Below are positions 1-64,000 of a stretch of DNA of 64,000 nt, one piece after another; the first letter of the stretch is position 1; each line of letters begins with the position of its first letter. This DNA is from Spirochaetae bacterium HGW-Spirochaetae-4 (GTDB taxonomy: Bacteria; Spirochaetota; Spirochaetia; Sphaerochaetales; Sphaerochaetaceae). The stretch spans positions 1 through 64,000 of the forward strand of contig PGXU01000011.1 of the NCBI GenBank assembly GCA_002839335.1. The letters are read 5' to 3'. Both the position numbers and the translations under genes were made by a program. The notes beneath the pieces were generated by a model that ran no database searches, was not told the DNA's origin, and was given only the letters and a program-made list of their open reading frames with translations.

Positions 1-471
1 GGTGTAGTACAAACTGATTTCGGAAAAGGCTGAGCTAATTCCTTTTAATAGTTGGATTAGTTCCGCTCGATTGTACTACCAACTGTACAACGCCAGCACC
101 GGCAACGCGAAGTGCAATTATCTGCAAATCCAGGAGTTTCCTGCTGCCACCAGAAAGGCATTGGGCGTACATTAGAATCTTGAGATCCAGGCAATTGGAT
201 TCCCCAATCGGTGACCAAGACATGCTGGAATATCCTCACTTTGTATCATGTGAACTTCCTTGTGTCTTGATAGTTATTTATCATTATTGTTATAATTATT
301 ATTATTGATATTATACGCTCAAAAAAATTGAATCTCGCAAGACACAGATGTGGATTTTGTGGAAATTCTTCCTGTCACCGGATTTTCACAAACCCCTTCA
401 AAAATGCCCTAATAGCCAATTTTTCACCCCGGATGTAGCTTTCCTTCCTGGTACCGATTGTCGTGGCAGGT
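1..471. other. Gene-free left edge
   Basis: I see no convincing gene here. Short open frames on the minus strand between 35 and 239 lack a ribosome binding site and recognisable motifs. The stretch from about 265 to 330 is a run of ATT/TTAT repeats ending in a poly-A tract. It resembles the sequence just before the second copy of the long repeat (3250-3300), so the two repeats share an AT-rich extension. The repeat proper occupies 348-463. Confidence 0.5.
348..463 (-). repeat. Dispersed intergenic repeat, copy R1
   Basis: About 116 bp that aligns along its whole length with 3311-3434 and 4431-4545, with scattered substitutions. All copies contain ATGTGGATTTT and TTCCTGGTACCG-like words near both ends, and a conserved core with CACAAACC, CTTCAAAAATGCCCT and TTTTTCACC. 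R1 lies directly 3' of the minus-strand gene 472-840; its outer word GACAATCGGTACC (minus strand) begins 9 bases after that stop codon. Confidence 0.75.
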
Positions 472-840
472 CTATTCAATATCCTCAACGCCTTCTAGGT
501 ATAGCCATTCATAGACATTAGTATATTCCTTGCTTTTGCTAAAATGGCGTTTATCCTTTGCCAACACTCCAAGCAGTATCCATCCAAGATCTTTTCCTGC
601 CATGCCCACTGGATCGTCTGCATCATTATTCTCGTGCCATTGATACAAGGCGATTAATGGAGTCCCTTGCCAATAGTAGTTATCTCCACCAAACAAATCT
701 CTAGCTGCAAAACTTGTCCCTTTTTCAGATATTTTACAATGGCAATATACTGCACCTTGAACAAAGGCTTCTATCAACTCACGTTGGTTTTTATCAATTT
801 GTGCTACAATACTACGCATTGTGTAATCGTTTGTTACCAT
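472..840 (-). CDS. Hypothetical protein, 122 aa
   Basis: Small soluble protein that I do not recognise. It has no signal peptide or membrane segment. A Cys-x-Cys pair lies near residue 33 and the C-terminal half is rich in aromatic residues (YYWQG, WHENN, YEWL). A purine-rich AAGGGGGAT precedes the ATG, which supports translation. It is the last gene of the minus-strand run, 55 bp after the UDP-glucuronate epimerase gene, and its stop abuts repeat R1. It may be a passenger carried with the repeat rather than part of polysaccharide synthesis. The function is unknown. Confidence 0.6.
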   Translation of the reverse strand: MVTNDYTMRSIVAQIDKNQRELIEAFVQGAVYCHCKISEKGTSFAARDLFGGDNYYWQGTPLIALYQWHENNDADDPVGMAGKDLGWILLGVLAKDKRHFSKSKEYTNVYEWLYLEGVEDIE

Positions 841-895
841 TTATCCATCCCCCTTATGTTTTTGATCGTAAATAAATTAAAATAAATCATAAACA

Positions 896-1906
896 TCACA
901 CCCCATAATATTCCCGATACCAATCCACAAACTTCTGAAGTCCGACCCCGATCGAAGTGGACGGTTTGAAATCGAAGTCCTGCATCAGATCGTCCACATC
1001 GGCATAGGTCTGGTAGACATCGCCGGGTTGCATGGGAAGGAACTCTTTCTTGGCGATCATCCCCAGTGCTTTCTCCAATGCTGAGAAATAGTCCATGATC
1101 TGCTCAGGTTTGTTGTTACCGATGTTGTAGACCTTGTATCGATCGCCATGCTCGTTCGGAACAGGCGGATTGGGAAGAATGTTGAGTATGCCTGCGACCA
1201 CATCGTCTATGTAGGTGAAATCCCGCCACATGTCCCCGTTGTTGAATATCTTGATCGGTTCCCCTCTCACGATCCTGTTGGTGAATGAGAAGTACGCCAT
1301 ATCCGGTCTGCCCCAGGGGCCGTAGACAGTAAAGAATCGCAGACCTGTGCTCGGAAACCCATATAGATGGGAGTAGCAATGCGCCATGAGCTCGTTGCTC
1401 TTCTTGGTAGCTGCATACAACGACACTGGAGAGTCGACGTTGTCCGAGGTGCTGAATGGTACCTTCTCGTTCATCCCGTACACCGAAGACGACGATGCGT
1501 AGACCAGATGCTCGGTTCCGAAGTTCCGACAAGCTTCAAGGATGTTCAGGAACCCCACGAGGTTGGATTGCATGTATGCATACGGATTGTCGATGGAATA
1601 CCGCACCCCTGCCTGGGCAGCGAGATGCAATACTATGGTTGGAGCGTATTCGGTGAATGCACCATCGAGTGTCTCCTTATCTGCAAGGTCCCCCTTGATG
1701 AAGGTAAAGTCGGGATAGCCAGAAAGCACTCCCAGTCTTCCCTCTTTGAGGGACACATCGTAATAGTCGTTGCAATTGTCATAGCCGATGACGACGCAAC
1801 CCCTCTCAAGAAGGGCCTGGGAGACGTGGAACCCAATGAAGCCCGCGGCTCCGGTGACCATCACGATAGTACCGCTTTGCAGCGAATGCTTGTTATTCAA
1901 TCCCAT
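896..1906 (-). CDS. UDP-glucuronate 4-epimerase-like SDR enzyme
   Basis: Extended short-chain dehydrogenase/reductase predicted to interconvert UDP-glucuronate and UDP-galacturonate in the cytoplasm with bound NAD. Visible are the nucleotide-binding GAAGFIG near the N-terminus, the NDYYDVSLKEGRL stretch typical of UDP-glucuronate epimerases, the Ser-rich SSSSVYG and the catalytic Tyr-x-x-x-Lys as YAATKK. Length, about 336 aa, is normal. I place the start at the ATG at 1906, preceded by GAGAGGGAT; a TTG at 1912 would overlap the ugd stop. It directly follows ugd, so the pair would make UDP-GlcA and then UDP-GalA from UDP-glucose. A related uronate or pentose epimerase is possible. Confidence 0.85.
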   Translation of the reverse strand: MGLNNKHSLQSGTIVMVTGAAGFIGFHVSQALLERGCVVIGYDNCNDYYDVSLKEGRLGVLSGYPDFTFIKGDLADKETLDGAFTEYAPTIVLHLAAQAGVRYSIDNPYAYMQSNLVGFLNILEACRNFGTEHLVYASSSSVYGMNEKVPFSTSDNVDSPVSLYAATKKSNELMAHCYSHLYGFPSTGLRFFTVYGPWGRPDMAYFSFTNRIVRGEPIKIFNNGDMWRDFTYIDDVVAGILNILPNPPVPNEHGDRYKVYNIGNNKPEQIMDYFSALEKALGMIAKKEFLPMQPGDVYQTYADVDDLMQDFDFKPSTSIGVGLQKFVDWYREYYGV

Positions 1907-1908
1907 GC

Positions 1909-3117
1909 TCAATCCCTCTCATACAGATCCCGCGTGTAGACCTTGTCCCACACGTCCTCAAGTTCCTGTGCGTACCGGTTGGCAACGATCACGTTGCACA
2001 CCTGTTTGAATCCATCCAGCTCCTTGTATATCTTGCTTCCAAAAAACTCATCCTCGGTGAAGGTGGGTTCATAGACCACCACCTCGATGCCCTTGGCCTT
2101 GATGCGCTTCATTACTCCCTGGATCGAGGATTGGCGGAAATTGTCCGAACCGGCTTTCATGGTCAACCGGTAGATGCCCACCACGATGCTGGAAGCATTG
2201 TTCCATTTGAAGCCAGCCTTCTGCAGTATCCTGTCTGCGATGAAGTCCTTGCGGGTCCTGTTCGCATCCACGATCGCGGTCATGATGTTCTGGGGGACAT
2301 ACTCGTAATTGGCCAACAGCTGCTTGGTGTCCTTGGGAAGACAATAGCCTCCGTAGCCGAAGGACGGGTTGTTGTAATGGGTTCCAATGCGAGGGTCCAG
2401 CCCAATCCCGTCGATAATCGACTTGGTGTCCAATCCCCTGACCTCGGCATAGGTATCGAGCTCATTGAAGAAGGAGACCCGCAAGGCCAAGTAGGTGTTC
2501 GCAAAGAGCTTGACCGCCTCGGCTTCGGTGAGTTTCATGATCAGTATGGGCACGTCCTTCTTGATGGCTCCTTCCGCCAACAGGGAGGCGAATGTTTCTG
2601 CCGCTTCCTTCAACCGAGTATCATCCAAGGGACAGCCGACTATGATGCGGGAAGGATACAGGTTATCCTTCAGTGCCTGCCCCTCGCGAAGGAACTCGGG
2701 ACTGAAGAGGATGTTCTCCGATCCATACTTCTCCCTCACTTCAGCTGTGAATCCGACGGGGACCGTGGACTTGATCACCATGATGGCCGAGGGGTTGACC
2801 GCCATCACCTGCTGGACGACCGCCTCTACCGAGGAGGTGTCGAAGAAGTTCCTGTCGGGATCATAATTGGTCGGAGTGCTGATGATCACATAATCGGCAT
2901 CCCTGTAGGCACTATCTCCGTCGGTGGTCGCTTTCAGCTTGAGATCGTGATGAGCGAGGTAGTCGCTGATCTCCGCATCGACAATGGGAGACACTCGCTT
3001 GTTGATCATATCGACCTTGGATTGGATGAGGTCGACAGCTACCACCTCGTGGTGTTGGCCAAGCAACACCGAATTGGACAAGCCGACATACCCTGTTCCT
3101 GCGACAGCTATTCTCAT
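1909..3117 (-). CDS. ugd: UDP-glucose 6-dehydrogenase
   Basis: Oxidises UDP-glucose to UDP-glucuronate in two NAD-dependent steps. The Rossmann motif GTGYVGL is at residues 7-13. The central domain contains [16 protein letters not shown]. The active-site loop [14 protein letters not shown] carries the catalytic Cys. At 402 aa it matches the short bacterial Ugd class. GAGGAG lies 6 bases before the ATG. It is followed within a few bases by the UDP-glucuronate epimerase. The 315-bp gap upstream, which holds repeat R2, suggests that this two-gene unit has its own promoter. Confidence 0.93.
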
Positions 3118-3310
3118 GGAAAGCTCCTCAATACGTTGGGAATCGGTTGATTATACTACATTCCCGTGGACTTGGCGATTTGTTTTGGTGAATGGGAGAC
3201 CATTCCAGTCTTGTGCATCCGCACCATGTGCAATCTGGAATGCCCTTTCTTCATTATTGTTATCATTATTGATATAGTAGGCACAAAAAAAATATTCAAT
3301 CAAGAATTCT
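3118..3310. other. Intergenic stretch upstream of ugd
   Basis: No gene is visible. It should hold the promoter of the minus-strand ugd unit, but I cannot pick a convincing -35/-10 pair. The segment 3250-3300 (ATTATTGTTATCATTATTGATAT, then poly-A) resembles 275-330 next to repeat R1, so it is probably an extension of the repeat element. Confidence 0.4.
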
Positions 3311-3434
3311 ATGTGGAGAACGAGGATTTCCTTCCTGGCACCGGTTTTCCACAAACCACTTCAGAAATGCCCTAGAAGCCCATTTTTCACCCTGGATGTG
3401 GATTTTCTTCCTGGTACCGATAGTCCCGATTGTC
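3311..3434 (-). repeat. Dispersed intergenic repeat, copy R2
   Basis: Second copy of the 115-125 bp element. It runs from ATGTGGAGAACG to CCGATTGTC and supplies the stop codon of the minus-strand gene 3433-4362: the TGA is the start of TGACAATCGG on the minus strand. Two degenerate direct repeats (CAGGAAG followed by AAATCC, minus strand) lie about 80 bp apart within it. Confidence 0.75.
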
Positions 3435-4362
3435 AATAATCGTCGTCAATGATGGTATCCGATTGTAATGTACTAAATTCCTGAAAATTGTTGTCATTAG
3501 TTATTTGCCTTTCCAAATTGTCTACTATTTCTTTTGATCTCTTAATACCCAAACCAGTCCAAGCATAGTCATGACGTATTCCAAGCAATTTATTCTCAGC
3601 CATAAAACTTACTGTCGCTTTTAGCTGAATGCGTCCTTGAATTGATTTAGTATTCCATAAAAATTTGGGAGAAAGTCTTACTCGATTTGCAAGCTTTAAT
3701 CTATTTTTTGTAAATTCAACTTTATCATAATAAACAAGCATCCTAAGATCAACTTCCCCAATTATGCCAGATGGTACGAGATACCATTTAAATTCATCAT
3801 AAACTTCATAATCTAATGGATTTGTAAATGGTGAAAAAAGTGGCTGAGTTCTCTCTGCAAAGATTTTATTGCAATTCCATAAAAATTTGGGAAAATCTTC
3901 ATCGATCAGAATTCGAGCCCCTTTAGCAATTTTCTCGAGTTTTACGGCTGTTGTAACAGCTGGGCCAACAATAAATCTTACTAATGTGTGATTTTCGTTT
4001 GTTTCAATTATTTCACCATATGTCAAACCAGCTCTACAAAATACACCCTTTCCTAGTGCAAGTTGCATAAATTCAGCAGCAAATTTAATAATATTACAAA
4101 TATCATCTGACCAAATAAAAGCGCAATCTGATAATTGAGATATAACTACATTATCGTATTTAATAATGAGAGAACTTAAAATTTGTCTAAACTCGGCAAG
4201 TATCGCAGCAGCTAAATATTGATGACTAAATTCATGTCGATATTTTTTTAGCCAAGATTGGTAATCTGATGTCGTTAATGATATCTCTTCTTTTGTGAGT
4301 GCTCCCATCCCAAGAATATCCACATAGAAAACAGCTGCTTTGTACTTCCTGATTGTTCCCAT
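3433..4362 (-). CDS. Class III nucleotide cyclase-like protein (Pycsar-type resemblance)
   Basis: 309 aa, soluble. The N-terminal half has the layout of adenylate/guanylate cyclase-fold proteins. FYVDILGMG has Asp15 as a candidate metal ligand; SQLSDCAFIW has Asp79 as the second. Then come FCRAGLTYGEI (Arg110) and IVGPAVTTAVKLEKIAKGARILID. This ILG...SD...R-G...GPA...LE...A-R-I-x-I-D order is what I know from uridylate/cytidylate cyclases of Pycsar anti-phage systems and related proteins; whether this one is catalytic is inference. No Pycsar effector (TIR or membrane protein) is next to it. The gene is much AT-richer than ugd and rfbH and lies between repeats R3 and R2, which suggests recent acquisition. 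Confidence 0.5.
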   Translation of the reverse strand: MGTIRKYKAAVFYVDILGMGALTKEEISLTTSDYQSWLKKYRHEFSHQYLAAAILAEFRQILSSLIIKYDNVVISQLSDCAFIWSDDICNIIKFAAEFMQLALGKGVFCRAGLTYGEIIETNENHTLVRFIVGPAVTTAVKLEKIAKGARILIDEDFPKFLWNCNKIFAERTQPLFSPFTNPLDYEVYDEFKWYLVPSGIIGEVDLRMLVYYDKVEFTKNRLKLANRVRLSPKFLWNTKSIQGRIQLKATVSFMAENKLLGIRHDYAWTGLGIKRSKEIVDNLERQITNDNNFQEFSTLQSDTIIDDDY

Positions 4363-4430
4363 ATCTACCTATACTTCTATAAAATATACTTTCGAAAACC
4401 AGTTTGATCTGAGTCCGTCTTGGTATCTCA

Positions 4431-4545
4431 ATGTGGATTTTATGGAAGTTTTTCCTGGTTCCCGTTTTCCGCAAACCCCCTCAAAAATGCCCTGAGAACC
4501 CACTTTTCAACCTGGATGTGGATTTTCTTCTTGGTCCTGATTGTC
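4431..4545 (-). repeat. Dispersed intergenic repeat, copy R3
   Basis: Third copy of the element, from ATGTGGATTTTATGG to TGATTGTCG. It lies upstream of the cyclase-like gene and 3' of rfbH. The end-word of the element, GTACCGATTGTC, recurs at about 4600, where it encodes the last residues of RfbH (MTIGTM), so the rfbH 3' end probably also derives from repeat sequence. Confidence 0.72.
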
Positions 4546-4591
4546 GTCAAAAATCCCCACATAGCCCCTTTATCTGGATAATGTGATAATC

Positions 4592-5917
4592 CTACATAGT
4601 ACCGATTGTCATAAGGAACTCTAAAATCACTTCGAGAGAATATTCAATCATTTCTGGCTTCATTCCTGGATAGGTCCCAAAGAAGAATGTATTGTTCATT
4701 GCAAAATCGGTATTCTTCAATTCGCCAATTACCCGTTTTTCAATCTCCAGATATGCCGGTTGCTTCGTAATGTTTCCTGCAAACAGATTACGTGTCTCTA
4801 TACCTTTAGCAGCTAAATAGTTGGTCAGTTCTGTCCTTGTGAACGGTGCACCCTCTCGTACAGAGACAGGAAACGCGAACCAAGCAGGTTCAGAATTATA
4901 TGTTGCTTCAGGAAGGATAAAATGGTCTTCAAACTGTTTTAACCCCTCATTCCACAACTTGAAATTATTCTTCCTTGCCTCTATGAACCGAGGTAACTTT
5001 TTCATTTGTGCTACACCAATGGCCGCTTGCATATCGGTCACCTTGAGGTTGTACCCGATGTGGGAATATACATATTTGTGATCATATCCGTGTGGGAGTT
5101 GTCCATATTGTCCGCTATATCGTTTCCCGCATGTATTGTTCTCCCCGCCCTTACAATAGCAGTCACGTCCCCAATCCCTGAAAGAAGTTACAGCTCTGGC
5201 TATGAGGTCATCGTTGGTAAACACCATTCCCCCCTCGCCGAGGGTGATGTGGTGGGCTGGGTAGAAGGAACACGTCGCGACATGACCGAAAGTCCCGACA
5301 TGTTTTCCGTTATAGGTTGACCCGAGGGCATCACAACAATCCTCCACCAGGAACAAGTCATGCTTATGCACAAATTCCATCACTCTTTCCAGGTCATATG
5401 GATTGGCCAAGGTATGGGCGAGCATAATTGCTCGGGTATTCTGGCTCATTGCCTTTTCCAGATCATCGACTTTTATATTGTAGGTCCCAAGTTCCACATC
5501 AAGGAATACAGGTACCAAATTATTTTGAATAATTGGATTTACTGTGGTGGGAAAACCTGCGGCTACGGTGATTACCTCATCACCCGGCTTCAGTCGTCTT
5601 TCCCCCATAAGAGGGCTGGTCAAGGCCGTTAGAGCAAGAAGATTCGCCGATGATCCGGAATTGGTAAGCATGGCGTACTCGGATCCCACGAAAGCTGCAA
5701 AATCCAGCTCAAACTGTTCACTGTATCGTCCACTTGTCAACCAGAAGTCAAGACTGGAATCCACGAGCAGCTGCAGCTCCTTTTCGTCAAATATTCTCCC
5801 CGCATAGCGGACAGGGGTCTCTCCGGGTATATATTTGCGCCCAGCGTATCGGATGTCATAATATTCCTTCACCAGATCAGAGATTTCCATTCTCAATTGT
5901 GACTCAGTCTTCTTCAC
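4592..5917 (-). CDS. rfbH: CDP-4-dehydro-6-deoxyglucose 3-dehydratase (E1)
   Basis: PMP-dependent, iron-sulfur dehydratase that removes the C3 hydroxyl of CDP-4-keto-6-deoxyglucose on the way to CDP-3,6-dideoxyhexoses. It has the DegT/DnrJ/EryC1 aminotransferase fold, but the PLP lysine is replaced by His in FYPAHHITLGEGG, the mark of E1. The cysteines fit the C-x57-C-x1-C-x7-C pattern of Yersinia E1 (about Cys195, 253, 255 and 263). I prefer the GTG at 5917 (441 aa), preceded by GGGAG with 7-base spacing; an ATG at 5935 overlaps the upstream gene and lacks a site. It lies downstream of its expected reductase partner. Confidence 0.93.
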   Translation of the reverse strand: MKKTESQLRMEISDLVKEYYDIRYAGRKYIPGETPVRYAGRIFDEKELQLLVDSSLDFWLTSGRYSEQFELDFAAFVGSEYAMLTNSGSSANLLALTALTSPLMGERRLKPGDEVITVAAGFPTTVNPIIQNNLVPVFLDVELGTYNIKVDDLEKAMSQNTRAIMLAHTLANPYDLERVMEFVHKHDLFLVEDCCDALGSTYNGKHVGTFGHVATCSFYPAHHITLGEGGMVFTNDDLIARAVTSFRDWGRDCYCKGGENNTCGKRYSGQYGQLPHGYDHKYVYSHIGYNLKVTDMQAAIGVAQMKKLPRFIEARKNNFKLWNEGLKQFEDHFILPEATYNSEPAWFAFPVSVREGAPFTRTELTNYLAAKGIETRNLFAGNITKQPAYLEIEKRVIGELKNTDFAMNNTFFFGTYPGMKPEMIEYSLEVILEFLMTIGTM

Positions 5918-5921
5918 TTTC

Positions 5922-6608
5922 CTACTCCCATGCATCGATTATAACGGACTCTCTTGGAAAACCCGCATGTTCCAGACCATTCTGGAAAGCCCCGATCATA
6001 ACCGGGGGTCCGGAAATGAAACATACTGCCTCAGTCATGCCAGCAATTTCCTCGCAAATCATCTTAATATCAAAAGGCCCCTCAACAATTTGGACATCGG
6101 CTTTCGTCCTAACAGTTTCCACGATTTCCTTATAGAGGTAATGATCAGCATCTCTTATACCATAGTAGACACGCAAAGGCGGACAGACATCCTTTCCAAT
6201 TACCTCAAGAAAGTAAGGAATGAATGGGGATATGCCTGTACCTCCAGCGACAAATACTGCCGCTTGCCCCTGTTTGATATGCCTTTCCACAACAAAATCA
6301 CCATACGGGAGCTTGAGCCACAGGGACATTCCCTCCGTTAGTGTAGCACTCATCTTTTGTGTATAATTTCCTTTCACACTATAGATGATCTCGATCATTT
6401 GGTCGCCTGGTTTGGATGCTATTGAAAAGACCCTTGATTCGGGCCAATAGCCCTCAGAAGGATCAAAATCCGACAATGTGAGGTGTAGGAACTGTCCAGC
6501 CTTAAACCGGATGGTTCGATTTGGAACTAAAAATTGCAACTGATAGACATCTTGGCCAAACTTAATAATTTTAGCCAGTTTCGCGAGAACCTTTGTTGGA
6601 GCCGGCAT
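5922..6608 (-). CDS. FNR-type flavin reductase, E3-like, without ferredoxin domain
   Basis: Ferredoxin-NADP reductase family protein of about 228 aa. The FAD-binding motif is RVFSIAS and the nucleotide-binding signature is GGTGISPF; the C-terminus ends in an aromatic acidic tail (DAWE). By position it is the electron donor for RfbH, like AscD/DdhD/RfbI. Those proteins are about 320-330 aa with an N-terminal plant-type [2Fe-2S] ferredoxin domain that is absent here, so electrons must reach E1 directly or through another carrier. The start is the ATG at 6608 behind GGAGGA; a TTG at 6623 is less likely. It sits 1 base after the reductase stop and 4 bases before rfbH. Confidence 0.8.
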   Translation of the reverse strand: MPAPTKVLAKLAKIIKFGQDVYQLQFLVPNRTIRFKAGQFLHLTLSDFDPSEGYWPESRVFSIASKPGDQMIEIIYSVKGNYTQKMSATLTEGMSLWLKLPYGDFVVERHIKQGQAAVFVAGGTGISPFIPYFLEVIGKDVCPPLRVYYGIRDADHYLYKEIVETVRTKADVQIVEGPFDIKMICEEIAGMTEAVCFISGPPVMIGAFQNGLEHAGFPRESVIIDAWE

Positions 6609-6609
6609 C

Positions 6610-7494
6610 TTAAACTCCTCCAATCGTTTGTGGGTCGATGTATTGTTTTCTCAGATGGTATTCGAGTGGGTGTCGGTTGATTTTAAGGAGTGTGTAGAAT
6701 TTTGGAGGCACCATCACTTCGTCGTCACGGTATGGTCGTGCACCCCAATGGAGATATTCGTCTACTCCAACCAACCGCTCCACCATATTTCCCAACTCCC
6801 TCAAGACAACCTCCTCACCGGACAAGGCGATCGTCCCATTTCCAAAAAAGGAAAGATCTTCCACTTTGTTCGATATGAAGTCCACGACATCCTCAACACA
6901 CAACAAGTCGAGGATTTGTCCTCCAGGGCTCAAATCCAGATGTTTGTGTCCAATGCACGCATCAATTATCAGCTGGACAATTTTCTTTCTTGTGTCACCA
7001 CGACCGAATGTATCGCATAATTCAATGTTGGCAAAAGATAGGCCATGCTTGGATCCGTAGTATGCAAGGATTTCCTGAAATGCATTCTTGGTGGCAGCAT
7101 ACAGGTTCGCGGGGGTATCCTTCCCGGGTCCAAGGTGCTGCCACCTGCTCCCCAGATTGAGGATATGACAAATCCCACAATTCCTCATTGCTTCAAGGAG
7201 ATTCATGCCTAGAGAAATGTTGGAATCACACAATCTGCCGATATCCTCTGAAGTATGTTTGTTGACATAAGTTGTCGCAAGATGAATGACCATCTGTGGC
7301 TGGAATTCCCGCAAGGCTGTGACAACATCCTCATATGAATCGCAGGATAGTGCTGGCAATCCTGGTAGCTTCACTGCGGCCTTTTCAATGGATATCTTTC
7401 GGGTCAACAGGCACACCTGATGACCTCTGCGAGCCAGTTCAGGGACAAGGTTGCTACCAATGAAACCGGTTCCTCCGGTAATGGCGATCTTCAC
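6610..7494 (-). CDS. CDP-3,6-dideoxyhexulose 4-reductase-like SDR
   Basis: 294-aa NAD(P)-dependent extended SDR with GGTGFIG at the N-terminus and YAATKN in the catalytic position (Tyr-x-x-x-Lys). In this operon it is the natural candidate for the last step, reducing the 4-keto group to give CDP-ascarylose or a related CDP-dideoxysugar (AscF/RfbJ role). The usual SYK triad looks slightly altered: NLGSRWQHLG stands where SSxxVYG is common. It starts at a GTG overlapping the stop of the RmlC-like gene (GTGA), which suggests translational coupling. The exact stereochemistry cannot be read from the sequence. Confidence 0.75.
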   Translation of the reverse strand: MKIAITGGTGFIGSNLVPELARRGHQVCLLTRKISIEKAAVKLPGLPALSCDSYEDVVTALREFQPQMVIHLATTYVNKHTSEDIGRLCDSNISLGMNLLEAMRNCGICHILNLGSRWQHLGPGKDTPANLYAATKNAFQEILAYYGSKHGLSFANIELCDTFGRGDTRKKIVQLIIDACIGHKHLDLSPGGQILDLLCVEDVVDFISNKVEDLSFFGNGTIALSGEEVVLRELGNMVERLVGVDEYLHWGARPYRDDEVMVPPKFYTLLKINRHPLEYHLRKQYIDPQTIGGV

Positions 7495-8030
7495 ACGAAC
7501 TCCGTCTCATACTCATCGAACGATGGGAACAACTTGTCCCGATCCGACACAATCGGGTTTGATACGGGCCAAATGTATCCGAAGGAATCGAATTTCACTC
7601 CCTTGTCATACTTCTGATCATAACCAGTTGTCTGGGCATAATTCACAATGCTATCTTCCTCAAGTGACAAGAACCCATGGGCGAATCCATCTTTGATCAG
7701 AAGGGCACATCCATCATATGCCCGAATGATTCGTTCGAACCATTTGCCGTATGTCTTCGATCCTGCACGCAGGTCAAGCACGACATCCAGAATACTACCA
7801 TGGGAAACCCATACCAACTTGCTGTGAGCCATCGGTGGGGACTGGAAATGCATTCCCCTGACCACATGTTTTCTGTTTGTGGAATAATACAGTTCCATAA
7901 CCTCAAACTTTCCGATTCTCGACGATATGGCCTTTTGGTCAAAGGGTTTGAAGAACGTGCCTCTCGAATCGCTGTGGAGGGGATTCTCTATCAAGTACAC
8001 CCCCCCGAATTCTGTTTCGGTTATATGCAA
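7491..8030 (-). CDS. RmlC-like CDP-sugar epimerase (AscE-type)
   Basis: 179-aa cupin of the dTDP-4-dehydrorhamnose 3,5-epimerase family. The HSDSRGTFFKPF opening, the RGMHFQ motif with its catalytic His and the KDGFAHGFLSLEEDS stretch are visible. A second, canonical RmlC lies at 23793-24344, and this one sits between rfbG and the CDP-sugar reductase, so its substrate should be CDP-linked: the 5-epimerisation that distinguishes the L-ascarylose branch from the paratose/abequose branch. The start is a TTG at 8030 with GAGGAG upstream, 14 bases after the rfbG stop. Confidence 0.75.
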   Translation of the reverse strand: MHITETEFGGVYLIENPLHSDSRGTFFKPFDQKAISSRIGKFEVMELYYSTNRKHVVRGMHFQSPPMAHSKLVWVSHGSILDVVLDLRAGSKTYGKWFERIIRAYDGCALLIKDGFAHGFLSLEEDSIVNYAQTTGYDQKYDKGVKFDSFGYIWPVSNPIVSDRDKLFPSFDEYETEFV

Positions 8031-8044
8031 ATTAAAGGTCTCCT

Positions 8045-9133
8045 CTATATGTTAAAATAGTCCATTATCTGTCTATCCGTCAAATCATCCACATTCTCTC
8101 CCGACAAGTACCCCTGCGTCCAAATCAAGGTTTTAGCAACCGCCTGCTGTATATTCCATTTCGGACGCCATTCGAGAATATTTTTCGCTTTCGAACAATC
8201 GAGCTTGAGAAAGCTTGCCTCGTGTGGTCCTCCATCACCTTGGATTCTCCATGTTCCGGCTCCCCATTCTTTAAAAACCATTTGGACAAGGGTACCTGTC
8301 GAGACGCATCCGTCCTCATCTGGGCCAAAATTATACGGACCTTCGTAGGACTTCTCTTCAAACTGTTTCATTGCCAACAGGAGATAACCAGACAAGCACT
8401 CGAGTACATGTTGGTATGGCCGGATCGAATGCGGGTTCCTCAACAGTAATTCCCTGCCGGCTGCAATCGCCCTGACACAGTCGGGAATAATCCGATCCTG
8501 GGCAAAATCTCCTCCGCCAATCACGTTCCCGCTTCTAGCGGTCGAAATTGCCGTGCTGTCGGGATCTGAGAAGAAGGAGTTTCGATAACTGGAAGTGACC
8601 ATTTCGCTGCAGGATTTACTGTTCGAATATGGATCGAACCCGCAAAGGGTCTCGTTTTCCCTATATCCCCAAATCCATTCCCTGTTCTCATAGACCTTGT
8701 CGGTGGTAATATTCACGAAAGACCGTACTGAAGAAGACTTGCGGATTGCTTCCAGGATATGCACGGTACCCATCACATTAGTGGAATAAGTGTCCATGGG
8801 CTCATCGTAGGAAAGCCTGACTATCGGTTGAGCAGCCAGATGAAAAACTATCTCGGGCTTGAAATCGTACAACGTTTCATTCAAAGATCCGAACGACCTC
8901 ACATCACCATGTATCGAACGAATCCTACTTCCTGTGTCGGTGAGGGCATAAAGCGAGGGACAGGTAGGTGGATCCAACGAATACCCTATGATCTCCGCCC
9001 CAGCCAGCAACAGGATGCGTGTCAACCAGGTCCCCTTGAAGCCGGTGTGGCCGGTGATCAGAACTCTTCTTTTCTTGAAGAATTCCAAGGATTCGATTAC
9101 CACGTTTTCCAAGGTGCCTTCCCTTCTTGCCAT
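8045..9133 (-). CDS. rfbG: CDP-glucose 4,6-dehydratase
   Basis: NAD-dependent SDR that converts CDP-glucose to CDP-4-keto-6-deoxyglucose, the entry to CDP-3,6-dideoxyhexoses. Visible are RRVLITGHTGFKGTWL with the nucleotide-binding glycines, FHLAAQPIVRLSY, the NITTDKVY segment and the FDPYSNSKSC motif (Tyr-x-x-x-Lys), all typical of RfbG. I start it at the ATG at 9133, preceded by GGAGAGG, giving 362 aa, the usual length. The reading frame stays open to 9256 but that part lies inside rfbF. It overlaps the end of rfbF by 37 bases. Confidence 0.93.
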   Translation of the reverse strand: MARREGTLENVVIESLEFFKKRRVLITGHTGFKGTWLTRILLLAGAEIIGYSLDPPTCPSLYALTDTGSRIRSIHGDVRSFGSLNETLYDFKPEIVFHLAAQPIVRLSYDEPMDTYSTNVMGTVHILEAIRKSSSVRSFVNITTDKVYENREWIWGYRENETLCGFDPYSNSKSCSEMVTSSYRNSFFSDPDSTAISTARSGNVIGGGDFAQDRIIPDCVRAIAAGRELLLRNPHSIRPYQHVLECLSGYLLLAMKQFEEKSYEGPYNFGPDEDGCVSTGTLVQMVFKEWGAGTWRIQGDGGPHEASFLKLDCSKAKNILEWRPKWNIQQAVAKTLIWTQGYLSGENVDDLTDRQIMDYFNI

Positions 9134-9870
9134 AACCTCTCCAAAAGTTCCTTGTCCCTCAAGGTATCCATGCATTGCCAGAATCCAGCATGTTTGTATG
9201 CTTTCAACTGTCCTTCCGACGCTATAGTCTCCAGAGGGTACCGTTCGAATACACAATCATCCCCGCTGATATAATCCAAGATTCCTGGTTCCAATACCAT
9301 GAAACCACCGTTGATCCACCCCCCGTCCTCCTTCGATTTTTCCTTGAAACTATTGATATTCTCATTCCCTTCAATATCAATCATTCCGAAACGCCCCCCC
9401 GGTTGGATGGCTGTCAATGTGGCGAGCTTTCCATTTTGTTTGTGGCGAACCACCAGGTCCTTGATATCCACATCTGACAACCCGTCTCCGTATGTTAGCA
9501 TGAAGGGTTCATCTCCGATGTATTTTGCCACCCTTTTAATTCTCCCTCCTGTCATCGTGTTCAAACCGGTATCGATAAGCGTCACCTTCCAAGGTTCTGT
9601 GCTATTTGAGTGAACATCCATCGTATTCTCTCGGGTAAAATCAAATGTAACATCTGACATGTGGAGATAATAGTCAGCGAAGAACTCCTTTATCACATAT
9701 TGCTTATACCCACAGCAAACGATGAATTCATTGAATCCGTGTGATGAGTAGAATTTCATGATATGCCAGAGGATTGGGCGTCCCCCAATCTCAATCATCG
9801 GTTTGGGGATCAAGTGGCTCTGTTCTGAAATTCGGGTACCGAACCCTCCGGCCAAGATAATAACTTTCAT
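9097..9870 (-). CDS. rfbF: Glucose-1-phosphate cytidylyltransferase
   Basis: Makes CDP-glucose from CTP and glucose-1-phosphate, committing glucose to the 3,6-dideoxyhexose pathway. The N-terminal MKVIILAGGFGTRISE is the nucleotidyltransferase signature, followed by KPMIEIGGRPILWHIMK. At 257 aa from the ATG at 9870 (GGAGG, 5-base spacing) it matches the family; an in-frame ATG 12 bases upstream is less well placed. It overlaps the preceding glycosyltransferase stop by 4 bases (ATGA) and heads the CDP-sugar block. Confidence 0.94.
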   Translation of the reverse strand: MKVIILAGGFGTRISEQSHLIPKPMIEIGGRPILWHIMKFYSSHGFNEFIVCCGYKQYVIKEFFADYYLHMSDVTFDFTRENTMDVHSNSTEPWKVTLIDTGLNTMTGGRIKRVAKYIGDEPFMLTYGDGLSDVDIKDLVVRHKQNGKLATLTAIQPGGRFGMIDIEGNENINSFKEKSKEDGGWINGGFMVLEPGILDYISGDDCVFERYPLETIASEGQLKAYKHAGFWQCMDTLRDKELLERLWQEGKAPWKTW

Positions 9871-10919
9871 TTCAACCTCCATAAATCTCCATTCGGTTTA
9901 ATAATTGAAAGAACAATTCCGATATAGAAGTTTGGATATTTGAGATAAAATCGCGTCAACTCTGAGAATTTGAAAGAATTGAAAGTTTCTACTTGTGTTT
10001 TTTTTATAAAGAAACGAAATAATATAGGCAAAAATAAGCGACCAGCAAATCTACTAGTATAATTAATACTCTCATTGAACACTGAACTTGTCAAACCAAA
10101 TCTCTTGTAGCGCAGTAGCATATCAGTTAATATCGTGTAATAGATTAAAGGAAGAGATGAATTCCAATAGTTATTTCCATTATCAGTTGTCCAAGGTCTC
10201 TTCCCATCACCTACAACTATCAATGGATGCTTATATTCGATCGCATATCGATCCATAAATCCTGTTGCATAAATATAACAATGAGGATAAATAGAAGCTA
10301 AGGTATCGAATCCATCATAAGAAAGTATCTCAGATTTATCTACGCAATTCCAAATCTTGCGTCGGAAAATTCCAGTCATTATCGATCCAAGGAATACATT
10401 ACCAGCCTTGAGGTTGATTATATCTTTAAATTTTTTAAGACAAATGCTTTCTTGATCCCTTTCACTTGAATTATTCAAACTACTTATATAACCATCAATA
10501 TTTCTATTATCTATTTGATTAAGGTTCACATGAATTATTCCACAATTAATAAAATCTGTTTCGGGAAAATTATGAATAATTTGTACAATTTTGTGAACAC
10601 TATCTCTCATGATAAAATCATCAGATCCAATTATCCAACAAAAATCACCTCGTGACCATTCAACAACCTTTAAAAAATTGCGTGACATCCCAATATTTTC
10701 TTTATTCCTATTATATATTATCGGAATTGAAGGGAATTTCTCCCTACATTCATAAACAATTTGCCATAATTGAATATCTGAAGCATTATCAGACACAACA
10801 ATTTCAACATCCTTCTCCATTGAAAAAATTATGCTTTCACAAGCTTCTGTTAATGAAATTCTAAACAATTCTCCATTATTGTAAACAGGGATACAAATTG
10901 AGAGAAGTATTCTTGCCAT
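9867..10919 (-). CDS. Family 2 glycosyltransferase
   Basis: 350-aa GT-A fold enzyme, cytoplasmic face of the membrane. It opens with ILLSICIPVYNNGELF, followed by EIVVSDNASD and WIIGSDDFI, the metal and nucleotide-binding acidic motif. There are no transmembrane segments. It is AT-rich compared with rfbF and joins flippase and CDP-sugar block, so it may transfer the 3,6-dideoxyhexose to the repeat unit, a role often served by GT2 enzymes beside such genes. Donor and linkage are inference. Confidence 0.85.
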   Translation of the reverse strand: MARILLSICIPVYNNGELFRISLTEACESIIFSMEKDVEIVVSDNASDIQLWQIVYECREKFPSIPIIYNRNKENIGMSRNFLKVVEWSRGDFCWIIGSDDFIMRDSVHKIVQIIHNFPETDFINCGIIHVNLNQIDNRNIDGYISSLNNSSERDQESICLKKFKDIINLKAGNVFLGSIMTGIFRRKIWNCVDKSEILSYDGFDTLASIYPHCYIYATGFMDRYAIEYKHPLIVVGDGKRPWTTDNGNNYWNSSLPLIYYTILTDMLLRYKRFGLTSSVFNESINYTSRFAGRLFLPILFRFFIKKTQVETFNSFKFSELTRFYLKYPNFYIGIVLSIIKPNGDLWRLK

Positions 10920-12284
10920 CTATTTACTCCAGATTCCTTTTGCTGTCTCACTTATAATTTTTCTATAATGAATAGGATAAAAAACAGTACAAATTAGAGC
11001 GATTAATAAATTTGATATAAGAATACCAGATAGTCCAAAATTTTTGCCCAAATATAGAGCAAGAGGAATATTGATTAAAGAAGAAATGATAGCAATCCTC
11101 ATCTGAAGACCTATTCTGCTAATACCATTAAAGAAGTGGCTATATATACTATTGTAAGCGTTTAATAATACCCAGAGACAAACGTAGATGCTTATATGAA
11201 ACGGAATTTCTATTGCATTTCCAATCCAAAACCTAAACACATGTTTTGAAAAAATAATCATAATCAATCCTAATAAACATGTTATATACCAAAATTTCTG
11301 TAGGTTCAGGATAGTTTTTTTAATCCAAGATAAATCCTTTTTCACCCAAGCGTCAGTAAATGCACTCCAAATAGGAGTTAAAATAATTGAAAAACTCATC
11401 ATAATGAGTGAGAAATATTTGAATACAATATTATATTGAGTTACGGTCTCGGGACCAAAAAGGTTTGTGATTATAATGTTGTTCGTATTATAAATAACCA
11501 TGAATGCTATTTGAATTATAAAGAATTTTATTCCAAGATTTAATAATTTTGGTGAATTTTCAAAATTTACTTTTCTTATTGTAGGCCGAATTTTCTTATA
11601 TTTTGTTGTAAAGTATACAATACTAAAAATAACTATTACAATTGTAGAGGAAAATCCAGTTATCATACTAATAATAACTAATGTCTTGTTTGTTGAAAAG
11701 TTCATATAAACTAAAAGAAGAATAATTGTAAGAATTCTATTCAAACAGTCAATCACAGATACTATATATGCTTTTTGATGAGCCAATAATACATTGTTAA
11801 AAAGTCTCAATACGATTTGAGAAAGTAAAAATATAATTAGCAACTTTGAGCTTTTTACAATCTCTTGGTTACTAATAAGAGCTCTTGATACGTTCAAGAT
11901 TAAATTCCAGTCTACAATAGAGGCAATAAATAGCAAAATCAACAATACAGGAACACAAATTAATACTATTAATGCATAAGAAGTGCTTATATATGTTTGA
12001 GTGTTCTCATAGTCCTTGAGAGCTAAAAATCTAGCAACCTGATTCTGAAGTCCATTTCCTAACCCAAGGTTGAAAAAATTGAACCAATTAATAATTGAAC
12101 TAACTGTAATCCATACTCCATATCTTGCTGTTCCTAAATATTGCAATTCAATTGGTACGATAATTATTCCTAATAATATACTTACTATTCGCAACCAACT
12201 AGAATGAAGAATATTAATAAGTATATTTTTGCTTCGACTGTCAATTCGTCCATTATTAAAAAGCATTCCATTAAAAATTTTCAT
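10920..12284 (-). CDS. wzx: Polysaccharide repeat-unit flippase (Wzx-like)
   Basis: Integral membrane protein of about 454 aa with some 12 hydrophobic segments, of the MATE/MOP polysaccharide export type. The N-terminus has ILINILHSSWLRI followed by GIIIVPIELQYLG and YGVWITVSSI, a recognisable Wzx opening. It would move undecaprenyl-linked repeat units to the periplasmic face. I choose the ATG at 12284, which overlaps the capG stop as ATGA; a GTG at 12302 is an alternative. The coding sequence is very AT-rich, as is usual for wzx. Confidence 0.85.
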   Translation of the reverse strand: MKIFNGMLFNNGRIDSRSKNILINILHSSWLRIVSILLGIIIVPIELQYLGTARYGVWITVSSIINWFNFFNLGLGNGLQNQVARFLALKDYENTQTYISTSYALIVLICVPVLLILLFIASIVDWNLILNVSRALISNQEIVKSSKLLIIFLLSQIVLRLFNNVLLAHQKAYIVSVIDCLNRILTIILLLVYMNFSTNKTLVIISMITGFSSTIVIVIFSIVYFTTKYKKIRPTIRKVNFENSPKLLNLGIKFFIIQIAFMVIYNTNNIIITNLFGPETVTQYNIVFKYFSLIMMSFSIILTPIWSAFTDAWVKKDLSWIKKTILNLQKFWYITCLLGLIMIIFSKHVFRFWIGNAIEIPFHISIYVCLWVLLNAYNSIYSHFFNGISRIGLQMRIAIISSLINIPLALYLGKNFGLSGILISNLLIALICTVFYPIHYRKIISETAKGIWSK

Positions 12285-13429
12285 GACAGTGGTTTCCCCC
12301 ACACCGTCTCATCCACTATCTTCGCATAACTCTGTATCAGCTTCACAACCTTCACCGATACATTACCATCATGATAATCGTCAGGCATTTCGGTCAATTC
12401 TTGGTTGCTATGCATGGAGACTGCCATCTCAAGGGCTTGGGTAATGTCCTTGGTGGTTATGCCCCCGATTACCACGGTTCCTTTGTCCAAGACTTCTGGC
12501 CGTTCGGTGCTGGTTCTGATCAATACCCCTGGAAAATTCAGCATTGTAGATTCTTCACTTAAAGTTCCACTATCAGAGAGGACACAAAAAGCATTCATTT
12601 GTAGATTGTTATAATCCAGGAAGCCGAAAGGTTTTAGGCTTTGTACCAGAGGATGAAACTTGAATTTCCTTTGTTCGATGAATTTCTTGCTTCTTGGATG
12701 TGTGCTGTAGATAACCGGCATTTGATACTTTTCTGCCATATCATTGATCGCTGTCATCAGTGACAGGAAGTGCTGCTCATTGTCGATGTTCTCTTCCCGA
12801 TGCGCCGAGACAAGTATGTAGTTGTTTTTCTTCAACTGCATACGATCCAAGACATCACTACTCAGAATACCCTGCATATGGTTATCAAGCACTTCTCGCA
12901 TGGGAGAACCTGTGACAAATAGTGTCTTGCCGTCCAATCCCTCTGAGAGCAGGTACCTTCTTGAATGCTCTGTATACGGAAGGTTGATGTCGCTGATGTG
13001 ATCCACTATCTTTCGGTTGATCATTTCGCTGACATTCCAATCCCAACATCGATTACCCGCTTCCATGTGAAAAATGGGAATCTTCAAACGCTTTGCACTG
13101 ATAGCAGCGAGGGAACTGTTCGTATCTCCCAATATAAGGAGTGCCTCAGGTTTTTCCTTCTCCAGGACGTCGTAGCTCTTGGCAATAATATTCCCCATTG
13201 TCTCGCCAAGGTTCTTTCCGACACTTTCAAGATAATAATCAGGGGCTCGCAGACCCAAATCTTCGAAAAAAACCTGATTGAGGGTATAATCCCAGTTCTG
13301 TCCAGTATGCACAAGAATATGGTTGAAGTATTGATCACACTTTTTTATAACTGCGCTAAGACGAATAATCTCAGGTCTTGTGCCTAGAATCGTCATTATT
13401 TTCATTTTTTCTGCCATATTACTACTCAC
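12281..13429 (-). CDS. capG: UDP-N-acetyl-L-fucosamine synthase (CapG/FnlC, WecB family)
   Basis: Non-hydrolysing UDP-HexNAc 2-epimerase family protein, 382 aa. KIMTILGTRPEIIRLSAV, HTGQNWDY, HMEAGNRCWDWNVSEMINR and the SDSGTLSEEST motif are visible. Its position after capE and capF makes it the third enzyme of UDP-L-FucNAc synthesis, inverting C2 of UDP-N-acetyl-L-pneumosamine. It starts at a GTG overlapping the capF stop (GTGA); an ATG at 13417 is the alternative. Translation is coupled both to capF upstream and wzx downstream. Confidence 0.85.
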   Translation of the reverse strand: MSSNMAEKMKIMTILGTRPEIIRLSAVIKKCDQYFNHILVHTGQNWDYTLNQVFFEDLGLRAPDYYLESVGKNLGETMGNIIAKSYDVLEKEKPEALLILGDTNSSLAAISAKRLKIPIFHMEAGNRCWDWNVSEMINRKIVDHISDINLPYTEHSRRYLLSEGLDGKTLFVTGSPMREVLDNHMQGILSSDVLDRMQLKKNNYILVSAHREENIDNEQHFLSLMTAINDMAEKYQMPVIYSTHPRSKKFIEQRKFKFHPLVQSLKPFGFLDYNNLQMNAFCVLSDSGTLSEESTMLNFPGVLIRTSTERPEVLDKGTVVIGGITTKDITQALEMAVSMHSNQELTEMPDDYHDGNVSVKVVKLIQSYAKIVDETVWGKPLS

Positions 13430-14535
13430 ACCTTCTCAAATATCGTATCAGGATTTTCAGCATTGAAAGCTTCATTCGCCCACATAAACGTTATCAAATC
13501 GGTTTCACCCTCATTGATAATGTTATGTGTGTATCCTGGAGGAATATCCACCACCTCGAGTTTTTCTCCTGAAACATGATAATCCAGAACTTTATCAGTC
13601 CCTATCTTTCTGAATTGGATCAAACCTTTCCCGCTTACAACCAGAAACTTTTCATTCTTGGTGTGGTGCCAGTGGTTGCCTTTGGTTATTCCGGGTTTTG
13701 AAATATTTACCGAGAACTGGCCTCGATCAGCGGTCCTGATAATTTCAGTAAATGAGCCACGATTATCGACATTCATCTTCAATGGATACCTGAACCCGTC
13801 TTCTGGCAAGTAACTGAGATACGTACTGTACAATACTTTCTTAAAACTGTTGGACATATCTGGAATCGAGAGATCACTCCTGGATGCTTTGAACCCTTTT
13901 AGCAGCTCGACTATGGTTCCCAACTTGGCAACATGTACCGTCGGAACCTGGCAGAACCCATTCTTTAGAACAATTTGCCCATCTAACGCATTGATGAAAC
14001 TATCAACCACATCATCGATATAAACCAAGTTCATAAGAACATCTGGATCGTTGACCGTAATTGGAAGATCATGGGCAATATTATGGCAGAAAGTAGCAAC
14101 TGCACTATTGTAGTTGGGGTGACACCATTTGCCAAAGACGTTGGGAAGTCTGAAAACATACACCTTCGATCCATTTTCCTTGGCATATGAGAACAGCAGG
14201 TCTTCACCAGCCTTCTTGCTTTTCCCATACGGATTGTCCAATGCGGCTTGGATCGATGAGGTAATCAAAACAGGCGCTTTATTCCTGTTCATTTTCAGCA
14301 AATCAAGAAGTTGGCTCGTGAAACCGAAGTTTCCTTCCATGAACTCCTTCTGGTCTTTTGGTCTGTTGACTCCAGCAAGATGAAACACAAAATCACAATC
14401 GCCTGTATAGCCAGCAAGCAAAGTAGGATCAGAATCGATATCATACAGGTACAAGTCTTCAAACCCTCTATTGCGGAGTTCATACATGAGGTTTTTCCCC
14501 ACAAAGCCGTTTGCCCCGGTAACCAATATCTTCAT
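13426..14535 (-). CDS. capF: Bifunctional epimerase/reductase CapF (FnlB)
   Basis: 369 aa in two domains: an N-terminal SDR reductase (residues 1 to about 240, KILVTGANGFVGKNL, PYGKSKKAGE) and a C-terminal cupin (about 250-369, GNHWHHTKNEKFLVVSGKG). This architecture is specific to CapF-like proteins, in which the cupin epimerises C3 and the SDR domain reduces the 4-keto group of the CapE product. It is the second enzyme of the UDP-L-FucNAc pathway and is flanked by capE and capG. Confidence 0.92.
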   Translation of the reverse strand: MKILVTGANGFVGKNLMYELRNRGFEDLYLYDIDSDPTLLAGYTGDCDFVFHLAGVNRPKDQKEFMEGNFGFTSQLLDLLKMNRNKAPVLITSSIQAALDNPYGKSKKAGEDLLFSYAKENGSKVYVFRLPNVFGKWCHPNYNSAVATFCHNIAHDLPITVNDPDVLMNLVYIDDVVDSFINALDGQIVLKNGFCQVPTVHVAKLGTIVELLKGFKASRSDLSIPDMSNSFKKVLYSTYLSYLPEDGFRYPLKMNVDNRGSFTEIIRTADRGQFSVNISKPGITKGNHWHHTKNEKFLVVSGKGLIQFRKIGTDKVLDYHVSGEKLEVVDIPPGYTHNIINEGETDLITFMWANEAFNAENPDTIFEKV

Positions 14536-14536
14536 G

Positions 14537-15562
14537 TCAACGACTTTCCCATGCTTTCAATTCATCTTGGATATATTTCAGGCTCAGGAGCTTTTCCTTT
14601 ATTTGCTCGACGGCCAAAAGTTGTGTATTGCTGGAATTGAATTCAGTCAATGTGTTCCGCTTCCCGTTGCCATCGACAAAATACTTGTCATAATTCAAAT
14701 CCCGGTTATCGGCAGGCACGCGATAAAAGTTCCCCAAGTCCTGGGCATACGCACACTCTTCATTTGTCAACAACGTTTCATATAACTTTTCACCATGACG
14801 GATGCCTATGGTCTTGATCTCATTTTCAGCTTTGAAGAGTTCTTTCACGGCTTGGGCAAGATCGCCGATAGTACTGGCTGGCGCCTTCTGAACCAAGATA
14901 TCCCCTGTTCGAGCGTGTCCATAGGCATATAACACCAAATCAACCGCTTCCTCCAAGGTCATGATGAAACGGGTCATCGCTGGCTCTGTTACTGTCAAGG
15001 GTTTACCAGATTTGATTTGTTCAATGAATAGTGGAACAACCGAGCCACGTGAACAGAGCACATTTCCGTAACGAGTCCCACAGATGAGCGTCCTATCTTC
15101 AGCAACCGTTCTCGATTTTGCTACGAACACCTTCTCCATCATTGCTTTGGAAGTTCCCATGGCATTGATTGGGTACGCTGCCTTGTCGGTGGAAAGACAG
15201 ATAACCTTCTTCACCCCTGCATTGATGCAGGCTGTCAGCACGTTATCCGTACCAACGATATTGGTCTTCACCGCCTCCATGGGAAAGAACTCACAGGAAG
15301 GCACCTGTTTCAATGCAGCCGCACTGAACACAAAGTCGACCCCATTGAGAGCATCCCTAATACTTCTATAGTCCCGAACATCCCCTATGTAATATTTGAT
15401 CTTTTCATTGTGGTAGAAATGACGCATATCATCTTGCTTCTTTTCATCTCGTGAGAAAATCCGTATCTCTGCAATTTCAGTATCCAAGAAACGTTCCAAC
15501 ACGGCATTGCCAAAGGAACCAGTGCCACCGGTGATGAGCATGATTCTATCTTTGAATTTCAT
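14537..15562 (-). CDS. capE: UDP-GlcNAc 4,6-dehydratase/5-epimerase CapE (FnlA)
   Basis: 341-aa SDR that starts UDP-L-FucNAc synthesis from UDP-GlcNAc. Motifs: ITGGTGSFGNAV, SAAALKQVPSCE, and CLSTDKAAYPINAMGTSK, in which the classical Tyr-x-x-x-Lys is replaced by Met-x-x-x-Lys, as in CapE/FlaA1-type dehydratases. It stops 1 base before capF. A 274-bp AT-rich gap upstream probably contains a promoter, making capE-capF-capG-wzx and the CDP-sugar genes one transcription unit. Confidence 0.92.
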   Translation of the reverse strand: MKFKDRIMLITGGTGSFGNAVLERFLDTEIAEIRIFSRDEKKQDDMRHFYHNEKIKYYIGDVRDYRSIRDALNGVDFVFSAAALKQVPSCEFFPMEAVKTNIVGTDNVLTACINAGVKKVICLSTDKAAYPINAMGTSKAMMEKVFVAKSRTVAEDRTLICGTRYGNVLCSRGSVVPLFIEQIKSGKPLTVTEPAMTRFIMTLEEAVDLVLYAYGHARTGDILVQKAPASTIGDLAQAVKELFKAENEIKTIGIRHGEKLYETLLTNEECAYAQDLGNFYRVPADNRDLNYDKYFVDGNGKRNTLTEFNSSNTQLLAVEQIKEKLLSLKYIQDELKAWESR

Positions 15563-15836
15563 TCATCTAATCCAACCTTAAATTTATAAATATTAATCTC
15601 TATTTTATTTTTTCAAATAGATTTAGATTATTTTTGTACAATAATGTTATATTTATTAATATATAAAATTTTCTATAAAAATTTAATTTAATTTTCAATA
15701 TGTCGCAAGGTTAAAAAACCTCATTTATTTCAAAAGAATGGCGAAGTCAAATTCAATTAGGTTGAATATACCGCTTAATAATTAATATTGACAAAAAATA
15801 TTGCGAGTTTATGTCAGTTCCCCTTTGTAATTTTCA
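15563..15836. other. AT-rich intergenic gap upstream of capE
   Basis: No open frame of note. Almost all A and T, with many TATAAT-like words on the minus strand, so a promoter for capE is likely here but cannot be singled out. Confidence 0.4.
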
Positions 15837-17102
15837 TTATGCCTTATTAATTATTGAAAGAAAATTCTCTTTTACGTTTCTTTCATCAAAATCCGGAAGA
15901 AACTCAACGACCTCATCGTAGCTCATCTCCTTATTCTTCATAGTCTTAAAAAAATTCTCAATCTTCTCTACCTTCTCAAGAATAGACCCTTCAAACTCAT
16001 TGATTATCAAGGCAAAAGGATAATTTTCCAAATATTTTTTTGCGGGGTCATCTTTAATCTTTGAAAAGTGAATAAGGGGCTTCCCTAATCCCATATATTC
16101 AAATATTTTTGCAGGAACTTGTAGTTCAACAGTATTCCCCACGCTAAAAAGGACATCAGCTTTAATCATAGTAGAAATAGTATCAATATGCGTTGAATGT
16201 TCCTGTATAACAAATTTTGTATGGTTTCTATCAATGAAACTCAAGAATTCATTATCTTGATAATTTGTGAATAAGAGACAATAAAAATTTAAAGAAAGTT
16301 TCTCAAATATTTTTAGTGCTGGCATTGGATCTCTAATCTCTTTATAAAATTTACCTGCGTAAGCAATAAAAAATTCACCAACTACATTATGGTTGATTTT
16401 CTCATTAAGTTGATATAATTTTCGATAATCTTGCACACTGTACTGAAGGAAATGCATTTTTTTACGATATTTTGAAAATATATTCCCTTTATATAATCGT
16501 ATTAGTTCTGGAGTACCAATTATTAAATTTGAATATTTCATAACACGTGATTCTTGATTCTCATATTTTTTTCGTTTGCTGTCCTCTAAATAAAAATTAA
16601 ATGCATAAGGATCTAATTCGTAGATAATCCACTTAAGATCGACCATTCTTTTTTTTATTTCCAGACCGATTAACTGAGAAACAAATGGGTGTGAAATTGT
16701 TATCATTAAATGAAAAGCTGAAATCTTATTCATTCCCATAAATTTATATAGATTATCTTTAATGAAGCCACTGGGAAGGCGTTCAATAATTGCGGGTATT
16801 TGGTATCTTAAGTAAAATGGGCTTTTTAATATATTTTGGAAAACTCTATTTTTTATATACTTAGGATGAGATTGTATGAAATTTTCAATTTTATTTATAT
16901 AGTATGCATATCTGTCAGGAATTCCATTGATTTCTACCCCATTAACAATCATTCTGTATGGGATTTTAGTATTTTGGGGTGTATTTGTTAAAATTGATAC
17001 TATATGTCCTTCTTCTTGTAATGATAACAATAATGGCGTAATACAATTTGCTGTTGATGATGGATAAGGATAATAATTCCCAATAATAACTAAGATATTC
17101 AT
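15837..17102 (-). CDS. Glycosyltransferase, GT-B fold
   Basis: 421 aa with a Rossmann N-terminus (MNILVIIGNYYPYPSSTANCI, HIVSILTNTP) and a C-terminal donor-binding region with PAKIFEYMGLGKPLIHFSK, the E-x7-E-like motif of GT4-type enzymes. No membrane segments. Very AT-rich. It likely adds one sugar of the repeat unit; the donor is not predictable. Gaps on both sides suggest that it was added as a separate unit. Confidence 0.8.
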   Translation of the reverse strand: MNILVIIGNYYPYPSSTANCITPLLLSLQEEGHIVSILTNTPQNTKIPYRMIVNGVEINGIPDRYAYYINKIENFIQSHPKYIKNRVFQNILKSPFYLRYQIPAIIERLPSGFIKDNLYKFMGMNKISAFHLMITISHPFVSQLIGLEIKKRMVDLKWIIYELDPYAFNFYLEDSKRKKYENQESRVMKYSNLIIGTPELIRLYKGNIFSKYRKKMHFLQYSVQDYRKLYQLNEKINHNVVGEFFIAYAGKFYKEIRDPMPALKIFEKLSLNFYCLLFTNYQDNEFLSFIDRNHTKFVIQEHSTHIDTISTMIKADVLFSVGNTVELQVPAKIFEYMGLGKPLIHFSKIKDDPAKKYLENYPFALIINEFEGSILEKVEKIENFFKTMKNKEMSYDEVVEFLPDFDERNVKENFLSIINKA

Positions 17103-17406
17103 CTAAATTTAATTCCTTCTTTTTAATATTTTCTTATCCTAGCTTGTTAAGCTGAGCCCAACGAGTTGCACTAATTTGCAAAATATACAAATATTCTTTA
17201 TTTCTAAGATTGATTTCAAAAGGCATCAGAGTCTTATACAAATTTTTATGAGATCGCCTATTGTCCCATAAAGTTTCTCATACTTCCACCAGTTTCCGCA
17301 CCCCGACGGGTACAGAATACATCGACTCACCTATGACTGGAAACATAACATATCTTATTAAAAATATTAGGTTCAATCCTATTTGAAGATTCATAACTGT
17401 TGGAAT
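17103..17406. other. Intergenic gap with IS-like 20-mer and a possible coding remnant
   Basis: Contains the word GCTGAGCCCAACGAGTTGCA at 17151-17170, repeated with one mismatch at 20812-20831 in the same orientation. Around 17270-17330 the base composition turns briefly GC-rich, and the minus strand encodes a short stop-free run (YPSGCGNWWKYEKLYGTIGD) with no start or ribosome binding site, which looks like a gene remnant. No intact gene is present. Confidence 0.4.
17151..17170. repeat. 20-bp direct repeat, left copy
   Basis: GCTGAGCCCAACGAGTTGCA; 19 of 20 bases match 20812-20831. The two copies bracket three genes (GT2, rfbB, GT4). The GC-rich word stands out in its AT-rich surroundings and may be the end of an unknown insertion sequence. 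Confidence 0.6.
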
Positions 17407-18411
17407 TTATAATTTTTGAGTGAAACTGGAAATTTTCTTTGAGAAAAAATAAATTGATCTAAACAGAATGTTTTTCCCAAGTTTCGCGACGACAATAAAC
17501 ATCAGCTTTATACTTCTCTTTCTAATTTTTAAATTTTTTAATAATTCATTTCGATGGATTGCAAGAATTTTAAAATTTGTTTTTACTGACTGATCGCAAC
17601 TTACAAAAAAATTCAGCCACGTCCAAAAAAAAACATTTGATAATGTAAAATTATTATTATCTTTGAGAAAATAATATATTTTCGGGATTCTATTTACATC
17701 CTCTATTGTACGTGTCCTAGATAATGAATTATCATCATAATTTATTTTTATTGTAGATATGTTATAGTAGAAGACACTTTCACTATGAATAAACAAATCG
17801 ATAAAGAACAACCAATCTTCGAATAACTTTTCTTTATTATCGAAAGTTTTATTAACTATTACCTCTTTCCTAACACAAACAGACCCACTCCCTCCAAAAG
17901 GAAAATCTCCATTGATGGCAAAAGAATTTTTATTCTTTACTCTGAAAAAATTCTCTCCTATTAGTGAAAGGGAATTTTTCACTTTTTGATACTCCGGTTT
18001 ATCATGATGCCCATAATAATCCCTTTTTAAAAAAATTATCTCTGGTGAAAACTCAATAATATATTGATTAATTTTTTCAAGAAATGTAATTTCACTAAAT
18101 TCGTCATCCGCATCTAAAAAAATTACATAATCCCCTGATACTTCTTTAATGCCTCGGTTCCTTGTATCTCCCACGCCTAAATTTTTACTATTACTTATCA
18201 TACGAAAACAAAGATTTTTCATAGCGTTTATTTTTTCTTGAGCGACTAAAAAACTGCTATCTGTACTTGAGTCATTTATGACAAGTACTTCAAAATTTTT
18301 ATGTGTCTGAGCTTCAATACTTGAAAGAACCTTGTCGATAAATTGTTCCTTATTGTACAGCGGAATAATTATTGAGAATCTTATAGACCTTTTTGTCATA
18401 ACTTCTTTCAT
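17407..18411 (-). CDS. Family 2 glycosyltransferase
   Basis: 334 aa. FSIIIPLYNKEQFIDKVL is the GT2 N-terminal strand, EVLVINDSSTDSS follows, and VIFLDADDEFSE carries the DxD motif. The C-terminal 60 residues are basic and hydrophobic and may dock to the membrane. The ATG at 18411 lacks a clear ribosome binding site; the Met at codon 5 (18399), behind AGAAG, is equally possible. Strongly AT-rich. It lies in the block bounded by the 20-bp direct repeats. Confidence 0.85.
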   Translation of the reverse strand: MKEVMTKRSIRFSIIIPLYNKEQFIDKVLSSIEAQTHKNFEVLVINDSSTDSSFLVAQEKINAMKNLCFRMISNSKNLGVGDTRNRGIKEVSGDYVIFLDADDEFSEITFLEKINQYIIEFSPEIIFLKRDYYGHHDKPEYQKVKNSLSLIGENFFRVKNKNSFAINGDFPFGGSGSVCVRKEVIVNKTFDNKEKLFEDWLFFIDLFIHSESVFYYNISTIKINYDDNSLSRTRTIEDVNRIPKIYYFLKDNNNFTLSNVFFWTWLNFFVSCDQSVKTNFKILAIHRNELLKNLKIRKRSIKLMFIVVAKLGKNILFRSIYFFSKKISSFTQKL

Positions 18412-18528
18412 GCTTTATTAATGTTGGTAGTTTACAGCTTCAGCCAAACAAATTTCGAACCAATTTTTTGACTTCACTTTTCCATCATTTTAATTCAATC
18501 AAATTTTATTAATTTACTTTAAATTATG

Positions 18529-19515
18529 CTAATACTCACCAGAAATGATAGAATCCCACCAGTTTCTATTTTCAAGATACCAATTTATTGTTTTCCTAAT
18601 CCCATCCTGAAACTTTGTCTCCGGCAACCAACCAAGTTCATTATGTATTTTTTGTGGATCAATGGCGTAACGCATATCATGGCCTTTCCGGTCTATCACA
18701 TATTCGATTAAATTTTCTGATTTTCCCAATTCATTACAAATCAACTTAACGATATCTACGTTTCTCATCTCATTATGACCACCAATATTATAAATCTCAC
18801 CAATTCTGCCTTTATGAATTATTAAATCAATTGCTTTGCAATGGTCCTCAACGTAGAGCCAATCCCGAATATTTATCCCTTTCCCGTAGACAGGAAGAGG
18901 CTTGTCATTCAAAGCGTTTACAATCATTAGTGGAATTAGTTTCTCTGGAAATTGGTATGGTCCATAGTTATTAGAGCAACGAGATATAGTTACTGGAATA
19001 CCATAAGTTCGGTAGTATGCGAGAACAATCATATCTGCAGAAGCTTTTGATGCAGAATACGGAGAAGAAGCATGAATCGGTGTTTCTTCTGTGAAAAACA
19101 ATTGAGGCTTATCTAATGGCAAATCTCCATACACCTCATCTGTGCTCACTTGATGATATCTAATTATTCCATACTTCCGACAGGCTTCCATTAAAATCTG
19201 TGTTCCAAAGATATTGGTGTGTATGAAAATTTCAGGATTTTTAATACTTCTATCAACGTGCGATTCTGCTGCAAAATTGACTACCATATCAGGTTTTTCG
19301 TTTTCAAATATCCTATAAATCGTTTTCTTATCGCAAATATCTGTCTTATAAAATTTAAAATTGGGATGTTTTATAATTGAAACTAGTGTGGATATATTCC
19401 CAGCATAGGTTAGTTTATCGATACATATAATCCTATAAGTCGGATATGCTACAAGCATATGGAATATAAAGTTTGAACCAATAAATCCTGCACCGCCTGT
19501 AATTACTATGTTCAT
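18529..19515 (-). CDS. rmlB: dTDP-glucose 4,6-dehydratase
   Basis: NAD-dependent SDR that makes dTDP-4-keto-6-deoxyglucose. MNIVITGGAGFIGSNF, AAESHVDRSI, HQVSTDEVYGDL, SPYSASKASAD (Tyr-x-x-x-Lys), RCSNNYGPYQFPEKLIP and NIGGHNEMRN are all hallmark RmlB stretches. 328 aa, normal length. AGGAG lies before the ATG. It is separated from rmlC and rmlA by about 4 kb holding a glycosyltransferase, IS remnants and wzy, an unusual dispersal of the rhamnose genes. Confidence 0.95.
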   Translation of the reverse strand: MNIVITGGAGFIGSNFIFHMLVAYPTYRIICIDKLTYAGNISTLVSIIKHPNFKFYKTDICDKKTIYRIFENEKPDMVVNFAAESHVDRSIKNPEIFIHTNIFGTQILMEACRKYGIIRYHQVSTDEVYGDLPLDKPQLFFTEETPIHASSPYSASKASADMIVLAYYRTYGIPVTISRCSNNYGPYQFPEKLIPLMIVNALNDKPLPVYGKGINIRDWLYVEDHCKAIDLIIHKGRIGEIYNIGGHNEMRNVDIVKLICNELGKSENLIEYVIDRKGHDMRYAIDPQKIHNELGWLPETKFQDGIRKTINWYLENRNWWDSIISGEY

Positions 19516-19550
19516 ATCATGAATCTCCTTGTATTCAAGCTAGAAATCAA

Positions 19551-20780
19551 TTATTTCAACAGATTGCTATATATTTCATTAAAATGAAGCACTTTGGCAT
19601 TCCATGTGTATCTTCTTGCATATTCGCGAGCCTGCAAGCCTTTTTTCTCCAACAATAGATCATTATGGATCGCTTCATAGATACAGTCCTTAAAATTTGC
19701 AATTAGATCTTCTTTGGTTTTACCATCATAGAGCCAAGCACACGAACTATCTGCCAAAATTTTGGCACCAAAATGGTTAGCGGCTATTATTGGTTTACTA
19801 GTTGCCATTCCCTCAATTAATACAGTCCCAGTTGCTTCACTCAAACTTGGTAAAATTACTGCACTACAAGCAGAATACTCATCAACCATTCTATTAAATG
19901 GAACTTTCCCAAGAAAAATTATATGTTTTTTTAAAAATGAATCTCTTTCAACTATACCTTTAAGATGCTTCTCAAAGTTTCCAGTACCAGCTATACGAAA
20001 AGAAAAATCAATTGAAGAATCGATATTTCTTGGAATAGATTCAAATAATAGTTTATGGCCTTTACGGTAAGTTAGTCGTCCTGGTACAAAGAACGTTACA
20101 CATTTTCTTTCATTACTTTTTGCAGTTTTATTAAAATTTTCAAATGAAATACCAATATCACAATGATATTCCCACTTGTTGTTTGGAATACTGATATGGA
20201 ATCTATCAAACGAAGTCTTGGTTTCTTCGTTTGTAAATATCACATAGTCACATCTTTTAATTTTACCACTCATTTTTAATAAGAGGAAAGATACTGTATT
20301 AAGAACTCTTCTTAGTGATTCTGAAAAAAAATGCCCTTTTGTATATGCACATAAAGGTTTTGGTATTGGGAACCCGCCCCCAATTGGACCTGCAACATAA
20401 TGAACTTTTGGAATCTTTCCATAATCACCTAGAGCCCGAAATTCAATCGGAGCAACCTGATGAATCAAATCAATAGAATTCTCACTACACACTTTTCTTG
20501 CAAGCCTTAAGGCTCTCTTTTGCCATAAAATTATCCTCAAGGAGTAGAACAGCCCAGAGAACATCTTTTTATATATTCTGGGTATATCAACAAAGAAAAA
20601 CTTTGTCTTAATGTCAGGGTAATCTTGCAAGTATTTTAATATTGTAGATCTATGTTCTTCCTTTGTTATAACATATACAATATTGTTTAAGCCTTCACTA
20701 GTGATAGGAATATTCCAACCAATTTGGTCCTCGCTCCCACTGAATGGGTCACATGAATAAGAAATATACAGTATTCTCAC
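19551..20780 (-). CDS. Family 4 glycosyltransferase
   Basis: 409-aa GT-B enzyme. The donor-binding half has VPGRLTYRKGH, HIIFLGKVPFNRM and the SEATGTVLIEGMATSKPIIAA segment with the conserved Glu pair. The N-terminal half has RILYISYSCDPFSGSED. It starts at a GTG behind AGGAG. First gene of the block bounded by the direct 20-mers; the promoter probably lies in the IS-rich region upstream. Specific sugar unknown. Confidence 0.85.
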   Translation of the reverse strand: MRILYISYSCDPFSGSEDQIGWNIPITSEGLNNIVYVITKEEHRSTILKYLQDYPDIKTKFFFVDIPRIYKKMFSGLFYSLRIILWQKRALRLARKVCSENSIDLIHQVAPIEFRALGDYGKIPKVHYVAGPIGGGFPIPKPLCAYTKGHFFSESLRRVLNTVSFLLLKMSGKIKRCDYVIFTNEETKTSFDRFHISIPNNKWEYHCDIGISFENFNKTAKSNERKCVTFFVPGRLTYRKGHKLLFESIPRNIDSSIDFSFRIAGTGNFEKHLKGIVERDSFLKKHIIFLGKVPFNRMVDEYSACSAVILPSLSEATGTVLIEGMATSKPIIAANHFGAKILADSSCAWLYDGKTKEDLIANFKDCIYEAIHNDLLLEKKGLQAREYARRYTWNAKVLHFNEIYSNLLK

Positions 20781-20811
20781 TATTAGCAGTCTCCTATAAT
20801 TATCAATTTAT

Positions 20812-20831
20812 GCTGAGCCCAACGAGTTGTA
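20812..20831. repeat. 20-bp direct repeat, right copy
   Basis: GCTGAGCCCAACGAGTTGTA, matching 17151-17170 except at one base. It lies 31 bases upstream of the GT4 start and 40 bases before the truncated small gene at 20871. Confidence 0.6.
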
Positions 20832-20870
20832 CCCCTTTTGTTAGACGTAAAACTAACGGAGGAAGGTATC

Positions 20871-20923
20871 ATGAAATTTACAGGACAGGAAATTGTTGAA
20901 GCGATAACACGGGTTATGAATTC
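20871..20923 (+). pseudogene. 5' fragment of an unidentified gene cut by an IS21-type end
   Basis: A good ribosome binding site (GGAGGAAGG) precedes an ATG and 18 plausible codons (MKFTGQEIVEAITRVMNS). The frame then runs into the inverted terminal repeat of the IS-like element at 20924 and stops at 21035. The gene is unrecognised and its 3' part was not found on the far side of the element. Confidence 0.35.
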
Positions 20924-21520
20924 TGTGCACATAGTGCACCGCCGTTCCGGGCTGAATTGCACCAGTATCCGCTGGGAAGTGCACCGGATGGAAACTTTAG
21001 TCTTTGAAACTGGGGAGTCTGTTTTCTCAAAATGAGATGGTTCATGATTTCTTGTTATTGTACCTGCGAATATCCTCCCCAGCGATGTTGAGGTAATAAT
21101 TATTGATGACGTATAGTCCCATGATGGACCGTCCCAACGCTTTCACATCAAGGATCAAAGACTATTCCTCTTATCGCGTTCCGTTTCGTTGTAGCACAGC
21201 ATCTCCTTGATGCAGTCGTTTTCATATTATTTCGGGGATTGGATACCCAATCCAAGCTTCGGTTGCCCTAGCGATACAGGTCAGCACGGTTCGTCTATTA
21301 CCCACCATATCGGATCCAATGAAATTGGTGCTACATTCTTTCGACTTTATCGTACGGCTGCACTGCTAGACAGTCATTTTTAACACTTTGTGTGAAGTAT
21401 TTACGCTGTATAGTGTGTTGCTTCGCTCTCTAAAAGGACACTTCGCTTAGAGATAATATTTAGTGGTGCACTTTGCTCCGTTTGCCGGTGCAGTTAGGTG
21501 CGGAACGGCGGTGCAGTTAT
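20924..21520. mobile_element. Gutted IS21-family-like element (ends only)
   Basis: Both ends carry three copies of a GGTGCA(C/G/A) box in inverted orientation. On the left, TGCACC boxes begin near 20934, 20957 and 20979. On the right, GGTGCA boxes begin near 21465, 21487 and 21510. The spacing (23 and 22 bases) is mirrored exactly, and CGGAACGGCGGTGCA is shared at the outermost boxes. Multiple terminal repeats of this kind are known from IS21-family elements. The roughly 475 bp between the ends is far too short for istA and istB, and neither is present, so the element cannot move by itself. Confidence 0.6.
21042..21161 (-). pseudogene. Coding remnant inside the gutted element
   Basis: A stop-to-stop frame of about 39 codons (LILDVKALGRSIMGLYVINN and on) without a start. 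The sequence further upstream on the same strand (about 21200-21370) keeps protein-like stretches in shifting frames. One of them (IGSDMVGNRRTVLTCIARAT) distantly resembles the NIVGTDNVLTACINAG segment of CapE. It may be a decayed sugar-nucleotide gene; I am not sure. Confidence 0.25.
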
Positions 21521-21641
21521 CGCGTAGAACTCAGTTATCGAAGAACACCATACAATTGGTCATTCGGCAAGGGCAATCGGGATGTCGTCATCACAATTAA
21601 GAGTTTACGTTGGTAGAGTTCGTTAGCATGGATATGGCTGC

Positions 21642-21941
21642 GTGAAACACAGGAAAAAGAAACAGTATCATTCTGGTAGTTTCAAAGTTCAGGTTAAAGA
21701 ATATTTAAGTGAACACAGACTCTCGTGCTATGCAACCGAAGTCCATTTCAATCTTACAAAGTCACTTGTTCAGGTGTGGGACCATGGATGCGTAGGAGAA
21801 GGTCTAGACTCAATATTTGAAGACCGTAGAGGGCGCAAAATGGATTTAAAACGTAGTGGCAGGCATCCCAAAATGACAAGGCAGGTAAGAGAGAATTATG
21901 ATACGCTTATAAATCAAGACAAAAAAATGCCTGAAGTTTAG
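21642..21941 (+). pseudogene. Truncated IS3-family OrfA
   Basis: 99 residues beginning MKHRKKKQYHSGSFKVQVKE, with an IS3/IS150-type helix-turn-helix (YLSEHRLSCYATEVHFNLTKSLVQVWDHG). Its last codons (Pro-Glu-Val-stop, CCTGAAGTTTAG) coincide with the start of TGAAGTTTAGGTGGAAC, the probable terminal repeat of a second IS3-like element in opposite orientation. So the OrfA was truncated by that insertion. The rest of OrfA and the start of OrfB are missing. Confidence 0.6.
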
Positions 21942-21950
21942 GTGGAACTC

Positions 21951-22262
21951 TCAAGCCACCTCCTCGTAGCGCTGGAACGATTCGTACCGTTGGTTAGGCG
22001 TCTCGTAATCCATTGCCGGATGATATCGGTCCCCGTTGTAGAACCGGTAATATTGATCCAATCCCTTCTTCAATGACTGGACATCCTGATATCCGAGGAG
22101 GTGGATGTCTTCGTACTTCACCGTCTTCCGCAGCCGCTTTGCGAAGATGTTATCGCGCAAGGCACCCTTTCCATCCATGCTCAGACGCGCATGATGATGC
22201 TCCAGTATCCCTATGAAGACAGTTCTGGTGAACTGGCTTCCGTAGTCGGTATTATCATAAAT
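21951..22262 (-). pseudogene. C-terminal fragment of an IS3-family OrfB transposase
   Basis: On the minus strand the frame reads NTDYGSQFTRTVFIGILEH, then MDGKGALRDNIFAKRLRKTVKYEDIHL, ending in FYNGDRYHPAMDYETPNQRY. This is the end of the DDE integrase domain, with the second catalytic Asp (TDYGSQF) retained. The N-terminal two thirds are missing. The fragment ends abruptly at a palindromic junction near 22261, where another OrfB fragment begins in the opposite direction. Confidence 0.75.
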
Positions 22263-22575
22263 TCATGATAGTACCAATCAGGGCAGCCAATAAACAGCGT
22301 CTCACTTCATGGCGCTTGTATCCCAATTGGGAGTTGTTCAAAGCATGAGTAAGCGGGGAAATCCATACGACAACGCGAGTATGGAATTCTTCAACAAAAC
22401 ATTGAAGCAGAAGTTGGAGTATGGAACAAACTTCCCCACTATTGCAGATGCGAAGCACGAAGTCTTTCAGTATATAGAAGTGTTCTACAACAGAAAGAGA
22501 ATTCATTCTGCATTGAGCTATTTGTCACCAACAGAGTTCTTACAGGTTACTAAAAATACTAAACTTGATGTCTAG
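22261..22575 (+). pseudogene. C-terminal fragment of a second IS3-family OrfB, with nonsense mutation
   Basis: From the junction the plus strand reads IHDSTNQGSQ, a stop (TAA, where Tyr is usual), then TASHFMALVSQLGVVQSMSKRGNPYDN to FYNRKRIHSALSYLSPTEF. It is an IS150-type OrfB C-terminus in which the catalytic Asp of the HSDxGSQY motif has become Asn, so it is inactive. It probably belongs with the OrfA at 21642. A terminal repeat candidate (TGTGAACCCCAAAAGTTTGA, minus strand) lies at about 22598-22617. Confidence 0.75.
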
Positions 22576-22684
22576 TTTTTCTTGACCAGTCCAATGATGT
22601 CAAACTTTTGGGGTTCACATCACTTGTAAGGCTAGCATAATTCAACGCAGAACGAAGTCGCATTACAAACGCAGAGTTCACTAA

Positions 22685-23776
22685 TTATTGCCAGAAAAAA
22701 TAATAATTCGAAATACCATTATTGTCAAAATAACTATTTCTAAAAAGCATTACAAACATTGCTACAACAAGAACTGCTGAGATCAATTTTTTCATTTTCA
22801 TTTTCGCTATTACTTCTGGTAGGGAAATAATTAAAAATACACTGTAATAATAAACTAGTCTATGCACAATACCGAATTTTTGACCACTTAAAGAAAAGGT
22901 AATCGCTATTAACAACAAAGCTGCATTCTCACAATATTTGTTATAATCAACAACTGATATAACCTTTGTTTTAAAAAATATCAGATAAAGATAAAATATT
23001 TCGATACAAATGAAAATCAAATCTTTGATATTAAATCCACCCTCATTTAAAAAATAAGGGTTATTAACATAACCATAATATTTCGGAACAGCTGAAACAA
23101 TCATATCTAATATATAATCTTTCGCAAGAAAAAAAGAGGCACAAAAAATAAAAATTATCAGGAGGCCTTTTCTCTTATTTTTTATAATTCCTAATAATGG
23201 AATCAATAGTAAAGATATTGCAGTAATATGTGTTGAAATTGAAATAAGAATAAGTAGCAAAGCAGATTTTTTTTTCCCCTTTCTAATTAATGTTAAAGCA
23301 TTAATACCAAAGCCAATCGCCAACCATTCACGCATCAAATTCATGGATTGAATAAAAAACATTCCTAAAAATATGACTGTACTTAAAAAAACATTTTCCG
23401 AATTATTGAAAATGAATTTTGAAAATAGTAATGCAATTAATACTCCATTGATGATCAAAAATAATTGGTAATTACTTGAAAATTGTAAAGATATCCATGC
23501 AATAATATTGATTGTTATTTCCAGACTGTCTCTGAATACTGCATTATTTTTAACCTCATAAAAATAGTGAAAAATATATGCGTATGTATCCTTTCCAACA
23601 TCAATACCTCTTAACCCAATAAGCATAGAAATAAACGTGAAGACTACAAATAAATAAGCTTTTTTAATATTCCGTTTTGATACCAAAATTCTTCCGTATA
23701 AATCATTGTTTTTTTTAAAAACAAGAAGCGGTGATAATATAATCGATATAAAAAACAAAATATAATAATATCTCAT
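22685..23776 (-). CDS. wzy: Repeat-unit polymerase, EpsG/Wzy-like
   Basis: 363-aa integral membrane protein with about ten hydrophobic segments. IGLRGIDVGKDTYAY in the first periplasmic loop (Arg, then Gly-x-Asp-Thr-x-x-Tyr) and MNLMREWLAIGFGI are the conserved stretches of EpsG-family polymerases. It would join lipid-linked repeat units at the outer face of the inner membrane. No clear ribosome binding site precedes the ATG. Very AT-rich. It follows rmlC directly. Confidence 0.82.
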   Translation of the reverse strand: MRYYYILFFISIILSPLLVFKKNNDLYGRILVSKRNIKKAYLFVVFTFISMLIGLRGIDVGKDTYAYIFHYFYEVKNNAVFRDSLEITINIIAWISLQFSSNYQLFLIINGVLIALLFSKFIFNNSENVFLSTVIFLGMFFIQSMNLMREWLAIGFGINALTLIRKGKKKSALLLILISISTHITAISLLLIPLLGIIKNKRKGLLIIFIFCASFFLAKDYILDMIVSAVPKYYGYVNNPYFLNEGGFNIKDLIFICIEIFYLYLIFFKTKVISVVDYNKYCENAALLLIAITFSLSGQKFGIVHRLVYYYSVFLIISLPEVIAKMKMKKLISAVLVVAMFVMLFRNSYFDNNGISNYYFFWQ

Positions 23777-23792
23777 ATGTTACATTGCGCGA

Positions 23793-24344
23793 TTAATATA
23801 TGAAATTACAATCACTATCATTCAACCAAGGAGATTTAATATCTTTTTCTGAAAGAATAGGATTATTCACTCCCCATTTAATATTTATGGTTGGATCATC
23901 ATACCGGACTCCTCTGTCAAATTCCTTGACATACAGATTATCGCATCTATAAATAAAATCTACATTATCTGTCAAAGTGATGAAACCATGTCCAAATCCT
24001 TTTGGTATAAATAGTTGTAATTTATTATCTGCAGTGAGTTTAACAGAAATCCACTTTCTATATGTTGGAGATCCCTTACGGAGGTCAACAACAACATCCA
24101 TCACGGCACCTCGAATTACACGAACAAGCTTAGCTTGCGCCATCGGGTCTATTTGAAAGTGAATACCTCGAATAGTCCCCCTTTTCACAGTAAAACTCTG
24201 ATTGTCTTGAACAAAACCAACGTTAATTCCCAAATTTGCAAAGTTTGCCGTGGACCAAGTTTCCATAAAGTATCCTCGATGATCACTAAAAATCTGTGGT
24301 TCTAAAATCAATACGCCTGGAAGGGCTGTTTCTATCTTTTTCAT
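23793..24344 (-). CDS. rmlC: dTDP-4-dehydrorhamnose 3,5-epimerase
   Basis: 183-aa cupin. Canonical stretches: FVQDNQSFTVKRGTIRGIHFQ with the catalytic His, RVIRGAVMDVVVDLRKGSPT, FIPKGFGHGFITLTD and DPTINIKWG. It inverts C3 and C5 of dTDP-4-keto-6-deoxyglucose. Starts 6 bases after rmlA. It is clearly distinct from the CDP-linked paralogue at 7491-8030. Confidence 0.94.
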   Translation of the reverse strand: MKKIETALPGVLILEPQIFSDHRGYFMETWSTANFANLGINVGFVQDNQSFTVKRGTIRGIHFQIDPMAQAKLVRVIRGAVMDVVVDLRKGSPTYRKWISVKLTADNKLQLFIPKGFGHGFITLTDNVDFIYRCDNLYVKEFDRGVRYDDPTINIKWGVNNPILSEKDIKSPWLNDSDCNFIY

Positions 24345-24350
24345 ATTCTT

Positions 24351-25250
24351 TTACATCTTTGTTCTAATGTCTTGAATTTCACCTTTAAATACTTTTTTTA
24401 AGTATTCTCCATAAGGGGACTTTCCATACCGGTCGATGGCTCTCTGGAGTCCTACATCATCTATCCAACCATTTTGGAAAGCAATTTCTTCTAAAACAGA
24501 AATTTTTATATTCTGCCTTTTCTCCACCATTTGAACAAATGTCGAGGCATCGATTAAGCTATCAATTGTACCAGTATCCAGCCAAACAAAACCGCGTCCA
24601 AGTAACTGAACATTAAGCTTATTCTGCTCAAGATACATTGCATTTAATGTGGTAATTTCAAGTTCTCCGCGAATAGAAGGTTTCACAGCATGAGCCATCT
24701 GTGCTACGCCCTTTGGATAAAAGTAAAGCCCTGTAATGCAATAATTTGATTTTGGCTTCTTCGGCTTTTCTTCAACAGATAGTACTTTCCCATTTTCATC
24801 AAACTCAACAATGCCGAATCGTTCTGGATCGTTGACATAGTAGCCAAAGATAGTTGCTTTACCACTTTCAGCAGTAATAAAAGCATTATGAAGGATGTTG
24901 CTTAAGCCATTCCCATAGAAGATATTATCACCTAATACCATTACACAAGAATCTTCACCAACAAACTCTTCTCCTAAAATAAATGCTTGTGCTAATCCGT
25001 CAGGACTAGGTTGAACTTTGTAAGATAGCTTGATCCCATACTGACTTCCATCACCTAATAATCTTTTAAAATTTGGTATATCGGTCGATGTTGAAATTAA
25101 CAGAATATCCCGAATGCCTGCAAGCATAAGTGTAGATAAGGGATAAAAGACCATTGGCTTATCATATATGGGAATTAGTTGTTTGCTAGTTACAATAGTC
25201 AATGGATAAAGTCGAGTGCCAACCCCACCTGCAAGAATAATGCCTTTCAC
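24351..25250 (-). CDS. rmlA: Glucose-1-phosphate thymidylyltransferase
   Basis: 299 aa, the normal RmlA length. KGIILAGGVGTRLYPLT is the nucleotide-binding signature; KQLIPIYDKPMVFYPLSTLM, GDNIFYGNGL and WLDTGTIDSL are diagnostic. It makes dTDP-glucose, the first step of the dTDP-rhamnose pathway, followed here by rmlC. rmlB lies about 5 kb downstream and no canonical rmlD is present. Confidence 0.95.
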   Translation of the reverse strand: MKGIILAGGVGTRLYPLTIVTSKQLIPIYDKPMVFYPLSTLMLAGIRDILLISTSTDIPNFKRLLGDGSQYGIKLSYKVQPSPDGLAQAFILGEEFVGEDSCVMVLGDNIFYGNGLSNILHNAFITAESGKATIFGYYVNDPERFGIVEFDENGKVLSVEEKPKKPKSNYCITGLYFYPKGVAQMAHAVKPSIRGELEITTLNAMYLEQNKLNVQLLGRGFVWLDTGTIDSLIDASTFVQMVEKRQNIKISVLEEIAFQNGWIDDVGLQRAIDRYGKSPYGEYLKKVFKGEIQDIRTKM

Positions 25251-25281
25251 CTTTAGCCTCCTCTCAATTGAAAATCTGAGT

Positions 25282-26541
25282 TCAATCGTAATTTTTCATT
25301 GCTCTTCTATATATCTCAATAAAGTTAGACCAATGTAGATCAGGTGAGTATTCTTTTTCACATTTAGCCCTTGCATTCTGCCCAAGCGCAACACAGAATA
25401 CTGGATCTTCGTAAAGAATTCGGATACAAGAGGCTATCTGTTCAACATCCTTAGGATTAAACAAGAGGCCCGTTTTTTTGTCTTCAACTATTTCTGAGAG
25501 ACTACCTAAATTTGAAGCAATAACGGGTTTCCCAAAAGAATAAGCCTCTAGTATGGCATTTGGAAGATTCTCATACCAAATTGCGGGGCAAGCAACACAC
25601 ATTGCCTCAGAAATAATTTTGTTAAGATATTTTCCATTTTGAAACCCTAAATATTCTACCTTCTTTTCCAGGTTAAAACGCTTGATGAGATTAGCAAGTT
25701 TTATATCGCAATCCTCTCGATCTCCTGTTATTGCAACTTTAACTGGAATATCTTGTAAATATTTCATCGCTTCTACAACATAGATAAATCCCTTTTCAGG
25801 AGAGAATCGCCCTAAACATAAAACGTAATTCTTATGTTCTCTTTTGGTTTTAGTTTGTGAACAATCAATAAATGTCGGATTAACAAACATTTTCTCTTTT
25901 GGGAAATAACCAGATTCGATAAACTTATCTTTCGTATATTTGGGAGGGGTAATAACAGCATCAACAAAACTATAACTCTTATGATTCCTATGATAGCGAA
26001 GAGCGAGCATTCTGAGGATAGATAGAGGAATAGAATTATGTACACATCGAAATTTAATTCCGTTACTATAATCGCCATAAATACATTTTTCACAGATATC
26101 ATACCCACGCAAAAGAGTATTTCGACCACAAAGGAGTCTAAAATCAGAGAGCCGTAAAATAACAGGAACGCTATTATTTTTTGCAACTTTAAAAATATCT
26201 GGTGTCAAGAGACCTGGTATCAAAACATATAATAAATCCGGCTTTTCTCCTTTAATCAACCGACTCAATTTTCTACGAGCTTCAAAATTATGAAACTCAT
26301 TTAAAGATCCTTTTAAGATTGTTATTAATGAAAGATGCTTGGAATCAAATCTACCAAATTTTTTATAGTATTCTGGACGTACAAAAAATGTAGAATAATC
26401 ACTTTCTAGATTTTGCACATAATTCACAGAAAAGGGAATTACCGTATTCCCATGTTTTTCTGCTAACTTCATAAATTTAAATAAGTATGTCTCTGGACCG
26501 CCCTGAATATAGAATTTGTAATGTGCTAGAATAATCTTCAT
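25282..26541 (-). CDS. Family 4 glycosyltransferase
   Basis: 419-aa GT-B enzyme. KIILAHYKFYIQGGPETYLF is the typical N-terminal acceptor-domain start. The donor domain shows YVLCLGRFSPEKGFIYVVEA and ENLPNAILEAYSFGKPVIAS, with the conserved glutamates. A run of cysteines (residues about 140-170: CGRN, CEKC, FRC) is an unusual feature that could bind metal. Donor sugar unknown; rhamnose is plausible next to rmlA and rmlC. Confidence 0.87.
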   Translation of the reverse strand: MKIILAHYKFYIQGGPETYLFKFMKLAEKHGNTVIPFSVNYVQNLESDYSTFFVRPEYYKKFGRFDSKHLSLITILKGSLNEFHNFEARRKLSRLIKGEKPDLLYVLIPGLLTPDIFKVAKNNSVPVILRLSDFRLLCGRNTLLRGYDICEKCIYGDYSNGIKFRCVHNSIPLSILRMLALRYHRNHKSYSFVDAVITPPKYTKDKFIESGYFPKEKMFVNPTFIDCSQTKTKREHKNYVLCLGRFSPEKGFIYVVEAMKYLQDIPVKVAITGDREDCDIKLANLIKRFNLEKKVEYLGFQNGKYLNKIISEAMCVACPAIWYENLPNAILEAYSFGKPVIASNLGSLSEIVEDKKTGLLFNPKDVEQIASCIRILYEDPVFCVALGQNARAKCEKEYSPDLHWSNFIEIYRRAMKNYD

Positions 26542-26576
26542 CGGCTATATATCCATGCAAATTGGGAAAATTTTTA

Positions 26577-27269
26577 TCAACGTATTTTTATTACCTTCGC
26601 AGGGACACCACCTACAATCTCATAATCCTTGATATCTTTTGTTACAACGGCACCTGCTGCAATAATCGCTCCTGTACCAATTCTCACTCCATCAAGGATT
26701 GTTACATTAGCTCCAATCCAACAGTTATTACAAATAATTATTCCTTGACGATCAGTTCCTTGATCTCGAATAATTATTTCTTTCTCTTGACTCTTATGAT
26801 TTTCTGAAATCATTGTTACAGCAGGCCCAATAATGACATCATTTCCAATTTTAATGCTCCCACGAACAGAAATAAAAGCTCCTTGAGATATACCCACATT
26901 GTCACCAATCGTTAAAGATTCACCTAAGTCTGATATAACCCCTGTACATTCGATTGTGCTATTTCTACCAAAAGAGAACTGTTTTCCAATTACAACAACA
27001 TTACGACACATAGCATTGATATAACAATAATCATTTATTGTTGAACCGTTACCTATAATGATATTCTTACCGCACTTTATCTTAACCCTCTTACCAATAA
27101 AAAGTATTTTCCCTGTCTTCTTGAACCTAAGTTTCAGAAAAAGACCACGCATTGCCATCAAAGCTCGTTCGTACAATAAAACAAGAATCTGCCCTGTGGT
27201 TAGACTTTCATCAAGGTGATATACGGTTCCTTTTATTTTGCATATCAATTTTTCTATTTGCATCTTCAT
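26577..27269 (-). CDS. Hexapeptide-repeat acetyltransferase (WbbJ/LacA type)
   Basis: 230 aa. From about residue 60 it is made of left-handed beta-helix hexapeptide repeats, ending in [30 protein letters not shown]. The active-site His lies in SENHKSQ. It should transfer an acetyl group from acetyl-CoA to a sugar of the repeat unit or its precursor. The N-terminal 55 residues are helical and basic. It starts 3 bases after the upstream SDR gene, so the two are co-translated. Confidence 0.85.
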
Positions 27270-27272
27270 ATC

Positions 27273-28190
27273 TTAACTCCAAGCCATACCTTTAACCCAT
27301 TCTGCAGTCTTCAACACCGCGTCTCTAAAATTCCATCTCGCAAGATATCCAGTTTCACGATAGAGACGGTGAACATCCACACAACTGTAATCTACATGGA
27401 AATCCTCTTTATATGTACCAAGATTAATATTTACACCTGGTGCGATAAAATCACGAACATCGGAAACGATTTGTTTCAATGGCCTTCGCTCATTATTTCC
27501 AATATAATAAACAGCATCCGATTGTCCTTTCTCACCAGCAAGAACTAGTCCGTTCAACGTGTCCTCAATGTAGTTCCAGTCATAGAGATGTACACCTTCA
27601 GTCAAGTCAAGAGATTGTCCAGAGATGAGGCGATGAATAAATAAATTTGTAGAACGCTTTGAATAATCACCAGGGCCAAAAGTATTAGCAAATGCAACAC
27701 TAATGAACTGTATTCCTCTCTGCGCTGCTACAGCCTGAGCAAAAATTCTTGCAGCCTTTTTTGCACTCCCATATACATTACAATAGGCGCCCATGTCATG
27801 AGTTTTTGTCTCATATTCAGAAATCATATACTCTGAAAAAGACGTTGAGTATACAAATCTCTTGCATCCGATTTTAGCAGCCTCAGAAACAGCATCACAC
27901 AATGGTTTGATATTCTTAATCTGTACAGTGTAATCATTAGTATCTTTTCCATACCCTCCCCAAGCAAGATAGTAGAAAATATTTACATTCTTTGCCGCAA
28001 TGAATTCTGAGAGCTTATAAAAATCTTCAAAGTTAGACTTTACAACTGTTAGTTTAGAATACTTCTCTTCGTATGAATCCAATGTTTCTGGGTCAGGGAC
28101 AATTGCGCAGACCTCAGAATCTTTGTCAAGATAATGCTTCAATAGGTGTTGACCAATAAATCCAGATGCGCCTGCAATAATAATGTTCAT
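27273..28190 (-). CDS. NAD-dependent sugar-nucleotide epimerase/reductase
   Basis: 305-aa extended SDR with IIAGASGFIGQHLL at the N-terminus and Tyr-x-x-x-Lys as YGSAKK. AFANTFGPGD and LYDWNYIEDTL follow. It differs from RmlD in motif detail, but the rhamnose genes lack an obvious RmlD and this is the only SDR of unassigned function close to rmlA and rmlC. It may therefore reduce dTDP-4-keto-rhamnose, giving rhamnose or 6-deoxytalose. It could instead act on another nucleotide sugar. Confidence 0.75.
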   Translation of the reverse strand: MNIIIAGASGFIGQHLLKHYLDKDSEVCAIVPDPETLDSYEEKYSKLTVVKSNFEDFYKLSEFIAAKNVNIFYYLAWGGYGKDTNDYTVQIKNIKPLCDAVSEAAKIGCKRFVYSTSFSEYMISEYETKTHDMGAYCNVYGSAKKAARIFAQAVAAQRGIQFISVAFANTFGPGDYSKRSTNLFIHRLISGQSLDLTEGVHLYDWNYIEDTLNGLVLAGEKGQSDAVYYIGNNERRPLKQIVSDVRDFIAPGVNINLGTYKEDFHVDYSCVDVHRLYRETGYLARWNFRDAVLKTAEWVKGMAWS

Positions 28191-28206
28191 ATCGCACCTC
28201 CAACTA

Positions 28207-29406
28207 TTACGCTTTTTCTACTCTGTCTTTTTGAATATCATTGAAAAGTTCAATATATTTCTCATTAACCTGAGACCAACTAAATTGTTCACTCATTCTC
28301 TTCTTTGCTCTAATACCAATTTCGATTCTTTCCTCCATAGGCATAGCATCAACCTTGGCAATCAGTTCGGACATAGGATGATTTTCATCAAAATAGAATG
28401 CGGTATCATCTGCACCTTCTCTACTAAATGGACAGTCACGGACTAGATTAACGTTTGTGGTTGCTAGGCCTTCTAATAAACCTGGGTTAGTGCCCCCCAT
28501 AGTATGTCCATTAATATATCCTCTTGCTTTCTGTCTTAACCAAGAAAGTATTTCTTTGTCATATACTGTACCAACAAATTTAATCCGATTATCCTGTTCA
28601 AAAGGAATCTTTGACTTTAGTATATTAAAGAAAGCCTTTTCCTTATCCTGATTAGTTACAACGATTAAGTCACAGATTGTATCACTTTTTAGAAATTCCT
28701 TAAGAATCATCTCATAGCTATTTTCTGGTAGCAACCTATTAATTATCAAATAATAATTATCAAATTTAATACTATATCTTTCAAAAAAAGACTTCACGTT
28801 ATCTGGTATAGGACCATTTAAACTATTAGTCTTATTTGTACCATAATAGATAACACGCATATCACATGGCTTTTTTCTAGAGTCGAGTTTATCTTTGTAA
28901 ATACGAAGCATTTCCTTTGCATCGGCTACCAAATAATCCATTACAAATCTATCAAAAAAGAACCCGTCGATTAAAATATATAATCTTCTGAAAAAACCAT
29001 ATTTATCTCTTTTCCATTCTATACCATCAGTATTTTTAACTACTGCAACTCGATTTCTCTTCAGCATCGGAAGTTTTAAAAAGAAAAAGAAACCAACTCT
29101 TGGACCAAGAACATAAAGAATTGGATTTAACATGTGAAATTTTTTTATATATTTAGGAAGTTGTTGAATCGCTTTAGCATTTGCCTCAAGCATTTGCAAA
29201 CTACCCTTAAGTCTAGTCCGAACCCTTATACATTCTATTTTATCTATTTTTTCAAATTCTGGTTCATTTGGTTCAGTAGACACTTCAATTACATAAAACT
29301 TAGTATTCTGATCTATCCAGTTATCTATCATTCCATGGATTAAAGTCTCCCATCCTCCATATTTTTTTATATAACCTCGACTTCCAATAATTATTACATG
29401 ATGCAT
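28207..29406 (-). CDS. DUF1972-type glycosyltransferase (rhamnosyltransferase-like)
   Basis: 399 aa. It opens with HVIIIGSRGYIKKYGGWETLIHG, the signature of the DUF1972/GT4 enzymes that include the beta-1,4-rhamnosyltransferases Cps2T/WchF. The C-terminal donor domain has IKFVGTVYDKEILSWLRQK and GYINGHTMGGTNPGLLEGLAT. With dTDP-sugar genes next to it, transfer of rhamnose as the second sugar on the lipid carrier is a fair guess. Confidence 0.85.
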   Translation of the reverse strand: MHHVIIIGSRGYIKKYGGWETLIHGMIDNWIDQNTKFYVIEVSTEPNEPEFEKIDKIECIRVRTRLKGSLQMLEANAKAIQQLPKYIKKFHMLNPILYVLGPRVGFFFFLKLPMLKRNRVAVVKNTDGIEWKRDKYGFFRRLYILIDGFFFDRFVMDYLVADAKEMLRIYKDKLDSRKKPCDMRVIYYGTNKTNSLNGPIPDNVKSFFERYSIKFDNYYLIINRLLPENSYEMILKEFLKSDTICDLIVVTNQDKEKAFFNILKSKIPFEQDNRIKFVGTVYDKEILSWLRQKARGYINGHTMGGTNPGLLEGLATTNVNLVRDCPFSREGADDTAFYFDENHPMSELIAKVDAMPMEERIEIGIRAKKRMSEQFSWSQVNEKYIELFNDIQKDRVEKA

Positions 29407-29537
29407 AAAAACCCCTTAAGCTCACTCACGGTATAAATAAATTCTTTTTGTTCATTTCCATAAATAGAAAAATCGGTGAATACTAGCTCAACAGGGCATG
29501 AAGATAAGTGGCTGTGTGCATTTTTTTAGTGGGAATT

Positions 29538-30404
29538 TCAATTCCCTAACATCATAACCAAGGAATCGTGAAAATCAATAATCTGGTATTGATATTCGAA
29601 AGTCCCAGATAATGCGTTCTTATATACAAGGCTCCCGAACAATTTATTAATACTTGGAGAGTAAAAAAACGTTAAGGAAACCAGAGGATCAAACAACCTA
29701 CTAACGAAAACTTTTCTTCCCATTAAGTTTGCCACTTTGCTCACTATCTCTACTGTATCCGCATACTCTTCATTCTGTGGAAAAAAGACCCCTTGTTCAT
29801 TATTTGTGATGACTAATCTAATGAATTCACATAGATTATCAATATACAGCATGCTTCTCTGATTGTGGTAGGCAGGAAATATTGGTGTTTTCTTTGCCAG
29901 TGCTATGAGTTTAGGAAAGTTTCCTTTTGATCCAGGGCCATAAATCATGGGAGGCCGTAGAATAACGACCTTGAACGTATCATTTTCCAGCTTCTGAATG
30001 CCAACCTCTGCCTGCAATTTACTATCGCCGTAAAAGCCATTCGGCTTAGGTACTGTATCCTTTGTTATAACAACTGGTTTCAACGATTTGCTCTCGCCAT
30101 AGACAATAATACTGCTCATGAAAATAAATTGTTTCACACCAACGTCTTTCGCATGCTGGGCGGTCTCGATAGCCAATTCGGTATTCACCTTGTAGTACAA
30201 GGCTTCCATGTTCCTCTTGGCGTTCACATGCGCAATCCCAGCCACGTGATACACGACATCATACGTAGAGAAATCCTTGTCCCTCCAAGAGCCGTCTATC
30301 ATATCAATGGTATCGACCTGGTACTTGTCCGGTTCACGCAGCAACCATTGTTCTACATGGGTGCCAATATAACTGTTTGCTCCTGTGATAAGGATACGTT
30401 TCAT
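29538..30404 (-). CDS. SDR reductase partner of the initiating sugar transferase
   Basis: 288 aa from the ATG at 30404, which overlaps the sugar-transferase stop (ATGA). The frame stays open upstream but that part lies inside the neighbouring gene. RILITGANSYIGTHVEQWL, FMSSIIVYGES and FYGDSKLQAE (Tyr-x-x-x-Lys) show an extended SDR. Enzymes in this position commonly reduce the 4-keto group of UDP-2-acetamido-2,6-dideoxyhexulose to give the QuiNAc or FucNAc that the initiating transferase uses. The exact product is inferred, not shown. Confidence 0.8.
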   Translation of the reverse strand: MKRILITGANSYIGTHVEQWLLREPDKYQVDTIDMIDGSWRDKDFSTYDVVYHVAGIAHVNAKRNMEALYYKVNTELAIETAQHAKDVGVKQFIFMSSIIVYGESKSLKPVVITKDTVPKPNGFYGDSKLQAEVGIQKLENDTFKVVILRPPMIYGPGSKGNFPKLIALAKKTPIFPAYHNQRSMLYIDNLCEFIRLVITNNEQGVFFPQNEEYADTVEIVSKVANLMGRKVFVSRLFDPLVSLTFFYSPSINKLFGSLVYKNALSGTFEYQYQIIDFHDSLVMMLGN

Positions 30405-30997
30405 GCTTGTGTGATATCCCCTTCCACAACCCCATCCCCCTTCAGCACCGACACAATACTGCCAACAAAGCACCGGATATCCATAATGAACCCGAACTTC
30501 TTGACATACTCGCCATCCAACTTGGCCTTCTGTTCAATGGTTATGGAATCCCGCCCATTGATCTGGGCCCAACCGGTAAGTCCGACCGGAACATCGTTGG
30601 CTCCATAGACATCGCGTTCATGGATAAGATCGTACTGGTTCCAGAGTGCGGGTCGTGGGCCTATGACGGACATATGCCCCGCTATGATATTGAGAATCTG
30701 TGGCAGTTCATCCAGACTGGTCTTCCTAAGGAATTTCCCCACTCTGGTAATGTACTGCTGGGGATTCTTAAGCATATGGGTTGGAACGTCATTGGGGGTC
30801 TCGACCTTCATGGTTCGGAATTTGAGAATCTCAAAATGCGTCTTGTGGATTCCAAACCGTTTTTGCTTGAACAGGACAGGCCCTTTGGAATCGAACTTGA
30901 TGGCAATGATGAAAATCAGGAAAACAGGGGACAAGACAATCAGCGCGAAAAGCGCACAAATCAGGTCGAAACCTCGTTTAACTATTCTATAGACCAT
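30401..30997 (-). CDS. Undecaprenyl-phosphate sugar-phosphate transferase (initiating)
   Basis: 198-aa monotopic membrane enzyme of the bacterial sugar transferase family (PglC/WbaP catalytic domain). One N-terminal hydrophobic segment (LICALFALIVLSPVFLIFIIAI) is followed by GPVLFKQKRFGIH, ILKFRTMK, LRKTSLDELPQ with the catalytic Asp-Glu pair, SVIGPRPAL and VPVGLTGWAQINGRD. It starts repeat-unit assembly by moving a sugar-1-phosphate onto undecaprenyl phosphate. It follows the MarR regulator by 7 bases and is the first structural gene of the locus. Confidence 0.93.
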   Translation of the reverse strand: MVYRIVKRGFDLICALFALIVLSPVFLIFIIAIKFDSKGPVLFKQKRFGIHKTHFEILKFRTMKVETPNDVPTHMLKNPQQYITRVGKFLRKTSLDELPQILNIIAGHMSVIGPRPALWNQYDLIHERDVYGANDVPVGLTGWAQINGRDSITIEQKAKLDGEYVKKFGFIMDIRCFVGSIVSVLKGDGVVEGDITQA

Positions 30998-31004
30998 ATA
31001 TCCC

Positions 31005-31556
31005 CTACACCATCCCCATCACATTCACCCACTCGACACCAAGTCTCTGCAACAGTGGCTCGACCTCCGGATTCCAGATAAGAACCGGTGTACTATTAGT
31101 ACGAGGAAGCTGCTGCTTCAATTGCTCCGTAGTGGAATACACGGTAGCGGGAATTATAAAACTCTCAGATCGGACGAGTTCATGGATAACCGAATGAAGC
31201 TCGTCATGTGGCCCGAAGAAATACAAATGGTCGGCGTCGCTGGACTGGGCAAGGGCATTGGCAACGAAGACGATACGGTTACGCATATGGTTGACCTCGG
31301 CAAAGGTCCTGGCCATGTAATGGTAGGTGCGCTCGATCTTGTTGGCGAGGCCAGCAGGAGTAAGGAAGTACTTGACGGAATTGGGCTGGAGACGCTCGAC
31401 CTTGACGAATCCTTTCTTGATGAATTTCTTGACAAGAAGATTAATCGCCCCAAGGGACATACCAACCTGCTGGGAAAGTTCCCGCTGCGTTGCTTCCGCG
31501 TGCTGGTCGATATAGTTGAGAACCGATAATTCTCGTGAATTATTACTTGACTGCAT
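31005..31556 (-). CDS. EPS-associated MarR-family regulator
   Basis: 183 aa. The N-terminal winged helix (NYIDQHAEATQRELSQQVGMSLGAINLLVKKFIKKGFVKVERL) matches the MarR-like proteins that head many exopolysaccharide loci. The C-terminal half (about 85-183) resembles the small response-sensing domain of this family (HLYFFGPHDELHSVIHELV, VLIWNPEVEPLLQ). It probably represses or activates the minus-strand polysaccharide operon and itself. A perfect palindrome lies 22 bases upstream of the start (31578-31594). The ribosome binding site is weak. Confidence 0.87.
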   Translation of the reverse strand: MQSSNNSRELSVLNYIDQHAEATQRELSQQVGMSLGAINLLVKKFIKKGFVKVERLQPNSVKYFLTPAGLANKIERTYHYMARTFAEVNHMRNRIVFVANALAQSSDADHLYFFGPHDELHSVIHELVRSESFIIPATVYSTTEQLKQQLPRTNSTPVLIWNPEVEPLLQRLGVEWVNVMGMV

Positions 31557-31577
31557 GATTATTACTTTCTTAAACCA

Positions 31578-31594
31578 TGTTCAGAAAATGAACA
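31578..31594. promoter_or_regulatory. Candidate operator of the MarR-type regulator
   Basis: TGTTCAGAAAATGAACA: perfect 6-bp arms around 5 bases, 22 bases before the regulator's start codon. MarR proteins bind such short dyads at their own promoters, so autoregulation is likely. Confidence 0.5.
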
Positions 31595-31700
31595 ATGGAA
31601 ATGCACCGGAACAACCCGACACGAGTTTGCATGCCAAGTTGAAAAAGGAAAAACCCTTAAATACCTTTAGAAGCAGCAGGAGGAGGAGACACAGGGAAGA

Positions 31701-31724
31701 GGAAATCCCCTAGGAAGGATTTCC
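31701..31724. promoter_or_regulatory. Inverted repeat in the polysaccharide operon leader
   Basis: GGAAATCC at 31701-31708 pairs with GGATTTCC at 31717-31724, with CCTAGG inside the spacer. It could be an operator or a leader hairpin. A third dyad, AAAGGTGAC/GTCACCTTT with a 16-base spacer, lies at 31815-31848. Confidence 0.35.
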
Positions 31725-32263
31725 AAGAAGTGGAGTACGATCATCCTACCAGGTCACGTCCACGCCGAAACGTTGAACGGATGATAGGACTCTGTCCCTA
31801 CCCTTAGATACACAAAAGGTGACCAGGGCATTACGCACCGTCACCTTTCTTCTTTCACATCAACTAATTCCGCTTTCGGGGCACTTGGAATCATTACATA
31901 TTCTGCCATATGTCTTATCAATTTCCACTGCGAACATGCCTGCCACCCCTTCTCAGTACATAGCCGATCTGCAAGAGCAACCATACCACAGAAAAAATGG
32001 GAATACAATAAGAACCATATTGGACCGATTGCAAACCATTATCGGTTAACAATCCATAACAGACCTTGTTGAACGTACCCAATTGCCTACCTCACAACTA
32101 TTTCTGCATACATAACACTCGAGATGACATATGCGTTACATTTTTGGATCGGTGTGACGATACCGTTGCTACTCATTCCATATAAACAAATTGGCAATAT
32201 ATATGATGAAAATTGAAAAAATTCGTAGTTCTTCGACAGTTGCGAATGTGCTACCAACCTTAA

Positions 32264-32315
32264 GGTGCCAGGCATGAAGGAGCCAGGCTCCTTCAAACTT
32301 TGCATCCCTGGCACC
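32264..32315. repeat. Nested GGTGCCAGG palindrome
   Basis: Outer arms GGTGCCAGG (32264-32272) and CCTGGCACC (32307-32315) enclose a second hairpin, GAAGGAGCC A GGCTCCTTC (32276-32294). Related TGGCACC words recur at 43432-43475 and 44654-44686, which marks a REP-like family. Confidence 0.6.
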
Positions 32316-32358
32316 GTTGGACATTTATAAAATATCTTTATAAAAGTATCTTTTTTTG

Positions 32359-32387
32359 TTGACAGCGGCACTTGGCGGTGGTAGCGT
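32359..32387 (+). promoter_or_regulatory. Candidate promoter of the first TRAP operon
   Basis: TTGACA at 32359-32364, 17-base spacer, TAGCGT at 32382-32387 (three of six, including the key first, second and last positions). The transcript would begin just before a 7-bp dyad, ACGGACA...TGTCCGT at 32400-32422, that lies upstream of the ribosome binding site and could be an operator. Confidence 0.45.
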
Positions 32388-32447
32388 CGAAGTGTAGGAA
32401 CGGACATGGGACCTGTGTCCGTATCGCACGAAAAAAGGAGATACCGT

Positions 32448-33473
32448 ATGAAAAGGAAAATCATGATTGTATGTGTGATTGCCTTTCTTGTTTTCCCGAC
32501 ATTGCTGTTCGCAGCAGGGAAAGTCGAAAGTCCCGCCAGTGCAGAAAAGACATTCAACATCGTATTCACCACAGCATCTGTAACCGAGGAAGCCCACTCC
32601 AAGGTATTGGTCGAGTTTGTGAAACCACGCCTGGAAGAACTGACCGGTGGTAGGGTGACACTGGAAGTACACGATTCGAGCTCGTTGTTCAGCCAAGACG
32701 ACGAACTGCCGGCGACCATCCGCGGAAACGCGACGATGTGTTACACGGACGGAACCTGGCTTGCGACCTACATGCCATCGACGAGCATGTTCAGCGCAGG
32801 GTACATCTTCAAGGACCTGGACCACATGAACAAAGTGCTGAACGGACCGATCGGAGAGGAACTGTTCGAGAGCGTGGCGCAGAAAGTCGGTGTACGACCG
32901 CTGGCCTCCTATTACATCGGATCGCGCACGATCAACCTGAAGAACCCGAAACCCGCAATGACCCCGGCCGACCTGAAGGGCGTGAAGCTGCGCATGCCGA
33001 ACTCCGAGGCATGGCTCATGCTGGGCAAGGCATTGGGAGCTAATCCGACACCCGTGGCATTCTCCGAACTGTACACCGCCCTGGCAACAGGAACAGTCGA
33101 CGGACAAGACAACCCGCTGACAGCGACCGAAGAAGGCAAGTTCTACGAAGTCACCAAATCGATCGCCTTGACCAACCACCAGATCGGTACCGTATGGCCG
33201 GCGATCAACGAAGCGTTCTGGCAGTCGCTCGGACCCGAGTTGCAGCCCCTGGTCAAGCAAGCCTTCGTCGAGGGAATCGAATACAACAACAACATCGTCA
33301 AAGGCAAGGAAGCCAGCCTCGTGGCGTTCTTCCGCTCGCAGGGCCTGACCGTTGCGAATCCCGATGTATCGGCATTCAAGAAGCAGGTCAACGACTACTA
33401 TCTGCAGCAGAAGGATTTCATCAAGGATTGGGACATGGACCTCTTCGACCGCATCAAGAAGATGGCCGAGTAG
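32448..33473 (+). CDS. TRAP transporter solute-binding protein (DctP family)
   Basis: 341 aa, exported. Signal peptide about residues 1-23 (KRKIMIVCVIAFLVFPTLLFA), then AAGKVES, the spirochaete-like junction. The mature protein has DctP landmarks: EELTGGRVTLEVHDSSSL, the central KGVKLRMPNSEAW with the Arg that usually binds the substrate carboxylate, GANPTPVAFSELYTALATGTVDGQDNP, and YEVTKSIALTNHQI. It captures an acidic solute in the periplasm for the DctQM membrane proteins. GGAGA precedes the ATG. First gene of the operon running to 39117; later genes suggest a 2-keto-3-deoxy or ulosonic sugar acid as substrate, which is an inference. Confidence 0.93.
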   Translation: MKRKIMIVCVIAFLVFPTLLFAAGKVESPASAEKTFNIVFTTASVTEEAHSKVLVEFVKPRLEELTGGRVTLEVHDSSSLFSQDDELPATIRGNATMCYTDGTWLATYMPSTSMFSAGYIFKDLDHMNKVLNGPIGEELFESVAQKVGVRPLASYYIGSRTINLKNPKPAMTPADLKGVKLRMPNSEAWLMLGKALGANPTPVAFSELYTALATGTVDGQDNPLTATEEGKFYEVTKSIALTNHQIGTVWPAINEAFWQSLGPELQPLVKQAFVEGIEYNNNIVKGKEASLVAFFRSQGLTVANPDVSAFKKQVNDYYLQQKDFIKDWDMDLFDRIKKMAE

Positions 33474-33516
33474 CACGTACTATAATGTAGGAACATGAAC
33501 TTGACTTGGAGCGGAT

Positions 33517-33590
33517 CGGACAGATGGCAAGACCAAGGAAGCGAAGATATTACTATATCTGAGCTGACGAGAACGTAGTCCATCTGTTCG
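33517..33590 (+). promoter_or_regulatory. Intercistronic RNA hairpin between dctP and dctQ
   Basis: CGGACAGATGG (33517-33527) pairs with CCATCTGTTCG (33580-33590) over 11 positions with one G-U, enclosing a second hairpin AGATAT TACT ATATCT (33545-33560). The 158-bp gap is unusual in a compact operon. Such structures often protect the 5' message, so more binding protein than permease is made. Confidence 0.5.
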
Positions 33591-33631
33591 ATAGGCCCAA
33601 GAAAAGACATGTTCAAGGGGAGGAGATCACA

Positions 33632-34147
33632 GTGTCCAAGAAGCTTGCCTCGGCGATACATATCATGGAAACGGCAATCGGCATCTACGTGCCGGTCACC
33701 GCGTTCCTGTTCATGTTCATCGCATTCTGCCTGCAGATCTTCTCCCGCTACTTCCTCAACCACCAGTTCGAATGGACCTACGAGTATACCGTCATAGGAT
33801 TCATCTGGACCGTCGCATTCGGCGCGTGTGCGGCGAGCAAACGGCGCGAGCACGTCTCGTTCAGCCTCATCTACGACCGCTTCGGCCAACGGGGCCAGGC
33901 GATCATGAAACTGATGGGCAACACGATCATCATCATCGCCTTCTGCATCATGTTCTACCCCGCGTTCGACTTCATCCGTTTCATGGGAATCAAGACCACC
34001 CCGGTGCTCAAGATCCCCATCAGCTACGTATACGCACCGTTTCTCGCATTCCTCACCTTCTCGATCCTCTACCTTATCAAGGACTGCCTGATCGCCATCC
34101 AGACACTCCTCTCGCTCAAGCAACATAAACCGGGAGGGCTGCAGTAA
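33632..34147 (+). CDS. TRAP transporter small permease (DctQ family)
   Basis: 171 aa with four hydrophobic helices, typical of DctQ. FCLQIFSRYFLNHQFEWTYEYT is the conserved region after helix 1; FGACAASKRREHVSFSLIYD follows helix 2. It starts at a GTG behind GGGGAGGAG. Its stop overlaps the dctM start by one base (TAATG), so the two membrane subunits are co-translated. It partners DctM in the inner membrane. Confidence 0.9.
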   Translation: MSKKLASAIHIMETAIGIYVPVTAFLFMFIAFCLQIFSRYFLNHQFEWTYEYTVIGFIWTVAFGACAASKRREHVSFSLIYDRFGQRGQAIMKLMGNTIIIIAFCIMFYPAFDFIRFMGIKTTPVLKIPISYVYAPFLAFLTFSILYLIKDCLIAIQTLLSLKQHKPGGLQ

Positions 34148-35433
34148 TGGACCTATCGTTGTGGATCCCCATAATCATGCTGGTGCTGACCTTCCTGCTC
34201 AACATTCCCGTCACCTACGGCATGTTGGCCGCAGGCGTCTACTACCTGCTCTACACCGGAGGCGATATCGGACTCATAGTCGGACAGACGATGGGAACGC
34301 TGTACACCGGGTATGTGCTCATGGCCGTACCGCTGTTCATCTTCACCGCAAACGTGATGAACTCGGGCAAGGTCACCGACGCCATGTTCACCTTCTCCAA
34401 AGCCCTCATCGGTAGACGCCGTGGGGCCCTGGCGTATGTGAACGTGATCGTATCGCTGATCTTCAGCGGTATGACCGGCTCGGCCATCGCCGACGCCGCG
34501 GGAATCGGCAAGATGGAGATCGAGTCGATGGTCAAGGACGGCTACGACGCGCCGTTCAGCTGTGCCATCACCGCCGCCTCGGCAACCATAGGCCCCATCT
34601 TTCCTCCGAGTATTCCCTTCGTCATCTACGCCATGCTCTCGGGAACCTCTGTCGGAGCGCTGTTCCTCGGCGGCATGGTCCCCGGTATCATGCTGGCACT
34701 GGTACTGAGCATCTACGTCTGGTACATCTCGCGCAAACGCGATTATCCCAGGGGAGAATCGTTCACCTTCATCGAATTCATCAAATTCTCCATGAAGGCA
34801 TTCCCCGCGCTGCTCACCCCCGTGATCCTGCTGGTTGGCATCTACACCGGTGTCATGACACCTACCGAAGCCGGTGCCGTGGCAGCCCTCTATGCCCTTA
34901 TCGTAGCCCTGTTCGCCTACCGGGTCCTCGGCTTCAAAGCCCTGCTTGTCACCCTCAAGGACACCGTGATCGGAGCCGGGCAGATAACGATCCTCACCGG
35001 AGCCGCCGCCGTGTTCACCTACATCGTGGCCAAGGAGAATATCCCAGCCATGATCTCCCAGTACATCCTGGGAATCACCGACAACAAGTACGTGTTGTTG
35101 CTGGTCATAAACACCCTGTTCCTGATTCTCGGCATGTTCTTGGACACCGCAGTGCTGCAGTTCGTGTTCCTTCCCATGGTCATACCCATAGTCAGGATGT
35201 TGGGGATCGACATGGTCCACTTCGGTGTGCTGATCTGCCTGAACATGATGATCGGCCTGTCCACCCCACCCTTCGGCTTCCTGCTGTTCATAACAGCCGG
35301 AATCTCGAACACCCCGTTCGTGAAGATAACCAAGGAGATACTGCCCATGATCGTGGTGCTGCTGGCACTGCTCATGGTCATTACCTTCGTTCCCGATATC
35401 GTCCTATTCATCCCAAACAGGATGATGGGATAG
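34147..35433 (+). CDS. TRAP transporter large permease (DctM family)
   Basis: 428 aa, about 12 hydrophobic segments. Family stretches: YGMLAAGVYYLLYTGGDIGL, GSAIADAAGIGKMEIESM, SATIGPIFPPSIPFVIYAML, TPTEAGAVAALYALIV and NMMIGLSTPPFGFLLF. It is the sodium-coupled transport channel of the system. An open frame of 355 codons on the opposite strand is a shadow of its GC-rich codon use. Confidence 0.93.
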   Translation: MDLSLWIPIIMLVLTFLLNIPVTYGMLAAGVYYLLYTGGDIGLIVGQTMGTLYTGYVLMAVPLFIFTANVMNSGKVTDAMFTFSKALIGRRRGALAYVNVIVSLIFSGMTGSAIADAAGIGKMEIESMVKDGYDAPFSCAITAASATIGPIFPPSIPFVIYAMLSGTSVGALFLGGMVPGIMLALVLSIYVWYISRKRDYPRGESFTFIEFIKFSMKAFPALLTPVILLVGIYTGVMTPTEAGAVAALYALIVALFAYRVLGFKALLVTLKDTVIGAGQITILTGAAAVFTYIVAKENIPAMISQYILGITDNKYVLLLVINTLFLILGMFLDTAVLQFVFLPMVIPIVRMLGIDMVHFGVLICLNMMIGLSTPPFGFLLFITAGISNTPFVKITKEILPMIVVLLALLMVITFVPDIVLFIPNRMMG

Positions 35434-35468
35434 ACCCGATCAACCAATTCAATTAGGAGGCTGCACCC

Positions 35469-36689
35469 ATGAAAGACCTTGCACACCATATCGAGACCTA
35501 CACCGCCATGCTCGGCGCCGAATCGCTTCAATTCCTGGAAAAGGCCGCCGACGCGATCGTCGAGGCGAAGAGCCGCGGAGGAAAGGTCGTCGTGGCCACC
35601 GGAAGCGGCCCCAATCTGCATGAGGGAGTCACCACACTGATCGCCCACCTCATGGACAAGGGAATCGTCGACGGGGTGACCACCAGTTCGGCCGTCGTGG
35701 CCCACGAGATGGGCGGCGTGCTGGAGCGAGTCAAACGCATCGTCGTCTCCAAGAGCGAACTCGCCGGCCTGCTCGATCCGGCCCGGCTTCCCCGCGGCGA
35801 CGTCTTCGAGCTGACGATCATGGATGACGAGGAGTGGGCCCTGCTGCGCTCCGAGATGATCATCGATGAGCACGTCGTGGCGATCTGCAAATCCTGCGAA
35901 GGCCAAGTAATCATCAAGGCGGCCGGAAACATGGCCTACCCCATGGGACTGCGCACCGAAACCGTATCGAATACCGTACTCGAGATCGCCCGCGCCTGCG
36001 GCAAGCCCTTCGAGGAGGTCGCGGGCTGGGGATGCGACAGGCGCACCATGCTCGGTATCGGAGCGAAGAAACACCTGCCGGTGTTGGTGAGCATTCCCCA
36101 ACTGGTGGGAGGCGGATATGTCGGCATCGCCGTCGGCGACAGCATCTCCATAGCCGAACGCAGTGCGCGTATCGCCGACATGCTCGGCTCGGCCGACGTG
36201 ATCATCGAATCGGCGGTCGCCTTGACCCAGGAGATCCACGACGGACCGTTCGAGACCTATACCGGGCACGGTATCTGGGCCGATTGGAACGGACTGCGCA
36301 CCTACAGCCTCAAGGGCAAGACACTCATCCGCTTCGACCTCGACGAGAACCTGAAGAAGGCCTGGGACATGGACAAGCACGGTGGCGATATCCAACGCGC
36401 TATCGACGAGGGCCTGCCCAAGACCAAGATGTCGAAGATTCCCTTCCGCATGGAAATGTCGGCATTCAGCAGACTCGAATCGAGCCTGCCGGTTGTCGGG
36501 GATATCGGGGTCATCTGGCCGATCCTCGCGTACAAGGTCGCCAAGCGCCTGGGAATCGAACTCGAGTTCCTCTCCCACCCGCAGCAGACCGAAGAGGGCA
36601 AGGCTCTGCGCGACCATATTGTAGCCGAGATCAAACCGATGGATCTCCAGGCGATCCGCCGCACTTCACGCATCACCGACTTCAGCTGA
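35469..36689 (+). CDS. Unrecognised conserved-looking protein, 406 aa
   Basis: I cannot assign this protein. It is soluble, with no signal peptide or membrane helix, and has an excellent AGGAGG site. The N-terminal part (about 38-70) has a Rossmann-like strand-loop, GGKVVVATGSGPNLHEGVTT, then VDGVTTSSAVVAHEMGGVLE. The middle (about 195-265) has GWGCDRRTM, LVSIPQLVGGGYVGIAVGDS and ESAVALTQEIHDGPFETYTG. The layout recalls deoxyhypusine synthase-like enzymes only faintly. Position between the TRAP genes and kdsB-like genes suggests an NAD-dependent step on the imported sugar acid. Confidence 0.75.
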   Translation: MKDLAHHIETYTAMLGAESLQFLEKAADAIVEAKSRGGKVVVATGSGPNLHEGVTTLIAHLMDKGIVDGVTTSSAVVAHEMGGVLERVKRIVVSKSELAGLLDPARLPRGDVFELTIMDDEEWALLRSEMIIDEHVVAICKSCEGQVIIKAAGNMAYPMGLRTETVSNTVLEIARACGKPFEEVAGWGCDRRTMLGIGAKKHLPVLVSIPQLVGGGYVGIAVGDSISIAERSARIADMLGSADVIIESAVALTQEIHDGPFETYTGHGIWADWNGLRTYSLKGKTLIRFDLDENLKKAWDMDKHGGDIQRAIDEGLPKTKMSKIPFRMEMSAFSRLESSLPVVGDIGVIWPILAYKVAKRLGIELEFLSHPQQTEEGKALRDHIVAEIKPMDLQAIRRTSRITDFS

Positions 36690-36704
36690 GAGGAGAACAC
36701 ACCC

Positions 36705-37448
36705 ATGACTACGATCGGTATCATTCCCGCACGCTACGGCTCATCGAGACTGCCCGGAAAACCCTTGAAGATGATCTGCGGCAAACCCATGATCCAACAT
36801 GTATACGAACAGGCCATGAAGGCCACCACCCTCGATTCGGTCGTGGTGGCCACCGACGATGAACGCATTGTCGCTGCGGTCAAGGCTTTCGGTGGAGAGG
36901 CGTTCCTCACCTCGCTGGACCACAAGACCGGCAGCGACAGGATCGCCGAGGTCGCCGCCCATATGGATTGCGACATCGTGGTGAATATCCAAGGCGACGA
37001 ACCGCTGATCGAACCCGAGATCATCGACGAGTTCGTCCAGGAGATGCTTAAGGATCCGAAACTGGTCATGGTCACCGGGTGCCACGAAATCCACGACGAG
37101 CAGGCCCTGCAGAACCCGAACGTCGTGAAGGTCGTCTCGAACCTCCAAGGCTTCGCCCTGCTCTTCTCCCGATCGCTGATCCCCTATCCCCGCTACACCC
37201 AGCGTTTCGCCGCCTACGAGCATATTGGAATCTACGTGTACACGAAGGATTTCCTCATGACCTATATCACCCTCGAGGAGACACCGCTGGCAGCCACCGA
37301 ATCGTTGGAACAGATGCGCGTGCTCGAGCATGGGTACGCTATCAAGATTGTAAAGACCCGTTTCCCCTACGACGCGCTCAGCGTCGATACCCAGGAAGAC
37401 CTGGAGAACGTGGAACGGATCATGCTGGCAAAGCAAGAGGCCCACTGA
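36705..37448 (+). CDS. CMP-Kdo synthetase-like cytidylyltransferase (copy 1)
   Basis: 247 aa, KdsB family. GIIPARYGSSRLPGKPL is the CTP-binding signature; DHKTGSDRIAEVA, VNIQGDEPLIEPE and TESLEQMRVLEHGY are diagnostic. KdsB activates 3-deoxy-D-manno-octulosonate (or 8-amino-Kdo in some bacteria) as the CMP-sugar. A second family member lies 1 kb downstream in the same operon. Finding two inside a TRAP transport operon with an aldolase is unusual. The stop overlaps the next start (TGATG). Confidence 0.85.
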   Translation: MTTIGIIPARYGSSRLPGKPLKMICGKPMIQHVYEQAMKATTLDSVVVATDDERIVAAVKAFGGEAFLTSLDHKTGSDRIAEVAAHMDCDIVVNIQGDEPLIEPEIIDEFVQEMLKDPKLVMVTGCHEIHDEQALQNPNVVKVVSNLQGFALLFSRSLIPYPRYTQRFAAYEHIGIYVYTKDFLMTYITLEETPLAATESLEQMRVLEHGYAIKIVKTRFPYDALSVDTQEDLENVERIMLAKQEAH

Positions 37449-38380
37449 TGGACAAGACACTTCCCAATGGCATCCATGTGACCATGATCACCCCCTTCAC
37501 CGACGACAACAGGATCGACTACGCAGGCGTCGAAGGGTTGCTGCAGTGGTACGCCGACCACCAGGTCGACGGCATATTCGCCCTCTGCCAATCCAGCGAG
37601 ATATTCTTCCTCTCCTTCGAGGAGAAGCTTGAGCTGCTGCGTTTCATTGTGAAGAACAAGCCAAAAGGCATGTCCTTGATCGCCTCGGGCCACACCGCCG
37701 ACGATATCAAGGGCCAACAGGTCCAGGCCGCGGCCATTGCCCGGGAAGGGATCGACGCCTATGTGTTCATCTCCAACCGGTTCGCCGCAGAGGGCGAGGA
37801 TGACCGGACGTTCCTGCGCAACGCGAAGTTGGTGGCCGATTCGATCGCCGGCTTCCCCTTGGGAATCTACGAGTGCCCCTTCCCCTACAAGCGGCTGCTG
37901 TCACCCCAGGTGCTCACTTCGTTGTTGGATATCGGGGACTTCCAGTTCCTCAAGGACACCAGCTGTTCTGTCGAGCAGATGCAGGCGAAACTTGTCGCAA
38001 TGAAAGGAACGAAGTTCAAGCTGTTCAACGCCAATTCGGCCACGTTCCTGGAGAGCCTGCTCATTGGAGCCCATGGGTTCTCCGGAGTCATGGCGAACTT
38101 CCACCCCGAGTTGTACCAGGCCCTGTACAAAGTCTTCCGCACCGACATGGATAAGGCCCAGAGAATCCAGGACGTGATCGGCTGCCTCTCGCTTGTCGAG
38201 AACCAGATCTATCCGACCAACGCGAAATATTACCTCGGGACCATGGAGCGCCTCGGGTTCGGCTACCATACCCGGTCCAAGGATCCCAAGGATTTCACCC
38301 GCAATAGGCAGCTCGAGATCGAGCAGTTGTGGGCATTGACTCAAAACTGGAAAAACCGAGAGAATATGAAGCACCTATGA
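37448..38380 (+). CDS. DapA/NanA-family class I aldolase
   Basis: 310 aa from the ATG at 37448, overlapping the kdsB-like stop. It is a TIM-barrel pyruvate-dependent aldolase: HVTMITPFTDDNRIDYAGV opens the barrel, GIYECPFPYK contains the position of the catalytic Tyr, and FQFLKDTSCS carries the Schiff-base Lys. The usual GTTGE loop is replaced by CQSSE, so the substrate is probably not that of DHDPS. In this context it may cleave or form a 2-keto-3-deoxy sugar acid. The reading frame continues upstream but lies inside the previous gene. Confidence 0.85.
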   Translation: MDKTLPNGIHVTMITPFTDDNRIDYAGVEGLLQWYADHQVDGIFALCQSSEIFFLSFEEKLELLRFIVKNKPKGMSLIASGHTADDIKGQQVQAAAIAREGIDAYVFISNRFAAEGEDDRTFLRNAKLVADSIAGFPLGIYECPFPYKRLLSPQVLTSLLDIGDFQFLKDTSCSVEQMQAKLVAMKGTKFKLFNANSATFLESLLIGAHGFSGVMANFHPELYQALYKVFRTDMDKAQRIQDVIGCLSLVENQIYPTNAKYYLGTMERLGFGYHTRSKDPKDFTRNRQLEIEQLWALTQNWKNRENMKHL

Positions 38381-39117
38381 CTAAGAAGAAATTTATCCTG
38401 GGGGTGATTCCGGTACGCTACAACTCGACCCGATTGCCCGGAAAGCCTTTGTGCGACATCTGTGGCAAACCCATGGTCCAGCGCGTGTATGAGATCGCCT
38501 CGCTGTCCACGCTGTTGGACGACCTCGTGGTCGCCACCGATGACCAGCGCGTCTTTGATGCGGTCACCGCCTTCGGGGGCAAGGTCGTCATGACCTCGAG
38601 CGACCACATGACCGGTAGCGACCGAATCGCCGAGGTTGTCGGTTCGTACCATTGCGACTATGTGCTGAATATCCAAGGGGACGAGCCGCTGTTGATTCCC
38701 GAGATCATCGACGAAGTGATCATCGCGCTTGTCACCGACAAGAAGCAGGTCATGACCACCAGCTGCTACCGTATTACCGACGAATCGCGCATCGACAATC
38801 CCAGTGCGGTCAAGGTCGTCGTCGATATCGAGGGCAATGCCATGCTGTTCTCCCGCGCACCGATTCCCTACCCCCGCAACCGCGAGTACCATGCCATGCA
38901 CGAGCATATCGGGGTGTTCGGCTTCCGCAAGGATTTCCTGCTCAAGTATGTCACCCTTCCCAATACACCCCTCTCGCTCACCGAGTCCCTCGAGCAGCTC
39001 AAGGCGATGGAGAACGGCTACCGCATCAAGGTCGTGCAGACGAAGTACAACTACCAGCCCCCCAGCGTCAAGACACGCGAGGACCTAGAACAGGTGGTAA
39101 GGATACTGTCCTCCTAA
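38377..39117 (+). CDS. CMP-Kdo synthetase-like cytidylyltransferase (copy 2)
   Basis: 246 aa from the ATG at 38377, overlapping the aldolase stop (ATGA). GVIPVRYNSTRLPGKPLCDI, SDHMTGSDRIAEVV, LNIQGDEPLLIPE and PYPRNREYHAMHEHIGVFGF show the KdsB family. It is clearly related to copy 1 but not a recent duplicate. It may have a different sugar acid as substrate, or form a heteromer with copy 1. Last gene of the operon; no classical terminator follows, only GGCG/CGCC around 39127. Confidence 0.85.
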   Translation: MTKKKFILGVIPVRYNSTRLPGKPLCDICGKPMVQRVYEIASLSTLLDDLVVATDDQRVFDAVTAFGGKVVMTSSDHMTGSDRIAEVVGSYHCDYVLNIQGDEPLLIPEIIDEVIIALVTDKKQVMTTSCYRITDESRIDNPSAVKVVVDIEGNAMLFSRAPIPYPRNREYHAMHEHIGVFGFRKDFLLKYVTLPNTPLSLTESLEQLKAMENGYRIKVVQTKYNYQPPSVKTREDLEQVVRILSS

Positions 39118-39164
39118 GGGTGAAGGGCGCCAAACGCCGCCACGCAACGCTTGAATCGAAGGCC

Positions 39165-40400
39165 TTACTCGAAATTCAGCTGATTAAAGTATTGCGCATT
39201 CATCATGAGACACGCCCCATACGAGCAATCGCTCGGCGAAGTCGTGCCCAAGATGACGACAGGGGCCGTGGGAAAATCCTCAGGCAGGTACTCGGCGATA
39301 TACAGCTCCAACAACCGCTTGAATTGCACGTCGGTACTGTTGAACACTCCCGATAGGACAATAGTCGCAATGCCTTCGATCTTGATCACATTCGCCAAAG
39401 CCACAGCCAACATGCGGATCGCCTGGTCTATCGCTACCCGCGCCGCCTTGTCGCCCTTATAGCTTTCGGCCAGCACGGCATGGAACAGATCGTCGTCCTG
39501 TTCCAGCGCGGTGTTCCACGTCGACCCCAGCTGGTGCGCAGCATCGCGGTACGCTTGCAGCAAGCCATTTCCCGACACATACGATTGCAGGCACCCCTGC
39601 TTACCGCACGTGCACGCACTGCCGGCTACATCCATGGTCATATGGCCGAAATAGGTCCTGTGCGGAAGATCCTCGGCGGCATCGCACGGACCGCGGTACA
39701 TCGATAGGCTCAATTCCCGTTCGAACAGGATGAAGATGTATCGCTGCAGCGACGAGATATGGTAGCTGCGCCGTTCGAGGAAGTTGAGCACGATGCGGTC
39801 AGCAATAGTACTCGTCGGAACCTTCAATGCGGCTTCCAACTCGTCGCTGAGCAGTTGGGGATCGATGTCCGTCCCTTCGGGATAAGTTACACAGATTTTC
39901 ACCAGGCTGGAGAGTTCCAGACGGGTCTTCTTCAAAATCTCCCCCACCAACGGTACAAGGCGGTGGGCGATCGACCGGTGCTTGTCAGCTTGATTCTCTC
40001 CCGCCGCTTGGGCTGGAATCGCCTCGGTGGCGTGGAATATCTTCCCGTCCCGGATGTTCGTGATGGTGATATCCACTTCATCACCGTTCAGGTGGAGCGC
40101 AAGCACATACCGCACGATACCGCAAATGCCAAACAGTACCGCTTGGCGGCCTCCAGTTGTCGGAGCGTACGCGATCTTCTCGACATGCGAATCCTTCTCC
40201 AGGTGCTTGATGATTCCCAGTACCGTCGGATAGGTGAGCGCAGACTCCTGTACCAGCGTGTCCAACGATACGGGTTCCAGCTCCTTCACGAGCAGCAGGA
40301 TACGTTTCGTGTTTCCCGAGCGCACGAGCTTGTTGTTGCGCCGGGTAGCGGGCAGTGGCTTTTGCTTTTCCTGTTTTGGCGTTTCATTGGGACTTGCCAT
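39165..40400 (-). CDS. ROK-family transcriptional regulator
   Basis: 411 aa. An N-terminal winged helix (about 25-85: NTKRILLLVKELEPVSLDTLVQESALTYPTVLGIIKHLEKD) is followed by a ROK domain with the zinc-binding CTCGKQGCLQSY. The kinase catalytic motifs are weak, as in ROK repressors such as NagC/XylR. It is convergent with the TRAP operon, and it could control it or the sensor gene that starts 108 bases away on the other strand. The ATG at 40400 has no ribosome binding site, but TATACT lies only 6 bases before it (minus strand), so translation could be leaderless. Confidence 0.87.
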   Translation of the reverse strand: MASPNETPKQEKQKPLPATRRNNKLVRSGNTKRILLLVKELEPVSLDTLVQESALTYPTVLGIIKHLEKDSHVEKIAYAPTTGGRQAVLFGICGIVRYVLALHLNGDEVDITITNIRDGKIFHATEAIPAQAAGENQADKHRSIAHRLVPLVGEILKKTRLELSSLVKICVTYPEGTDIDPQLLSDELEAALKVPTSTIADRIVLNFLERRSYHISSLQRYIFILFERELSLSMYRGPCDAAEDLPHRTYFGHMTMDVAGSACTCGKQGCLQSYVSGNGLLQAYRDAAHQLGSTWNTALEQDDDLFHAVLAESYKGDKAARVAIDQAIRMLAVALANVIKIEGIATIVLSGVFNSTDVQFKRLLELYIAEYLPEDFPTAPVVILGTTSPSDCSYGACLMMNAQYFNQLNFE

Positions 40401-40507
40401 GGGTGTAGTATACTGCAAAGTGGCAAAAACTGGTATAGAAACACGAGGTGTGCTACAGTTACGCACAGGATGGGATCGTTCACACGCGAAATTATGGAGC
40501 AAATCGT

Positions 40508-43357
40508 ATGGTATGCACACGCAACGATTGGACAGCAGAACTCTTTGGACGTGGTGCGGCTCTCGTCGGTGTGCTCCTGTTGGTGGTGGCGTCGCTGGTG
40601 TTCGCACAAGAGTCTGCACAGGCCTCGCGTCTGCATGACATGCTCACTGCCGAGGAGTCGGCGTGGCTTGCCGAACATCCGACGATCACCGTTGCACAGG
40701 ATCCGGGGTGGCCTCCGATAGAATTCACCGACGAGCACGGCGAACCCTCGGGAATGACACTGGATTACCTACAGCTGTTGGAGCAACGCCTCGGGGTACA
40801 GTTTGTTCCGGTGACGGGCTTGAACTGGCAGGAAGCGTTCCAGAAGCTGAAGGCGTGGGAAATCGATCTGACGCCGTCGGTGGCCGCGACACCCGAACGG
40901 GAATTCTTCTGGGCCTTCACCAAGCCATACATGGAGATTCCCATCGTCATGGTGACCCAGACTGATGTCGCCTACATTCGTGATATGAGCGAGCTGGACG
41001 GCAAGCGCGTCGCGGTGGTGGAGAACTACGCGGTATTCGACTGGATTCCCAACGACTACCCCGACATCGATCTCGTGCCGGTACAAGATGTACAGGAGGG
41101 GCTGCAGCGGTTGCAGCAGGGCGAAGTGTTCGCCTATATCGAGAACATGCTCGTGGTCGGGCACTACCTTACCAAACTGCAGTTGTCCACAACCCTGAAG
41201 ATCGCCGGCACCACACCGTATGTGAATGCCCAATCGATGGCCGTGCGCAAGGATTGGGAGATCCTGGCCGGGATCCTCGACAAGGCGCTCGCCACGATCG
41301 GGCAGGACGAACGCGATGCTATCTACCGGCGGTGGCTTCCCGTCCGCTACGAATACGGTGTCGACTACACGCGCGTTTGGCAGGCGGCGGTTGTGGTCGC
41401 CCTGGTCCTCGTGGCCCTGGTCTTCTGGATATTGGTGTTGCAGCGGGAGATTGGACGGCGCAAACGGGCCGAGAGTGCGTCGGCGGAGAGCGAACGGCGG
41501 TTCACCCAACTGTTCGAGTTCGCACCGCTGCCCATGGGGATTGTCAACGCTTCCGGGGAGCTGGTCGCGGTGAACCACCGGTGGGAAGCGGTGTTCGGCT
41601 ATACCCTCCGGGAGGTACGGACGGTCGGGCGTTGGTATGAACTCGCCTTCCCCGATGCCGAGTACCGCCGCATGATTCAGCAGGAGGGGATGACGTTCCC
41701 TACAACCGGTAGGACCAAGTACAACGATTACCAAATCACCTGCAAGAACGGCGATGTCAAGTCGATGGAGATAACCGGGACCAATTTCGGCGACGAGATC
41801 CTGACTGTCTTTTTCGATGTGACCGAGCGCAAGGCTGCCGAGAACGAACACCGCCGCCTGTTGCTGGAAGCCGATGAGGCCCGCCGGATAGTCCTCGGAG
41901 CGCTGGAAGACCAGCAGAAGACGCGCGAATCTCTGGTCGCGAGCAATGCGACCCTCCATGCCGCCATAGACAGCATGACCGATGCCGTGTTCGTCTCCGA
42001 TACCGATGCCAACTTCGTCCTGTTCAACCAGGCGTTTATCACCTACCACCGCTTCGCCGACGAGGCTGAGTGCAAGAAGACCCTGGCCGAATATCCCGCT
42101 ATCTTCGACATATACCTTCCTGACGGCACCTTGGCCCCACTCGAGCGGTGGGCGGTCCCGCGTGCCCTCGCCGGAGAAAGCGTCACCCATGCCGAATATA
42201 CCCTGCGGCGCAAGGATACCGGCGAATCCTGGATCGGCAGCTACAGCTTCTCGCCGATTCGCGACCAACACCAGGCTATTGTCGGTTCGGTCGTCGTCTG
42301 CCGCGACATCACCGAAAGCAAGAAGGTTTCCGAGCGGCTCCTCTACCAGCGTAACCACGACTATCTCACCGATGTGTACAACCGCGGGTATCTCGAGCGG
42401 GCCCTGGAACGCCTCGATGGGCCGGAGCATCTGCCGGTGTCGATCATTATCGCCGATACCAACGGCCTGAAGCTCGTCAACGACTCCTTCGGCCATGAGG
42501 CCGGCGACAAGTTCTTGCGGCGGACGGCCGAACTACTCACTTCCGTTGCGCGCGATGGCGATATCGTTGCCCGCTACGGAGGCGACGAGTTCGTACTCCT
42601 GTTGCCCCACACCAACGGTACCGAGAGCGAACGCATCATGCGGGAGATCGAGTCGCTCATCAAGAATGTCCGCGTCGATTCGTTCCAGTTGACCATCTCC
42701 TTCGGCTACCAGACCCGGGAATCCATGGAAGACGACTTCGCTTCCGTGTTCCAGCGCGCCGAGGACATGATGTACCGCCACAAGCTCTACGAGAGTTCCA
42801 GCGCGAAGAACAAGACCATCGGACTGGTGATCAACTCCCTGTTCGCCAAGAGCGACAGGGAATCGCAGCACTCCAAGCGCGTCAGCGAGCTCAGCGAGGC
42901 CATAGCGATCAAGATGGGCTTCCCGTCGGCGGAAGTGAACCGCATCCGCGTCGCCGGCCTCATGCACGATATCGGCAAGATCGGTATTCCCGAGCATATC
43001 CTCAACAAGACCAGTGCCCTCACTTCCCAGGAGTGGGAGGAGATGCGGCGCCATCCGGAGACCGGATACCGCATACTCGCCACCGCCAGCGAGTTCATCG
43101 ATATTTCCACGATCATCCTAGAGCACCACGAACGTTGGGATGGCCTGGGCTATCCCCGCGGGCTCGCCGGTGAGGCGATTTCCATCCAGGCACGCATTAT
43201 CCACGTCGCCGATGCGTTCGACGCCATGACCAGCGAACGCTCATACAAGCGCCCCATGGAGATTGCCGCCGCCATACAGGAGATACGAGACTGTGCCGGG
43301 ACGCATTTCGATCCGGAGGTTGTGAAGTTCTTCGAAAGTACCTGGTACCAAAGTTAG
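40508..43357 (+). CDS. Periplasmic-sensor PAS-GGDEF-HD-GYP c-di-GMP protein
   Basis: 949 aa from the ATG at 40508 (GGAG 8 bases upstream). Order: membrane anchor or signal (about 10-35); extracytoplasmic family 3 solute-binding domain (about 45-280, TVAQDPGWPPIEFTDEHGEP); transmembrane helix (about 290-312); two PAS domains (about 340-600); GGDEF with intact YGGDEF near residue 690; HD-GYP with HDIGK near 819 and GLGYP near 878. Both making and breaking of c-di-GMP look possible. The bound solute, probably an amino acid or similar, would tune it. The last codons (STWYQS, stop) lie in a GGTACC-type repeat. Confidence 0.92.
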   Translation: MVCTRNDWTAELFGRGAALVGVLLLVVASLVFAQESAQASRLHDMLTAEESAWLAEHPTITVAQDPGWPPIEFTDEHGEPSGMTLDYLQLLEQRLGVQFVPVTGLNWQEAFQKLKAWEIDLTPSVAATPEREFFWAFTKPYMEIPIVMVTQTDVAYIRDMSELDGKRVAVVENYAVFDWIPNDYPDIDLVPVQDVQEGLQRLQQGEVFAYIENMLVVGHYLTKLQLSTTLKIAGTTPYVNAQSMAVRKDWEILAGILDKALATIGQDERDAIYRRWLPVRYEYGVDYTRVWQAAVVVALVLVALVFWILVLQREIGRRKRAESASAESERRFTQLFEFAPLPMGIVNASGELVAVNHRWEAVFGYTLREVRTVGRWYELAFPDAEYRRMIQQEGMTFPTTGRTKYNDYQITCKNGDVKSMEITGTNFGDEILTVFFDVTERKAAENEHRRLLLEADEARRIVLGALEDQQKTRESLVASNATLHAAIDSMTDAVFVSDTDANFVLFNQAFITYHRFADEAECKKTLAEYPAIFDIYLPDGTLAPLERWAVPRALAGESVTHAEYTLRRKDTGESWIGSYSFSPIRDQHQAIVGSVVVCRDITESKKVSERLLYQRNHDYLTDVYNRGYLERALERLDGPEHLPVSIIIADTNGLKLVNDSFGHEAGDKFLRRTAELLTSVARDGDIVARYGGDEFVLLLPHTNGTESERIMREIESLIKNVRVDSFQLTISFGYQTRESMEDDFASVFQRAEDMMYRHKLYESSSAKNKTIGLVINSLFAKSDRESQHSKRVSELSEAIAIKMGFPSAEVNRIRVAGLMHDIGKIGIPEHILNKTSALTSQEWEEMRRHPETGYRILATASEFIDISTIILEHHERWDGLGYPRGLAGEAISIQARIIHVADAFDAMTSERSYKRPMEIAAAIQEIRDCAGTHFDPEVVKFFESTWYQS

Positions 43358-43373
43358 GTTTTGTATACAAAAT
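43338..43373. repeat. GTACCTGGTACC repeat, copy 1
   Basis: GTACCTGGTACCAAAGTTAG followed by GTTTTGTATACAAAAT. It supplies the stop codon of the preceding gene. Two tandem copies of the same unit occur at 54579-54664 after the lacI gene. Confidence 0.6.
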
Positions 43374-43649
43374 GGGGAAATGAACTTGGTTCATGCCTAA
43401 AGATATAAGAATTCCCTGAATAAGGCGAAAAGGGAGCCAAGTAGGAAGCCTGGCACCCAGGATTACCTGGCACCCAATTGTGTGGCGTCGTCTTCCTTGC
43501 ACACTCTTCAAGCAACCACCCGCCATCAGGTGGGAGGGGGAAGAACCTTGGTTTTTATATCGTCCTATGGCATCGATGTGGGATCAGTAACTCGGCAGTT
43601 TGCTAAGCGTTGAAAAAATGGTATATTTACATTGTAGGAGGAATACCAA
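43358..43649. other. Repeat-rich intergenic gap before the toxin-antitoxin islet
   Basis: No gene. It holds the end of the GTACC repeat, a CCTGGCACCC pair of words at 43449-43475, and the promoter and leader of the antitoxin gene. ATCGATGTGGGA at 43573 recurs at 63813 before the third antitoxin copy. Confidence 0.5.
43600..43627 (+). promoter_or_regulatory. Candidate promoter of the zeta toxin-antitoxin pair
   Basis: TTGCTA (43600-43605), 16 bases, TATATT (43622-43627) with an extended -10 TG one base before it. GGAGG follows, then the TTG start at 43650. Confidence 0.45.
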
Positions 43650-43874
43650 TTGGCTCGAAAAATTATTCGTGAACACAATGCGACTAAAAAGGAACGACAG
43701 GAGTTGTTTTCGCAGGCTGGTAGCCGCGCAATCAATGCCGCACGAGCAGCTTCCTTACCGCTTACATATGTTGAAGGAACCACGATTGTCCGTGAAGAAC
43801 ATGGAAAGAAGACCATCATAGGAAAAGTCGGCCCGAGAATGTCAGTCATCCAGAAAAAGATCAAGCTTTCGTAA
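43650..43874 (+). CDS. Antitoxin of the zeta-type pair
   Basis: 74 aa, starting at a TTG behind a strong GGAGG. Basic N-terminus ARKIIREHNATKKERQELF, an Ala-rich helix (AGSRAINAARAA), then LPLTYVEGTTIVREEHGKKT and a basic C-terminus. It ends 2 bases before the zeta-like toxin gene, the standard antitoxin-first order. The role is inferred from context and size; I know this small family mainly as the partner of such kinase toxins. A second copy begins at 63818, and its first 11 codons and leader recur at 45178-45244. Confidence 0.75.
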   Translation: MARKIIREHNATKKERQELFSQAGSRAINAARAASLPLTYVEGTTIVREEHGKKTIIGKVGPRMSVIQKKIKLS

Positions 43875-43876
43875 TA

Positions 43877-44617
43877 ATGAATAAAAGACTTCGAATTTTT
43901 GCAGGACCCAACGGGTCTGGAAAAACTTCATTATACACATACCTTACTACCCAACACTATTTTCAACCCTATTTTTACATTAACGCCGATGTCATTTATA
44001 ATGAGTTGATTACAACGGGTTTCAGTGTTTCAAACTGGCCGATAGTCTTGGAAAAAGAAGTGATAATCGAGTATTTCAAAAATTCTACTTTTTCGCTGCA
44101 TCTGGATATCGATGAGGTATCCGAGGGATTGTCTGTCAAAGATAATAGCCTGTCTTGGAATAAATCGGAGCAACGGATAACCTATGTTTGTGCGGCATTG
44201 GCAGATTACCTGCGGCATGCGATGCTACAGTCCAATTCCTCCTTTTCCTGTGAAACCGTTTTTTCCCATGTGTCAAAATTGGAATTTATGAAAGACGCAA
44301 AATCGCAGGGATACAAAGTCTACTTGTATTTCATTTCTACCGAACAACCATTGATAAATATTGACAGAATACAAAACCGCGTCGATCAGGGTGGACACTC
44401 CGTTCCGGATGAAAAAATCTGTTCACGGTATTACCGCACTATGGATAACTTGCTTTCGGCTGTTAGACTGGCTGATAAGGCATATCTCTTTGATAATTCC
44501 GGGATTGAGGATGGAAAAATGTTCCAGAATTTCGCAGAAATTCAAAGAGGTGAAGTATCCTTGCTTACAGATACCACACCTGCGTGGTTTGAGGAATATA
44601 TCCTTAATCGATTATAA
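43877..44617 (+). CDS. Zeta-type toxin kinase
   Basis: 246-aa P-loop kinase. Walker A GPNGSGKT is at residues 10-17, INADVIYNE and FSCETVFSH follow, and LYFISTEQPLINIDRIQNRV and AYLFDNSG complete the zeta/PezT-like arrangement. Zeta toxins phosphorylate UDP-GlcNAc-type sugar nucleotides and so block cell-wall synthesis; whether this member does is not shown. It is coupled to the antitoxin gene (2-base gap). Confidence 0.85.
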   Translation: MNKRLRIFAGPNGSGKTSLYTYLTTQHYFQPYFYINADVIYNELITTGFSVSNWPIVLEKEVIIEYFKNSTFSLHLDIDEVSEGLSVKDNSLSWNKSEQRITYVCAALADYLRHAMLQSNSSFSCETVFSHVSKLEFMKDAKSQGYKVYLYFISTEQPLINIDRIQNRVDQGGHSVPDEKICSRYYRTMDNLLSAVRLADKAYLFDNSGIEDGKMFQNFAEIQRGEVSLLTDTTPAWFEEYILNRL

Positions 44618-44653
44618 TCAACCGTAATGGTTATTATTCCAACTTCATTCCCA

Positions 44654-44686
44654 GTGCCTGGCACCAACTTTAGGCACCAACTTTGG
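44654..44686. repeat. TGGCACC repeat
   Basis: GTGCCTGGCACCAACTTTAG followed by GCACCAACTTTGG. GTGCC/GGCAC form a dyad and the CACCAACTTT word is repeated in tandem. It sits where the 5' part of the HigB gene should be. Confidence 0.55.
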
Positions 44687-44687
44687 A

Positions 44688-44804
44688 ATGCATGCCGATG
44701 GGATTTGCTTGATGCTCTATACCTATGCAAAAAATGCCAGGGAGGATCTGACAAAAACACAGCTCCAGAGGCTTTCTGCATTGGTCAAGAAGGAGTTTAT
44801 ATGA
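44688..44804 (+). pseudogene. HigB/RelE-type toxin, 5' truncated
   Basis: Only the last 38 codons remain: ICLMLYTYAKNAREDLTKTQ then RLSALVKKEF, the C-terminal end of HigB/RelE-type ribonuclease toxins (normally about 100 aa). The upstream part is replaced by the TGGCACC repeat. Its stop overlaps the next start as ATGA, the usual higB-higA junction. It is probably inactive. Confidence 0.75.
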
Positions 44805-45090
44805 ACGAGAAGGATTTTGATTTGCTGTTGGAGAGTGTCAAGGAAGGTGGGGCCGTTCTTCGTAAGGAAAAAGAGCCTGCTAGGAAATTCGTTTTCTCCG
44901 CGCCCGATCTCAAGGCGATTCGAAAAATGCTAAGACAACCCAAATTGAATTCGCAAGGATGATTGGGGTGAGTGTCGGGACTTTGAGAAATTGGGAGCAA
45001 GGGAGAAGAACTCCTGACGGCCCTGCCCTTGCGTTGCTGAAAATCGCTTCTGTCGATCCTGAGTATATCAAGACGATTCTGTCTTCGTAG
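44801..45090 (+). pseudogene. HigA-type antitoxin with a poly-A frameshift
   Basis: The ATG at 44801 (AAGGAG, 5-base spacing) opens MNEKDFDLLLESVKEGGAVL through PDLKAIRK. The frame breaks at the A5 run at 44923-44927. One extra A would join it to KTTQIEFARMIGVSVGTLRN, WEQGRRTPDGPALALLKIAS and the stop at 45090: a complete XRE helix-turn-helix antitoxin of about 96 aa. As read, the product ends at 44962 without its DNA-binding half. A sequencing error in the homopolymer cannot be excluded. Confidence 0.75.
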
Positions 45091-45210
45091 GTGCTTGGTT
45101 CTCTTTTTGATTGCCAAACGAAGCGAGTGCAGGGAACGTAAGGTGACCGAAGGAACCTTTCATTTTTGTCCGCACCTCCATGTATATCCACATTATGGGA
45201 GGAATACCAA

Positions 45211-45729
45211 ATGGCTCGAAAAATTATCCGTGAACACAATGCAACCAACCAGATCGAGAACTCCATTTCAGCGGAATCCGAAGAGATGCCAGCTGTGGTC
45301 GGAGTCAACGAAAAATTCGATGCACTACGCGAATTCCTTGCTTTCAACAAAACAGAATGGTCTGAAATATTTGGCGTGTCACGAGTGGCCATCTACAGCT
45401 GGATCAAACATGAAATGGAACCATTGAAAGAAAATTCGGAGAAAATTGCGGCTATCTTCCACTTGGTGAAGGGTATTCCCAATCGCAACGGAGGGGATGC
45501 CATTTCCAGGGGATATCTGATTCAACCGATCACCCGATTGCAAAAATCGGTATATGAGTTTTTCAAGAGCCCGGGCGAGGAAATTCTAGCCATCGAAGAT
45601 TTGTCGGATATCTTGCGAGGCTTGTCGTTGATGACACAAAAGAACAACGATCGCATGAAGCGAATCCCAGGGGGCAGCAAATATAGCGAATGGAACCTCG
45701 ATAACAACTTGAGAAATTTATCACGATAG
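45211..45729 (+). CDS. HTH protein with an antitoxin-like leader
   Basis: 172 aa from the ATG at 45211 behind GGGAGG. Residues 1-12 (MARKIIREHNAT) are the same as in the zeta antitoxin, then the protein diverges. Residues 30-75 form an XRE-like helix-turn-helix (FDALREFLAFNKTEWSEIFGVSRVAIYSWIKHE). The C-terminal half is helical and ends basic. No toxin gene adjoins it, so it is either an orphan antitoxin or a regulator. The leader, ribosome binding site and first codons look copied from the antitoxin gene, or the reverse. Confidence 0.75.
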   Translation: MARKIIREHNATNQIENSISAESEEMPAVVGVNEKFDALREFLAFNKTEWSEIFGVSRVAIYSWIKHEMEPLKENSEKIAAIFHLVKGIPNRNGGDAISRGYLIQPITRLQKSVYEFFKSPGEEILAIEDLSDILRGLSLMTQKNNDRMKRIPGGSKYSEWNLDNNLRNLSR

Positions 45730-45769
45730 GGATTCTATGTATGTCGAAATGAACCAGAATGCACATTTT

Positions 45770-46963
45770 TCAGCTTGCAACCCAGCGAATCTCTCCGTTG
45801 ATAATTACGTGTGATAGTTCAATGTTATCATTGAAGATGCAGATATCAGCGTCTTTGCTTAAATCGAGAGATCCTTTTGTAGCGTCAATACCCAAAACCC
45901 TGGCTGGATTAATCGTCATCATACTGACAGCCTCCTCGATACGCACCCCGACCAATTTGTACATTGTGCGGACGCATCTATCGGAGGTACAAACGCTGCT
46001 GGCAAAAGACAAGTGGTCTGGGGTGAATGCAACACCATCTTCGATAACTGAATCCTGCCCGTTTTTGAGACTGCCCAACAACACGTGTTGGCCGTCCGCC
46101 ATCCCTGCTCCCCGTGACGAATCGGTGATCAATGAAATTTTATTCATGGGTTTACATTTCAGAATCAACTTGAGCAATTCAATCGGTAAATGTTTCCCAT
46201 CTGCTATGATTTCCACAGTCATATCGTCAATCAGATAGGCACTCTCCACTACACCAAGATATCTGAATGCGCTCTTACGGTGGAGAGTGGACATTCCCGA
46301 ATAGAGGTGGGTGATATGGGTATATCCTCGCTCGAATGCTTCAGCAACCTGTTGGTACACCGCGTCGGAGTGTCCTACAGCCGCCAAAATATGACGACTT
46401 TTTAGTTCTGCCACAAGTGCATACTCCTCATCCAATTCGGGAGCAACCGACATCCTAACGATATCGTCGGAATGATTGAGGATTTCCAAATAATGCTTCT
46501 TTGTAGGGACACGTAAATATCTCGGGTCCTGAGCTCCTCGTTGGGACGATGCGAAGTAAGGGCCTTCCAAATGGACTCCCAAAAGGTTTGGCCCATCAGT
46601 CAACATTTCCTTGGCATGGCGGTAAACATCAAGGAAATTAAAAAGATCTTCATCGGTCGAAGTCAACGTTGTCGGGACAATTGAAGTAGTACCATGCCTC
46701 ATATGGGTTTTCGCTGCTTCAATTATTGCTGTCTCGGTACCGTCCATGAAATCGTGACCACCGCCTCCATGCACATGCATATCGATGAAACCGGGACTAA
46801 CATAATTACCCTTGGCATCCAATATTTGGCAATTGCCGGGAATCTCTTCGCCTTTGAAGAATGAAACAATCTTCCCACCTTCCATGACCAGACCAATGTC
46901 AGAAATAGTTCTGAAAGGAGTCACCAGTTTTCCACCAACTATCGCGGTTCGTTTCATATCCAA
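45770..46963 (-). CDS. nagA: N-acetylglucosamine-6-phosphate deacetylase
   Basis: 397-aa amidohydrolase that gives glucosamine-6-phosphate and acetate. The metal-site motif is DMHVHGGGGHDFMDG; GVHLEGPYF carries the metal-binding Glu; HITHLYSGMSTLHRK stands for the usual HLFNAM; DSSRGAGMADGQH holds the catalytic Asp region. GGAGG precedes the ATG. It is the last gene of the minus-strand amino-sugar operon, 20 bases after nagB, and converges with the toxin-antitoxin islet. Confidence 0.94.
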   Translation of the reverse strand: MDMKRTAIVGGKLVTPFRTISDIGLVMEGGKIVSFFKGEEIPGNCQILDAKGNYVSPGFIDMHVHGGGGHDFMDGTETAIIEAAKTHMRHGTTSIVPTTLTSTDEDLFNFLDVYRHAKEMLTDGPNLLGVHLEGPYFASSQRGAQDPRYLRVPTKKHYLEILNHSDDIVRMSVAPELDEEYALVAELKSRHILAAVGHSDAVYQQVAEAFERGYTHITHLYSGMSTLHRKSAFRYLGVVESAYLIDDMTVEIIADGKHLPIELLKLILKCKPMNKISLITDSSRGAGMADGQHVLLGSLKNGQDSVIEDGVAFTPDHLSFASSVCTSDRCVRTMYKLVGVRIEEAVSMMTINPARVLGIDATKGSLDLSKDADICIFNDNIELSHVIINGEIRWVAS

Positions 46964-46983
46964 CCTCCAGACGGGTAACAGTA

Positions 46984-47715
46984 TTATGCAAGCAACGAAG
47001 CGGCATCCCTATCCAACACGATGACACAGTCAGGATGACTGCGTAGGATTGTTGCCGGAACCATCGGGGTTATTTCAGAACTCTCCAATGTATTTTTTAT
47101 CGCTTTCGCCTTGCGGATGCCAGGAACAGAACAGATAATCTTATTTGCCTGAAGAATCTGATGGACTGTCATCGAAATGGCTTTCTCAGGAACCTCTGCC
47201 AACGAGTGGAACCATCCTTCCGAAACTTGTTGCTGTTTGCAATCTTCATCCAAATCCACCACGATATAAGCATCATCGATAAGAAAATCGGCCGGGGGAT
47301 CATTGAAGGCAATATGGCTGTTTTCACCAATTCCAATGAATGCGACATCGATTGGTTTGGTTCTCATTGAGCGGGTAAGTTGCTCGATGTGCTTCTCGAT
47401 ATCATTCTCTCCATCGACATAGTGAACCTCTTTGGGATGGACTATATCGACGAATCGCTCCTTCAGATATTTCCGAAAACTGGCGACATGTGTTATCGGG
47501 AGATTACAATATTCATCCAGATGGTACATTGAAACTTTTTCCCATGCAACATCCATCATCACCAGATGACGGAGCATCTCGAATTGAGAGGCTCCGGTAG
47601 CAAGGATAATCCGGGCCTCACCATTCTTCAAAATCGCAGCCCTGATAGCTTCTGCTCCAACAGTAGCAGCATATTTTCCCATTTCAACTTCATTCTCTTT
47701 CGTAAAAACTTCCAT
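46984..47715 (-). CDS. nagB: Glucosamine-6-phosphate deaminase
   Basis: 243 aa. Converts glucosamine-6-phosphate to fructose-6-phosphate and ammonia. LATGASQFEMLRHL is the phosphate-binding loop (usually GSTP), SMYHLDEYCNLP carries the active-site Asp-Glu, and GIGENSHIAFNDPPADF the catalytic loop. Slightly shorter than E. coli NagB, lacking part of its allosteric C-terminus. With nagA it funnels GlcNAc-6-phosphate into glycolysis. No sugar kinase or PTS gene is in the operon, so phosphorylation must come from elsewhere. Confidence 0.92.
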   Translation of the reverse strand: MEVFTKENEVEMGKYAATVGAEAIRAAILKNGEARIILATGASQFEMLRHLVMMDVAWEKVSMYHLDEYCNLPITHVASFRKYLKERFVDIVHPKEVHYVDGENDIEKHIEQLTRSMRTKPIDVAFIGIGENSHIAFNDPPADFLIDDAYIVVDLDEDCKQQQVSEGWFHSLAEVPEKAISMTVHQILQANKIICSVPGIRKAKAIKNTLESSEITPMVPATILRSHPDCVIVLDRDAASLLA

Positions 47716-47748
47716 GTTAAACCTATCTTTATATTAAAATTTTTATTA

Positions 47749-49017
47749 TCACAAATTCCCGTTCTCATCGAACTCCAATTCCTTAGGGCCCCCAAGAATC
47801 TCTATGTCGGGATTCCTGCATGCATCGTCGAGCATGCTTTCCGATATTTCGATATCGTAGGCTTCGAGCGTGTTGTGCATCCGAACCAGGCGAATATTTT
47901 CCCTATCAACATCCACACTACCACGAATGCAGGCGGCTATGGCGTAATAGTCGTTTTTGAGAATCATTGGGATGCGCACTCCGTCGAAAATCGTCGCAGT
48001 GATCGCATTCACATAACTCTCTTCCAGAGCACACTTGTCGAACATTCGCCTGGTACAGACATCAGCCCAACCGGCACCGAGCATACCTCCATGGCTCTCA
48101 GCCGATATATCAAGAATGGCCACCTTTTGGATACTCTCCTCGGCGGTTACATAAGGAGTGCCGAAACGTGTCGTTATATAGGGATCCATCCCGTCACCGC
48201 TGATATTCTTGCCTATCTCATCAAGAACCAAAACAGCAACATCTTTGAACATAAGTCTAGGCAATAAAGTGTAAGCCTTCTGTAATAGAACAGGCTCACG
48301 AGAGGGTATGTCATTAGCTGGGATGCATTCAATTAAATACGTTTTGTGATAGGCATTTTCAATGATACCAACACCAAAAAGGATATTACAATTCTCCAAA
48401 ATGACATTCGCGAACATGGGGATATATTTGGCGAGATATTTAGCCCCCGCGTTGTGGCAGACAGCTGCGCCATGCTGTTTCCCCAACCCGATGGTCATCA
48501 TTTTCATAAGTCCGCTCTCGTATGGACCTGAAAACCCTGAATGTGGCCTGATCTTACCGACAACTATAATACCTTGTGCGGCGTTCGCCAATGCATCGAT
48601 ATGAACAGAGTGCCCTTCAGGTGAATTTCCGACAGATACAGTCTCCATTGAGGAGAGAATTGGACAACCGACACGCTCCTCGGTTATACCATAGGAATTT
48701 AGAATGTGCTTCTGTCCCTCCGCAGTCCCACCACCATGGCTTCCCATGGCTGGTATTACGAAGGGTTCGGCACCCTGCCGTTGCAAAAGACGGACAATCG
48801 TTCTGAGAATAATATCGAGATTGTGTATAGGACGACTACTGGCGGTAATAGCGATTCGCATCCCTGGCCTAATTGTTTCCAAGATTCTCGACTGCCCCAT
48901 CTGCTCTTCTACAACTGGAACCGGATCTTCAATCCGATTATCCTCGAAATGCTGACGAACTCTTACCATCCGAGGCAGTTTCACTTGTCCTATCGCTTCG
49001 TACAGACTCTCTCCCAT
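47749..49017 (-). CDS. LarA-family (DUF2088) racemase/epimerase homologue
   Basis: 422 aa, cytoplasmic. GMRIAITASSRPIHNLD, AMGSHGGGTAEGQ, VVGKIRPHSGFSGPYESG, LMKMMTIGLGKQHGA and VCHNAG line up with the LarA fold, whose members use a nickel-pincer cofactor to racemise lactate or epimerise other alpha-hydroxyacids. Several cofactor-site His and Lys positions look present. In this operon the substrate could be a sugar acid arriving through the TRAP system. No larB, larC or larE is in the window. Confidence 0.8.
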   Translation of the reverse strand: MGESLYEAIGQVKLPRMVRVRQHFEDNRIEDPVPVVEEQMGQSRILETIRPGMRIAITASSRPIHNLDIILRTIVRLLQRQGAEPFVIPAMGSHGGGTAEGQKHILNSYGITEERVGCPILSSMETVSVGNSPEGHSVHIDALANAAQGIIVVGKIRPHSGFSGPYESGLMKMMTIGLGKQHGAAVCHNAGAKYLAKYIPMFANVILENCNILFGVGIIENAYHKTYLIECIPANDIPSREPVLLQKAYTLLPRLMFKDVAVLVLDEIGKNISGDGMDPYITTRFGTPYVTAEESIQKVAILDISAESHGGMLGAGWADVCTRRMFDKCALEESYVNAITATIFDGVRIPMILKNDYYAIAACIRGSVDVDRENIRLVRMHNTLEAYDIEISESMLDDACRNPDIEILGGPKELEFDENGNL

Positions 49018-49106
49018 GACTCATCCCTTTACCACACGAATTACAATCGGAGGGGACGATACCCCCCTCCTACAGTTGTTGGAGCATCCCATTATCAATT
49101 TGACAA

Positions 49107-50186
49107 TCAGTAGGAAAGCTCCATAATCTTTCCATTTTCCACACTTTCGTGGGCCTTCTGGCACATTATTGTAGACACCAATGCTTCGTCTCCGGTTGGA
49201 TATTCAGCTTTTAGATCCTTCAAACCAATACCGTCAGTTATCATTTTGTTTACTAGCCGGAGGAAGTAGAGCATCGATTCAACTGTGTATCCAACTGGTA
49301 TCGAACCAGCTACGGGATCGTCCACCTGCAGTTGTCCATAGGGATTAATCACCAGGCTTGAACCACTGCTCTCATAAGCGGCCACAACTCCTCTATCCTG
49401 ACTATCGACCTCTTGCATGCCGTCGGTTCCTACAATTCGAATCTGTTGGTTGACGACTGAGCAGAAACTGTTGGGGATTATCCATGAAGAGTCCACAGAA
49501 ATAGTCGCTCCGCTGGGGAACTCGAATTTTGCTTGGATGGAATCGTAGCTGTCAATCCCCAAGGAGATCAGTTTCTTCTTATGTCCGGTTGCGTAGACCT
49601 TGTGGGGTTTTTCTCCGAGCAACCAGTAGATGAGGTCGAAAAAATGGATACCAAGGAACCAAGCGGGAGAACTATTATGAGCCCAGGTCTTGAACCATTC
49701 GGTTGGTACAAGAATCTTGTCTTCCATACAAACATATCCATATTCGACTTGTCCCAGTTTCCCTTCTTTTATCGCCCTTCTCAACTGTATGTGTCCCGGA
49801 TCGAAACGCTTGTGAAAATCTACGTAAAGCATCACATTGTTGGCTCTTGCACAAGCAATCATCCTCTTGGCGGCTTCAATGTCGGTTGAAAGTGGTTTCT
49901 GCACGAGAATATGTATTCCTTTATTCGCAGCATCAAGAACACAAGCCTCGTGTAAAAAATCTGGGGTTACGATTGCGACCGCATCGAGCTGTTCTTTATC
50001 GAACATCTCGTTATAGTCCAAATAGCCCCGTATTCCGTAAGTTTTCGCGACTTTATCCAAGGCTTCCTGTCTCACATCGGCGACTGCGACGAAATCGATT
50101 TCTGATCGTTTATGGGCACCATAATAGGCATTGATCAAGACACTGCCGTATAAACCGGCACCAACCACACCAACTTTCATTTTCAT
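49107..50186 (-). CDS. Gfo/Idh/MocA-family oxidoreductase
   Basis: 359 aa. The N-terminal Rossmann domain has KVGVVGAGLYGSVLINAYYG, the second strand ends in VAVADVR, and VLVQKPLSTDIEAAKRMI holds the Glu/Gln-Lys-Pro motif with catalytic Lys. The C-terminal domain has HKRFDPGHIQLRRAIKEGKLG and SPAWFLGIHFFDLIYWLLG. NAD-dependent oxidation of a hydroxyl on the imported sugar is likely. GGAGA precedes the ATG. Confidence 0.88.
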   Translation of the reverse strand: MKMKVGVVGAGLYGSVLINAYYGAHKRSEIDFVAVADVRQEALDKVAKTYGIRGYLDYNEMFDKEQLDAVAIVTPDFLHEACVLDAANKGIHILVQKPLSTDIEAAKRMIACARANNVMLYVDFHKRFDPGHIQLRRAIKEGKLGQVEYGYVCMEDKILVPTEWFKTWAHNSSPAWFLGIHFFDLIYWLLGEKPHKVYATGHKKKLISLGIDSYDSIQAKFEFPSGATISVDSSWIIPNSFCSVVNQQIRIVGTDGMQEVDSQDRGVVAAYESSGSSLVINPYGQLQVDDPVAGSIPVGYTVESMLYFLRLVNKMITDGIGLKDLKAEYPTGDEALVSTIMCQKAHESVENGKIMELSY

Positions 50187-50235
50187 ATTCTCTCCTTTTG
50201 TACTCTACCTACAAGTATGTTTATATTTTAAAATC

Positions 50236-51522
50236 TCAAGCGAATCCCAACAATCTCGGGAGCCACATGGTGACAGGCTCAACGTAAGTGACAAGCAACA
50301 ATGAGACAAACAATGGTATCCACCAGGGCATCACCATCTTGACCACTTTATTCAAGGGGTGACCAGATGTCGATGAGAGCATATAGAGTGAGAATCCTAC
50401 GGGAGGAGTCAACAATCCTATCATCATATTCAAGGTAAGGATGATTCCCATGTGGATAGGATGGATACCCGCAATCAACATAAGTGGGGTGAGAATCGGC
50501 AAAGTTATCATGATCGCCGCTACGACTTCGACGAACATACCGAGGAAGAGAAGGAAAATATTGATTATCATGAGAATGATGATCCTGTTCGAGGTGAATG
50601 AGAGGATGAACTGCACAATAACCTTGTCTACTTTCTCATAGGTTAAAATCCATGCGAACAAGGACGCTGTAACAACGACCGCAATGGATGGACCGACTTG
50701 CCGTACCGAGATGAGTAGTAACTTCGGCAAGCTCGATATTTTCATATCTCGGTACACCAGGCAGGATACGATGAGCCCATATGTGATTGCGATAAGTGCC
50801 GCTTCAGTCGGGGTGAACATTCCTCCCCATATCCCGCCGAGCATAATCACAGGAAACAACAAAGCAGGCAAGGCTCCCCAGAATGAGGTGAATATCTCTT
50901 TGAGTGTCGCTCTCTTATGCTTGGGATAATCTCGCTTTTTCACGATGAAATAGATGTAAATGCATAGGACAATACTTAATAGAATCCCAGGGCCGATGCC
51001 CGCCAAGAACATACCTCCGACAGAAACTCCCGCCATTGAGGCGTAAATGACGAAGGGAATACTCGGGGGTATGATCGGACCGACAGTACTGCTGGCTCCA
51101 GTTACACCAAGGATGATGTCGTCATCGTAATTCTCATCACGCATGGCCTTCATCTCGATGACTCCCAATCCTCCGACATCTGCAAGGGCCGATCCACTAA
51201 TACCACTGAAGATGAGGCTGGAAAAGACGTTTACATAGGCCAAACCTCCCCTAAAATGACCGAAAAGTTGTTTCGAAAATCCAAAAATCCTATCAGTCAC
51301 GCCCCCGTTGTTCATAATCTGGGCAGCAAGGATGAAAAAAGGTACAGCCAACAAAGTGAAAGAGTTGGGCGCGTTCATCATTTTGCTCATACCAGTCATT
51401 AGTGAAAGGTCAGTGTTGAAATTGAAATACACCAAGGATGATCCGAGTAGACATAGGTACAGGGGGGTGCGTATTACCAAAAGAACAACGAATGCCAGGA
51501 AAAACAGAGTCACAGGTTCCAT
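50236..51522 (-). CDS. TRAP transporter large permease (DctM family)
   Basis: 428 aa, about 12 transmembrane segments. GSALADVGGLGVIEMKAM, SSTVGPIIPPSIPFVIYASM, FTPTEAALIAITYGLIV and NMMIGLLTPPVGFSLYML are the DctM landmarks. It follows dctQ by 6 bases. It is more similar in operon setting to sugar-acid TRAP systems of the SiaM group than to dicarboxylate ones, but that is a judgement from context. Confidence 0.92.
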   Translation of the reverse strand: MEPVTLFFLAFVVLLVIRTPLYLCLLGSSLVYFNFNTDLSLMTGMSKMMNAPNSFTLLAVPFFILAAQIMNNGGVTDRIFGFSKQLFGHFRGGLAYVNVFSSLIFSGISGSALADVGGLGVIEMKAMRDENYDDDIILGVTGASSTVGPIIPPSIPFVIYASMAGVSVGGMFLAGIGPGILLSIVLCIYIYFIVKKRDYPKHKRATLKEIFTSFWGALPALLFPVIMLGGIWGGMFTPTEAALIAITYGLIVSCLVYRDMKISSLPKLLLISVRQVGPSIAVVVTASLFAWILTYEKVDKVIVQFILSFTSNRIIILMIINIFLLFLGMFVEVVAAIMITLPILTPLMLIAGIHPIHMGIILTLNMMIGLLTPPVGFSLYMLSSTSGHPLNKVVKMVMPWWIPLFVSLLLVTYVEPVTMWLPRLLGFA

Positions 51523-51528
51523 ATACGC

Positions 51529-52038
51529 TCACTCCTTTACCGTGTCGACAGGTTGCATGGACTCAGTCTTCTTAAAGAGAAGCTTGACAGCCACAACAAG
51601 ATGGACCCCTCGTCGGATGAAAGCCAGAAAAAAACCAACGCACATTGAGGCGGCGACGACACTCATGGAGACTCCGAAGGCGGGTGATTGCAAAATCTTT
51701 TGAAACGAGAAGAATTTAACTGACCAGAAGAACATGACAGCGAACATGTAACTACCAAGACTCTTTTCTATTACGTGTAGCAGCAAATTGGGTTTCCCTT
51801 TAAGAAATTTTACAAAGACATCGACTGCGAAATGATCTTGGTACTTCTCTCCCATTGCTATACAAATATATACACACCAGACATACGAGAATCTGGCGAT
51901 TTCCTCGGTATAAAGAAGCGGTCTTTTCAACACAATCCTGAAGAATATCTGGGCAGCTACGGCAACACACATGATAGCGAAAAACGCAGGGGCTACATAA
52001 TCTTCGAATGAGTTGAGAATCGCCAATAGCTTCTTCAC
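51529..52038 (-). CDS. TRAP transporter small permease (DctQ family)
   Basis: 169 aa with four hydrophobic helices. VAAQIFFRIVLKRPLLYTEEIARFSYVW after helix 1 is the conserved DctQ segment with the acidic pair. GEKYQDHFAVDVFVKF follows helix 2. It lies between dctP and dctM and forms the membrane complex with DctM. Confidence 0.9.
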   Translation of the reverse strand: MKKLLAILNSFEDYVAPAFFAIMCVAVAAQIFFRIVLKRPLLYTEEIARFSYVWCVYICIAMGEKYQDHFAVDVFVKFLKGKPNLLLHVIEKSLGSYMFAVMFFWSVKFFSFQKILQSPAFGVSMSVVAASMCVGFFLAFIRRGVHLVVAVKLLFKKTESMQPVDTVKE

Positions 52039-52124
52039 AAAAGACTCCTTGATTATCTTGTGGTTATATCCTGAACAAGTGGCCGAGCATTTGATACAAC
52101 GGCCACTTGTCGGAACTTTGTTGC

Positions 52125-53141
52125 CTACTTGTAAGAAGCTTTGAAAGCCTCAAGACCATTAATCACTGACATCCACTCTTTATCATTGCCAAAGGTGGAA
52201 GCTATGATTTTTTTTGCGTTCGCTCTAAAAGGAGCCAAATCAGGTTCAAGAATCGTCATGCCTTTGCTCCGAAGGAAGTCGAGTCCTTCCTTGGTGTTTT
52301 TGTTGATTCTCTCCTCTATGACTGGACGATACTTTGCCAGTACTGTTGTAATCACATTACGCTGATCGTCTGTAAGACTCTTCCATATCACTTCTGAAGC
52401 ATGGACAGTACCCAAATGGACAGAGTGCCTAGTCAACACCAAAGTATCCTGAACTTCGTAGAATTTTTGAGCAATAATCGTCGGTACAGGATTTTCCTGC
52501 CCAACGACAACACCTGTCTGAAGAGCCATGTACAACTCACTGAAGTTAATGGGTACGGGACTGGCGCCGAGTGAACCGACAACAGTTTTTGCAACCGGTG
52601 TATCCATACAACGGACAGCTTTCCCTGCCAGGTCCGCAGGTGTTCTCACATTGACTTTATTGATAGTCAGATTCCGGTCCCCGAAATACCAGACATCAAG
52701 GGTGCGTACACCACTTTTGGCTTGGATATCAGTGAATATCTTCTGGCCGGCCGGTGATTCAAAAAAGGCATACCCTTGAGCCGCGTTATCGAAAGCGTAT
52801 GGAAGGGACATTACCTGCACGGGGTCATAGAACGAGGCGAGGATACTGGGACCTGAAGTCAAGAGAGCCAACGAACCTGTGCGCAACATATCGATGGCTT
52901 CAGCCTGTGTGCCTAAAACGCCACTCGGATACATTGTAACTTTCAAAGTTCCATTTGAATTTTTTTCAATCTCCTCGGCAATCATGTACCCAACGTCAGT
53001 CCATGGATGCCCGTCCGGTTCAGGTTGGTACCACTTCAATTCGACAACCTTGCCGACTGAAGAAGCTTCCTCTGCCTGAGCTGCGGCGAAAATACTTGTC
53101 GCCACCAACATAATTAGAAAAATCGCCATCAGTTTTTTCAT
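52125..53141 (-). CDS. TRAP transporter solute-binding protein (DctP family)
   Basis: 338 aa from the ATG at 53141 (GGGAGG, 5-base spacing). Signal peptide KKLMAIFLIMLVATSIFAAA is followed by QAEEAS. Then WYQPEPDGHPWTDVGYMIAE, VTMYPSGVLGTQAEAIDML, DLAGKAVRCMDTPVAKTVV with the substrate-binding Arg, PVPINFSELYMALQTGVVVGQENP. First gene of the minus-strand operon dctP-dctQ-dctM-gfo/idh-larA-nagB-nagA. A LacI-type operator lies 92 bases upstream. Confidence 0.92.
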   Translation of the reverse strand: MKKLMAIFLIMLVATSIFAAAQAEEASSVGKVVELKWYQPEPDGHPWTDVGYMIAEEIEKNSNGTLKVTMYPSGVLGTQAEAIDMLRTGSLALLTSGPSILASFYDPVQVMSLPYAFDNAAQGYAFFESPAGQKIFTDIQAKSGVRTLDVWYFGDRNLTINKVNVRTPADLAGKAVRCMDTPVAKTVVGSLGASPVPINFSELYMALQTGVVVGQENPVPTIIAQKFYEVQDTLVLTRHSVHLGTVHASEVIWKSLTDDQRNVITTVLAKYRPVIEERINKNTKEGLDFLRSKGMTILEPDLAPFRANAKKIIASTFGNDKEWMSVINGLEAFKASYK

Positions 53142-53501
53142 AAAAACCTCCCTTTTTCTTTTCCACGATACGCGGATCAGATTGATGCGATACAGGCATG
53201 CTGGTTTCAACACACCCTGTATTAGGATTATCACTGCAAACGTTTACTGTCAAGTTTTATTTCTTATGATTATTTAACATTATCAGATAAATCCCATTTA
53301 ATTCTTTGTTTATATGTAATAATATAAACTTTCCATTCTATTGAATTTTCCAGTCACTAGAAAGAATTAATATAATTAGGACAAGACATATAGTAATTTT
53401 CTATTATTTTCTTATATTTTTTCTATTATTTTCTATAATGAATTGATATACCCAACATGTTGTTCTACAATATTATCATACGATATATGGAGAGTGAGAT
53501 A
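53142..53501. other. Divergent control region of the amino-sugar operon
   Basis: Gene-free, 360 bp. It holds the operator at 53233-53250 near dctP. The lacI-proximal part (53270-53450) is very AT-rich with several TATAAT-like words, so both divergent promoters are probably here. Confidence 0.55.
53233..53250. promoter_or_regulatory. LacI/PurR-type operator candidate
   Basis: ACTGCAAACGTTTACTGT: a dyad centred on the CG of GCAAACGTTTAC, close to the GCAAACGTTTGC core of PurR-like operators. It is the likely site for the divergently encoded LacI-family regulator. Confidence 0.65.
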
Positions 53502-54572
53502 GTGGAAAAGAATGAATCAAACGGGAAGAGAGAAAAATCAACGATTGTAGACGTAGCGCGAGTTGCGGGAACCTCTGTCGCGACCGTATCCAGAGCTTTA
53601 AGTGGGGGTAACTATCCAGTGAGTATGGCAACCAGAAAAAAGATCCAGCTTGCTGTCGAGACGGTCGGATATACTCCAAACCTTCTAGGAAAAATGTTGA
53701 AAACGAAATTCAATCCGACTATCGGCATTGTCATCCCATCGTATCAGAATCCATTCTACATCCAACTGATCCATGGCATATCGCAAAAGGCAGCCCTGCT
53801 CGGATATACAATATCCACCTTCAGTTCACAGCGAAATGTGCTTTTTGAACGCAACATCATCAAGCAACTTTTACAAAAAAGGATAATGGGACTCATGATT
53901 GCCTCTGTTGATGATTCACCGAACACACTGACCCAATATATTTCAAACGGTGGCAAAGTGTGTGTGTTTGAATCAAATTTCAAGGACCTTAACACATTCA
54001 TCGTGGCAAAGACAGACATGATAGAATCAGGCCGTACGGCGATGAAACATCTGATTTCGATGGGACACGAGAATATTGCAATAATTACCACTCCTTTGAG
54101 CAAACAATCACGTAGCAGCACTATAAAAGGCTGTAGGTTGGCAATGGCAGAACATAATCATGAATTCACCGACGAGGATATTATCATTGCACCGTATGAA
54201 TATGAGTTCGAAGACGGGTTGTACGAATTCGAGGTAGGACAAGATTTGGTTAAAATTCTGCTGGAACGAAAGAAAAAATACACTGCAATTCTTGCAGTAA
54301 ACGATCTTATCGCCTGCGGGATCATAAATGAACTAAAGAAAATGAATATCCGCGTCCCTGAAGATATTTCCGTGATTGGATTGGATGACATTCCGTTGTC
54401 ATCCATGATTTCTCCCGCTCTCACCACTGTCCACATGCCCTCATACAATCTGGGGCAAAAGGCTTGTCAACTTATGGTTGATGCAATGGTGAACCAGGAA
54501 GAAACCTACGGAGTAGCTCTTTCTATTAGACCCGAATTGGTGATTCGAGACTCGGTAAAGCGTTTAGAGTGA
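53502..54572 (+). CDS. LacI-family regulator
   Basis: About 356 aa. The N-terminal helix-turn-helix STIVDVARVAGTSVATVSRALSG has the LacI hinge-proximal layout, followed by the periplasmic-binding-type domain (TIGIVIPSYQNPFYIQLIHGI, VIGLDDIPLSSMISPALTTV). I prefer the GTG at 53502, which has GGAGAG 7 bases upstream; an ATG at 53487 has none. It should repress the divergent dctP operon until its effector, probably an intermediate of that pathway, is present. Confidence 0.9.
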   Translation: MEKNESNGKREKSTIVDVARVAGTSVATVSRALSGGNYPVSMATRKKIQLAVETVGYTPNLLGKMLKTKFNPTIGIVIPSYQNPFYIQLIHGISQKAALLGYTISTFSSQRNVLFERNIIKQLLQKRIMGLMIASVDDSPNTLTQYISNGGKVCVFESNFKDLNTFIVAKTDMIESGRTAMKHLISMGHENIAIITTPLSKQSRSSTIKGCRLAMAEHNHEFTDEDIIIAPYEYEFEDGLYEFEVGQDLVKILLERKKKYTAILAVNDLIACGIINELKKMNIRVPEDISVIGLDDIPLSSMISPALTTVHMPSYNLGQKACQLMVDAMVNQEETYGVALSIRPELVIRDSVKRLE

Positions 54573-54578
54573 TTTCCG

Positions 54579-54664
54579 ATGGTACCTGGTACGAACTTTG
54601 GTTTTTGTATACAAAATCGAAAAATGGTACCTGGTACGAACCTTGGGTTTTGTATGCAAAATCG
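54579..54664. repeat. Tandem 45-bp GGTACCTGGTAC repeat, two units
   Basis: Unit 1 starts at 54579 and unit 2 at 54624; both read ATGGTACCTGGTACGAAC, then TTGG, GTTTT and TGTAT(A/G)CAAAATCG. The same unit occurs once at 43338-43373. It fills the space between the convergent lacI and kinase-NADAR genes. Each unit holds two dyads (GGTACCTGGTACC-like and TTGTATACAA). Confidence 0.7.
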
Positions 54665-54681
54665 TTAAAGGTTACTATATG

Positions 54682-56082
54682 CTAACGCAACTGCTCACGA
54701 ACCTCCATGATGATTCGACCAAGCCAGTTTTTACCTGTTCCGTTCAACCCATCCCCCCAAAAGAAATCGTTGTCCGTGTGTTCGGATAGATACGCATCAC
54801 CTGTAGCCAGAAGCTTCTCCTTCAAGTCAATATGTTGGGAGAACTTGGCTAAAACAACCTGTCTCATCACATCCAGCCGTATATCCATCCATTCGTCCTT
54901 TCTATAACTTCCGCTGGCTTCATTTCGTCCGAGAGCAATAGCCTCCCTACAAGTCGCCGCATGCCTGATACGTTCACGATAGGCTAAATCCGCATGCTTT
55001 TGTGCTTGGTAGCAATGTTCGACAGAAGGCCAAGTCAAACCATCGAATACGATAGGATGGTCCGACAAATTGCAAAAATAGCCATATGCATCATACGGTT
55101 CATAAAAATTAATCTTTTGGCCACTGGTCCCTTCAAAATATATATTGGCTGTATCCATTATGGTGTCCTTATGTTGAGCTTGGATAAATTGTTCCATCAC
55201 TTGGTTGTCAAGCAATATCCCTTGTCCCCCCTTGTACATCGCAACCAGGGCTCCAGCTGCATTCGCATATGCCAGAAGCCGCTCGTCTTCCATCCCTTCA
55301 TTCAACCAACCATGAAGGTACGCAGCTATACAAGCATCTCCACTACCGGTGGTATCGATCGGATGGATGTGAAAGCCTGGCGACTCGACAAAGACCGTGC
55401 CGTTATACAGTATGATTCCCTCGGCACCCAACGTGCAAACGACTTGAGACGGGCCCATGGCGTACAAATCGACCAACGATTCCCTGATCGACTTGTCGGG
55501 AAAAAGATTGTACGCTCCCTGTCTATTCATGAACAGGATATCCGAAGCCCCAATCAATGCTCTTGAGGCCTCCAAACCTTGGGAGGCTGAATCGAGGTCG
55601 ACCGAAAGCTGAAGTCCTCGACCTTTTGCCTGCATGGCAATTGAAAGGACCTCGTGTGGTTGAAGTCCAATCACATGTACATGATCGAATTCGGAAAGGA
55701 CTCCCTTATAGGTATCAATAACCTCCAGCGGTGGATAGATATGGATTGAAGGAGCCACAATCAATGCTTTCTCGCCACTTGGATCAAGCAACATCACACA
55801 AAAGGTTGTCGGTACACCGGGCTCGACACATATGTACCGATTATCCATATGGAGTTTCTGTATCCACTCGAGGGACTTCTTCCCAAAGGAATCGTCACCA
55901 ATACAAGAAAGCAGGCTTGCAGGAGATCCGAGGGAGAAAAGTTGGACAGCAGTATTGGCCCCTTTTCCTCCGGGTAAAAAAGCAGAACCTGTCGCCAAGA
56001 TACCCTCATCCCAAGTTGGAATCTTGGGAATTGTGAGAAAAATATCAATGTCAGTGTCTCCGATAACGAGTAGTTTCTTCAT
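54682..56082 (-). CDS. PfkB-family kinase fused to a NADAR domain
   Basis: 466 aa, cytoplasmic. Residues 1-300 form a ribokinase/PfkB kinase: LPGGKGANTAVQL near 36-48 and DTTGSGDACIAAYLHG at 243-258, with the catalytic base Asp249. Residues 321-466 form a NADAR/YbiA-type N-glycosidase domain: INFYEPYDAYGYFCNLSDHP, DGLTWPSVEHCYQAQK with the acidic residue Glu355, and FFWGDGLNGTGKNWLGRIIMEVR. NADAR proteins cleave N-glycosidic bonds, for example in riboflavin-pathway intermediates or ADP-ribosylated guanine. The fusion suggests phosphorylation of a nucleoside-like sugar followed by base release. It overlaps the ABC ATPase stop (ATGA) and ends the operon. Confidence 0.88.
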   Translation of the reverse strand: MKKLLVIGDTDIDIFLTIPKIPTWDEGILATGSAFLPGGKGANTAVQLFSLGSPASLLSCIGDDSFGKKSLEWIQKLHMDNRYICVEPGVPTTFCVMLLDPSGEKALIVAPSIHIYPPLEVIDTYKGVLSEFDHVHVIGLQPHEVLSIAMQAKGRGLQLSVDLDSASQGLEASRALIGASDILFMNRQGAYNLFPDKSIRESLVDLYAMGPSQVVCTLGAEGIILYNGTVFVESPGFHIHPIDTTGSGDACIAAYLHGWLNEGMEDERLLAYANAAGALVAMYKGGQGILLDNQVMEQFIQAQHKDTIMDTANIYFEGTSGQKINFYEPYDAYGYFCNLSDHPIVFDGLTWPSVEHCYQAQKHADLAYRERIRHAATCREAIALGRNEASGSYRKDEWMDIRLDVMRQVVLAKFSQHIDLKEKLLATGDAYLSEHTDNDFFWGDGLNGTGKNWLGRIIMEVREQLR

Positions 56083-57179
56083 GCGAGCCTATTTCCCTCC
56101 AAGTCGAAAAGATAGAGAGACTTGTCAAGGAACGTGAACGGGACAGTATCATTGACAGCTTGTTTGCAATCACACGAATTTATTCGCATGATGATCCTGG
56201 AACGGTATGCCTTCAGGTGGAGATGCGTATCGGCGCCACAATCCTCTAGAAAAGCAATTGTCGCCAAAAACATGCCATCAGAAGCTATGCGCATCGACTC
56301 CGGTCGAATCCCTAGCAGGTAATTGTTAGCCGGAAGATTCTTAGGAGGTGTTGTCATCAACCAATTGCACATATCCGTGAGGGAGATCGTTATGGAGTTT
56401 TCCGAATTCCCCAGATAAAATGATGTTCCATCAAATGTTGTAGGCAATGTATTTATCTTGGGCGAACCGATGAACTCGGAAACAAACCGATCCTTGGGAT
56501 TGGCATAGAGTTCTTTCGGCGGTCCACTCTGCTGGATCTTACCCTCATTCATCAATATGATGCGGTCGCCCATAGTCATTGCTTCAATTTGGTCATGTGT
56601 GACCATGATGGTAGTGATTCCCAGCTTCTTTTGAATCTCAACAATATTGACCCGGACACTGGCGCGAAGTTTGGCGTCGAGATTCGACAAAGGCTCATCC
56701 AATAGGAGGAGCTTCGGTTCTATGACAAGCGCACGAGCCAATGCGACCCGTTGTTGTTGCCCTCCAGAAATCTCCGATATCTTGCGCTCTTCCAATCCAC
56801 CAAGCTCCAAAAGGTCCACAATAGTAGCCAATTTTTCCCGTATGAATTGCTTATCCCTTTTCCTGATCTTCAATCCATACGAGATATTTTCCCGTACGGT
56901 CATGTGAGGGAACAGGGCATACCGTTGGAACACGAATCCGATCTCACGGTTGTGCGTGGGAGTGCGCGAGAGGTCATTGCCCTCAAGCATGATCCTTCCT
57001 TCCTCGGCTTCGATAAGGCCGGCGAGAATCCTCAACAAAGTTGTCTTTCCACAACCACTTGGTCCCAGCAATACTACAAATTCACCTTTTTCCACATCGA
57101 TATTCATATCCAAAAGCACAGGTGTATTGTCAAAAGATTTCTCGACATGTTGCACGGAAAGAAAGGGTGTTGCCGCCAT
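56079..57179 (-). CDS. ABC transporter ATPase (PotA/FbpC type)
   Basis: 366 aa from the ATG at 57179, 4 bases after the phosphorylase stop. Walker A GPSGCGKTT, Q-loop FVFQRYALFPHM, signature SGGQQQRVALARAL, Walker B LLLLDEPLSNLD and switch His VTHDQIEAM are all intact. The C-terminal TOBE-like region (about 260-366, LLGIRPESM) is that of spermidine/putrescine and iron importers. It energises the two permeases encoded upstream. An ATG at 57194 is an alternative start. Confidence 0.9.
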   Translation of the reverse strand: MAATPFLSVQHVEKSFDNTPVLLDMNIDVEKGEFVVLLGPSGCGKTTLLRILAGLIEAEEGRIMLEGNDLSRTPTHNREIGFVFQRYALFPHMTVRENISYGLKIRKRDKQFIREKLATIVDLLELGGLEERKISEISGGQQQRVALARALVIEPKLLLLDEPLSNLDAKLRASVRVNIVEIQKKLGITTIMVTHDQIEAMTMGDRIILMNEGKIQQSGPPKELYANPKDRFVSEFIGSPKINTLPTTFDGTSFYLGNSENSITISLTDMCNWLMTTPPKNLPANNYLLGIRPESMRIASDGMFLATIAFLEDCGADTHLHLKAYRSRIIMRINSCDCKQAVNDTVPFTFLDKSLYLFDLEGNRLA

Positions 57180-57183
57180 CGTA

Positions 57184-58077
57184 TTATTCCTCATCCTGAT
57201 ATGTCCAATATCGTTGGTGCCTGGATTGTTTCTCACAGTCCATCCTATGGAGCAAGGCTATTCCGTCCAAGCAAATTTCCAAGGCCGCTCCATGGCCTCC
57301 TCCCGCTGCAAACGGCTCCTTATTGAATACATTGTCACCGACTGAACAGATGGAACCACCACGGAAACCGAACAGACTGGTCAAAGTGAGGATCGCAGAT
57401 GTCTCGCGGTCGGTATTCAGAATTCCTGCCCGGTTATAATAGTCAATGATATCCAATTGATTCCTCTGCATGTAGCCACCGACAGAAGGCTTGCCCCATC
57501 CACAATACTCACTATCCCCCGAACGGGTTATTCCAACATGGACTGCGACATTGTGTTTGGTGGCAGCCGAATTCAGAGCGAGTACCACCTCATGGCTCGC
57601 GACCGCCGGGTATTGGGGTACAACATATGAAGCGGTCATACCTTCATCCCGTACTGCGGCCGATGATATGACGATATCACCAGGGTGGACAGATTCATGC
57701 CACCCACCACTTCCACCAAGACGTATATAGGTGGTTGCGGCGCTATGCATCATGAATTCATTGAGAACCAGCTCTGCTTCCGGAGCCCCACTACCTCCGC
57801 TAACCACGCTTATGTGCGCTCCCTTATAGAAGCCGGTATAGGTTATGAACATTCCCGTCCTCGCGACTTCCTGAAAACTATCGAAGTGACGGGCAACCGC
57901 CAAAGCCGAATCTTCCTGATACCCGCACAAAGGATCCCTAACGGTCATTATGACGTATTCACCAATATCGGAACCATCAATCCCCGTAAGCGCGGGTTTG
58001 CCTTCGACAGTTTTGAATTCGGGGAGATAGTCAAGGTGCTCATAGTCATGTGACAACTGGGAAAAACTTCTTCTCAT
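57184..58077 (-). CDS. Nucleoside phosphorylase family protein
   Basis: 297 aa, PNP/uridine phosphorylase superfamily. YVIMTVRDPLCGYQ, SVVSGGSGAPEAELVLNEF, YIRLGGSGGWHESVHPGDIV, DRETSAILTLTSLFGFRGG and SVGDNVFNKE follow the uridine-phosphorylase order (phosphate and ribose sites, then the base-binding region). It is about 40 residues longer than typical uridine phosphorylase. It should split a nucleoside into base and ribose-1-phosphate; the base cannot be named. GGAGG precedes the ATG. Confidence 0.85.
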   Translation of the reverse strand: MRRSFSQLSHDYEHLDYLPEFKTVEGKPALTGIDGSDIGEYVIMTVRDPLCGYQEDSALAVARHFDSFQEVARTGMFITYTGFYKGAHISVVSGGSGAPEAELVLNEFMMHSAATTYIRLGGSGGWHESVHPGDIVISSAAVRDEGMTASYVVPQYPAVASHEVVLALNSAATKHNVAVHVGITRSGDSEYCGWGKPSVGGYMQRNQLDIIDYYNRAGILNTDRETSAILTLTSLFGFRGGSICSVGDNVFNKEPFAAGGGHGAALEICLDGIALLHRMDCEKQSRHQRYWTYQDEE

Positions 58078-58090
58078 CGGTTACGGCCTC

Positions 58091-58870
58091 CTACAAATAT
58101 TTTGACCAACTAAGGGATTTTTCAGCCAACAGGGCGATTATTATGATTACAAACATGATTGCCGCGCTTACCGCGACAGCAAGTGGATCCAAGCCTTCAG
58201 TCCTGAGTTCCACATACATGCGTACAGGGTACGTGATATATTTCGAACCAGCTATGAAGGTTGCGATAACGACATCGGTGAAGGAAATCATAAATCCGAA
58301 GATACCGCTGATGATGATCCCAGGTTTGATTGCCGGCAAAGTCACTGAAAAGAATGTCTTTACAGGAGTTGCCCCAAGTGTTCTGGCAGCATGTTCCGTA
58401 TCCTCATCCAAATAGCATAAACTGGCAGTGACAAGTCTGATCACATACGGAATGATGATTATCGCATGGGCACATACCAATCCAATAAAAGAACCCAACA
58501 ATCCCATCATGGAATAGTATTGGATCAATCCGATCGCCCAGACAATACCAGGCAGCATGAGGGGTGACAAAAAGACCGCCTGCAAGATCGATCGTTTCGA
58601 CGAATCCCATTTGAACAGGGCATATGCGGAGGGAATTCCAACACTGAGAGCAAGGATCACAGCCGAGAATGCCAACTCCGTACTGATACCGATGGCTTTC
58701 CGGTATTCATTGTTTTCCAGGAAACGCCTATACCATTCGAGTGTGAATCCATCGGGGGGAAAGCTGAAGAATCTGCTTGAATTGAACGAGTTCAGGAAAA
58801 TGATGATAATCGGGGCCAACATGAACAAAAGAATCAACCAGGACAAAACCCTATTCACATGCTTCCACAT
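58091..58870 (-). CDS. ABC transporter permease (PotC type)
   Basis: 259 aa from the ATG at 58870 (GGAGG, 5-base spacing); the frame is open much further upstream but lies over the other permease. Six hydrophobic segments, with the EAA loop as HAARTLGATPVKTFFSVTLPAIKPGI. Overlaps the PotB-type gene by 16 bases. It forms the membrane channel with PotB-type permease and the ATPase. Confidence 0.88.
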   Translation of the reverse strand: MWKHVNRVLSWLILLFMLAPIIIIFLNSFNSSRFFSFPPDGFTLEWYRRFLENNEYRKAIGISTELAFSAVILALSVGIPSAYALFKWDSSKRSILQAVFLSPLMLPGIVWAIGLIQYYSMMGLLGSFIGLVCAHAIIIIPYVIRLVTASLCYLDEDTEHAARTLGATPVKTFFSVTLPAIKPGIIISGIFGFMISFTDVVIATFIAGSKYITYPVRMYVELRTEGLDPLAVAVSAAIMFVIIIIALLAEKSLSWSKYL

Positions 58871-59715
58871 CGCTTCCTCCTTAAGCCCCTTGCCAAGAGG
58901 TTGAGCGCCAAGACGACAATACCCATCGAAAGAATAAAGAATATCGCATAGGAAGAGGAGAATGGCCAATTCATGACCTGTATCGCCTGTTGATACGCAT
59001 AGGTGCCAAATACTTGAATTTTGCCTTGTCCCAACGAGGATGGAGTGACAAAGCTCGTGAGGCAAGCCATAAACACAAGAATCGCACCCGCCATTGCACC
59101 TGGAGCGCTGAGGGGAATGGTTACGGAGAAGAAGATTTTCGGCGGCCTTGCACCCAAAGTCCTCGCGGAATCGTAAATCTCCCTGTCTATTGCCAACAGG
59201 CTGGAGACAAGAGGGTAAATCATCATCGGCAGAAAAGATTGAACCAGGCCGATTATCACACCAAGTTCGGTTCCCAAAAACTGGATAGGATCCTTGATGA
59301 TATGTAAACCCAATAGGAAGGAATTGATGGTTCCATAGCGCATCAACATCGCAAACCATCCCATCGTTTGTATCATGGCACCTCCAATCATAGGAAGGAT
59401 GGATATAGTCATGAACACACCCCGGACTTTGGCATTCATCGAACTCAGGAATATAGACAGGGGATAGGAAAGAACGAGTACTGCAAGAGTTGAAATGACC
59501 GCGATCCTGATTGTCCGGTAATATATCTTGAAGTAATAGCCATCGGAGAACAGTTGGGTATAATTTTCCCACGTGAACGAAGAATCGGAAATCAATGTGC
59601 CTGGCACATATGTCTGGAAACTCTTCACGATGAGCAGGAGGAAGGGAACCAGGAAAATCAATACAAACAGCAACAAGGCAGGCATGACAAGTGCCCAAAC
59701 ATGTTTAGTTTTCAT
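58855..59715 (-). CDS. ABC transporter permease (PotB type)
   Basis: 286 aa, six hydrophobic segments. LVMPALLLFVLIFLVPFLLLIV is helix 1. The EAA loop reads SARTLGARPPKIFFSVTIPLSAPGA. Members of this group import polyamines, thiamine, iron or phosphonates. The neighbouring catabolic genes suggest a small organic N-compound here. Confidence 0.88.
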   Translation of the reverse strand: MKTKHVWALVMPALLLFVLIFLVPFLLLIVKSFQTYVPGTLISDSSFTWENYTQLFSDGYYFKIYYRTIRIAVISTLAVLVLSYPLSIFLSSMNAKVRGVFMTISILPMIGGAMIQTMGWFAMLMRYGTINSFLLGLHIIKDPIQFLGTELGVIIGLVQSFLPMMIYPLVSSLLAIDREIYDSARTLGARPPKIFFSVTIPLSAPGAMAGAILVFMACLTSFVTPSSLGQGKIQVFGTYAYQQAIQVMNWPFSSSYAIFFILSMGIVVLALNLLARGLRRKRCGSM

Positions 59716-59773
59716 TGCAGCCTCTTTTTACAATTTGCTGGGGACAACAGGTATCCCCAGCGGGACCTTGGAA

Positions 59774-61048
59774 TCAATACCGATACGTTGCAGGTGTTGC
59801 CGGAAAGAATAGATGCTCGGTAATAGTTTGCAATCTCGCTTCCTTGCCCTGTATCAGGCAATATCTGGCTGTAGGTCGAGAATCTTTTCCACGGAATCCG
59901 GCAATTTCACCATCGACCACGACCAATGAAGCTCCGAAGGGATCGCCAGCTTCGATTGCCTTCAGGGCATCTATACCCACCGACCCTGGAGGAGCATCAA
60001 TGACAGCGATATCCGCTTCCCTGCCTACTTCAATCTTTCCCGTATTGAGCCCATACAGATCCGCAGTGTTTCCCGTTGCCATGGCAATCGCGGTTTCGGC
60101 CGGGATACCATTGAGGCAAGAAGCTTTGACAATCGCCAAGTTGATTGCCGCCTGCAAGGCGGATTGCCCGGTTGGTGCATCGCTTCCGAAATTTATCCTA
60201 TGGAGCCCATCGATCTTTTTCAAATCCTGAAGCACCCGATTGAAGTTCACGAAATTTCCATTCACGACAAGTTCGAGACCTGCGGTGCTTTCTTCTATCA
60301 ACCGTTCGATATGGTTGTAGGATACTCCCGTAGATCCACCATTGAAGTGCGCAATCTTATCAGGTTGTATCTTCAGTATATCTTCACTCGTCACCCATGA
60401 AGAGCCGGGAATGGACGGGGGAGCTAGATGGCAGGAAATAAAGAAGCCGTACTTCCGTGCCCATTCGACCATAGGAATAACTTTCTCGGGATCCGACAGG
60501 CCACCACCGCCTATCTCAGCTATGAGCCAGACTCCAGCTTCACTCATTTCCTTGAAATCAGCTTCCTTCAATCCGTCAACGAGAACAAGTGCTCCACCAT
60601 GCATCTTCAAGGCTCCACCCGGTCTGAATTTCTGAAAAACCCTGGCTGCCATGATGGCTGTAGCCTTGACGCCGATAGCATCATTGTAGAATCTCGGATA
60701 ACCTGGACCTTGCTCTCCTTCGCTGATCATGGTAGTCGTTCCATACAACAACGCATCCGAATAACATCCCACAGCTCCACGCTGTGGCGCATAGTCATCC
60801 AGCGTATTATGCAGATGTGCATCTATGAGTCCGGGTATAACGACTTGCCGATTTGCATCGACTTCAAGTTGAATGTCCGAATAATCCAAGTCGGCCTCTT
60901 TTCCAATGGCGGCGATCAGACCGTTTCGTATGACAATGGTGTCTGCGTTTTTAATGATTCCCTTTTTGATGTCACCACTGACGATCGTTCCGATGTTGCG
61001 TATAACCAGGTTTCCTTTTTGTTGCTTCTCAAAGTAGTTTTCTATCAT
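59774..61048 (-). CDS. Enamidase-like amidohydrolase
   Basis: 424 aa from the ATG at 61048, overlapping the creatininase stop (ATGA). LVIRNIGTIVSGDIKKG, ADTIVIRNGLIAAIG, GLIDAHLHN (metal ligands His78 and His80), SIPGSSWVTSEDILKIQPDK, FGSDAPTG, AMATGNTADLYGLNTGKIEVGREAD and AIEAGDPFGASLVVVDGE agree closely with what I recall of the enamidase of the Eubacterium barkeri nicotinate pathway, which opens a cyclic enamide and releases ammonia. No other nicotinate-pathway gene is here, so a different cyclic amide, perhaps a nucleobase-derived ring, is likely. The C-terminal tail of about 30 residues is extra. Confidence 0.82.
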   Translation of the reverse strand: MIENYFEKQQKGNLVIRNIGTIVSGDIKKGIIKNADTIVIRNGLIAAIGKEADLDYSDIQLEVDANRQVVIPGLIDAHLHNTLDDYAPQRGAVGCYSDALLYGTTTMISEGEQGPGYPRFYNDAIGVKATAIMAARVFQKFRPGGALKMHGGALVLVDGLKEADFKEMSEAGVWLIAEIGGGGLSDPEKVIPMVEWARKYGFFISCHLAPPSIPGSSWVTSEDILKIQPDKIAHFNGGSTGVSYNHIERLIEESTAGLELVVNGNFVNFNRVLQDLKKIDGLHRINFGSDAPTGQSALQAAINLAIVKASCLNGIPAETAIAMATGNTADLYGLNTGKIEVGREADIAVIDAPPGSVGIDALKAIEAGDPFGASLVVVDGEIAGFRGKDSRPTARYCLIQGKEARLQTITEHLFFPATPATYRY

Positions 61049-61812
61049 AGAGTACGTCCTTTTGTTCGCATGCAGATTTTTTTCAGTTGTTCGAACAACA
61101 CATCCACTGCTGCTTCGAGTATTTTTCTCCCCTGTTCCGCAGTGCTTTGGGAGGGATCCCCCATGTATCCTTCTTGGGCACTGATATCCTCGGTTGCCCA
61201 GCCCCAAGAAATGAGAGATTGGATGTCGGTCAATTTGGTGAAACCAGCCGTATCGATTCCCTTGTCTGGTGTGATGGCGTATAACCTTTCATATTCAGGA
61301 TAACAATGCTTCATGATCGCCGTTTCCACATAGCCAGCATGCATGCTGTATGGGAAAGCACATTTTCCACCGAGGGATTCGAAAATACGTCCCAAATGGA
61401 TCGCATATGCATCAATTCCATAATCCATCCGTATGTCATATAGGGCACAATCCACAATGCCAACATTTCCACCATGGGTATTCAATATTACAAGGCTTGG
61501 AATAGCTTGCCTTTTTAAGGATAGGGATATATCATACAAGGTGCTCAATAGAGTATGAGCTGACAAAGTGATCGTACCTGGAAAATTTGCATGTTCGGTA
61601 CTCTTCCCATAGTGCAAGGGCGGTAAAATCGATAGATCTATTTGAGTTTTGTATCTATCGACCAAATTACTTACCACTGCATTCGCGAGAAGATGGTCAG
61701 TTCCGACAGGCAGATGATTTCCGTGCTGTTCAGTTGAACCGAACGGGAGCATTACTGGGAATGTCCTTTGATTCAGCTCATTTTTACTATTGTCAGCCCA
61801 ATACTCAATCAT
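61045..61812 (-). CDS. Creatininase-family amidohydrolase
   Basis: 255 aa. PFGSTEQHGNHLPVGTDH carries the metal ligands Glu28, His30 and Asp39; NTHGGN at 111-116 the next His; HAGYVETAIM at 158-167 stands where HAGxxET is usual. The family opens cyclic amides (creatinine) or removes a formyl group (the archaeal FAPy-nucleotide deformylase of flavin and deazaflavin synthesis). Here it probably acts next to the enamidase-like enzyme on a ring-derived amide. It is 21 bases from the binding-protein gene. Confidence 0.87.
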   Translation of the reverse strand: MIEYWADNSKNELNQRTFPVMLPFGSTEQHGNHLPVGTDHLLANAVVSNLVDRYKTQIDLSILPPLHYGKSTEHANFPGTITLSAHTLLSTLYDISLSLKRQAIPSLVILNTHGGNVGIVDCALYDIRMDYGIDAYAIHLGRIFESLGGKCAFPYSMHAGYVETAIMKHCYPEYERLYAITPDKGIDTAGFTKLTDIQSLISWGWATEDISAQEGYMGDPSQSTAEQGRKILEAAVDVLFEQLKKICMRTKGRTL

Positions 61813-61833
61813 GATTTTTCTTCCTTTTGCCAG

Positions 61834-62940
61834 TTACCGGTATTCCACGACATCCTTATTCCAACGGAGCGTCCGTTCCGAGCGACTGTCGATAATGTGC
61901 AACCAATCGAGATCAATCAATCTGTCGACTTTTTCGCCATAGACATTCCGCTCTGCGACTTCCCCTTCCAAAACAACTTTTGAATTGGTCGGACCAAAGT
62001 ATATCCGTTCCGCATATGCTTTCTGTGTACGTGGACTTAGGGCAAGCTGGGTCCATGCATCCGCAAGCTCGGGATGCTTGTTGTTTTTTACTATCGTCAA
62101 CACATCCATCATTTTGACGGTTCCGACTTCCGTTGGCCAAGAAAAGGCAACGTTCATCCCCTTATCGAGATAAGTCCATGCATAACCAGAAATTACCGGA
62201 GCAGCAACGATATCTCCTTTTGTCATCATCATGAACAACTCGTCAAGATTTGTATAGAAAAGTGGGGCAGGCAACAATTCTTGCAGCTTCTGGAAACCCG
62301 CCTCCTCATTATATTCATCTCCGGAAGCAAGGATTGCTGCGATGGCAAGGAAAGCTTCTCCCTCGCTACCGGGATAGGTCGGGAATCCGATCTTGCCCTT
62401 ATACTCTGGCTTCCACAGGTCTTTCCACTCGGGCGGCGAATCGAAGAAATCGGGGTTATACGCAATACCCAGTCCCATGAAACTCATCCCATATCCACCA
62501 ATCTGAGCCTGTGGATACAGATCGTCGTAAGCTGGGATTTTATTACCCGGTATCTCGGTTACACCATCATTCATAGCCTGTTGGCATTCGTAGAGGTTCA
62601 AATAACAGATATCCATGGTCGGATTGTTGCGCTCGACATATATCTTTGCCATCCGATCGCCCGTACCTCCCAACAACAATTCGACCTTTGCTCCCCTTGC
62701 TTCAAGCGAAGGAACTATCGTCTCTCGGATGATGTCTTCGATGACTCCTCCCCAGACACCGACGACTAGCGTTTGATTTGAGAAATCCTTATCTTCAAGG
62801 AAATCTTTCGTCTGCTGGTCCAATCCTTCATCGGCTTTTGCGATACGATCTGCGGATGAGGTTTTTTCTGTCGTTCCTCCCGCAACAAGCGGGAAACATA
62901 AGAGCGACAGCATGACTAAAACAAACAATACTCTTCTCAT
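61834..62940 (-). CDS. ABC transporter solute-binding protein (PotD type)
   Basis: 368 aa. Signal peptide RRVLFVLVMLSLLCFPLV is followed by AGGTTEK, the spirochaete-type junction without lipobox Cys. Then QTLVVGVWGGVIEDIIRETI, YLNLYECQQAMNDGVTEIP, GYGMSFMGLGIAYNPDFF and GEAFLAIAAIL: the family of polyamine, iron and thiamine binding proteins. It captures the ligand for the PotB/PotC-type permeases. It follows gntR by 14 bases. Confidence 0.9.
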   Translation of the reverse strand: MRRVLFVLVMLSLLCFPLVAGGTTEKTSSADRIAKADEGLDQQTKDFLEDKDFSNQTLVVGVWGGVIEDIIRETIVPSLEARGAKVELLLGGTGDRMAKIYVERNNPTMDICYLNLYECQQAMNDGVTEIPGNKIPAYDDLYPQAQIGGYGMSFMGLGIAYNPDFFDSPPEWKDLWKPEYKGKIGFPTYPGSEGEAFLAIAAILASGDEYNEEAGFQKLQELLPAPLFYTNLDELFMMMTKGDIVAAPVISGYAWTYLDKGMNVAFSWPTEVGTVKMMDVLTIVKNNKHPELADAWTQLALSPRTQKAYAERIYFGPTNSKVVLEGEVAERNVYGEKVDRLIDLDWLHIIDSRSERTLRWNKDVVEYR

Positions 62941-62954
62941 AGCTTTTCTCCTTT

Positions 62955-63710
62955 CTATGACTTTAAATTGATGGATACTATTCCGTAGTATCCATACGTT
63001 TCATTGTTGTAGTAGTTCCGACAAAATTCGGTTGGAGGATCATCCAAATGCTCATATGTAACCCGTAACATCTTCATGACGGGATGGCCCACATGAATAT
63101 CCAGCAGACGTTGATTCTCTTCCGATGGCAATTCAGCAAATAATTTTTCTTCCGCATACGTAAATCGTAATCCAAGTTCTTCCTTGAACAATTGGTAAAG
63201 CGATTGGTTGTCCCGCAGGGTCTTTAGAATACTGTATGTTTTCGCCTTGTAGTTCATGAAGACGTGTTCTACGCTGATCGGGAGGTCGTCAAGATATCTG
63301 ACGCGTTGTATATGGATGACCTTACTCCCAGGTATCAGCAGCAAGTTCTCGGAAACTTCTGCATCACATTCCTCTTGAGTGATGGATATTACTTTGGTAA
63401 GGACTTTTTTACCCAGTTTCGAATACCGTGCGGAAAAGCCCTCACTTTGATACGTACGGGTGTTGCCGGCTTTGATGACCGTGGAACCTATCCCCTGCTT
63501 GCTTGTTATGATTCCATTGTCCCGAAGCAGTTCCAACGCTTTCAGTATGGTAATTCTGGAAACTCCAAAACTTTCCGACAACTCTTGTTGTGAAGGGAGA
63601 CGTGACCCTATTGGGATTTTCCCCTTTTCTATGTCATGTTCCAGGTGGTAGGCAACTTGGCTGTAAAGGGGAAGAGCACCTTCACTCTCATCCAGCTTGA
63701 TAATTGTCAT
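62955..63710 (-). CDS. GntR-family regulator, HutC type
   Basis: 251 aa. The winged helix ALPLYSQVAYHLEHDIEKGKI through LPSQQELSESFGVSRITILKALELLRDNG is followed by a UTRA effector domain (about 95-251, VIHIQRVRYLDDLPISVEHVFMN, YGYYGIVSINL). HutC-type regulators usually bind a compound of the pathway they control. It heads the nine-gene operon that ends at 54682. A 10-bp-arm palindrome lies 29 bases upstream of its start. Confidence 0.92.
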   Translation of the reverse strand: MTIIKLDESEGALPLYSQVAYHLEHDIEKGKIPIGSRLPSQQELSESFGVSRITILKALELLRDNGIITSKQGIGSTVIKAGNTRTYQSEGFSARYSKLGKKVLTKVISITQEECDAEVSENLLLIPGSKVIHIQRVRYLDDLPISVEHVFMNYKAKTYSILKTLRDNQSLYQLFKEELGLRFTYAEEKLFAELPSEENQRLLDIHVGHPVMKMLRVTYEHLDDPPTEFCRNYYNNETYGYYGIVSINLKS

Positions 63711-63738
63711 ATCGATAATACCTCATTCAATGGTCTCT

Positions 63739-63770
63739 GTTATGTTGTTATGATTATATGACAACATAAC
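63739..63770. promoter_or_regulatory. GntR operator candidate
   Basis: GTTATGTTGT at 63739-63748 and ACAACATAAC at 63761-63770: perfect 10-bp inverted arms with a 12-base AT-rich spacer. Its place just upstream of gntR suggests control of the whole operon and autoregulation. Confidence 0.6.
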
Positions 63771-63817
63771 AAGTGGAGTCAAGACGTTTTTTGGGATATT
63801 GAAAATATGACATCGAT

Positions 63818-64000
63818 GTGGGACGGATACAAAATGACCCGAAAAATATTCGTGAACACAATGCAACCATAAAGGAACGACAGGAGTTGTTATCCCTGGC
63901 CGGTTTCCACGCTGTCAATGCCGCACGGCTTGCTTCCTTACCGCTCACATATATAGAAGAAACCACCATTGTCCGTGAGAAATATGGTGAGCAGACCATA
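63818..64000 (+). CDS. Zeta-antitoxin-like gene, third copy, cut by the window end
   Basis: From 63847 it reads IREHNATIKERQELLSLAGF, then HAVNAARLASLPLTYIEETT and IVREKYGEQTI, the homologue of the antitoxin at 43650. One T is missing from the ATTATT of the first codons, so the original start frame is lost. A GTG at 63818 is in frame (MGRIQNDPKN...) but has no ribosome binding site. It is either a pseudogene or has a replaced N-terminus. A toxin gene would be expected just beyond the window. Confidence 0.55.
   Translation, partial: MGRIQNDPKNIREHNATIKERQELLSLAGFHAVNAARLASLPLTYIEETTIVREKYGEQTI

Follow-up and report, generated by a model that had tools for sequence, protein, structure and literature searches.

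A TRAP transporter operon joining KdsB-like enzymes to an undescribed family with a predicted deoxyhypusine synthase fold, and its probable link to ulosonic-acid scavenging

Gene content and conservation of the operon

The window, i.e., the whole 64,000-nucleotide stretch of DNA analyzed here, comprises positions 1 to 64,000 of the forward strand of contig PGXU01000011.1 from Spirochaetae bacterium HGW-Spirochaetae-4 (GCA_002839335.1), which has a Sphaerochaeta-like genome that is 99.9% complete. Positions 32448 to 39117 on the (+) strand hold seven genes in the order DctP-DctQ-DctM-UNK-KdsB1-DHDPS/NanA-type aldolase-KdsB2, where UNK denotes an unannotated protein. The first three code for a TRAP transporter, namely the solute-binding protein DctP (32448..33473; PF03480, 4.4e-64), the small permease DctQ, which has a GTG start (33632..34147; PF04290, 3.8e-26), and the large permease DctM (34147..35433; PF06808, 5.4e-103; also TIGR00786). 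A preliminary description of this DNA had outlined a TRAP/KdsB/aldolase operon; it is real, and every one of its seven genes was verified at its exact coordinates, with Pfam or TIGRFAM profiles matching all but UNK.

The sizes of the intergenic gaps from DctP through KdsB2 (158, -1, 35, 15, -1, and -4 nt, in order) indicate a single operon. An identical gene order is retained in two relatives (loci L010 and L030), and the five genes tested (DctP, UNK, KdsB1, aldolase, and KdsB2) have dN/dS values of 0.03 to 0.23; hence, the gene set is not a chance assemblage. Convergent to the operon lies a gene for a ROK-family transcriptional regulator (39165..40463, - strand; PF00480, 57.8 bits), which also adjoins the KdsB2 relatives in L030, L100, and L107 and whose product is a probable local regulator of the operon.

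The transporter and the aldolase

The best match of DctP in the PDB is 4pf6 (1.4e-63), which we take to be a binding protein in complex with Kdo, followed by members of the SiaP family (1e-46 to 1e-41). By sequence, the transporter thus groups with the ulosonic-acid TRAP systems of the SiaPQM type, and, since DctP is nearest to 4pf6 and then to the sialic-acid-binding SiaP proteins, it is predicted to bind a Kdo-like ulosonic acid, making Kdo-type uptake plausible. Its identity to 4pf6 is only about 32%, which counts against a scavenging role, and its predicted model (pLDDT 46) is too poor for pocket analysis. Text searches of the literature for 4pf6 or for Kdo as a TRAP ligand returned nothing.

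The aldolase (37448..38380, + strand) is a class I enzyme of the DHDPS/NAL superfamily (PF00701, 5.1e-23; 81.7 bits against a cut-off of 22.1), in which the alignment reveals the YECP motif and the FLKD motif with the Schiff-base Lys. Its score against the N-acetylneuraminate lyase equivalog TIGR00683 (52.3 bits) lies below the cut-off of 382. NanA and human NPL are known to cleave Kdo (PMC13220900).

Two KdsB paralogs in a genome devoid of detected Kdo synthesis genes

The two CMP-Kdo synthetase-like proteins, KdsB1 (36705..37448) and KdsB2 (38377..39117), both on the (+) strand, are 57% identical, and with 223.1 and 204.5 bits, respectively, both exceed the curated equivalog cut-off of 155.2 bits for TIGR00466. 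The Mg-A ligands of KdsB have been described previously (PMC3149649), and the alignment shows that KdsB1 has a complete metal site, with Asp at both of these positions. In KdsB2 of the window, L010, L030, and L107, the second Mg-A Asp is replaced by Lys; at the equivalent position of CMP-Neu5Ac synthetase, the D211A change lowers kcat 15,000-fold (PMC2901514). KdsB2 is nevertheless under strong purifying selection (dN/dS, 0.05 to 0.06). These features point to a constrained paralog that is unlikely to act as an ordinary CTP transferase and that probably functions in an altered way or as a regulator. Because of this Lys, the earlier suggestion that the two enzymes serve two different acids is weakened and now stands unsupported.

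As to whether a housekeeping kdsB exists elsewhere, a point raised in the preliminary description, a profile search for other CTP_transf_3 proteins found none anywhere in the host genome. Likewise, profile searches of this genome recovered no kdsA, waaA, KpsC/S, or ELM1, the best match to the KdsA profile reaching 114.7 bits against a cut-off of 314 within a 643-aa frame. Hence, the classical Kdo/LPS pathway, as defined by KdsA plus WaaA, was not detected in this organism.

An undescribed family tied to KdsB

The most novel part of the operon, which also shows the steadiest link to KdsB, is the 406-aa protein UNK (35469..36689, + strand), whose significance the preliminary description had overlooked. 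It has no Pfam family above the cut-off and no significant match in a sequence search of the PDB. Its predicted model (pLDDT 88) matches ArgZ/AgrE and deoxyhypusine synthase with a Z score of about 17 (16 to 17) over 212 to 264 residues, at 10 to 16% identity across the matched region, and its main domain displays the fold of the deoxyhypusine synthase superfamily in this model. Weak sequence similarity to the group uniting deoxyhypusine synthase, ArgZ/AgrE, GSU2086, and TIGR00300 spans residues 20 to 82, and the score against the deoxyhypusine synthase family PF01916 (14.1 bits) is below the curated cut-off of 27. The family has its own invariant motif, ESAVALTQEIHDGPFExYTGHG, and its members were found in Clostridia, Chloroflexi, Synergistota, Bacteroidota, and Spirochaetota; none was found in viral contigs or plasmids. 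UNK is an undescribed and widespread enzyme family with a predicted NAD-dependent deoxyhypusine synthase/ornithine cyclodeaminase fold. A literature search for a connection between deoxyhypusine synthase and KdsB or Kdo found nothing relevant.

A KdsB gene is nearby in 50 of the 83 UNK loci and, in 48 of these 50, lies no more than 400 nt from UNK on the same strand. In the tree, these UNK-linked KdsBs form a lineage of their own, distinct from the additional KdsB that the same Synergistota genomes carry. DHDPS-family aldolases of several subfamilies are close to the pair in about 12 loci, proteins of the YhcH/DUF386 family, presumably that of the sialic-acid anomerase NanQ, occur in two, and an ABC solute-binding protein occurs in one. 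In genomes without Kdo synthesis, the pair recurs with transporters and aldolases, and we read UNK and KdsB best as a two-enzyme module in an ulosonic-acid scavenging operon. Two observations count against this reading: the UNK genes of Bacteroidales have no adjoining KdsB, and in Synergistota the pair, flanked by waaA and an ELM1-type gene, is part of an operon for LPS/Kdo synthesis, which points to biosynthetic use there. An apparent KdsB-ELM1 fusion in L034 was rejected, as the joined frame resembles a frameshift between neighboring genes.

Proposed role and alternatives

We consider it fairly probable that this operon, in a host with no detected genes for Kdo synthesis or attachment, scavenges a Kdo-type 3-deoxy-2-ulosonic acid on which UNK and KdsB act. 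To judge from homology, the TRAP transporter would import the acid, the aldolase would split it into pyruvate and an aldose (D-arabinose in the case of Kdo), and KdsB1, with its complete metal site, would join it to CMP. Because the UNK gene stays beside KdsB across phyla, UNK may well act on the same metabolite; with its predicted fold and presumed use of NAD, we would suggest, with low certainty, that its most likely reaction transiently oxidizes a ring hydroxyl, either on the ulosonic acid or on the corresponding CMP ester. KdsB2 would probably have an altered or a regulatory function. Uptake and use of Kdo-like ulosonic acids had already been put forward in the preliminary description, and this part gains support from the nearest neighbors of DctP, the intact KdsB1, and the cleavage of Kdo by NanA-type aldolases. 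Its further proposal of re-use for the cell surface is possible but unsupported, with no known Kdo transferase detected in the genome, though a surface-polysaccharide cluster adjoins the operon.

One refinement of the scavenging reading, which we regard as a tentative possibility, elaborates on such re-use: imported Kdo, activated by KdsB1, would decorate a surface polysaccharide by means of an unrecognized glycosyltransferase, with the aldolase only removing excess. Haemophilus decorates its surface with scavenged sialic acid. Upstream of the operon and divergent from it, at roughly 1 to 31 kb, is the adjoining cluster with GT2, GT4, EpsG, and an initiating transferase, and the flanking of the Synergistota pair by waaA and an ELM1-type gene also fits. 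However, neither the host nor the other KdsA-less carriers tested yielded GT30, KpsC/S, or ELM1 families, the sole exception being weak Capsule_synth matches in one carrier, and the genes neighboring the pair in LPS-less carriers are mostly for transport and breakdown.

A second, rather doubtful refinement is that CMP activation is itself catabolic, with KdsB forming a CMP-ulosonate, UNK catalyzing NAD-dependent oxidation and C2 elimination, and the product passing to the aldolase. We know of no precedent for CTP-dependent breakdown of a sugar acid, and the presence of the same pair in Synergistota LPS operons also speaks against it. Yet the UNK-KdsB-aldolase combination is repeated in KdsA-less Spirochaetota, Bacillota, and Chloroflexota along with TRAP/ABC transport, a PfkB kinase, and Amidohydro_2, and known Kdo transferase types were not found in those genomes, barring the weak matches in one. 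That UNK and KdsB constitute a new two-enzyme pathway, in which CMP-ester activation precedes an NAD-dependent transformation by a DHS-fold enzyme, for breakdown or remodeling of ulosonic acids where Kdo/LPS genes are undetected, seems to us comparably doubtful. The enzymes recycling anhydro- and dehydro-sialic acids use NAD by transient oxidation. Known enzymes that restore sialic acid from such derivatives include YjhC (PMC7315737) and an R. gnavus enzyme (PMC7535918), and their existence favors the catabolic reading.

It is also somewhat unlikely that the operon handles an ulosonic acid other than Kdo, such as Kdn, sialic acid, 3-deoxy-lyxo-heptulosaric acid, or an epimer of Kdo interconverted by UNK: the low identity of DctP to 4pf6 and the distinctness of the UNK-linked KdsB lineage would accommodate this, but both KdsB1 and KdsB2 surpass the Kdo-specific TIGR00466 cut-off, and CMP-Neu5Ac synthetases score far lower. 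Finally, we reject C4-dicarboxylate specificity of DctP and regard it as highly improbable that this is a standard C4-dicarboxylate TRAP operon whose other genes are unrelated passengers, since only the family name of DctP favors it, its sequence neighbors of known ligand bind sialic acid, and the order is conserved in relatives, with even an Oscillospiraceae locus (L011) sharing TRAP-UNK-KdsB1-aldolase.

Kdo is commonly taken as a marker of the Gram-negative outer membrane. Here, CMP-Kdo synthetase-like enzymes occur without detected genes for Kdo synthesis or transfer and are tied to a family with no Pfam entry. If the scavenging reading is correct, it would show how Kdo derived from plants or from other cells is used by anaerobes, endow a widespread unannotated family with a function, and make kdsB alone an unsafe proof of LPS.

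Comparison with known systems

KdsB1 resembles the known KdsB enzymes (TIGR00466; A. aeolicus and E. coli KpsU/KdsB) in sequence and metal-site residues, whereas the host has no detected KdsA or WaaA, and KdsB2 has Lys in place of the second Mg-A Asp (D219 of A. aeolicus). UNK shares its predicted fold with deoxyhypusine synthase, the ArgZ/AgrE ornithine cyclodeaminase, GSU2086, and TIGR00300 proteins but differs in its own motif, its scores far under all family cut-offs, and its linkage to KdsB. The NanOx/YjhC anhydro-sialic acid oxidoreductases offer an analogy only, as NAD enzymes recycling ulosonic-acid derivatives; they are of the GFO/IDH/MocA fold family, which differs from that of UNK. 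The system as a whole, as predicted from its genes, parallels the Haemophilus-type siaPQM/nanA/siaB system in combining TRAP uptake of an ulosonic acid with an aldolase of the NAL type and with a CMP-acid synthetase, but it has two KdsBs rather than NeuA/SiaB, lacks NanE/NanK within the operon, and adds UNK.

A TRAP transporter operon with two KdsB-like enzymes

All of the genes named in the preliminary description were found, at exactly the positions claimed. On the forward strand (32448-39117), DctP (32448-33473), DctQ (33632-34147) and DctM (34147-35433), which form a TRAP transporter, are followed by UNK, a 406-aa protein assigned to no Pfam family (35469-36689), KdsB1 (36705-37448), a DHDPS-family aldolase (37448-38380) and KdsB2 (38377-39117), with successive intergenic gaps of 158, -1, 35, 15, -1 and -4 nt; a ROK-family regulator (39165-40463, reverse strand) is convergent on the operon end. 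The closest relatives with identical order lie on Spirochaetota contigs (L010 and L030), one titled Sphaerochaeta, from which we infer a Sphaerochaeta-like host.

By sequence, DctP best matches 4pf6 (E 1.4e-63), a PDB entry for a TRAP periplasmic solute-binding protein of Roseobacter denitrificans (RD1_0742), followed by sialic-acid-binding proteins (1e-46 to 1e-41); 4pf6 is also the top Foldseek match (32% identity) of what is a weak DctP model. We take the 4pf6 ligand to be Kdo, and the parsimonious reading is that the operon would scavenge a Kdo-type ulosonic acid.

Profile searches of the operon's own genome (3.6 Mb, 99.86% complete), whose absences are thus at the profile level, returned no housekeeping kdsB, the check proposed earlier; the only two CTP_transf_3 proteins are both operon borne. 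The top KdsA-profile match (114.7 bits versus a cut-off of 314) lies within a 643-aa frame, on these sequence grounds probably a DAHP synthase-type protein, and no WaaA, Capsule_synth/KpsC-KpsS or ELM1 member was detected in this genome. Any CMP-Kdo formed may be supplied to a surface polymer: adjoining the operon, and divergent from it, is a large surface-polysaccharide biosynthesis cluster (896-31000, reverse strand) with nucleotide-sugar enzymes, GT2/GT4, EpsG, a flippase and an initiating transferase, although the searches recognized no Kdo transferase. Alternatively, CMP-Kdo itself may be an intermediate of breakdown.

Within the cluster, a stretch of about 1.9 kb (20780-22685) has no ORF of at least 100 aa. 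Elsewhere in the window, a second TRAP operon (45770-53234, reverse strand) encodes a nickel-pincer racemase-like Lar_N protein, a NagB-like isomerase, an amidohydrolase and a GFO/IDH/MocA dehydrogenase, a gene content suggestive of another sugar-acid pathway; a PfkB kinase-NADAR domain fusion is found at 54682-56082 (reverse strand).

Divergence of the KdsB pair

KdsB1 and KdsB2 are 57% identical, and both pass the TIGR00466 cut-off. The Mg-A metal site of KdsB is bound by two aspartates (D95 and D219 in A. aeolicus; PMC3149649), both present in KdsB1; KdsB2 has, in three genomes, a lysine in place of the second, at the equivalent of which the D211A mutation of CMP-Neu5Ac synthetase lowers kcat 15,000-fold (PMC2901514). 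Despite this lysine, KdsB2 has a dN/dS of ~0.05. In a congener (G224), KdsB2 (85% identical; dN/dS 0.05) keeps the lysine within an operon remnant (contig locus L107, 1387-3719) that retains ROK and a truncated aldolase; UNK was not found in the G224 genome, and the L107 stretch holding KdsB2 and ROK lacks KdsB1 and the TRAP genes. The conservation of KdsB2 may in part be older than the gene loss in this lineage, and the protein probably has some role of its own.

The UNK family and its association with KdsB

The sequence matches of UNK (GSU2086, TIGR00300 and deoxyhypusine synthase families) are all weak and fall within residues 20-84, probably an NAD site. Its confident structural model (pLDDT 88) scores Z 17.0 against ArgZ/AgrE and Z 16-17 against deoxyhypusine synthases, predicting a fold like theirs. 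About 100 positions, including E-SAV-L-QEIHDGP-E-YTGHG, are invariant across 43 members from several phyla; in its own phylum, UNK occurs in only 4 of 393 genomes.

KdsB lies near UNK in 50 of 83 loci, at most 400 nt apart on the same strand in 48 and separated by one gene in the other two, these counts being non-independent because many loci are closely related and one contig scan retained the best 80 of 299 relatives. The 33 loci without KdsB are nearly all from Bacteroidota, plus two from Synergistota at contig ends; in Bacteroidales (L014-L033), the flanks of such UNK genes resemble glutaminyl-tRNA synthetase and an ECF transporter component. Loci with the UNK-KdsB pair come from Bacillota, Chloroflexota, Synergistota, Chlorobiota, KSB1 and Spirochaetota.

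KdsA above cut-off is missing from 21 of 40 UNK carrier genomes, a few of these KdsA-less carriers being Bacteroidota MAGs that may be incomplete; among the rest of the 21, WaaA is missing from all 16 that were tested (four LPS-type controls were all positive). In KdsA-less carriers, UNK neighbors DHDPS aldolases of several subfamilies, TRAP or ABC transport genes, PfkB, Amidohydro_2, BNR_2 sialidase-like proteins and YhcH/DUF386. In gut Clostridia, UNK-KdsB and a BNR_2 protein are followed downstream by a conserved 478-aa protein without a Pfam match (L067, 13097-14533), apparently a membrane protein and possibly a transporter.

In Synergistota, UNK-KdsB is found inside an LPS operon near kdsA and waaA, with an ELM1-type gene next. 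Five of these genomes have another KdsB besides the one linked to UNK; the UNK-linked copy clusters with those of Clostridia and Spirochaetota, away from the other KdsB of its genome. Some UNK-linked KdsBs of Synergistota (L043, L036, L059 and relatives), and that of L068, have asparagine as the second Mg-A residue; several of the Synergistota genomes concerned encode elsewhere another KdsB with aspartate.

A proposed pathway

The aldolase aligns with the class I lysine in place and fails the NanA equivalog cut-off; Kdo is cleaved by NanA and by human NPL (PMC13220900). We propose that this aldolase would constitute the breakdown branch for the Kdo-type ulosonic acid and KdsB1 its activation branch, to which UNK might belong as an NAD-dependent enzyme. 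For UNK we favor a chemistry in which a ring hydroxyl is transiently oxidized before elimination or epimerization, by analogy to enzymes (YjhC, R. gnavus) that return anhydro- and dehydro-sialic acids to sialic acid.
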